A stretch of 27,397 nucleotides of DNA from the IMG/VR virus record IMGVR_UViG_3300035698_007144, positions 1 through 27,397 of that record; one strand, 5' to 3'. Positions within the stretch are counted from its first letter, which is position 1, and each line of letters starts with the position of its first letter. Of this stretch, positions 1 through 27,397 are shown piece by piece. The stretch comes from a virus. Position numbers and translations under genes: made by a program. The notes under the pieces are model-generated. The model saw only the letters and a list, made by a program, of their open reading frames with translations. It did no database searches and had not been told where the DNA came from.

Positions 1-2
1 GG

Positions 3-671
3 TGGGGGTTAACAGGTACTATGCCCGAAGAAGATCATGAAAAAATGTCTATACTTGCGTGTATAGGCCCCATGCTCGGTAAGATTAGAACAAAAGAACT
101 TCAAGATAAAGGCATACTTGCCCAGCTGCATGTTAACGTGTGGCAATTGCAGGATCTCGGCGCAGCAGCTTTTGACAGTTACCAGGCCGAGCTAAAGTGG
201 TTAACTACGAGTCAACAACGGATGAAGTTTCTAGCAAAGTCTGTCATTGAAATGTCTGAATCGGGCAACACTCTCGTACTGGTAGATAGAATTGAGACAG
301 GGAAGATGTTACAATTGCTTATACCGGATTCCGTTTTTGTGTCTGGGCAGATGAAGTCAAAGGATAGAAAAGAGGAATATAAAGAAGTCCAAGAGGTAGA
401 TGGTAAAGTTATCATTGCAACATACGGGGTTGCATCGACAGGCATTAACATTGTTCGTATTTTCAACCTAGTTTTGTTTGAATCAGGAAAGAGTTTTGTT
501 AGGGTGATACAGAGCATAGGTCGTGGAATTCGTGTAGCAGAGGATAAGGATTTTGTAAATATATATGATGTATGTTCTAATTGTAAATTTTCAAAACGAC
601 ACTTATCGAAGCGTAAGAAATTCTATGATGAGGCGGAATACCCATATAGTGTCACGAAGGTGAAATATTGA
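3..671 (+). CDS. uvsW: UvsW-type superfamily 2 DNA helicase, C-terminal part (5' end cut by window)
   Basis: ATP-dependent SF2 helicase of the T4 UvsW type, which remodels branched recombination and replication intermediates. The reading frame is open back to base 3, and the residues before the first in-window ATG (21) read W-G-L-T-G-T, like the GLTGS segment of T4 UvsW, so the gene begins upstream and ATG 21 is internal. Numbering from ATG 21: an NTLVLVD strand near 83-89 (motif IV region), IIATYGVASTGINI near 131-144 (motif V), and Q164-x2-G167-R168-x2-R171 (motif VI arginine finger). The Walker A and DExx motifs lie outside the window. The C-terminus is short and basic. The stop TGA (669-671) shares a base with the ATG of the next gene, so translation is probably coupled. 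Identity is secure; only the last ~220 residues are visible. Confidence 0.9.
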   Translation, partial: WGLTGTMPEEDHEKMSILACIGPMLGKIRTKELQDKGILAQLHVNVWQLQDLGAAAFDSYQAELKWLTTSQQRMKFLAKSVIEMSESGNTLVLVDRIETGKMLQLLIPDSVFVSGQMKSKDRKEEYKEVQEVDGKVIIATYGVASTGINIVRIFNLVLFESGKSFVRVIQSIGRGIRVAEDKDFVNIYDVCSNCKFSKRHLSKRKKFYDEAEYPYSVTKVKY

Positions 672-1018
672 TGGAACTAGTTGAGTTAGATACTGAAATA
701 TCTTGGGGATATGTGGCGTTGATGGATACATTTGCAACTGCAAACATATTAGAATTAACGTTTAAAAAGAGGACCCAGACCGAGCCTGCCAGGGAGTTTA
801 TAACCATTGTATATGAGCGTAATTCCGAAACGTCGTCAACCCTGACATTTATGGCAATTAGGCACTCTGGTATTGAAAACATGCTTTGCGATTTCTTAAT
901 GAAGTGTGAGGTAGACCCGATAATGATCCCAATTGGGAGATTTGATATGCGAAAGACGGATGAAGAATTAGAAGAAGCTTGGCAACATAGAAGAAGAGAA
1001 CTAGGATTTAGAAAATGA
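671..1018 (+). CDS. Conserved phage protein of unknown function
   Basis: 115-aa protein that I do not recognise. The start chosen is ATG 671, overlapping the uvsW stop as TGATG, with an AAGGTG ribosome-binding site a few bases upstream; a TTG at 668 is also possible but less likely. It has a mixed alpha/beta appearance and a highly charged C-terminal helix (about 95-115) rich in E, R and K. No membrane segment, signal peptide or cysteine cluster is seen. It lies inside a tightly overlapping replication operon between uvsW and the clamp-loader gene, which suggests, but does not show, a DNA-metabolism role. Confidence 0.7.
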   Translation: MELVELDTEISWGYVALMDTFATANILELTFKKRTQTEPAREFITIVYERNSETSSTLTFMAIRHSGIENMLCDFLMKCEVDPIMIPIGRFDMRKTDEELEEAWQHRRRELGFRK

Positions 1019-1518
1019 AAATTTTAACAAATGCGAACGAGGCATATGACCTTGACAAGATACCAAACGAAATTGAGGACATTAGATACTGCGTGCTGGA
1101 CTATTCAGATCCAAAGGATCCGGACTACTTCTTCATACCGCTTATCTTCTTGGAAAGTTTCTATGCACCAGCTGTTGTATTGGAAATTGGGAAATATACT
1201 GTGCAGATGCCACTAGATTGGTCAATATTGGTGTGTGATGAAGATTACAGTGATTTAGAATTAATGCCGTTGACGAGCCTCAATGACAGGGGATTTCACA
1301 CAATGGTTTTTAATCCGCTAAGGCATATGGTGCCACGACCACAAGAAATAACAATCACAAACGTTTATGCAGAAGTTAAGTGGTTCTTTCCGAAACTTAA
1401 AAATGGAAATATTCTGGTTGTTCCTGTAGAAGATAAGCCCCACCCTGACTGTGTTTTGTTTGTCAAGGAAGTATCTAAATTGCCAGATGTCATAGATATT
1501 GGAGCATTGTTTGAGTAA
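1015..1518 (+). CDS. Conserved T4-like phage protein of unknown function
   Basis: 167-aa acidic protein starting at ATG 1015, overlapping the previous stop by 4 bases (ATGA). The central part (about 66-104), with PLDWSILVCDE, then PLTSLNDRGF and FNPLRH, followed by WFFPKLKNGNILVVPV, resembles from memory a hypothetical protein conserved next to the clamp-loader genes of aquatic T4-like phages. I know of no assigned function. The sequence is beta-rich with many Pro and Trp and has no membrane segment. The next gene starts inside its 3' end, so expression is coupled to the replication operon. Confidence 0.7.
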   Translation: MKILTNANEAYDLDKIPNEIEDIRYCVLDYSDPKDPDYFFIPLIFLESFYAPAVVLEIGKYTVQMPLDWSILVCDEDYSDLELMPLTSLNDRGFHTMVFNPLRHMVPRPQEITITNVYAEVKWFFPKLKNGNILVVPVEDKPHPDCVLFVKEVSKLPDVIDIGALFE

Positions 1519-2089
1519 TGATATAAAAGATTGGTTAGACGGATTTAGTACGCTAAATCCGATAGAGGATTCTTCACCAAAGGGTAAAGAATATCTAGTT
1601 GACATGTTTCGGGAGTCCTTACCTGCGCTCGACATGGGAGACAAGACATTCTATAAAAGAAAGACTGCTGATCAAAAGAAAGAAATAGAAAAATCCATGT
1701 GGATTTTGATGAGGTTTATGAGTGCATCAAAATCAGCAGCAGAGCACCATTTATTGATGGTAAATGATCTAGTCAACGCTAATTTTAACTTGCTAGTGAA
1801 AAAAGCAAGAGAGGGCAAGGAAGGCCATGCGGAGCTTCAGTGGATGTTGTTAGCATTGTGCGGATCTGGCAGAAAACAATATCATGAAAAAGTACCTGCC
1901 CCGAAGGGATTAAAGAAAAATAAACTAGAAGAGGCATTGTTAGAGCACTATCCGCTGTTAAAGACATCCGATTTAGAGTTGCTACTACAGATTAATAGCA
2001 CCGAGGACTTTGAGTTGTTCTTTAAAGACAACGGGTATGACGATAAGACAATTAAGGAAATCCTTAAAACCAATGGCAAGTCTAAATAA
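1511..2089 (+). CDS. gp62: Probable sliding-clamp loader small subunit (gp62-like)
   Basis: 192-aa protein read from TTG 1511, chosen because GGAG (1501-1504) lies 6 bases before it and the start overlaps the upstream stop by 8 bases; a TTG at 1499 lacks such a site. In T4, gp62 pairs with the gp44 ATPase to load the gp45 clamp for the gp43 polymerase. The match rests on overall helical make-up, length close to T4 gp62 (187 aa), the order of conserved segments (a W-x-L-x-R-F-M helix near 58-64, HAELQWMLLALCG near 102-114, then a basic P-x-P-K-G loop) and the replication neighbourhood. gp62 diverges strongly, so this is recognition by family resemblance only. gp44 and gp45 are not in the window. 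Confidence 0.6.
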   Translation: MSNDIKDWLDGFSTLNPIEDSSPKGKEYLVDMFRESLPALDMGDKTFYKRKTADQKKEIEKSMWILMRFMSASKSAAEHHLLMVNDLVNANFNLLVKKAREGKEGHAELQWMLLALCGSGRKQYHEKVPAPKGLKKNKLEEALLEHYPLLKTSDLELLLQINSTEDFELFFKDNGYDDKTIKEILKTNGKSK

Positions 2090-2105
2090 CTTGAAGATAA
2101 AAACA

Positions 2106-2786
2106 ATGGAACAGAAATTCCAATGTAAACATTGCGGAAAAAAGTTTCATAAAGAGACTACATTATCTACCCATATGTGTGTTAAAAAGCGACGATATAT
2201 GGATAAGGATTCTGCGGGCTGTAGATTTGGATTTCGTGCATATCAAAGATTCTATGAAATAAGTGCAAACTCTAAAAAGCCAAAATCTGTCGATGAATTC
2301 ATTAACAGCACATATTACATTGATTTTGTTAAATTTGGCAATCACTTAGCATTGTTGAAGCCTTTGTATATTGAACAATATATAGATTTTGTTATTAAGA
2401 ACGGGGTTAAGCTAAAAGATTGGACAAAGGATTTTGTTTATGATGTCTATATAGTGGATATTGTGAAGAAAGAACCGCCGGTAAGTGCAGTCGAGAGGAC
2501 TATCACTGGTATTATGGAGTGGTGCAGTACAAATGGCACACAGTTTAGTGATTTCTTTAGTAGTATTTCGGCAAATGAGGCAGCCTATTTGATCAAAACA
2601 GGGAAAATAAGCCCCTGGGTATTGTACCTATCATCAAACAGTGAGGCATTGATGAATAGATTTAACGATGACCATTCTAAGATGATCGGTGACATCATCG
2701 ATCCAGGCTTCTGGATGAAAAAGTTTAAAAAGAATGACGATGATGTTGAGTTCATCAGGAACTTGTTAGAGCAGGCCGCCTTATGA
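2106..2786 (+). CDS. C2HC zinc-finger protein of unknown function, T4-like phage type
   Basis: 226 aa from ATG 2106. A longer in-frame start at 2010 would lie inside gp62 and encode a non-conserved-looking leader. The N-terminus carries a classical single finger, C7-x2-C10-x12-H23-x-C25, followed at once by a basic KKRRY stretch, as expected for nucleic-acid binding. The remaining ~195 residues are alpha-helical with many aromatic residues (YQRFYE, FVKFGNHL) and no catalytic motif I can name. The stop overlaps the next start (ATGA). Position in a replication/recombination operon supports a DNA-associated role, by inference only. Confidence 0.75.
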   Translation: MEQKFQCKHCGKKFHKETTLSTHMCVKKRRYMDKDSAGCRFGFRAYQRFYEISANSKKPKSVDEFINSTYYIDFVKFGNHLALLKPLYIEQYIDFVIKNGVKLKDWTKDFVYDVYIVDIVKKEPPVSAVERTITGIMEWCSTNGTQFSDFFSSISANEAAYLIKTGKISPWVLYLSSNSEALMNRFNDDHSKMIGDIIDPGFWMKKFKKNDDDVEFIRNLLEQAAL

Positions 2787-3007
2787 ATGTGTATTATTCT
2801 TTTAAGTTGACTAATGGTGCGATCAGTTCAATCCAAGACTGGCTAACTAATAACAGATTATTGGACAAGGTGACTTATGATTGGGCAGGAAACATTCTTA
2901 CATTTGAATCGGAGGAGGATAGTGTGGCATTTTATATGAAATTCGGTGCTGAACCCTACGAGACCCTGCTCGACAGAATGTTATCAGAGGAGAAAGATGA
3001 TGAGTAA
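2783..3007 (+). CDS. Small conserved hypothetical protein
   Basis: 74-aa acidic protein, coupled to the zinc-finger gene by a 4-base ATGA overlap. It looks like one small alpha/beta domain (helix near 15-28, beta-hairpin with W-A-G-N-I-L-T-F-E near 34-42, then a helix) with a charged tail ending EEKDDE. No known motif was recognised. The 3' end contains the ribosome-binding site of the next gene (AGAGGAG, 2986-2992). Confidence 0.65.
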   Translation: MNVYYSFKLTNGAISSIQDWLTNNRLLDKVTYDWAGNILTFESEEDSVAFYMKFGAEPYETLLDRMLSEEKDDE

Positions 3008-3188
3008 AACTGTTGTGACAACGGGATGGACTGGGCCCAGGGGTAAGTGCGACATGTGCGATACTAAACCGGCAACGCATTGGTTTGGTGACACAAGCGT
3101 GGCACTATGTGATAGCGACGAGTGTGAAGAACAAAATCAGAGAAATTGGCGGAGAATGTTAGCTGAAATTGATAACGATGATTATTGA
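3000..3188 (+). CDS. Small zinc-ribbon-like protein
   Basis: About 62 aa from ATG 3000; ATG 2997 is equally open, but 3000 is better spaced (7 bases) from AGAGGAG at 2986-2992. It contains K-C-D-M-C near residues 17-20 and a second cysteine pair (C37 and C42, in LCDSDEC), a four-cysteine arrangement suggestive of a small zinc-binding fold (about CxxC-x16-C-x4-C). The tail is acidic. It overlaps the end of the preceding gene. Function unknown; small zinc-binding proteins like this are common in phage replication operons. Confidence 0.6.
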   Translation: MSKTVVTTGWTGPRGKCDMCDTKPATHWFGDTSVALCDSDECEEQNQRNWRRMLAEIDNDDY

Positions 3189-3205
3189 TATGTCGAGGAA
3201 AACCT

Positions 3206-3793
3206 GTGCGTAAAGTTTTAACTGACGTAGACATTGACGTATTTGGCCGAGACAAGATACTCGAGGGTGTCGAATGTATTTACGGCAGAATAGATCGGGC
3301 AGATGATAAGTTTGAAAAACACCCAACAGGTGTATATTTCCAAAATATACCAAGAGATCCTGTGACAAATATGTCCACATTAGATCATCGAATTGCAAAT
3401 GAATACGGTTACTTTAAGATCGATTTTCTTAATGTAAATATGTATCAAGATATCATAAATGAGGAACACTTATTGCGGCTTATAGATACAGCACCACCGT
3501 GGGACTTCTTTCTATACCAAGAAGTGACGGATAAACTGTTTCATTTGAAAGGGCATAGTGATCTATTGACAAAATACAAACCAAAGTCTGTTGATGATTT
3601 AGCAATGATACTTGCAATTATTCGGCCGTCGAAGTCTTATCTTAGGAGTTCTTCCTGGGAAGGCATAAAAGAAAGAGTATGGCTAAAGGAAGGAGAGGAC
3701 GGTTACCAATTTAAGAGGTGCCACGCAATTTCTTATGCGGTGGCTATTATTGTTAATTTGAATCTTCTGATAGAGAAGATGTCAAAGGATTAA
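3206..3793 (+). CDS. Miniature DnaE-like (family C DNA polymerase) palm/fingers protein
   Basis: 195 aa from GTG 3206, chosen for GAGGA at 3195-3199 six bases upstream; a TTG at 3185 has no such site. By eye it aligns in order with the core of bacterial DNA polymerase III alpha: D7-V-D9-I-D11 with R15-D16 (like the D-F-D-V-D-F motif carrying catalytic Asp 401/403 of E. coli DnaE), H39-P-T-G-V (like HAGGV), K71-I-D73-F-L (like K-F-D-F-L with Asp 555), an L-F-H-L ... IIRPSK segment (like VFQL ... LFRPGP) and F-K-R-C-H-A-I-S-Y-A (like NKSHSAAYA). The PHP, thumb, HhH, OB and tau-binding regions are absent; DnaE is ~1,160 aa. Activity is unknown; it may be a regulatory or processivity remnant. It converges on, and overlaps by 4 bases, the minus-strand gene. 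Confidence 0.65.
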   Translation: MRKVLTDVDIDVFGRDKILEGVECIYGRIDRADDKFEKHPTGVYFQNIPRDPVTNMSTLDHRIANEYGYFKIDFLNVNMYQDIINEEHLLRLIDTAPPWDFFLYQEVTDKLFHLKGHSDLLTKYKPKSVDDLAMILAIIRPSKSYLRSSSWEGIKERVWLKEGEDGYQFKRCHAISYAVAIIVNLNLLIEKMSKD

Positions 3794-4161
3794 TCGGGGC
3801 GTCTAATAAGTTGTATTTGACGTTTCTTCATGCGCTTTTTCATGATGTTATTTAAGCTTGTCATTGATCCAAACATCACTTCAACATCCTTGTTGACAAT
3901 AGTTTTTAGACAGTATCTAAATGGTATCATCTGCCCCTGGAGAAATATGTTGATAGGTAATAACCTATTGCTTTCCCACCACCACGTTTCGCCGTGTTCC
4001 AGGAATAAAACTTTCTCTTCAGAAGTCTTAATAGACTGGTAATCGTAAAAACTAATGATCTTCTCATCTGAATTTTGAATAATACCAATGTATTCGTGAG
4101 TTTGACTCCTTAAGCCACTGAGAAATGGGAAGTCTACAGCAATGTTTTCTAAATTAATCAT
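3790..4161 (-). CDS. Conserved T4-like phage protein, only minus-strand gene
   Basis: 123-aa protein on the minus strand, start complement of 4159-4161. The N-terminal segment (MINLENIAVDFPFLSGLRS), an E-T-W-W-W-E-S-N-R motif in the middle and a very basic C-terminus (KKRMKKRQIQLIRRPD) look like a hypothetical protein I have seen repeatedly in aquatic T4-like phages; no function is assigned to it as far as I know. The basic tail suggests nucleic-acid or capsid contact. It faces away from the structural gene at 4242 and has a TATAAATA box immediately upstream. No Shine-Dalgarno sequence is visible. Confidence 0.75.
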   Translation of the reverse strand: MINLENIAVDFPFLSGLRSQTHEYIGIIQNSDEKIISFYDYQSIKTSEEKVLFLEHGETWWWESNRLLPINIFLQGQMIPFRYCLKTIVNKDVEVMFGSMTSLNNIMKKRMKKRQIQLIRRPD

Positions 4162-4168
4162 ATGAATG

Positions 4169-4176
4169 TATTTATA
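4169..4176 (-). promoter_or_regulatory. T4-late-type promoter box TATAAATA (minus strand)
   Basis: The minus strand reads TATAAATA here, identical to the T4 late promoter core, ending 7 bases before the start codon of the minus-strand gene. The expected transcription start, about 6 bases downstream, is near 4163, leaving a leader of only 2-3 bases. Confidence 0.5.
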
Positions 4177-4216
4177 CCGAATTAATGATTATCAATATTT
4201 TTTTGGTGCCTTTTGT

Positions 4217-4224
4217 GATAAATA
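4217..4224 (+). promoter_or_regulatory. Late promoter box GATAAATA
   Basis: GATAAATA preceded by T, 25 bases before the ATG at 4242, followed by a ribosome-binding site GGCAGG at 4231-4236. Same box as upstream of the other structural genes in the window. Confidence 0.6.
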
Positions 4225-4241
4225 ACAGAAGGCAGGTATAA

Positions 4242-5114
4242 ATGGACGTCACTTTTCACAAAATGTACTTATATGATCACGTTTGGCAACTTCTTGCCGT
4301 AGGCGATACGTTCTGCCCTTGTAAGGATAATGGACCAATGAATAATAATACAATGCTGAAAGCGCATAAGGGTATTGATAATAAGTTAATATTTAGGGTC
4401 CTAGGGCCAGACAGAACACCTCTAGACATAGCATGCAATCAGCAGGTCTATGCAAGAATTATTGACCCAGACTCTAGGGTGGTTGAACTTGAAAAACTGT
4501 GTAGGCTTGGCCCAGCAAAAGGCATAATCACACTAGAACTGGATTCAGGTGACCTTGCATTGATTCATGCCGGGTTGCATGAGATTGTCCTAATCCGGAC
4601 AGAAGATTTTGTTGCTAACGTACCCGGGTATTATGTAGAAAAGCCATTATATAGTAATCTGAATGATGATGTGGCTCTGCAGATAGAAATTACTGAACAA
4701 GCATTCAAGACACCGTTGCCAAGTGTTACCATTTTACCCGAGAATTGGGTAAAGGACATCCTTGTTCCTACATTTGGACCTCCTGCCCCGTGTTTTTACA
4801 CTTCGCGCATTCCAGGAGCCCGGGTACTTAACCATTTAGCATCAGTTCATACTTTTTCGACCTATACCAAAAATGCAACCGGGGTGCTAGAAATATGGGG
4901 ATCACTGGAAGAGACGCCTGATCCATATTTGCAATCGACGCACTGGGCAAAGATTTATCCATCAACAATGTCTAGGGACATTGAGTTCATCGGATATACC
5001 GGAACACAGGCATGGACCTTTGCGGCAAACTTTATGTGGATTAAGTTTAGATATTTCCCCTCGCAGGAAGTGCTAGACCCCGGTACACTAGAGAAGGTAA
5101 TTGTTAGGACTTGA
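4242..5114 (+). CDS. Virion structural protein with BppU/baseplate-like N-terminal domain
   Basis: 290-aa protein expressed from a late box (4217) with GGCAGG before the start. After a short leader of ~45 residues, the segment DNKLIFRVLGPDRTPLD and the following alternating strands to about residue 120 resemble the BppU/DUF2479-type N-terminal beta-sandwich found in phage baseplate and receptor-binding proteins. The C-terminal ~90 residues (GVLEIWGSLEETPDPY, then FIGYTGT..WTF and a final IKFRYFPSQ..LDPGTLEKV) look like a discoidin or jelly-roll-type module ending in the pattern seen in T4-like structural proteins. No transmembrane segment. Baseplate or tail-fibre-associated role inferred; the exact part is unknown. 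Confidence 0.6.
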   Translation: MDVTFHKMYLYDHVWQLLAVGDTFCPCKDNGPMNNNTMLKAHKGIDNKLIFRVLGPDRTPLDIACNQQVYARIIDPDSRVVELEKLCRLGPAKGIITLELDSGDLALIHAGLHEIVLIRTEDFVANVPGYYVEKPLYSNLNDDVALQIEITEQAFKTPLPSVTILPENWVKDILVPTFGPPAPCFYTSRIPGARVLNHLASVHTFSTYTKNATGVLEIWGSLEETPDPYLQSTHWAKIYPSTMSRDIEFIGYTGTQAWTFAANFMWIKFRYFPSQEVLDPGTLEKVIVRT

Positions 5115-5115
5115 T

Positions 5116-5331
5116 ATGAGATTATATGAAATTTTAAATGAATCTAATTATGAAAACAGATATGCCGGCGACCGTGAGACCCAATTGTATATGGAAGGCC
5201 AGTGTGTCAAATTAGCAGTTGCATTGAATACATTAAATCCTGATAGATTTATTTTGGGATGCCTATATGAACATACCGCAGCGCCTAATCATGATACCAA
5301 TAGATCAAGACCTTTGGAAAACATTTTCTAA
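5116..5331 (+). CDS. N-terminal part of an apparently frameshifted late protein
   Basis: 71 aa from ATG 5116, one base after the preceding stop; AGGA at 5109-5112 is close upstream. The N-terminus MRLYEILNES matches the short amphipathic leaders seen on several proteins of this late region. Residues about 18-47 (GDRETQLYMEGQCVKLAVAL, then a strand-like ILGCLYEH) look like the first half of a small papain-like or ADP-ribosyl-type fold in which G-x-C heads a helix, but the reading frame then becomes low-quality (about 49-71) and ends. The expected second half continues in the +1 frame as the next ORF. No catalytic claim is made. Confidence 0.55.
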   Translation: MRLYEILNESNYENRYAGDRETQLYMEGQCVKLAVALNTLNPDRFILGCLYEHTAAPNHDTNRSRPLENIF

Positions 5332-5776
5332 ACGGGAAAGAAAAGAAATACTAACAAATCCACATCATTGGTCTATGGTTCATGCATTTGTCTTTGATAA
5401 TGAAGCTAATCAATTTCTTGACGCCAGAGGGTATCATTCATCATTAAGGGCAGTTCTAAACTTTTGGGGTACAGGCGGGGAAAAAGAATCTGGGGGCAGA
5501 GATTTAAAATATCCAATTTCTCAGAATGATATTCGTCAAATGTCTTTAGGTACAGACGAGATGGAGGATTTAGATTTAAGCAATAATGCATTAAGAAAAG
5601 CATTGTCATACGCTCAAAGAAAACTGGGTGTAGATATCAGTAATTCAGAAAAGCAACTTAAATCTAGAAAAGCTCCAGTTAGGAAGCCGTATAGAGACAC
5701 ATCTGTTTATCATTCAGATGAAGAAATACCAAGCAGCGATGAAGAGTGGCCTGAAGAGTGGCCTGAAGAAAATTGA
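5267..5776 (+). CDS. C-terminal continuation of the frameshifted late protein
   Basis: Open in this frame from 5237 to 5776; the first ATG is 5267, without a convincing ribosome-binding site (it lies inside the coding part of the upstream ORF). After an insert-like helical stretch, WSMVHAFVFD (about 45-54) followed by FLDARG resembles the H-x-[FV]-V ... D-x-R-G second half of small phage proteins whose first half carries a G-x-C helix, as in the ORF at 5116. The C-terminus is very acidic and repetitive (EEWPEEWPEEN) and holds a basic patch near 130-143. Its last bases overlap the -35 box of the primase promoter. Either one protein made by +1 frameshifting, a broken gene, or an indel in the assembly. 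Confidence 0.55.
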   Translation: MNIPQRLIMIPIDQDLWKTFSKRERKEILTNPHHWSMVHAFVFDNEANQFLDARGYHSSLRAVLNFWGTGGEKESGGRDLKYPISQNDIRQMSLGTDEMEDLDLSNNALRKALSYAQRKLGVDISNSEKQLKSRKAPVRKPYRDTSVYHSDEEIPSSDEEWPEEWPEEN

Positions 5777-5801
5777 TTAAGTAATTTTAATCTGTTATAA
5801 T
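5773..5801 (+). promoter_or_regulatory. Sigma70-type promoter for gp61-gp41
   Basis: TTGATT (5773-5778), a 17-base spacer and a perfect TATAAT (5796-5801). The expected +1 is base 5808, the A of the gp61 start codon, so the mRNA would be leaderless. The -35 box overlaps the stop codon of the upstream ORF. Confidence 0.65.
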
Positions 5802-5807
5802 AACTTA

Positions 5808-6875
5808 ATGATTATCGACATTATTAAGGATGCAATTCTACAAAATATCGGACCTATGAGGTCAGCCCCGAAGGGCTGGCATAAAAGAAACTGCATGCTG
5901 TGTCACACCCAGGGGCATGGCAAGGATACTAGGTTTAGATTCGGTATCCAATTTAACCCGCAGTCAATTGCTTGCAATTGTTTTAACTGCGGGTTTTCTG
6001 CTGGTTATACTGAGGGTAAGGAACTTTCAAAGGCTTTTAAGTTTCTCCTAAACCACCTCAACATTGATCGAAAATTCATAGATCAAATTGAGTTTGAAAT
6101 ATTCAAACAGAAAAACAGTATCATTGCGGTGCGTGAGGGCGATGAGGGAAAGGAAAATCCTGAACAGAAATTTAAGGCACTCTTTCAAAAGTGGAAACCT
6201 ATGGAATTGCCTGCCGGCGCACTTCCTATAGATGTATGGTTAGAAAACGGATTGGATGATCCCGATTTCCTGAAGGTAGTCAACTATGCGTTAAACCGAA
6301 AGATTTTTGATCTGGGAGAGTTTTATTGGTCCCCAGATAAATTCTATAATGTAAATGAGCGGTTGATTATCCCATACTTTTACAAAGGGAAAATTGTAGG
6401 GTTCACGGCAAGACTCTGTTATGATACTGATGATAAATCGACCCCAAAATATTTTCAACAATGCCCTGAAGATTTTGTCTATAATTTGGACCATCACCAG
6501 GACTGGGCACGTAAATACGCTATTGTTACTGAGGGTGTCCTCGATGCATGGACTGTTGATGGTGTGAGCATCTTAGGTGAAGTAGGCCAGTCAAAAATAG
6601 ACATAATAAACAGGCTACAAAAGCAAGTCATTGTGTGCCCAGACAGAGACAAAAAGGGCAGAGACCTAGTTGATGTTGCGATACAGAATAATTGGGCGGT
6701 TGCATTCCCCAAGTGGGATCCAAGAGTTAAAGATGCATCTAACGCTGCTGAAAAGTACGGGAGACTATTAACGACATATTCAATCATATCAACAGCGGTT
6801 ACGGGAAAAGAAAAAATACAAGTTACATGGGACGTAGAGCAGAATGCAAGAGAACGACAACGCAAGCGAAATTAA
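5808..6875 (+). CDS. gp61: DNA primase, T4 gp61 type
   Basis: 355-aa primase that makes RNA primers for lagging-strand synthesis, working with the gp41 helicase encoded next. A zinc ribbon is formed by C29-x2-C32 and C58-x2-C61. The TOPRIM-type catalytic domain shows T-E242-G with D246, then the D279-R-D281 metal-binding motif after VIVCP. The middle portion (about 183-205), with LIIPYFYKGKIVGFTAR, is the usual N-terminal part of the primase core. Length and domain order fit gp61 (342 aa in T4). There is no Shine-Dalgarno sequence before ATG 5808, and a sigma70-type promoter places +1 on this codon. It overlaps gp41 by 32 bases. Confidence 0.92.
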   Translation: MIIDIIKDAILQNIGPMRSAPKGWHKRNCMLCHTQGHGKDTRFRFGIQFNPQSIACNCFNCGFSAGYTEGKELSKAFKFLLNHLNIDRKFIDQIEFEIFKQKNSIIAVREGDEGKENPEQKFKALFQKWKPMELPAGALPIDVWLENGLDDPDFLKVVNYALNRKIFDLGEFYWSPDKFYNVNERLIIPYFYKGKIVGFTARLCYDTDDKSTPKYFQQCPEDFVYNLDHHQDWARKYAIVTEGVLDAWTVDGVSILGEVGQSKIDIINRLQKQVIVCPDRDKKGRDLVDVAIQNNWAVAFPKWDPRVKDASNAAEKYGRLLTTYSIISTAVTGKEKIQVTWDVEQNARERQRKRN

Positions 6876-8289
6876 TGATTATAGTAAGGACATAGAAGAT
6901 CTGTTCATTAGCTTCATGGTAAGCAAACCAGATCTATTTGTTCGTTGCAAAGGTATACTCAAGTCTGATTACTTTGATGATAAGCAGAATCGTGATACTG
7001 TGGCATTCATCGAGGGATACAGCGTTGATTTTACAGAGATACCTTCCCTGGAACAAATCAAAGCAGTTACTAAAAAGCAAATTACCTTAATGGAAGTTGA
7101 GGCTGCAAAGCACGACAATTGGTTCTTGCGAGAGTTTGAAAGATTTTGTAGACACAAGGCATTGAGGGATGCAATTTTGGCCTCCCCCAACTTGCTAGAT
7201 GGGGGTAGATATGGCGAAGTGGAAGCGACTATCAAAGCGGCAGTTCAGATTGCGCTTGTAAAGGATCTCGGAACAGATTACTACGCAAATCCAAAGGCGC
7301 GTCTCGAGGCGATTAAGGAAGGCAAAGGACAGGTCTCTACTGGCTGGAAGACGGTCGATGAAAAGCTATATGGCGGGTTTAATAAAGGCGAAATAACAAT
7401 CTTTGCAGGGCAGTCAGGTGCAGGTAAATCTTTGTTCTTACAGAATCTAGCAGTCAACTGGGCCCAGGCAGGGTTAAATGTTGTTTACCTCTCATTAGAA
7501 CTTAGTGAAAAGCTATGCTCAATGCGTATTGATGCAATGCACACTGGTTACGAAACAAGAGAGGTCATGCGTAATATTGATGATGTTCACATGAAGGTTA
7601 GAGCATCTCAACAAAAGAGTGGCGGGTCATTGCGTGTTAAACAATTACCAAACGGTTGCACTTCAAACGACATAAGAGCATTTATTAAAGAGTATGAAAT
7701 ACATTCAAAGAGAAAAGTTGACGCCATACTAGTTGACTATCTGGACTTGATGATGCCGATGAGTAAGAAGATTTCTGCAGAAAACTTGTTCGTAAAAGAC
7801 AAATACGTCACAGAAGAATTGCGTAACCTGGCAGTTGAACTAGACACAGTCACAGTATCAGCATCGCAGTTAAACCGTGGATCATACGAAGAAATTGAAT
7901 TTGATCCGAGCCATATTGCAGGTGGTATTTCTAAAGTTAACACAGCAGATAATGTGATTGGTATTTTTACAAGTGCTGCGATGAAAGACGGTGGCAGATA
8001 TCAAATCCAGTTCATGAAAACACGCTCCAGTTCCGGGGTTGGATCTAAACTCGATCTTGCATTTGACAACAAAAGCCTGAGAATTACAGATTTGGATGAA
8101 GATGATGACAACGCAATTACGGCCACATCGAAGAATATTTATGAACAGTTAAAGAAGAAAAGCATAGTTAAGTCCACTGAAAAGGTAGATGCCGAGACAG
8201 GGGAGATTACAAGCATGACACGCCGAGACACTAAGGTGGACCCATTAGAAGGTGCAGCCACGCTGCGAGCTTTTATTAAGAAAAGATAA
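6844..8289 (+). CDS. gp41: Replicative DNA helicase, T4 gp41 (DnaB family)
   Basis: 481-aa hexameric 5'-3' replicative helicase. The N-terminal helical domain (about 1-150) is followed by the RecA-like core: Walker A G189-QSGAGKS-196, a SLEL segment with conserved glutamate near 219, and Walker B A-I-L-V-D298-Y-L-D-L. A Q-L-N-R segment (SASQLNRGS) and the R-S-S arginine-finger region follow. It matches the layout of T4 gp41 (475 aa) closely. The start overlaps the primase ORF by 32 bases, consistent with coupled synthesis of the primosome pair. The tail beyond ~425 is charged. Confidence 0.93.
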   Translation: MQENDNASEINDYSKDIEDLFISFMVSKPDLFVRCKGILKSDYFDDKQNRDTVAFIEGYSVDFTEIPSLEQIKAVTKKQITLMEVEAAKHDNWFLREFERFCRHKALRDAILASPNLLDGGRYGEVEATIKAAVQIALVKDLGTDYYANPKARLEAIKEGKGQVSTGWKTVDEKLYGGFNKGEITIFAGQSGAGKSLFLQNLAVNWAQAGLNVVYLSLELSEKLCSMRIDAMHTGYETREVMRNIDDVHMKVRASQQKSGGSLRVKQLPNGCTSNDIRAFIKEYEIHSKRKVDAILVDYLDLMMPMSKKISAENLFVKDKYVTEELRNLAVELDTVTVSASQLNRGSYEEIEFDPSHIAGGISKVNTADNVIGIFTSAAMKDGGRYQIQFMKTRSSSGVGSKLDLAFDNKSLRITDLDEDDDNAITATSKNIYEQLKKKSIVKSTEKVDAETGEITSMTRRDTKVDPLEGAATLRAFIKKR

Positions 8290-8295
8290 TAAATT

Positions 8296-8303
8296 GATAA
8301 ATA
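8296..8303 (+). promoter_or_regulatory. Late promoter box GATAAATA
   Basis: GATAAATA just after the gp41 stop and 32 bases before the TTG start at 8328; GGAGA (8316-8320) follows with 7-base spacing. It marks the switch from replication genes to the late module. Confidence 0.6.
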
Positions 8304-8327
8304 TGTAAACTAGTTGGAGATACCAAA

Positions 8328-8609
8328 TTGTCAATTAATCGCAGAAGCAAGTCTATTTTAGAGGAAATTAGTTCATATATTCCTCAAAAAAATAAGGAAG
8401 ACTTAATAGAGGCTAGGGCTCAGCATATAATAGTTTCTGCCATTAATTTGCTAGAGTCTATAGATGAGTCCTTTTCTGCCGAAGAGGCAGATGCATTGAA
8501 AAAAAGATTCGTCTCAAGCATAAGAGGCGCTGACCCTAACAGGTTCACGAGAATGGTAAAGCGTATAAAAGGTGGATGTCACGGGGACGAAGACCCAGAT
8601 GGCATCTAA
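8328..8609 (+). CDS. Conserved small late protein of unknown function
   Basis: 93 aa from TTG 8328, fixed by GGAGA at 8316-8320; no ATG is available nearby. N-terminal RRSKSILEEISSYIP and then IEARAQHIIVSAINLLESI followed by EEADALKKRFVSSIRG form a helical protein that resembles a hypothetical conserved in aquatic T4-like phages. The C-terminus overlaps the next gene. Late promoter and neighbours suggest a role in virion assembly, otherwise unknown. Confidence 0.75.
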   Translation: MSINRRSKSILEEISSYIPQKNKEDLIEARAQHIIVSAINLLESIDESFSAEEADALKKRFVSSIRGADPNRFTRMVKRIKGGCHGDEDPDGI

Positions 8610-9804
8610 TACAAGACAACTTGTTAAGCTGTGGATTCAATTTTTAAAGAATAACAGAATTGTTGATGCACAAGCTGATCCTAAATCTGGAAAATTGAAA
8701 TATAACAGGTCAGTTACTGCAACTGATATAGAACATTTTTTAAAAGTCAACACTGACTATGACGATGCGATAATCGGCAAGGCAATCAGGAGTGCTAAAT
8801 CTGGTAGTTCGAAGGCGGCAAGCACACCCCAAATAAAAAATGACCCAACCCAGCAAGGATCGGATCAACAGCAGGCATTGCCGAATAATCAAAGGCAGTT
8901 ATCCGGCCCTGCAAATTCTGCGCCCACCCCTAAAAAGAAAAAATATAACACAGATAATGCACAGGATGTTGACTATAGGGACATAAATGAGGCATTAACA
9001 GATGACCCCGGCGGCGAATTTGATGAGGACGAGATCGAGAGAATATTTAGTGCATTGGCATCACAGCCTGGAAATAAAGAAGCTTCTGGGAGACAATCCG
9101 CTCGTAAATCAAACGGCCCCCAACATCAAGATTCTGCAGAAGACCCCGAAGCGCAGGAGAGAAACTTCAATGAAATTAAGAGAGTAGTCAGAGATACCAT
9201 GACGCCTCAACAGCGAAAATCATTCTGGAGACTGCTAAAAGATCCTGGAACGGTTTCCGAATCCCAGATTACTAATGTTGATGCAAAAGAGGTCTTAAAG
9301 ACTGCTGCCGAAATAAGGAATAAGAAGGGCATCAGGAATGCGCTGTCATCTAGGAAAAAAGTAACGGCCGATGACTTAATGAACGCATGGGTAGCAAATA
9401 GAAAACCGGATGATACTCGAGACATCGCAAGTCTCCTAAAGTCTGAATTTGAATTCAGTGACTCTGAAATAGAAAAGGCATTTTCTGCCGTATTTGGCAA
9501 GGAAAAAGATTCAGACAGTCACGCAGAGCCGGTTGCTACAAAGCCACTTATGAAGATTGCAAACTATGTAAAGTCGAATGGCTTAACTGATGACATGATT
9601 AAATTCCTCGAACGGGAGTATGGCGAAGAATTGGGTACAAGCAAGCGAAGTTTTGGTAGTAAATTAAAACAAAAGGCTGGGAAATTTTTAAATCAAAAAG
9701 TTTTTGAAGAAGATATTGCAGAAGTATTTGACGTAATCGTAAAAGAAAGTACAATGTCTAGACGGCACATGGAGCAAACAAGCCTTGGCCGATCAAAAAA
9801 ATGA
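8599..9804 (+). CDS. Late protein with three repeated helical modules, function unknown
   Basis: 401 aa from ATG 8599, overlapping the previous stop by 11 bases; a longer frame from 8572 adds only a short non-conserved-looking leader. Three similar segments are visible: 42-66 (TDIEHFLK...IIGKAIRSA), 127-153 (RDINEAL...EIERIFSAL) and 274-299 (RDIASLL...EIEKAFSAVF), with a possible fourth near 370-382. They are joined by low-complexity Q/P/S/N-rich linkers (67-115 and 155-190) with a KKKKY patch. No enzyme motif is seen. The late promoter suggests a virion or assembly protein, for example a head-internal or scaffold-like component. Confidence 0.7.
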   Translation: MASNTRQLVKLWIQFLKNNRIVDAQADPKSGKLKYNRSVTATDIEHFLKVNTDYDDAIIGKAIRSAKSGSSKAASTPQIKNDPTQQGSDQQQALPNNQRQLSGPANSAPTPKKKKYNTDNAQDVDYRDINEALTDDPGGEFDEDEIERIFSALASQPGNKEASGRQSARKSNGPQHQDSAEDPEAQERNFNEIKRVVRDTMTPQQRKSFWRLLKDPGTVSESQITNVDAKEVLKTAAEIRNKKGIRNALSSRKKVTADDLMNAWVANRKPDDTRDIASLLKSEFEFSDSEIEKAFSAVFGKEKDSDSHAEPVATKPLMKIANYVKSNGLTDDMIKFLEREYGEELGTSKRSFGSKLKQKAGKFLNQKVFEEDIAEVFDVIVKESTMSRRHMEQTSLGRSKK

Positions 9805-11198
9805 TCTTAAAAGAAATATCGAACGGCATCACCCATATTGAAGACTTATCAGCAAGAGATTTTATGTATGTCCTGGGCAATCTAGGTCAGTATGAAATCA
9901 CTGAAAAACTTGATGGCGCGCAAATGCTCTTTGGCATTGATGAATACGGGCTGTATACGTCGAGAGAATCTAAAGGCGGTAAAAGAATATACAATGAGAA
10001 AGACTACGGATTGAGTTTTTCTTCCACATACATACGCTCAGCACACATACTATTACATCAATCCAAATCCATTCTCGAGGATGCTGGCCTAAGGCCAGGT
10101 GACCAGGTTGAGGCGGAAGTTTTGTTTGGGCAGTTACCTAACGTAGTTCCATACTCTGCAGATAGAAACTATTTAATTTTCCTGCGAACAACCGAGGGGA
10201 GAGTGAATATTGATCGTTTGAAGCAAAAGCTCAGTGGTCGGACCTCTTCTATATCCCTTGTATCTCCTATAACAGAAGATGGTAGAACAATACAGTTTAA
10301 AGAAACAGCAGGCACATGGGAATTTTCTAGATCGCCAATACTTAAAATTCCAGTCACAAATACAAACATCAAGCTAAACAGGATGATAAAGTATTTAGGG
10401 ACCGTTGACGCCTTTACTTCCCAATCATATGGTACACTTTTAGAGACACCACTCAATAAGACGCCGGACTGGGTGCCTGAGGGAACATGGAAAAGTGTGA
10501 AAGAATACCTTAGGGACAGAAAAGAAGAACTACGCACCCACTTGGAATCAGAGTACATATATCCAATAAAGGAAAAACTGCTGGACCAACTTGTCCGACC
10601 CACTACCAGTAAGTTTGGCCCTGCATTAGAAGAGGGCGGCTGGATCGAGGGCGTCGTTCTACGTCACATATCCACCGGAAGAATGGTAAAAGTAATCGAT
10701 AAAGAGGTATTTGGAACTGTTAGAGAAGCAGCGTGGGAAAGAAGAAATAAATTAACGGAACATGCCAAGAGTCCCGATAGTGAATTAAGCTTTATGGGAA
10801 GCATGTTTGTTGATATGGCAAGGGCGCTGGGTCACCCGCATCTCGGAACAATTCAGGCAAAAAATTATCTGCGCAAGGCTGGTTCCATTAACGAAGAAAG
10901 AATTTCTAGTCTAACAGACGGCGTTGATGTAGAATCTGTTAAGAATTATTGGCTTAACATATTTGAAATTAAACTTGCACATTTAAGTGAGGATCTAGAT
11001 AAATATGAGAAAGAAGAGGAGAAATCCGGTCGGCTGGAAACTGATATAACCAGAAAGGCGATTTACGAACGCACAACACAGACGTATGCAACGTCGTTTC
11101 AAAAGATGTATCGTCTTAGGGAAGCTACGTTACAAGCGAAAAAGGTAGATGATCTTCTTATGATATTAGTTGGTAAACAATTGGATGACTTGGCATGA
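9801..11198 (+). CDS. ATP-dependent ligase-like nucleotidyltransferase
   Basis: 465 aa, coupled to the previous gene by ATGA. Motifs of the covalent nucleotidyltransferase superfamily (DNA/RNA ligases, capping enzymes) appear in order: motif I E-K36-L-D-G39 with the presumed adenylated lysine K36, an Y-x-S-R-E-S-K region near 52-58, E104-A-E106-V-L-F-G (motif III-like), W-I-E283-G-V-V (motif IV) and M-V-K297-V-I-D (motif V). The ~160-residue C-terminal part is helical and unlike the OB fold of ordinary DNA ligases. This suggests an RNA-ligase-like or atypical enzyme sealing or adenylating an unknown substrate. It sits in the late module beside a pol-beta-type nucleotidyltransferase, not with replication genes. 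The N-terminus MILKEIS resembles other late-protein leaders here. Confidence 0.75.
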   Translation: MILKEISNGITHIEDLSARDFMYVLGNLGQYEITEKLDGAQMLFGIDEYGLYTSRESKGGKRIYNEKDYGLSFSSTYIRSAHILLHQSKSILEDAGLRPGDQVEAEVLFGQLPNVVPYSADRNYLIFLRTTEGRVNIDRLKQKLSGRTSSISLVSPITEDGRTIQFKETAGTWEFSRSPILKIPVTNTNIKLNRMIKYLGTVDAFTSQSYGTLLETPLNKTPDWVPEGTWKSVKEYLRDRKEELRTHLESEYIYPIKEKLLDQLVRPTTSKFGPALEEGGWIEGVVLRHISTGRMVKVIDKEVFGTVREAAWERRNKLTEHAKSPDSELSFMGSMFVDMARALGHPHLGTIQAKNYLRKAGSINEERISSLTDGVDVESVKNYWLNIFEIKLAHLSEDLDKYEKEEEKSGRLETDITRKAIYERTTQTYATSFQKMYRLREATLQAKKVDDLLMILVGKQLDDLA

Positions 11199-11260
11199 GA
11201 ATAGACGAGATAGTAACATTACGAGACGTACTTGGTGTAGATAGACATTGCGCTCGCTAA
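11195..11260 (+). CDS. Short ORF, probable frameshifted N-terminus of the next gene
   Basis: 21 codons from ATG 11195, overlapping the ligase-like stop (ATGA). The peptide begins MRIDEIVTLRDVLGVD, the same style of leader as other late proteins here. The coding frame of the downstream nucleotidyltransferase is open upstream of its first ATG back to a TAG at 11238-11240, with protein-like content (ALANFQGWHRHKC). A +1 shift between 11241 and 11257 would join the two. Alternatively this is a chance or leader ORF. Confidence 0.4.
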   Translation: MRIDEIVTLRDVLGVDRHCAR

Positions 11261-11306
11261 CTTCCAGGGCTGGCACCGACATAAATGTGAAAGATTTGAT
11301 AAAATA

Positions 11307-12176
11307 ATGGAATTAAAATACAAAACGCCGCCCGAATCACAGGGCGGTTCTGCTATTAGCGGATGCGGAACTATCCACAAATCCGAGATTGTACCTACAT
11401 TATCCGAATTATCTAATGATTTGGCCTTGCCGTTTGATCTTAACAGTTACACCCTGGGATCAACAGGAAAACGTGATTATTCCGGCGACATCGATCTTGT
11501 CATTGACACAGACTGGTGGACAAGTGAGATTGGTGCATTTAGGGAAAAATTGGTACATTTGTACGGATTAGAAAACACAGCAAGAAACGGCGATATGGTT
11601 CACCTCAAGTATCCCATTGTCGGGTACAAGGAAGTACTACAAGAGGCGCAACCAAGAACCGGATTTGTTCAAATTGACTTTAATTTTGGTAATCCAGAAT
11701 GGGAAAAATTCTATCACTTCAGTCCGGGCGATGATTCTGCGTATAAAGGAGCTCATAGAAATTTAGCAATTGCTGCTATTTCTGCAGTGATTGATATTTT
11801 TGAGGCGCCAGAGCGCGATGCTCAAAATCGACCAATTCAACTTATTCGTTGGATTTTTGGACCTGCCGGATTCAAACGTGTAATGAGGCGCAGTCTACAG
11901 GATCCTCGTTCTGGCGACTGGCTAAAAAAGCAGCAGGACGCCGTGCTCATTGGTCCATATTTTGACCCGGATACAATCGCCGAACTATTATTTCGAGATG
12001 AAAATGCTAAAGGTTCGGATCTAAGTAGCCTAGAGTCAATTCTAGCCGCCGTCAATAAATATTGCGGCTTAGTAGAGAAAGAGCGTATTTATAGGCGCAT
12101 GGCAAGTAATTTTACAGACTGGAAAGACGGAAGAAACTTCATATATCCTACGGTAATTGCTAAATACCTACCGTAA
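11307..12176 (+). CDS. Pol-beta-type nucleotidyltransferase
   Basis: 289 aa from ATG 11307. The nucleotidyltransferase core is clear: L-G51-S52-T-G-K-R, then D61-I-D63-L (the G-S ... D-x-D metal-binding motif), and a third acidic residue D124 in VQIDFNFG. This fold transfers a nucleotide to RNA, DNA, protein or a small molecule; the substrate is unknown. The C-terminal ~150 residues are helical, as in poly(A)/CCA-type or tRNA-repair enzymes, but I cannot assign a subfamily. No good ribosome-binding site precedes 11307, and coding-like sequence continues upstream in frame without a start codon, so the true N-terminus may be at 11195 through a frameshift. It is paired with the ligase-like gene upstream. 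Confidence 0.75.
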   Translation: MELKYKTPPESQGGSAISGCGTIHKSEIVPTLSELSNDLALPFDLNSYTLGSTGKRDYSGDIDLVIDTDWWTSEIGAFREKLVHLYGLENTARNGDMVHLKYPIVGYKEVLQEAQPRTGFVQIDFNFGNPEWEKFYHFSPGDDSAYKGAHRNLAIAAISAVIDIFEAPERDAQNRPIQLIRWIFGPAGFKRVMRRSLQDPRSGDWLKKQQDAVLIGPYFDPDTIAELLFRDENAKGSDLSSLESILAAVNKYCGLVEKERIYRRMASNFTDWKDGRNFIYPTVIAKYLP

Positions 12177-12178
12177 AA

Positions 12179-12186
12179 GATAAATA
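12179..12186 (+). promoter_or_regulatory. Late promoter box GATAAATA
   Basis: GATAAATA overlapping the region just after the stop at 12176, 55 bases before ATG 12234. The leader is the longest among the late genes in this window and contains a hairpin at 12196-12210. Confidence 0.6.
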
Positions 12187-12195
12187 AGTTTATGA

Positions 12196-12210
12196 ATAGG
12201 ATTATCCTAT
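12196..12210 (+). promoter_or_regulatory. 5' leader hairpin before the first array gene
   Basis: Perfect 6-bp inverted repeat ATAGGA / TCCTAT with a TTA loop, between the late box and the ribosome-binding site AAGGAG (12220-12225). It would sit near the 5' end of the late mRNA and could protect it from decay; that role is inferred. Confidence 0.4.
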
Positions 12211-12233
12211 CACAAATTTAAGGAGTTTTCAAA

Positions 12234-12806
12234 ATGACACAAAAAGTAAATGGTGCAGCCTACAGGGGCATCTGGGTCGAAAGGCAAGTAACTTTCGTTA
12301 AGCTAACATTCAGCAAGGACATTACTGCGCTTCCTGCTGCTGATCTAGTAGTTCTAGGTACAGCAACACCGGCTGGTTTAGGTACAGTCGCTGATTCGTC
12401 GTTCGCAGTTGTAGAGAGTGCATTGGTTCAAGCACTAAAGACAGCAGAAACAAAAGCTACAGTCCTTGGTATTTCCAAGCTAGCTGGTGGCTTAACTGTT
12501 GACGTTATGCTTGGCCACGCAGAAGGCTGGTTCTCTGATTCAGCAGGCGTCATTGCAACAGGACTTCCTGTTATCGGCGCACAAGGAGTCGTAACGACCG
12601 CAGGCGCAGCACCTACTGACGTTCTTGGTGCAGTTGTTGGTGTCCTAGACACAGCAGTCACAGTCGACGTAGAGTTTGTTGCATTCGACGGTACAATGCC
12701 AACAGCTACAGCAGCTAACGGTGACCTAGCCAAAGGCCCAGGATCGACATCCGGTGCAACACCACCAAACAGCCCAACAGGAACAGCTGGTCACTACCCA
12801 GTTTAA
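12234..12806 (+). CDS. Late structural protein, first member of a four-gene paralog array
   Basis: 190 aa, with a strong ribosome-binding site AAGGAG (12220-12225) and its own late box. The composition is Ala/Thr/Val/Gly-rich and beta-strand-like, with few charged residues, typical of an abundant capsid-decoration or fibre protein. The N-terminus M-T-Q-K-V-N-G-A-A aligns with the starts of the next three genes (M-x-x-R-[VT]-x-G-[AG]). The C-terminal ~25 residues are Gly/Pro/Ser/Thr-rich (GPGSTSGATPPNSPTG), probably disordered. A rho-independent terminator follows, so this gene has its own transcription unit and is probably highly expressed. Function inferred only from composition and context. 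Confidence 0.7.
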   Translation: MTQKVNGAAYRGIWVERQVTFVKLTFSKDITALPAADLVVLGTATPAGLGTVADSSFAVVESALVQALKTAETKATVLGISKLAGGLTVDVMLGHAEGWFSDSAGVIATGLPVIGAQGVVTTAGAAPTDVLGAVVGVLDTAVTVDVEFVAFDGTMPTATAANGDLAKGPGSTSGATPPNSPTGTAGHYPV

Positions 12807-12826
12807 TCTGTAAGGATTGTTTAATG

Positions 12827-12851
12827 AAAGCTCGCTTCGGCGAGCTTTTTT
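12827..12851 (+). terminator. Rho-independent terminator after the first array gene
   Basis: 9-bp perfect stem AAAGCTCGC / GCGAGCTTT with a TTCG tetraloop (12836-12839), followed by a run of T to 12851. Strong intrinsic terminator 21 bases after the stop codon. Confidence 0.9.
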
Positions 12852-12875
12852 AATGACTGAAATTTTATCTATCTT

Positions 12876-12883
12876 GATAAATA
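12876..12883 (+). promoter_or_regulatory. Late promoter box GATAAATA
   Basis: GATAAATA (preceded by TT) downstream of the terminator and 33 bases before ATG 12909, with ribosome-binding site AGGAGA at 12895-12900. Confidence 0.65.
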
Positions 12884-12908
12884 CATTAACTTGTAGGAGA
12901 TTACAAAA

Positions 12909-13481
12909 ATGGTATTTAGAGTAAACGGCGGAATCATCAATGACCAGACCTTAACAGGTGGCATGAGATTCTTCAAAATCGTAGGTCCCTTTGCTTGGAC
13001 AGTTTCGGATGGTTCGGTGAACTTGCCGGTGATATTCAACGGTGGTGTACCACTAGTTACATCCTACTTCGTAGTCGGAGAAGATCGTCCTGTCCCAAAC
13101 AGTGCAGCAGAACTGGCCCTGAAGGAAATTAGTAAACAGGCCGATATTGTTGTCATTGGCTTAATGCCTGCCAACTATGGCGCAACAACTGAACTTCACA
13201 TCGGAGTATCTGCATCGGCGTTTGGTTGGGGATCAGATACACCACCATATGATGTTCCGCCTGCAAACGCCGATGAAGAGCAATTGCCCACAACACCTAC
13301 AGCAGCAGCAACCCAGATGCAGGCAGCGATCAATGCACTTCCCAACGCAACAGTTTATATCACTGTAGGGGCCCCTGATCCATTAGCAGCACCTGTTTCA
13401 GCAGTCGCTGCATTTGGTGCAGTAACTGTTGAAGAAGTTTCGTTCTCATTAGGAACTGCATCATACTACAACTTGGCATAA
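12909..13481 (+). CDS. Late structural protein, second member of the paralog array
   Basis: 190 aa, same length as the gene at 12234. The N-terminus M-V-F-R-V-N-G-G then D-Q-T-L-T-G-G-M-R-F-F-K-I matches the pattern of its neighbours (G-[AG], then Q-x-L-T-G, then an aromatic pair). The remainder is Ala/Pro/Val-rich and beta-like with an extended PPYDVPPANADEEQLPTTPTA linker-type stretch near 118-138. No signal peptide or membrane segment. It has its own late box and ribosome-binding site (AGGAGA) and is closed by a terminator. Virion decoration, fibre or tail role inferred. Confidence 0.7.
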   Translation: MVFRVNGGIINDQTLTGGMRFFKIVGPFAWTVSDGSVNLPVIFNGGVPLVTSYFVVGEDRPVPNSAAELALKEISKQADIVVIGLMPANYGATTELHIGVSASAFGWGSDTPPYDVPPANADEEQLPTTPTAAATQMQAAINALPNATVYITVGAPDPLAAPVSAVAAFGAVTVEEVSFSLGTASYYNLA

Positions 13482-13501
13482 GAATTTTTGCAATAAAGGA
13501 C

Positions 13502-13526
13502 AGCGCCTTCGTGGCGCTTTTCTTTT
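13502..13526 (+). terminator. Rho-independent terminator after the second array gene
   Basis: Stem AGCGCC (13502-13507) / GGCGCT (13513-13518) with a TTCGT loop, followed by TTTCTTTT. It ends the second late unit 20 bases after the stop. Confidence 0.85.
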
Positions 13527-13548
13527 GACGCCAAGTTATTGATTTCTT

Positions 13549-13556
13549 GATAAATA
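13549..13556 (+). promoter_or_regulatory. Late promoter box GATAAATA
   Basis: GATAAATA (preceded by TT) 33 bases before ATG 13582, the same distance as in the previous unit; ribosome-binding site AAGGAT at 13568-13573. Confidence 0.65.
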
Positions 13557-13581
13557 TAAGAATATTCAAGGATAACTGATT

Positions 13582-14505
13582 ATGCCAATAAGAACGACAG
13601 GCGGGGTGTTTGATGAACAGGTTTTAACCGGTTCACTCGCACATTATGTGATTTGTGGGGCCGACTTTAGTGGAGCAATCAACAGCTACGGCCAGCCTGT
13701 ACCCTTCTCGGCAGCTGAGATCATATTTACTCATATATCTGAAGGCGCCTATATAAACATAATGAATCCGAATGAGTGCAACATATCATTCGCACTAGAA
13801 GCCGGCAGGTCGGTATGGGATGAAATTTCCTTAACTGCGATGGTTCAAGGACTTGGAAACGATGTAGGTGTAGACCATATTGATTGTTCGGTTTGTACAG
13901 TCAAGAGGGTCCCTTATATATGGGGATGCGCTGGCCCTGGCGCAACCAGTTTCCTAGATCTGACTGATACACCGGCATCATATGCTGGCGCAGCCAACTA
14001 TGTGGTGACAGTGAACCCAACTGAGGATGGGTTGATTTTTACAGCAGCGGGAGCATCATCCAACGCATATTCGTTCGTGGCGGTACCTGCCCAGCCAACA
14101 CTTACTGCTACCGGCAGCGACACATTGACGATTATTCCAGGAACAAATGTTTACATAACCACAAATACAATTGCTAATTCATTGACGATAGATTCGGGCG
14201 GTGATGCAGATTATATACCAGTTCCACCGGGAACAGCACTCAACATAAGTTCCAAATATTTTGTAACAGCATCGGGGACAGTGACACTTCCTCCCCTATT
14301 GGCATCCGGCTACCCGGCCGGCAGAACGGTGGTTGTAACAAAACCCATTGCATCCACAATCTTTATAAACGTAGGAAATCCTGCCGACGTCATACAAACT
14401 GACTTAGGGCCGACAGATTCTATAGAATTTGACGCCACACAGCAATGTTTCTTTGTAACTGACGGAACAGGACAGTGGGAACTTCAGATTGGGTCTGTTA
14501 ACTAA
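13582..14505 (+). CDS. Late fibre-like structural protein, third member of the paralog array
   Basis: 307 aa. Residues 1-30 (M-P-I-R-T-T-G-G, D-E-Q-V-L-T-G-S-L, H-Y-V-I) repeat the array N-terminal pattern. At about 121-153 a module beginning FLDLTDTPASYAG with VVTVNPTEDGLIF matches the F-L-D-L-x-D-T-P ... V-x-V-N-x-x-x-x-G-L-x-F pattern common in phage tail-fibre and appendage proteins. The C-terminal ~120 residues are Thr/Ser/Gly-rich beta strands ending GQWELQIGSVN. Interpretation: the shared N-terminal domain anchors the protein and the C-terminal region has diverged or been swapped, as in fibre genes. Structural role likely; exact location unknown. Confidence 0.7.
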   Translation: MPIRTTGGVFDEQVLTGSLAHYVICGADFSGAINSYGQPVPFSAAEIIFTHISEGAYINIMNPNECNISFALEAGRSVWDEISLTAMVQGLGNDVGVDHIDCSVCTVKRVPYIWGCAGPGATSFLDLTDTPASYAGAANYVVTVNPTEDGLIFTAAGASSNAYSFVAVPAQPTLTATGSDTLTIIPGTNVYITTNTIANSLTIDSGGDADYIPVPPGTALNISSKYFVTASGTVTLPPLLASGYPAGRTVVVTKPIASTIFINVGNPADVIQTDLGPTDSIEFDATQQCFFVTDGTGQWELQIGSVN

Positions 14506-14513
14506 AGAATTTT

Positions 14514-14521
14514 GGTAAATA
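14514..14521 (+). promoter_or_regulatory. Late promoter box, variant GGTAAATA
   Basis: One mismatch to the GATAAATA box, 26 bases before ATG 14540, with AAGGA at 14530-14534. No terminator separates it from the previous gene, so readthrough is also likely. Confidence 0.45.
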
Positions 14522-14539
14522 GGTAATATAAGGATTATT

Positions 14540-15040
14540 ATGATTCAAAGAGTACACGGCGCTGCATCTGCAATGCAAAACTTATCGGCAGATTTGCAAT
14601 ATTACATTTGCTATGCATCTTCACCACTATGCTTTACTGATCCTAATCCTAATCCTCCAGTTAGTGAAGAAACACTCAGGCTTGTTAATATACAAGTAAC
14701 TAATGACCCATTAGATGAAAGCCAAAAGAATTTCGAAGTATTTCTAATGAGCATTGGGCTTAGAGCCATGCCGGTGATACTTACTGATCCGGAACCTGTT
14801 GTAGAACTTTCAGTATACACATCTGAACTGTCCGGTGAAGGCTTCATTTGGAAATTTGCAGTCGAGAGGGGCGTGCAATTTTACAACTTCACCCCTTACG
14901 GTACACCCGGTCCCGTCGGATTACTCATTGATGATATGAATGGCGTGATAATACCCAGCGGGGTCAGAATAACTACTGTCACAGGTAGCCCAAGCGGCTG
15001 GAATCAAAATGTCGCGTTTGAGAGGATGAATACAATATGA
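14540..15040 (+). CDS. Late structural protein, fourth member of the paralog array
   Basis: 166 aa. The N-terminus M-I-Q-R-V-H-G-A-A, then Q-N-L-S-A-D-L-Q-Y-Y-I, follows the same pattern as the three upstream genes. The body is beta-like; a Pro/Asn-rich DPNPNPP stretch lies near 34-40 and the C-terminal part includes a YGTPGPVG turn. No recognised enzymatic motif. The stop overlaps the ATG of the next gene (ATGA), linking the array to the following head-protein-like genes. Confidence 0.65.
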   Translation: MIQRVHGAASAMQNLSADLQYYICYASSPLCFTDPNPNPPVSEETLRLVNIQVTNDPLDESQKNFEVFLMSIGLRAMPVILTDPEPVVELSVYTSELSGEGFIWKFAVERGVQFYNFTPYGTPGPVGLLIDDMNGVIIPSGVRITTVTGSPSGWNQNVAFERMNTI

Positions 15041-15783
15041 AAAATTTAAAAGAATTGTCGAACGAATTGATATATGGCGACATAGTTAAGAAGCTTGCAG
15101 AATTGCATACCATTGGTATATCAGAGGCGAGAGTTCTATTATCTGAGATGTCATTCAGTCAATACAGGGCACTACAGCAAGAAAATATCACACCCCCGTC
15201 AGGGCAGACGATCGGTCCATCTGGACCAGACAACAAAGCTACTCCAGCCGCTCCATCAGGGGCTAATATAAAGGCCATCTGGCCTGGCAAAGGTGCACCA
15301 GTAGAAGTGGGAATGACGGTAGGTGCAAAGGGTGCAAACGGTATGCCAGTTCCGGGCGAAGTAACTTCAGTTGATATGGGTGCAAATGGTGTTAAGATTA
15401 AAAATCCTACAACAGGGCAGGACGAGTGGAGGAATATTGAAGAACTAGAACCGTTCATGGCCCAAGCTGACCAGACTGGCGATAATGGACAGATGCAGAC
15501 CACCGAAAAAACTGACATTGCAAGAATGAGACAGTTAGCAGGAATTAAAGAAACATGCAGTTCTGGTGCCACCGGTGCTGGAGCAATTGCAACTGCTCCA
15601 GCAACACTCGGTGGAGTTAAGAAAAGAGCACCTGCCGAAGAAGGGTTGAAGCACGAATATAAACGTAAAGCCGCACCCAAAACTATTGTTGGGGACACAA
15701 AGCCACATCAGGCATCTGGTGAATTATCTGCAAACCTTGCAGCTACACCGGGCAAAAAGACAGCGAAAAGGAGAAATTCGTGA
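15037..15783 (+). CDS. Late protein with SH3/KOW-like middle domain and capsid-targeting-like N-terminus
   Basis: 248 aa, ATGA-coupled to the previous gene. The N-terminus MKNLKELSNELI is a short amphipathic leader like those on other proteins here. The middle (about 80-140), with VGMTVGAKGANGMPVPGEVTS then V-K-I-K-N-P-T-T-G-Q-D-E-W, has the look of a small beta-barrel (SH3/KOW-like) domain. Near 166-177 IARMRQLAGIKE is followed by a Ser/Gly/Ala-rich linker (SSGATGAGAIATAPATLGG) and a basic tail (KKRAPAEEG to KKTAKRRNS). I recall this RxLAG plus small-residue linker arrangement in aquatic T4-like phage structural proteins. Basic, DNA-contacting head-internal protein is plausible but unproven. 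Confidence 0.65.
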   Translation: MKNLKELSNELIYGDIVKKLAELHTIGISEARVLLSEMSFSQYRALQQENITPPSGQTIGPSGPDNKATPAAPSGANIKAIWPGKGAPVEVGMTVGAKGANGMPVPGEVTSVDMGANGVKIKNPTTGQDEWRNIEELEPFMAQADQTGDNGQMQTTEKTDIARMRQLAGIKETCSSGATGAGAIATAPATLGGVKKRAPAEEGLKHEYKRKAAPKTIVGDTKPHQASGELSANLAATPGKKTAKRRNS

Positions 15784-16229
15784 TCCGGACTGCATTGCTA
15801 GAAAAACTTGATAAAGCGACTGACAGGGCCGCAACTATGGCGATACGGCGTAATATGCCTTTACCTGTTACGAAAAAGCTTGTTATGGTGGGCAATGTTT
15901 CTATTGAGAAAAATAAGAAAGGACTTTACAATGTTCTTTCTATGACGAAAGAGCTGCTATATGAAGATATAGCTGTATTTGATGTCGCAGTTATTGTGGC
16001 TCAGAACTACTGTGTCGGCGACACTAGGCGTATTAAACAGGTATTACAGTTAGAGGAAAGATTTGCAAAGTATCATACAGATATGACTTTCTATTTACAT
16101 GCAATGCGTGGCTCAAAGAAAAGGGGCGATTTGGAGAAATTTGCTATATTAGAGGATAAGTTTAATACAGCGGAGTCCTGCGCAAAAGAAATTAGGGATA
16201 AAATCTCTTTTTACAAAAGAGTGAAATAG
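15780..16229 (+). CDS. Conserved late protein of unknown function
   Basis: 149 aa from GTG 15780, overlapping the previous stop (GTGA) with a strong AAGGAG at 15769-15774. Almost entirely helical and basic (about 17% Lys+Arg by eye), with YEDIAVFDVAVIVAQNY and a charged C-terminal coiled-coil-like stretch (RIKQVLQLEERFAKY onward). It ends in TAG (16227-16229), a stop used by few genes here. No known motif; position between putative head proteins suggests a structural or assembly role. Confidence 0.7.
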   Translation: MIRTALLEKLDKATDRAATMAIRRNMPLPVTKKLVMVGNVSIEKNKKGLYNVLSMTKELLYEDIAVFDVAVIVAQNYCVGDTRRIKQVLQLEERFAKYHTDMTFYLHAMRGSKKRGDLEKFAILEDKFNTAESCAKEIRDKISFYKRVK

Positions 16230-16239
16230 TATCGATAAT

Positions 16240-16247
16240 GATAAATA
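16240..16247 (+). promoter_or_regulatory. Late promoter box GATAAATA
   Basis: GATAAATA preceded by T, 39 bases before ATG 16279; ribosome-binding site CAGGAA at 16265-16270. Confidence 0.6.
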
Positions 16248-16278
16248 CTAGAAACAAAATTTAACAGGAACGGTTTAT

Positions 16279-17547
16279 ATGCTTTTAAATGATATTGGTA
16301 AATCACCGAATACAACATTGAGGAAGATAAATCAGCATCTCGAGGCAAACTACGGGTTTAAAATATCCGAAAACGCAAGCGATAAAGATTTAGTTTCTAT
16401 TATGGAAAAAGTTCAGGAAGAGATAATCGACCTTAAATTGAAGGGGGATGACGCAAAAGTATCTCCTGAGATATCTAAAAGGTTGCTTGTCTTAGAAGGT
16501 ATGAGGAATCTTCGCGAGTTTGCAATGATGCAATTCCAGTCACCCGACTTGGACCGTGTTATAGATGGCATGACAACCCTAGTAGTCGAGCATTTTAGAC
16601 TGGCAGGTTGTGAGCAATCAGACTTCGAGTATGCAGTGCAGAGAGCAATGGACGAATATCGTTCAAGTGAATATAGGTTCCCTGATGATCTAGTAGAGCA
16701 AAGGATACGTCAGGGCGCTATGGCACAGATTCAGTCGATGTCATCGCCGGAAGCTGACGCTGCTGATATGGGCCTAGGTGAAGGGCGCGCAGCTATAGAC
16801 AGGGCAGCTGAAATTGATTGGATGTCAAGTTTAAGCCCCGAAACGGAACCGCCTGCCAGACTAGGCAGAGCATCACCCCCATCAGATCCAGAACAAAATG
16901 TACCGATGATTCGTGATAAAAGAACTGGTAGAATGGTTCCCGATCCATTTGAGTTACAAAAAATTAAACGTAAGCAAGGAATTGTTATGCAAGAAAAAAT
17001 GAATTTAGTAAAAAACCTCCGCAAACTATTGGAGACTGAAGTAAGTCAAGCCGAGGTTATGATGGCTGCTAAGAAGTTTGCAGAAGAATTGCAAGAAATG
17101 ATTGAAAAGATTGGTCGCCTGCAAAACGAAGATCTGCCGCCAGTAACTGACCAAATGAGGGAAACATACGGCACTGATTCAGCTTCGGCGTTCCAAACAG
17201 CAATATACGGTTCATTTCAAGGAGTTATGGATTCCTTGTACACTGCTAAGGCCCAAGTTGACGATGCAGTGACAAACATGGCAACAACTGGCCAAGTTAG
17301 CGCTCAGATTGATATGGATAAGGATATCGAGACCGATATGGGTATGGACGACATGGATGCAGGAATGGATGCAGACTTGGATAACATCGAAGGTGAATTG
17401 GCTGCTGATGATGAGTTCGGTGGTGCCGATGAGGAAGATCCACTAGGTCGCCCAATGAAGACTGAATCTGTAGAGCTTCGTCGCAGAATAACCGAGATGA
17501 AGAAGCTTGTAGAAAAAGCAAGAAAACTGCGTGTAGAACGAGTTTAA
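16279..17547 (+). CDS. Large acidic helical late protein, head-internal or scaffold-like
   Basis: 422 aa with its own late box. Predominantly helical with coiled-coil-like stretches (about 30-115 and 235-285). A very acidic, Met/Asp/Gly-rich segment follows (about 340-395: DMGMDDMDAGMDADL and EGELAADDEFGGADEEDPLG). It closes with a basic helix (about 397-422: ELRRRITEMKKLVEKARK). The N-terminus MLLNDIGKS is a short hydrophobic leader. The acidic-then-basic layout recalls phage scaffold or prohead-core proteins, but there is no match I can name to T4 gp22, gp67 or gp68. Function unknown. Confidence 0.65.
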   Translation: MLLNDIGKSPNTTLRKINQHLEANYGFKISENASDKDLVSIMEKVQEEIIDLKLKGDDAKVSPEISKRLLVLEGMRNLREFAMMQFQSPDLDRVIDGMTTLVVEHFRLAGCEQSDFEYAVQRAMDEYRSSEYRFPDDLVEQRIRQGAMAQIQSMSSPEADAADMGLGEGRAAIDRAAEIDWMSSLSPETEPPARLGRASPPSDPEQNVPMIRDKRTGRMVPDPFELQKIKRKQGIVMQEKMNLVKNLRKLLETEVSQAEVMMAAKKFAEELQEMIEKIGRLQNEDLPPVTDQMRETYGTDSASAFQTAIYGSFQGVMDSLYTAKAQVDDAVTNMATTGQVSAQIDMDKDIETDMGMDDMDAGMDADLDNIEGELAADDEFGGADEEDPLGRPMKTESVELRRRITEMKKLVEKARKLRVERV

Positions 17548-17553
17548 GGTTCT

Positions 17554-17880
17554 ATGAGAGCAAGGGAACTGCTACAAGAAGATTATAATTCTGACTTAGT
17601 AAATGAGTTAGGCAATATTCTGATATCTGCAAAGGCCACTGGCATGGGCGATGTTGATTTACAAAACGTAGTAGACCAAATGGATATGAACGGTTATTCT
17701 GTTGATACAGAAAGCTTAATGCATATGCTACAAAATGACCCGAGATTAAACACTCTAGTTACAAATGTAACCCCTGATATGATAAAAATGGCAGGGCAAG
17801 CGGCTGCTGACGACCCGACCCAGGACTCTGCTGAAAAAGTTGCAGACATGGCCCAACAGGCCACAAAGATAGGAAAATAA
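17554..17880 (+). CDS. Conserved small late protein with capsid-targeting-like N-terminus
   Basis: 108 aa from ATG 17554, six bases after the previous stop, with TAAGG as ribosome-binding site. MRARELLQEDYNSDLVNELGN opens a helical protein; the pattern M-R-A-x-E-L-L/I-Q-E-D-Y-N is one I recall from small conserved proteins of T4-like cyanophages. The rest reads like a small helical domain (YSVDTESLMHMLQNDPR near 49-65) with an Ala/Asp/Gln-rich tail. Function unknown; the late operon position suggests virion assembly. Confidence 0.75.
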   Translation: MRARELLQEDYNSDLVNELGNILISAKATGMGDVDLQNVVDQMDMNGYSVDTESLMHMLQNDPRLNTLVTNVTPDMIKMAGQAAADDPTQDSAEKVADMAQQATKIGK

Positions 17881-17883
17881 AAA

Positions 17884-19314
17884 ATGGCAGATTGTTGCAC
17901 ACCGGGATCTGGATTTCCAAACTCTGCTCAAATGCAGCAGTTGGCCACGAACCTGCCTATTGTCTGGGAAGAAATTTGTATTATTCAGCAGGCCATATTA
18001 AGTGCATCGAGTCTTTGTTCGGTGCCCGGCGGCCAGATGTGCACCACAGTAGGTGGAAATACACCAATGACGTTTGTGGACGGAATCATTAGTATTGATA
18101 TTGATAGTGCAAGTGGTGGTTCTGCACCAACTTATCAAGCGTTCGTTGCAACAGCAGGCCAGACTGTATTTGACACACTCGTATCTACACTACCGATAAC
18201 CAATAATGTTTCATATTTAGTCGTGTTTGTTAATGGTGTAATGCAAATGGAAGGTGCAAGCCTCAACTACACAGTTACTGGCCCAAACCAAATTACATTT
18301 ACTTACCCGTTGGTGTTAAGTGACGATGTCGCAATTTACTCATACACAGGCGGAGTTCAATTTGGAGGCGGTTCCGGTTATTTTGCTGATACTCCGGCCG
18401 TAGCCTTTGTTCCTCCTGTAGGTGTAACACCCGTATCCATTGCAACAGGCACAGTTACTACTAATGGCGGGAACATCATTTCAATTAATGTGACAAATGG
18501 TGGTATAGGATACCAGCCTGTTCCTGCAACCATGTCAGTAAGTTCTGTCCTGGGTGTTGGTGCATCACTTCAGCCTCTAGTTAATGGCTCTGGAAATATT
18601 GCCGCAGTAAACATTGCCAGTGCAGGCACAGGATATACAATAAATGATACAGTGACTGCTACCAGAGCAGTCCTACCTAACGTTGCATATGTTAATGCAG
18701 TATTTCAAATCACTTCTGTAGGCATTACAGGGGAAATTTTAGAAGTTGCGGTACTAAACCCCGGCTCTGGCTACCAAGATAGTGTGGCAGAGGCTATGAT
18801 TGTTTCATCCCTAAACCCGGCGTTGCCATATCCATTGGGCACTGGATTCCTTGGAACTGTTCTTACTGACATTGCTGGTACAATTACACAGGTTGTTGTA
18901 AGCAATACAGGTGCTGGATATGCGGAATATCTGCCATATTTGGTGATAAGTGACCCCGGTACGGGTGCTACAACTCAAGTAACACTGAGTGGCACATCTG
19001 TTGGATCAATCGCTGTTTTAACACCGGGCACCGGCTATACACAGAATGCAACAGGTACCGTATTTAATCCTCCTACTGCTCCGCTTCCAAACCCGCCGAT
19101 TACTCCGGCCCTTGTCACAATCAATGTATCTGAAAACACATGGGGAACAACCCCGCCATTGTATTGGCAGGTATGGGCAGGCACAACTACAAACAAGCCC
19201 ATCCAACTGCAATTGAACCAAGTAATATCTTACTTTAAGGGGCTTGGTTACAGCATTGTAATTCAATCGGACCCTGCAACCGGAAACACAATCCAGTGGA
19301 AAATCTGCTGGTAA
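17884..19314 (+). CDS. Fibre-like virion protein with G-x-G-Y repeats
   Basis: 476 aa. The Cys-containing N-terminus (MADCCTPGSGFPNSAQM to about 50) looks like an attachment domain. Residues about 83-155 (FVATAGQTVFDT, then VVFVNGVMQMEG, LNYTVTG and DDVAIYSY) match the common phage appendage module that starts F-x-A-T-A-G-Q-T-x-F and contains V-x-V-N-G-V. After this come six repeats containing G-[ST/I/A]-G-Y, ending near Y166, Y210, Y251, Y297, Y346 and Y385, spaced roughly 40-49 residues, each followed by Pro/Thr strands: a beta-repeat shaft. The C-terminus (about 417-476) is a small Trp-rich domain ending IQWKICW. Tail fibre or head fibre component inferred. Confidence 0.7.
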   Translation: MADCCTPGSGFPNSAQMQQLATNLPIVWEEICIIQQAILSASSLCSVPGGQMCTTVGGNTPMTFVDGIISIDIDSASGGSAPTYQAFVATAGQTVFDTLVSTLPITNNVSYLVVFVNGVMQMEGASLNYTVTGPNQITFTYPLVLSDDVAIYSYTGGVQFGGGSGYFADTPAVAFVPPVGVTPVSIATGTVTTNGGNIISINVTNGGIGYQPVPATMSVSSVLGVGASLQPLVNGSGNIAAVNIASAGTGYTINDTVTATRAVLPNVAYVNAVFQITSVGITGEILEVAVLNPGSGYQDSVAEAMIVSSLNPALPYPLGTGFLGTVLTDIAGTITQVVVSNTGAGYAEYLPYLVISDPGTGATTQVTLSGTSVGSIAVLTPGTGYTQNATGTVFNPPTAPLPNPPITPALVTINVSENTWGTTPPLYWQVWAGTTTNKPIQLQLNQVISYFKGLGYSIVIQSDPATGNTIQWKICW

Positions 19315-19318
19315 AACT

Positions 19319-19348
19319 TTGACTTATAGATACTCTTTATGTTAAAAT
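19319..19348 (+). promoter_or_regulatory. Sigma70-type promoter for the PD-(D/E)XK nuclease
   Basis: TTGACT (19319-19324), an 18-base spacer and TAAAAT (19343-19348). The predicted +1 is 19355, the A of the nuclease ATG, again implying a leaderless mRNA. It lies in the short gap after the fibre gene. Confidence 0.55.
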
Positions 19349-19354
19349 TTGTCA

Positions 19355-20020
19355 ATGCTTATAAAACATAAATTCGATTACAAACCACTAAAAAGAATAG
19401 ATACTCCGAATGGCCGACGATACATCGTCGGCGAGGATCGGCCATTACCTAGTGTTACGACTGTTTTGTCTAAAATGAAAGACATGACTCACATCAAAGA
19501 ATGGATTAAAAGAGTCGGGCCTGACGAGGCAGATAAGATAAAGACTACTGCAAGTAATCTAGGCAATGGGATGCACAAGAATTTAGAGAACTATATTCTT
19601 GGTGAAGAAATGTCCGGAACTTTAATGTCCAAGGCCCTTGCTAAGGTAATCATCAAGAACGGCCTATGCAACGTAGACGAAATTTGGGGGTCCGAGGTAA
19701 TGCTCTACTCCAAAGGATTATATGCAGGCACAACTGATATTGTCGGCTTACACGCCGGCAAGCCGGCAATAATGGACTTCAAAAATAGTCTTAAAGATAA
19801 AAAAAGAGAATGGATCGACGACTACTTTATGCAGCTTGCGGCATATTCGATGGCCCACGATGAGATGTATGGTACCGACATCAAAAAAGGTGTAGTCATG
19901 ATTGCCACAAGGGATGCAAGATATCAAGAGTTTATTATCGAAGATGATGAATTTGAGAGATTTAAAATCATGTGGGCAAACAAATTATACACTTATTATG
20001 ATACCTACGAGATCGAATAA
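19355..20020 (+). CDS. PD-(D/E)XK (RecB/Cas4-like) exonuclease
   Basis: 221 aa from ATG 19355; a TTG at 19349 is also in frame, but no ribosome-binding site supports either start. RecB-like nuclease motifs are in order: LPSVTTVL near 31-38, G-N-G-M-H74 (motif I histidine), G-S-E114-V, T-T-D128-I-V-G, I-M-D141-F-K143 (the D-x-K core) and Q160-L-A-A-Y164 (QxxxY). This is the family of Cas4, RecB nuclease domains and MGME1-type exonucleases, and similar stand-alone proteins occur in T4-like cyanophages. Likely role: degrading host DNA or processing recombination ends. No CRISPR array or cas genes are present, so a CRISPR function is not implied. Confidence 0.85.
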   Translation: MLIKHKFDYKPLKRIDTPNGRRYIVGEDRPLPSVTTVLSKMKDMTHIKEWIKRVGPDEADKIKTTASNLGNGMHKNLENYILGEEMSGTLMSKALAKVIIKNGLCNVDEIWGSEVMLYSKGLYAGTTDIVGLHAGKPAIMDFKNSLKDKKREWIDDYFMQLAAYSMAHDEMYGTDIKKGVVMIATRDARYQEFIIEDDEFERFKIMWANKLYTYYDTYEIE

Positions 20021-20023
20021 ATA
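20016..20023 (+). promoter_or_regulatory. Possible late promoter box AATAAATA
   Basis: One mismatch to GATAAATA, overlapping the nuclease stop codon and 32 bases before the small ORF at 20048. Weak on its own; the spacing matches the other late boxes. Confidence 0.35.
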
Positions 20024-20047
20024 AAGCATAGAGACAAAGGATCGAAA

Positions 20048-20128
20048 ATGACATCACACACTTCATCGTACTATTCAAAACAACAAATATGTTTTGACTC
20101 CGTTTCTATAAATCACTTCAGCCGTTAA
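20048..20128 (+). CDS. Candidate 26-aa small protein
   Basis: ATG 20048 to TAA 20126-20128, encoding MTSHTSSYYSKQQICFDSV plus seven more residues. It has a good ribosome-binding site AAAGGA (20036-20041, 6-base spacing) and ends five bases before the next gene, which itself lacks a ribosome-binding site and may depend on this ORF for coupling. No similarity recognised. A TATAAATC late-like box lies inside it at 20107-20114. It could be a leader peptide or chance ORF. Confidence 0.4.
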   Translation: MTSHTSSYYSKQQICFDSVSINHFSR

Positions 20129-20133
20129 ATCAA

Positions 20134-20571
20134 ATGATTTGGAATAATACCTCCGGAGAGGAGAGATTACAATTTTGGAAAACATTTAGGGGCGAAATAA
20201 CGGGATTGCCCATCAACGACCAATTGGATAAGGTGGCCCAGTTTTGTGCGGCAATTCCGTTCGGTGCTAGGGCAGTAGACTACTATAGTCCCGGAGATTG
20301 GCCGACGCCATGGGAGATGCTGTACCACGGTGAATTCTGCACAAGTTCCATAAGTATTATAATCTTTTATACGCTAGTTATGGTATCGAGTGAGATAGAC
20401 GTTAGTTTTCTGCTTGTGGAGGATGATGATGGTATATATCTTCTTCCGTTGGTGAGTAATCAGTATATTTTAAACTATGAGTTAGGTAAGGTAAGTAAGT
20501 ACTCAGAGCTCAGGGATAATTTTAGAATATTAAAGACATATTCTAAAGATCAAATAAAAACAATAACATAG
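20134..20571 (+). CDS. Conserved T4-like phage protein of unknown function
   Basis: 145 aa. Segments such as P-F-G-A-R-A-V-D-Y-Y-S-P-G-D-W-P-T-P-W-E (about 46-65), then H-G-x-x-C-T-S-S-I-S near 69-78 and LLVEDDDGIYLLPLVSN near 92-108, match from memory a hypothetical protein conserved in aquatic T4-like phages. The sequence looks globular alpha/beta; the C-T-S-S-I-S and I-I-I-F-Y-T-L stretch is hydrophobic but too short to call a membrane segment. No function known. No Shine-Dalgarno sequence. It ends with TAG just before nrdA. Confidence 0.75.
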   Translation: MIWNNTSGEERLQFWKTFRGEITGLPINDQLDKVAQFCAAIPFGARAVDYYSPGDWPTPWEMLYHGEFCTSSISIIIFYTLVMVSSEIDVSFLLVEDDDGIYLLPLVSNQYILNYELGKVSKYSELRDNFRILKTYSKDQIKTIT

Positions 20572-20584
20572 AGAGAAAGTAATT

Positions 20585-22003
20585 ATGGCATCAACGAGAG
20601 AAATAATGGTAGAAAAAAGGGACGGTACAAAAGAGCCCTATGATGTTTCCAAAATCAAAAAATCTATTGAAATGGCAACAGAACGACAATCTGTTAACCC
20701 ACTAGAGTTGGAATCTAAATTTGATCAGTTCCTTAAACCTGGCATAAAGACCCGTGATATACAACTGAATGTCATTCAACATGCTATCCAACTTGCCACC
20801 CCAGGTGCACCGGACTGGGTTAACGTAGCAGGTAGGGCACTTGCTATGGACGAATGGGCAAACTTTTCTTTGCGTGGAAAGTCATTTAAAGAAGTGGTTC
20901 ACTATAATGTAGAAGAAGGCAACTATTCTAAGGATTTGCTAGAATTTTATTCAGATGATGATTTGGAAACCCTGGGCAAAGCAGTGAAGATGAATCGAGA
21001 TTTGGACTATAGCTATGCAAGTCTGATAACTGCCAAGAAAAAGTATTTAGGAAAGGCGGAATTGAATCAACACATGCACATGGTTAATGCAATGAGATTC
21101 GGTCAGTTGGAACCTGCTAGCACTCGAATTAAGTTTGTTAAAGAAGTATATAACGCACTCTCTCAGCGTAAAATATCCCTTGCCACTCCTTTCTTGTCGA
21201 ATTTACGAAAAGGCGGCAACGTTGCCTCCTGCTTCATTATTGCCATAGAAGATGACATTGACAGCATTTTTGATAATATCAAACGAGTTGCGCTAATATC
21301 TAAAAACGGTGGTGGCCTGGGGCTATTCCTCGGTTACCTGCGTGCAAAGGGTGCTGATGTAAATGGATATCAAAACGCCGCTGGAACAATTGTCCAGTGG
21401 ATTAAGATTTTGAACGACACATTGGTAGCTGTCAACCAAGGCGGGAAACGCGCCGGCGCAGGCACCATTGCATTGCCTATATGGCACAATGATGTGTTGG
21501 ATTTTCTAGACATGCAAACTGAGCATGGCGACCCCAGAATGAAAGCATATGACGTATTTCCACAAGTTACTGTTCCGGATATATTCATGGAGAGGGACAG
21601 AAACAAAGGAGAGTGGCATACTTTCTGCCCGTTTGAAGTTAAGAAGAAGCTAGGTATCGATGTCAGGGGAATGTATGGCCCGGCATTCACAGAAGCTTAT
21701 CTTAAAATAGAAAAAGCAGCAAAGGACGGAAAGTTGTCAATCACTCGTAAATTTGACAATGCGCGTGACTTAATGAAAATAATTATGCGTGTCCAATTCG
21801 AGACGGGGTTGCCTTACCTTGCATTCACAGACACCATAAACGAATATAATCCAAATAAGGGCGACGGATATGTTACTGTAGAAGGGCACAACGGGAACAC
21901 ATACTCCTTTATGATGTCGGACATCATTAATACAAAAAACCGCGGAGAAATACCGGCAGGCGATCTAAACGAAGATGATGAAATTATTTTAGGTGATAAA
22001 TAA
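20585..22003 (+). CDS. nrdA: Ribonucleotide reductase large subunit, N-terminal piece (NrdA-a)
   Basis: 472 aa from ATG 20585. It begins with an ATP-cone domain (about 6-95; V-E-K-R-D-G-T-K-E-P-Y-D-V near 9-21) and continues into the catalytic barrel: F-L-S-N-L-R-K-G-G-N with V-A-S-C216 (equivalent of E. coli Cys225, one half of the redox pair) and GGGLGL. It reaches the GLPYLAFTDTINEYNPNK segment, where intact NrdA would run on to the N-x-C-x-E active-site loop. From about Y429 to the end, 44 residues are foreign to NrdA and end NTKNRGEIPAGDLNEDDE, resembling the end of a split-intein N-fragment. The N-intein first block (C-L-x-G-D) is absent. The rest of NrdA is encoded at 22688. Confidence 0.92.
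   Translation: MASTREIMVEKRDGTKEPYDVSKIKKSIEMATERQSVNPLELESKFDQFLKPGIKTRDIQLNVIQHAIQLATPGAPDWVNVAGRALAMDEWANFSLRGKSFKEVVHYNVEEGNYSKDLLEFYSDDDLETLGKAVKMNRDLDYSYASLITAKKKYLGKAELNQHMHMVNAMRFGQLEPASTRIKFVKEVYNALSQRKISLATPFLSNLRKGGNVASCFIIAIEDDIDSIFDNIKRVALISKNGGGLGLFLGYLRAKGADVNGYQNAAGTIVQWIKILNDTLVAVNQGGKRAGAGTIALPIWHNDVLDFLDMQTEHGDPRMKAYDVFPQVTVPDIFMERDRNKGEWHTFCPFEVKKKLGIDVRGMYGPAFTEAYLKIEKAAKDGKLSITRKFDNARDLMKIIMRVQFETGLPYLAFTDTINEYNPNKGDGYVTVEGHNGNTYSFMMSDIINTKNRGEIPAGDLNEDDEIILGDK
21995..22002 (+). promoter_or_regulatory. Late promoter box GATAAATA upstream of the HNH gene
   Basis: GATAAATA overlaps the last codons and stop of NrdA-a, 34 bases before the HNH ATG at 22029, the same spacing as for the structural genes. 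It could give late expression of the endonuclease, and of NrdA-b and nrdB. Confidence 0.5.
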
Positions 22004-22028
22004 ATGCACAAGTTTACACAAGGTGCAA

Positions 22029-22691
22029 ATGAATTACCAGCGAATCTATAAAGACATAATCGATCGATCTACAAAAAGAAATGGGATAAAGTATCCAGAA
22101 CGACATCATATAATACCGAAATGTATGGGCGGCACCGATTCTAAAGATAATTTAGCAATTCTTACCCCGAGAGAACATTTTATATGCCATTGGTTATTAG
22201 TGAAAATGACACCGGGTAACAGGAAACTAAAATATGCATTTACAAGAATGTTGCAGCCAGCATACTCGAAGAGTTATAAAATTTCAAGAATACAAAATTC
22301 CATCCAGTACGAAATTGTTAGAACTTACGTAGCTGAACTGGCAAGGGAAACAAATACAGGACGATCAAAGACAAAAGAAGAGATACAGAAGATGCTGGCT
22401 ACAAGAGAGGAAAGATATGGTGGAACGGATTACTTAGGTAGTTGGTGTCGTGGAAAAAAATTAGGACCCGTATCTAAAAACGGATTTGAATATGGATCTC
22501 ACTTAATTGGCACCAAGCACTCGGATGAAGTTGTTGCCAATCAGAAAATCGGAATGAAGATATATTATGAAAATAACGATCATCATACAAAAGGTAAGAA
22601 ACAAACAGTAAAAATTTGCCCACACTGTAATAAGCATGGCGGAAATTCAATGTTACAATGGCATTTTGAAAAATGCAAGGAAAAGAAATGA
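22029..22691 (+). CDS. HNH homing endonuclease inserted in nrdA
   Basis: 220 aa from ATG 22029 (AAGGTG at 22020-22025). The start MNYQRIYKDIIDR and the HNH core P-E-R-H26-H27-I-I-P ... N41-L ... H50 are typical of mobile HNH endonucleases of T4-like phages. Downstream are two NUMOD3-like DNA-binding motifs (GRSKTKEEIQKM and GTKHSDEVVANQK). At the C-terminus a zinc finger C197-x2-C200-x11-H212-x3-C216 follows. It would cut intron-, intein- or gene-free alleles of nrdA to spread itself. It lies between the two nrdA pieces: 25 bases after NrdA-a and overlapping NrdA-b by 4 bases, with no room for a group I intron. A late promoter box precedes it. Confidence 0.92.
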   Translation: MNYQRIYKDIIDRSTKRNGIKYPERHHIIPKCMGGTDSKDNLAILTPREHFICHWLLVKMTPGNRKLKYAFTRMLQPAYSKSYKISRIQNSIQYEIVRTYVAELARETNTGRSKTKEEIQKMLATREERYGGTDYLGSWCRGKKLGPVSKNGFEYGSHLIGTKHSDEVVANQKIGMKIYYENNDHHTKGKKQTVKICPHCNKHGGNSMLQWHFEKCKEKK

Positions 22692-23644
22692 CAACAGTAA
22701 AAATAAAGAAAATAACAAAGACCCCGGGTAATATTCCATGTGTTAATCTTTGTACGGAGTCTTTCTCTAATGTAAAACCTGACGAACTAGGCCACGTTTG
22801 CAATCTTGCGTCTATTGTGCTGGGTAATATTAAAGACTTTAAGGAACTGGGGGAGATATCATATCTAACCACCAGAATTCTAGATCACGGTATAAGCCTG
22901 ACTAATGCCCCTGACAGAATTACCGCCAACCACAACTCCCGATACAGGACAATAGGCATTGGTATGCAAGGCCTCCATGACCACTTGGCTCGCGAGTATA
23001 TGAATTTCAGAGATTTAGATTACATCAGAGAAATTGCAGAATGTGTAGAATACCATGCTGTTTTATCTAGTATTGATCTTGCAAAGGACTTCGGATCCTT
23101 CGACGCGTTTGACAAGTCTGAATGGAAAAATGGAAATAGAATCGAGCAGTTTAAGATGCATGCATCCGGTAACTACGACTGGTCGGCCGCCCAAGAAGAG
23201 ATTGACAAACACGGTATGAGGAATAGCCAGCTAACAAGCCCAGCACCAAACACAAGTACCTCTATCTACATGGATTCGAGTGCAAGCATACTACCGGTGT
23301 ATGATTCATTCTTCTCTGAAGATAACAAGAATGGAAAACTTGTCGTGGTTGCAAAGTTTTTGAAGGATAATCCTATTGGGTATGGAAAAACATTCCCTAA
23401 GCATACTGCAACTGAAATAATTGATGTAGTTGCTGAACTACAGAAGTTTATTGACACTGGCTGCTCGATGGAGTTAATATTTGACCAACGCAAAGAGAGC
23501 TTTAATGCTAAAGAGTTGTATGATGCGATTCATTATGCACACAAGAAGGGAATTAAGGCAATTTACTACATCAGAGCTATTAAGAATAATGCGACCGTTG
23601 ATAGTATAACTAAGGAAGAGGATTGCGCTTCCTGCGCAGGGTAA
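22688..23644 (+). CDS. nrdA: Ribonucleotide reductase large subunit, C-terminal piece (NrdA-b)
   Basis: 318 aa from ATG 22688, overlapping the HNH stop (ATGA) with AAGGAAAAG as ribosome-binding site. The first ~15 residues (MTTVKIKKITKTPGN) are not NrdA-like and resemble the start of split-intein C-fragments, but the intein end block (H-N before Cys/Ser) is missing. NrdA sequence resumes at I16-P-C-V: N20-L-C22-T-E24 equals the catalytic N437/C439/E441 loop of E. coli NrdA, C38 equals Cys462, and the C-terminus ends DCASCAG with the C-x2-C shuttle pair. So the redox pair Cys225/Cys462 is divided between two polypeptides. The barrel region includes PAPNTSTSIYMDSSASILP. Function requires association with NrdA-a. 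Confidence 0.92.
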   Translation: MTTVKIKKITKTPGNIPCVNLCTESFSNVKPDELGHVCNLASIVLGNIKDFKELGEISYLTTRILDHGISLTNAPDRITANHNSRYRTIGIGMQGLHDHLAREYMNFRDLDYIREIAECVEYHAVLSSIDLAKDFGSFDAFDKSEWKNGNRIEQFKMHASGNYDWSAAQEEIDKHGMRNSQLTSPAPNTSTSIYMDSSASILPVYDSFFSEDNKNGKLVVVAKFLKDNPIGYGKTFPKHTATEIIDVVAELQKFIDTGCSMELIFDQRKESFNAKELYDAIHYAHKKGIKAIYYIRAIKNNATVDSITKEEDCASCAG

Positions 23645-23655
23645 CATAGGGATAT

Positions 23656-24672
23656 ATGACAGAACTTACACGAAAAAAGATATTTGACGAGAACGGGGAC
23701 GATTCCCAAACTGCCAGAAAAATGATTAACGGCAACACTACAGGTATTCTCAACCTCAATAGTGTTAAGTATCAATGGGCATCTAAACTTTACAAGATAA
23801 TGGTGGGCAACTTTTGGATTCCTGAAAAGATTTCACTCGTTGACGATAGGGTAACTATTAAGGAACTTACTAAGGATGAATTAGAGGCCTTTAAAAACAC
23901 GCTATCTTTCCTCATTGCACTAGATAGCATGCAAGTTTCTAACTTACCAAACATCGCCGATTACATTACTGCACCAGAGATTGCAGGACTTTTCACGATT
24001 CAAGCATTCCAAGAATTGATCCATTCGCAGTCATATCAGTATTTGTTACAAGAGTTATTCCCTAACACAGAGAGGGAAGAGATCTACAACTATTGGCGCA
24101 ACAATGAATTGCTATTGAAAAGAAATAAATTCATTGCAGGCCAATACCAAAAATTTAATGATGTCAAGTCACTCTATAATTTTAAGAATGCCATAGCAGC
24201 AGATTTTGCATTAGAGGGAATATACTTCTATAACGGCTTTCAGTTCTTTTACCAGCTTGCAGCCAGGAATAAGGTAGCAAACGTTGCTAAAATGATTAAA
24301 TACATTGAGAATGATGAAGTCACGCATGTTAATATGTTTGCAAACATCATTAGAGAGATATTCGATGTTAACGATGAGGTGGACAGGAAGATATTACTAG
24401 ATAATATCACACAGGCTGCCGAACAAGAAATCGAATGGGGGAAGGAAATTTACGGGAACAGAATTCTCGGAATTTCCACAGAGAGTACCGAGGCGTATGT
24501 AAAGTACCTGACTAATCAGAGAACTAAAATAATTGGTTTAGGTGTGGTGTATAAAGGGTTTACAAAGAATCCGTATGAGTATCTCAATTCAGAGAAGCGT
24601 GAAAACTTTTTTGAGACAAAGGTAACCGAATATAGCCGCAGTGAAGCCGTAGATGGATGGGATGAATTTTAA
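23656..24672 (+). CDS. nrdB: Ribonucleotide reductase small subunit NrdB (class I)
   Basis: 338 aa, 11 bases after NrdA-b. It carries the diiron/tyrosyl-radical centre: D90 (A-L-D-S-M-Q), E120 and H123 with the radical tyrosine Y127 (Q-E-L-I-H-S-Q-S-Y), E187 (F-A-L-E-G-I), then E221 and H224 (N-D-E-V-T-H). All ligands and the tyrosine are present, so it should be a conventional class I beta subunit and not a tyrosine-less variant. The C-terminus ends in an acidic/aromatic tail (DGWDEF) of the kind that docks on the alpha subunit. It provides dNTPs together with the split NrdA. The stop overlaps the next start (TAATG). Confidence 0.95.
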   Translation: MTELTRKKIFDENGDDSQTARKMINGNTTGILNLNSVKYQWASKLYKIMVGNFWIPEKISLVDDRVTIKELTKDELEAFKNTLSFLIALDSMQVSNLPNIADYITAPEIAGLFTIQAFQELIHSQSYQYLLQELFPNTEREEIYNYWRNNELLLKRNKFIAGQYQKFNDVKSLYNFKNAIAADFALEGIYFYNGFQFFYQLAARNKVANVAKMIKYIENDEVTHVNMFANIIREIFDVNDEVDRKILLDNITQAAEQEIEWGKEIYGNRILGISTESTEAYVKYLTNQRTKIIGLGVVYKGFTKNPYEYLNSEKRENFFETKVTEYSRSEAVDGWDEF

Positions 24673-24983
24673 TGTTACAACAGAAACAGAAAGAAGTACC
24701 GTATATTGGCATTTTTAAGCTAGGTAGTGGCGAAGAATTCGTATGCAAGGTTTTACAGGAAACTGCGAATGCTTTTATAGTATCGAAGCCGCTAACACTT
24801 GGGCAGACGCAGAAGGGCGTACAGTTTGTACCTATTCTGATGCTTGCAGATCCGGACAAGTCTATCACTATTCCGAAACCTGTAATCGAAGGTGAGCCCT
24901 CGCCTGAACTTATTTCCCAATATGAAAGTATTACAACTGGCATAGCCTTGCCACAGAAAAGTGCTATTCAGGTAGCTAGATAA
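24672..24983 (+). CDS. Small conserved protein, possibly Sm-like fold
   Basis: 103 aa, translationally coupled to nrdB (TAATG). The N-terminal half, Y-I-G-I-F-K-L-G-S-G-E-E-F-V-C-K-V then A-F-I-V-S-K-P-L, has the strand-turn-strand pattern seen in small Sm/SH3-like phage proteins (K/L-x-x-G-E-E-x-[VI] ... V-x-x-P). The tail is Pro-rich. No catalytic motif. The assignment to an Sm-like fold is a guess from pattern; function unknown. Confidence 0.65.
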   Translation: MLQQKQKEVPYIGIFKLGSGEEFVCKVLQETANAFIVSKPLTLGQTQKGVQFVPILMLADPDKSITIPKPVIEGEPSPELISQYESITTGIALPQKSAIQVAR

Positions 24984-24993
24984 TTTGGACTGT

Positions 24994-25001
24994 GATAAAC
25001 A
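24994..25001 (+). promoter_or_regulatory. Possible late promoter box GATAAACA
   Basis: One mismatch to GATAAATA, 25 bases before ATG 25019, followed by AAGGAAA. Confidence 0.35.
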
Positions 25002-25018
25002 CAACACAAGGAAATACA

Positions 25019-25201
25019 ATGAAACCATCAAGCAAAACTCCATACGAAATCAGACTAGAATTACTCCAACTAGCTCAGGTAATTTTGAGCGAGAGGCATA
25101 AGGCCGAAAACGGCGGCAAACTCTTCTCTGCCCCGACCACCGAGGAAATAATTGCAGAAGCTGATAAGATGAATGAATTCATCTCTAAGTCAAATCACTG
25201 A
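25019..25201 (+). CDS. Conserved small T4-like phage protein
   Basis: 60 aa from ATG 25019, chosen for AAGGAAA ending ~6 bases upstream; a frame from 24992 adds a poor leader. The sequence starting MKPSSKTPYEIRLELLQLAQ with PTTEEIIAEADKMNEFI further on is a single helical domain that I recall from many aquatic T4-like phages, where it is annotated only as hypothetical. Confidence 0.75.
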   Translation: MKPSSKTPYEIRLELLQLAQVILSERHKAENGGKLFSAPTTEEIIAEADKMNEFISKSNH

Positions 25202-25230
25202 TTGACTGTAGCGCTCAGTCATACTATACT
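25202..25230 (+). promoter_or_regulatory. Sigma70-type promoter for the gene at 25236
   Basis: TTGACT (25202-25207), a 17-base spacer and TATACT (25225-25230), beginning right after the previous stop codon. The predicted +1 (25236-25237) coincides with the ATG at 25236: third case of a leaderless arrangement. Confidence 0.7.
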
Positions 25231-25235
25231 AATGT

Positions 25236-26009
25236 ATGATTAAACGGAAAATTAGGCAATTCAAGGCTTGGATGAACTACAATCCGCCTAGATCGCTGTC
25301 TGCTACTGGATGGAGACTCTTCAATGAAGAATATAAGGAAGAGGCTCCTGTTCGGTACTGGGTGAGCAAGACTTTCAGATATAAGATCCAGCTTCCTGTC
25401 AAATGGAAAATAGAATCCATTTCTAGCTATATCAGATACAGGACATATGACAAGTATCATGTTCTGAACACCGGCCTCGCGCCCGATTACTATGCAATAG
25501 ATCAGCAAATGTTGCATGTAAACTTCCAATTGTTAAAAGACTTTGTGGAAGTGGAAACTGCTTGGCAAGCACACTATATGTCTGGAGAGCATAGAAATGA
25601 GAAGAAATGGTGGCAATCTCTGATTCCTCGTTTGATTCGGAAAAATCGGTTTCGTCGACCCGAACTCGGTGTTAAGCACTTCGAGTGGGCATCAACCTTA
25701 GATGACCCGGCGCTTCCTGCTCATGAACGCTGTGATCATCAAGCAATAGCAGCCAGAGAAATATTGGAATTATACCACTGGTGGGTAGATCAGCGTCCTT
25801 CACGCAAGGAGATTGACTTACCACCCTACAGTCACCAGGGGCTAGGCTCGCTGGCCGTACTCGACGACCCGTTCGATAGAACAGCAACAGATTATGTATT
25901 ACATAAACAGGCATATGATCAATCCTCAAATCAAGAGGAATTTTGGGATAAGGAGGACGAAGGCATGCTTATCCGCCTTATAAAGATAAGAAAACATTTA
26001 TGGACGTAG
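25236..26009 (+). CDS. Conserved phage protein of unknown function
   Basis: 257 aa from ATG 25236, with no ribosome-binding site (see promoter). A basic N-terminus (MIKRKIRQFKAW) is followed by a conserved-looking segment near 85-115 (Q-Q-M-L-H-V-N-F-Q-L-L-K-D-F-V-E, then WQAHY). Later, from about 152, LDDPALPAHERCDHQAIAA leads into a helix (ILELYHWWVDQRPSR), and the tail is acidic. The H-V-N-F-Q-[IL]-L-x-D-F-V-E and ALP-x-H-E-R features recur, from memory, in unrelated large phages as an unannotated family. No known motif for catalysis. Confidence 0.75.
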   Translation: MIKRKIRQFKAWMNYNPPRSLSATGWRLFNEEYKEEAPVRYWVSKTFRYKIQLPVKWKIESISSYIRYRTYDKYHVLNTGLAPDYYAIDQQMLHVNFQLLKDFVEVETAWQAHYMSGEHRNEKKWWQSLIPRLIRKNRFRRPELGVKHFEWASTLDDPALPAHERCDHQAIAAREILELYHWWVDQRPSRKEIDLPPYSHQGLGSLAVLDDPFDRTATDYVLHKQAYDQSSNQEEFWDKEDEGMLIRLIKIRKHLWT

Positions 26010-26368
26010 GTGCGCGCCCGGATCTCTCGGCAGAAATGATTTCGAATGCAGAGCTTGTGAGACTAATCGAGGACATAGGTGTAGCTCGAGATTTCTACAG
26101 GGCGCTATCTAATATGCAATGGAAGAAACGAATTGAGCACCCTACAGAAGACCATACAGCAGACAGACTTAGAGGCATTGACACAACGATTTGCTCCTAT
26201 TCTTGGAGATCAGCAGGCGGCATAGTTGCAGAGATCAGAAACCACCATTATGGTACCTGTGAGGATTATATGGACTTTTATTGCGCTGGCGGTGAAGGAA
26301 CTGTTTCGGAAGCGGTAGGGGATTGTTTGGGTAAAATGGGATGGATGCATCATCCGTATAACGATTAG
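26000..26368 (+). CDS. Conserved phage protein of unknown function
   Basis: 122 aa from ATG 26000, overlapping the upstream gene by 10 bases; ATG 26036 (before the I-S-N-A-E-L-V-R-L-I-E helix) is an alternative start. Segments of note: GVARDFYRALSNMQWKKR (about 27-44) and C-S-Y-S-W-R-S-A-G-G-I-V-A near 66-78. Near the end, E-D-Y-M-D-F-Y-C-A-G-G-E-G-T-V-S is striking. It reads like a small alpha/beta domain seen beside the preceding family in other phages. It ends with TAG. Function unknown. Confidence 0.7.
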   Translation: MDVGARPDLSAEMISNAELVRLIEDIGVARDFYRALSNMQWKKRIEHPTEDHTADRLRGIDTTICSYSWRSAGGIVAEIRNHHYGTCEDYMDFYCAGGEGTVSEAVGDCLGKMGWMHHPYND

Positions 26369-26376
26369 GAATTAAA

Positions 26377-26985
26377 ATGAAAGCAATTAAAGGAAAGTTA
26401 GACCCGTTTTTTGAAACTGGCACAGAGGGTGTTATTTGGTCAGTTTATGAGGATGGGAAGCAAGGTTATGCTGGCCTCCATTGTTTGCAGTATGGTGATT
26501 ACCTCACTATCTTTGACCCTGATGTGACTGCCAACATTCTGTGGGAAGGTAATATTCACTACGATAGTGCAGGTATCCAAGTGGGTGTTGAATCGGAGGA
26601 TTGGACTAACTGGTTTAACAGAAAGTGCAGCGCCGAGTTAATTACGGCTGATTTCGGGCATTTATCGGCCGTGATAGGCAGTAGCACTGTTGCAGGGTAC
26701 AGATATGATGCTACAGCTGGTGATTTGACGATTAAGTTTAGGAACGGTGGATTCTATCGATATAAAGATGTTCCGTTTGAGGCTTTCCGTGCATTCTGTG
26801 ATGCAGAATCCAAAGGTAAGCATCTTGCGCAAAGCATTAAGGACATGTATATTAGTGAGAAGCTGGAGTTGCCAAGGCCGGCAAAATTTAGTACAAACAA
26901 GCCTAAACCCCACGGAAACTATCCAAAGGACCACGGCTCAGATGTTCCGAATGCCTGGCCGTTCCCGACAAGCAAGAAACCATAA
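26377..26985 (+). CDS. KTSC-domain protein
   Basis: 202 aa with AGGAA as ribosome-binding site. The N-terminal ~85 residues form an unassigned beta-rich domain (W-S-V-Y-E-D-G ... GLHCLQYGDYLTIFD). Residues about 102-158 match the KTSC domain: S102-S103-x-V-x-x-x-x-Y110-D111, L-x-x-x-F121-x-N-G-G-x-Y-x-Y129, V-P133 and S-K-G-K147-149, then I154. The KTSC domain is found in phage and some bacterial proteins, often linked to lysyl-tRNA synthetase C-terminal regions, but its role is not established. The tail is Pro/Lys-rich and probably disordered. Confidence 0.8.
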   Translation: MKAIKGKLDPFFETGTEGVIWSVYEDGKQGYAGLHCLQYGDYLTIFDPDVTANILWEGNIHYDSAGIQVGVESEDWTNWFNRKCSAELITADFGHLSAVIGSSTVAGYRYDATAGDLTIKFRNGGFYRYKDVPFEAFRAFCDAESKGKHLAQSIKDMYISEKLELPRPAKFSTNKPKPHGNYPKDHGSDVPNAWPFPTSKKP

Positions 26986-26994
26986 GGATCAGAA

Positions 26995-27150
26995 GTGAAT
27001 ACACAAATTCCGAAGAATGCACCGAAGCCTGTGCCCATCCCAGATCAAGATTATGACGATTTTCTAGAATGGACTTCGGCAGAAGAAGATGAGTTCATGC
27101 GTACTGTTGCCTCCGATGCCCAGGATGACAACCTTTTGGGGAATCCATGA
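26995..27150 (+). CDS. Small acidic protein
   Basis: 51 aa from GTG 26995, with AAGGATC upstream of the start. Sequence begins MNTQIPKNAPKPVPIPDQDY and is Pro-rich at the N-terminus and acidic later (SAEEDEF). No fold recognised. Its stop overlaps the ATG of the following membrane-protein gene (ATGA), which supports it being translated. Confidence 0.6.
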   Translation: MNTQIPKNAPKPVPIPDQDYDDFLEWTSAEEDEFMRTVASDAQDDNLLGNP

Positions 27151-27397
27151 TTAGATTTGTTAAATAGTGGTGGAGAAAACAGGACGGATACACCCGCACA
27201 ATTGCATTAGTTGTGCCGTCGCTTGGTGTAAGCATACCACTTGGAATAGTGGTATCCGGCTCAAGCACATTCTGGGTTTTAGTATGCATAGCCCCGATGT
27301 TACTGGCATTATCTTTTTGGCTATGTTACACTTTATATCGCCAGGTTAGTGGAGAGTTTAAGGCCTATATGGAAGAAGACCCTCCAGAAGATGTAAA
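27147..27397 (+). CDS. Two-helix membrane protein with an in-frame amber codon, cut at window end
   Basis: ATG 27147 overlaps the previous stop (ATGA). The frame reads MIRFVK, then TAG (27165-27167), then WWRKQDGYTR and an uninterrupted open frame to the window end. That frame encodes two hydrophobic stretches (ALVVPSLGVSIPLGIVV, and FWVLVCIAPMLLALSFWLC) and a charged tail (EFKAYMEEDPPEDV). A short basic N-terminus followed by two membrane helices is a common phage small-membrane-protein layout. No start codon with a good ribosome-binding site lies just after the TAG. Either a point nonsense mutation, an error in the sequence, or readthrough; the frame 27167-27349 in another phase looks like a shadow. 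Confidence 0.55.

Follow-up and report, generated by a model that had tools for sequence, protein, structure and literature searches.

A viral nrdA gene in two pieces with a predicted non-splicing split-intein fragment at the break

Introduction

The active RNR of Aeromonas phage Aeh1 is an (alpha-a + alpha-b)2 beta2 complex (PMC3267527). Dassa et al. (2009, cited in PMC3653736) gave fractured genes with split inteins their name as a class. Assembly of a split intein starts with electrostatic capture between an anionic N-fragment (IntN) and a cationic C-fragment (IntC) and continues with collapse (PMC11766414). For Npu DnaE, the capture charges were assigned to the N2 lobe and IntC (PMC11923092).

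Here we describe a viral contig of 27,397 bases (the window), from an uncultured phage, in which nrdA is divided into two ORFs by a gene for an HNH endonuclease, and in which both NrdA chains carry tails foreign to NrdA. We think it likely that the window encodes a two-chain NrdA whose junction permanently carries split-intein pieces that do not splice, that these pieces got there by insertion or pruning, and that they would hold the chains together by docking.

Results

All features of the window described below are on the plus strand. The upstream half of the split gene, NrdA-a, is found at positions 20585-22003. Its RNR part (residues 1-427, 20585-21865) contains the ATP cone, the alpha domain and the first part of the barrel (Pfam PF03477, PF00317 and PF02867, the latter at profile positions 1-205), and is 80-88% identical to the intact NrdA of relatives. 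The match to NrdA stops at NEYNPNKGD and is followed by 45 residues, GYVTVEGHNGNTYSFMMSDIINTKNRGEIPAGDLNEDDEIILGDK (the N-tail, residues 428-472, 21866-22000), and a stop codon that ends at 22003. A linker of 25 nt (22004-22028) with a Shine-Dalgarno-like AAGGTG at 22020-22025 separates NrdA-a from the gene of a predicted 220-aa HNH homing endonuclease of the MobE family (22029-22691, PHROG 655). The stop of this gene overlaps the start of the downstream half, NrdA-b (22688-23644), in an ATGA, and an AAGGA ribosome-binding site (22677-22681) precedes the NrdA-b ATG at 22688. ATG 22673 is a second possible start of NrdA-b. The chain opens with 12 residues, MTTVKIKKITKT (the C-tail, 22688-22723), before NrdA restarts at PGNIPCVNLC (22724-23644, PF02867 profile positions 201-426). 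The small subunit gene nrdB (23656-24672, 338 aa) is intact and 83-88% identical to the nrdB genes adjoining intact nrdA in relatives.

The Pfam barrel domain is broken near profile position 203. Since NrdA-a covers positions 1-205 and NrdA-b positions 201-426, the enzyme is complete and nothing was lost. By the residue roles of class Ia RNR, Cys216 of NrdA-a is the equivalent of E. coli C225, and Cys22 and Cys38 of NrdA-b are those of C439 and C462; NrdA-b also holds the tyrosine pair (YY) and the C-terminal CxxC. With the catalytic residues divided in this way, one active site needs both chains.

A self-splicing RNA intron (group I or II) was rejected as the cause of the interruption, since Rfam introns were not detected in 20500-24700 and the gaps of 25 nt and -4 nt are too small. 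A 5-bp TGCAC/GTGCA hairpin (22005-22009/22023-22027) lies beside the AAGGTG of the linker and could mask it. The fold z-score of this region was -0.61, which is not significant, and neither were the RNA folds near the two start codons.

Comparison of the split exteins to intact relatives gave a pS of 0.85 and a pN of 0.096 (0.84 and 0.107 for pairs of intact relatives), and the window differs at four of 416 positions that are invariant in 21 relatives, while 0-18 invariant positions were changed in eight intact relatives subjected to the same test; these figures indicate constraint and not the duration of the split state of nrdA. Because the exteins are as conserved as their uninterrupted relatives, the split enzyme is probably active. 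The locus is a single observation, as would be the case for a misassembled contig or a dead variant. Against this, all ORFs are intact, ribosome-binding sites and the ATGA overlap are in place and the exteins are fully constrained, and we consider such an explanation highly improbable.

No NrdA counterpart of residues 428-472 was present in any of the relatives compared. A previous reading of the locus, made from the sequence only, had placed about 44 non-NrdA residues here, one fewer than we count, and had likened their end to that of split-intein N-fragments; the observation held up. With a profile built from the ends of 10 split-intein N-fragments, the N-tail scored 22.0 bits, none of 20,000 shuffles exceeded 10.9 bits, and in a six-frame translation of the whole window it was the sole significant match to this profile (E 1.3e-4). 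A profile of 23 phage split-intein sequences gave 24.4 bits, and the highest score among 100,000 shuffles was 13.3 bits. The intein models of Pfam and NCBIfam gave no match to the N-tail alone, which speaks against our reading.

Searches that did not start from inteins also led to split inteins. When all PDB sequences were searched with the N-tail, the NrdJ-1 intein (8ubs) ranked first (E 0.2), and Klebsiella phage KP13-7 ranked first among 50,697 phage records (E 0.04); these E-values are modest for a query of 47 residues, and both searches reach RNR split inteins. The fractured nrdA of KP13-7 is 45% identical to the N-tail over 40 aa. The ORF matched consists of NrdA followed by a complete IntN, and IntC-NrdA is found downstream of it.

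The N-tail aligns gaplessly with 18 split-intein N-fragments from viral contigs, from before block B through TKNRG; GNTYSFMMSDIINTKNRG is matched to GNVLKCTGDHLIYTKNRG without gaps. The conserved end TKNRG..A.DL.EDDE is kept, and the end of the N-tail coincides with the natural split point of the N-fragments. Modelled with an intein alignment the N-tail forms four strands (pLDDT 87.6), with NrdJ-1 as the best structural match in the PDB (TM 0.67) and RecA and DnaB inteins matching at 1-2 A, although this model is biased by an input alignment that consisted of inteins. In a model of full NrdA-a the N-tail is unstructured (pLDDT about 28). The profile statistics, the unbiased searches and the N-fragment alignment show that the N-tail is of intein origin, and that it shares homology with the N2 lobe, which makes up the second half of N-fragments from RNR-type phage split inteins.

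These results bear on two other sources of the N-tail. Tails made of random sequence when a mobE-like gene inserted, with a resemblance to inteins by chance, would fit the MobE-type HNH gene of the window and the mobE insertion of Aeh1, which gave tails without similarity to inteins. This is very improbable, given a profile score far above that of 100,000 shuffles and two independent database searches that both rank RNR split inteins first. Copying from the nrdA-mobE flanks of sister phages was rejected, since intein loci were the only local tblastn matches above noise. We found no other carrier of the exact N-tail among the IMG/VR contigs searched. A scan of IMG/VR with the KP13-7 N-fragment returned zero relatives, and a search with alignment A2 returned 29.

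Block A, including Cys1, is missing from the window, as the N-tail starts about 60 residues into IntN. The TxxH of block B is lost by a change from CTGDH to FMMSD. Blocks F and G, the terminal HN and the +1 nucleophile are absent, since NrdA-b passes directly from KITKT to PGNIPC, and the residue at the would-be +1 position is a Pro. The absence of the block A Cys, the block B His and the terminal H-N, already remarked on in the sequence-only reading, was thus confirmed by the sequence and the N-fragment alignment. Without Cys1, the T..H of block B and blocks F/G, protein splicing by the tails is impossible as judged from their sequence.

The origin of the C-tail is less clear-cut. The C-tail has a likeness to strand 1 of intein C-fragments; the closest C-fragment start is MIKIKKIKVK of contig L087, and MIKIRKIEVE of L085 is similar. 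On a strand profile its score is equalled by 18 of 1,156 phage protein N-termini (range 1.6-2.8%, p about 0.02), and the unrelated C-tail of Aeh1 scores nearly as high. The proposed likeness of the NrdA-b start to a C-fragment is therefore retained as suggestive, on the strength of the L087 strand but with the equally scoring phage N-termini counting against it.

Between NPNKGD, the last NrdA residues of NrdA-a, and PGNIPCVNLC, where NrdA continues in NrdA-b, lie the 45 aa of the N-tail, its stop, the HNH gene and the 12 aa of the C-tail. The two NrdA parts meet flush, and not one NrdA residue is lost or duplicated. In 51 distinct uninterrupted IMG/VR relatives the split site corresponds to a loop of variable length (for example NPNKGDDNGHVGIPCVNLC, NPNKADGSIPCVNLC and NPNKNDPGNIGITNVNLC). 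Cis inteins were found in three relatives of the NrdA family, all of them at NL^C, about 8-9 residues downstream of the split. Insertion at this usual NrdA intein site was rejected for the window, since the 51 relatives place the split in the upstream loop. Among the family members examined, only the window, one contig, has nrdA split in the loop. A scan of bacterial genomes for the NrdA family gave a distant match from a Caulobacter genome as its sole result.

The sequence-only reading had favoured decay or pruning of a split intein that once resided at this site, and had named related phages with a full split intein there as the decisive finding. We looked for a complete split intein at exactly D427|P and found no phage that has one. 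A functional split intein that decayed in place is in line with the IntN-endonuclease-IntC order, which is that of fractured genes, and with the agreement of the split position. It would need two separate deletions, each with an end precisely at an extein border, and sits poorly with the Pro at +1, with the lack of an intein in the loop of any relative and with the family inteins being located at NL^C. We find it rather unlikely. What stands of the earlier proposal is that the N-tail is intein-derived and non-splicing; decay in place agrees poorly with a flush site in the loop, away from NL^C.

Our preferred scenario is an insertion, in which a piece of a split-intein locus (the end of IntN, stop, endonuclease gene and start of IntC) would have entered the loop flush, because one such insertion gives flush ends in a single step. 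Alternatively, a split-intein locus may have been pruned within the variable surface loop. Either event would have taken place about 8 residues upstream of the thiyl-radical cysteine.

The endonuclease was assigned to phrog_655 (E 2.9e-50), scored 17.7 bits with Pfam HNH, which is under the cut-off, and has a zinc-finger-like CxxC..H..C motif at the C-terminus. Its closest relatives in annotated phages are the MobE proteins of T4-like phages, with 36-38% full-length identity. Free-standing relatives are located directly between nrdA and nrdB in three sister phages (L005, L030 and L031) and just upstream of nrdA in L026. In a tree the endonuclease grouped with free-standing MobE/MobB and apart from the four sampled HNH proteins of split-intein RNR genes (99/97). 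The middle gene of three complete uvsX split inteins (L225, L242 and L249) belongs to the same family, which means that such enzymes travel with split inteins.

The N-tail has a net charge of -6 and the C-tail one of +4. The surviving acidic N2 lobe and basic C-strand would amount to the capture module of a split intein minus its catalytic lobe. We infer that the two tails may bind each other, and they would then dock in the manner of the capture step of split inteins. Docked tails would hold NrdA-a and NrdA-b together non-covalently, as reported for the unrelated tails of Aeh1.

The tails might instead be intein leftovers carried as neutral baggage, with the NrdA halves associating through their large barrel interface. 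Such a reading is helped by the two halves sharing one barrel domain, by a loop that is variable in length and surface-like, and by the disorder of the N-tail in the NrdA-a model. It does not explain why retention is non-random, with the TKNRG..A.DL.EDDE end and the opposite charges kept while the catalytic residues are lost. Crona et al. (2011) reportedly found the tails of Aeh1 NrdA to be essential, which also speaks against neutrality. We regard neutral baggage as unlikely and favour docking.

In another contig, L224, nrdA is split at a different loop, and the HNH gene that interrupts it belongs to the family of the endonuclease of the window. The N-tail of L224, with 49 residues, is colinear with IntN positions 6-45 (N1 lobe) at 14.7 bits, which equals the best of 50,000 shuffles, and gave no match in database searches. 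The strand profile detected no IntC signal in its C-tail. The tail charges are -5 and +2. L224 is a lead only for a second nrdA split with intein tails.

Discussion

The window holds an nrdA in two pieces with conserved halves and an intein-derived, non-splicing N-tail. This agrees with the earlier suggestion of an intermediate, with a split intein on one side and a plain genes-in-pieces enzyme on the other. Phages may have recruited the docking half of such inteins as a permanent assembly domain for a broken essential enzyme, a tentative proposal to which we give slightly less than even weight. If the tails dock, the locus would provide a natural intein that does not splice and was retained as an assembly device, a testable intermediate for the survival of essential genes in pieces, and a short natural heterodimer tag.

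Several known systems resemble parts of the locus. MobE is found between nrdA and nrdB in T6 and its relatives and in the three sister phages mentioned above; it belongs to the same HNH family as the endonuclease of the window and likewise overlaps the following nrd gene in an ATGA, but nrdA stays whole there. The fractured uvsX genes differ by having a complete, splicing intein and by being another host gene. NrdJ-1 is the top PDB match to the N-tail in both sequence and fold, but is complete and splicing, whereas the window carries the N2 lobe alone.

Klebsiella phage KP13-7, Yersinia phage TG1 and the IMG/VR contigs L084-L106 have fractured nrdA genes whose split inteins are complete. These genes share with the window the N-fragment end, the split position and the order of IntN, endonuclease and IntC on one strand. 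They differ in keeping Cys1, TxxH and HN+1 and in occupying NL^C, whereas the window is split in the upstream loop and lacks about 60 residues from the start of IntN and about 25 from the end of IntC.

The likeness to Aeh1 is found in the architecture. Also in Aeh1 a Mob-type HNH gene (MobE) divides nrdA into two ORFs, both chains have non-NrdA tails, and the catalytic residues are split between the chains. The tails are oppositely charged in both cases (+6/-9 in Aeh1 and -6/+4 here). Aeh1 nrdA is split at another site, after the NLCIEIALP motif, and its tails score 0.1 and -2.0 bits on the intein profiles that the N-tail of the window matches. The tails of Aeh1 were therefore rejected as intein relics. 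The locus described here is an Aeh1-like genes-in-pieces RNR in which the N-tail is a non-splicing intein fragment, and it links fractured genes repaired by split inteins with the split RNR of Aeh1, reported to be held together by its tails.

Fractured nrdA and uvsX genes in other phages

In contig L224 (IMGVR_UViG_3300005805_006304) nrdA (928-3490) was found to be fractured by a MobE-like HNH gene at a second loop, between GEAPD and AGKRFSH. The N-tail, i.e., the non-NrdA residues at the split, is colinear with the first half of the N-fragment of split inteins but lacks Cys1, the first intein residue. L224 is a possible independent case of the arrangement found in the window.

Complete split inteins fracture the RecA-like gene uvsX in three contigs (L225, L242, and L249); their middle gene is a MobE-like HNH gene. 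The nrdA of Yersinia phage TG1 (1708-5355) holds a complete split intein and an HNH gene at NL^C, the usual nrdA intein site, and is annotated as two RNR genes. Klebsiella phage KP13-7 has nrdA in several pieces (2843-8373). Two split inteins are part of this locus, as are a GIY-YIG gene and other ORFs; only hypothetical proteins and two nrdA fragments are annotated.

Free-standing MobE-like genes were present in sister phages (L005, 8025; L030, 2878; L031, 8256; L026, 5328), either between nrdA and nrdB or directly upstream of nrdA, which was intact. In L025 (1372-3547) nrdA is interrupted after VLGNIR by a frameshift without an insert, which may be a sequencing error. In the window, the overlapping short ORFs 5116-5331 and 5267-5776 could represent another interrupted or frameshifted gene.

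Comparison with Aeromonas phage Aeh1

A TGCAC/GTGCA hairpin (22005-22027) at the ribosome-binding site of the window HNH gene could hide this site; it was without significance in a shuffling test. The ribosome-binding site of Aeh1 mobE is reportedly hidden by a hairpin. In Aeh1 (11490-14629) both NrdA tails are strongly charged and of opposite signs, +6 for NrdA-a and -9 for NrdA-b, whereas the polarity is reversed in the window.
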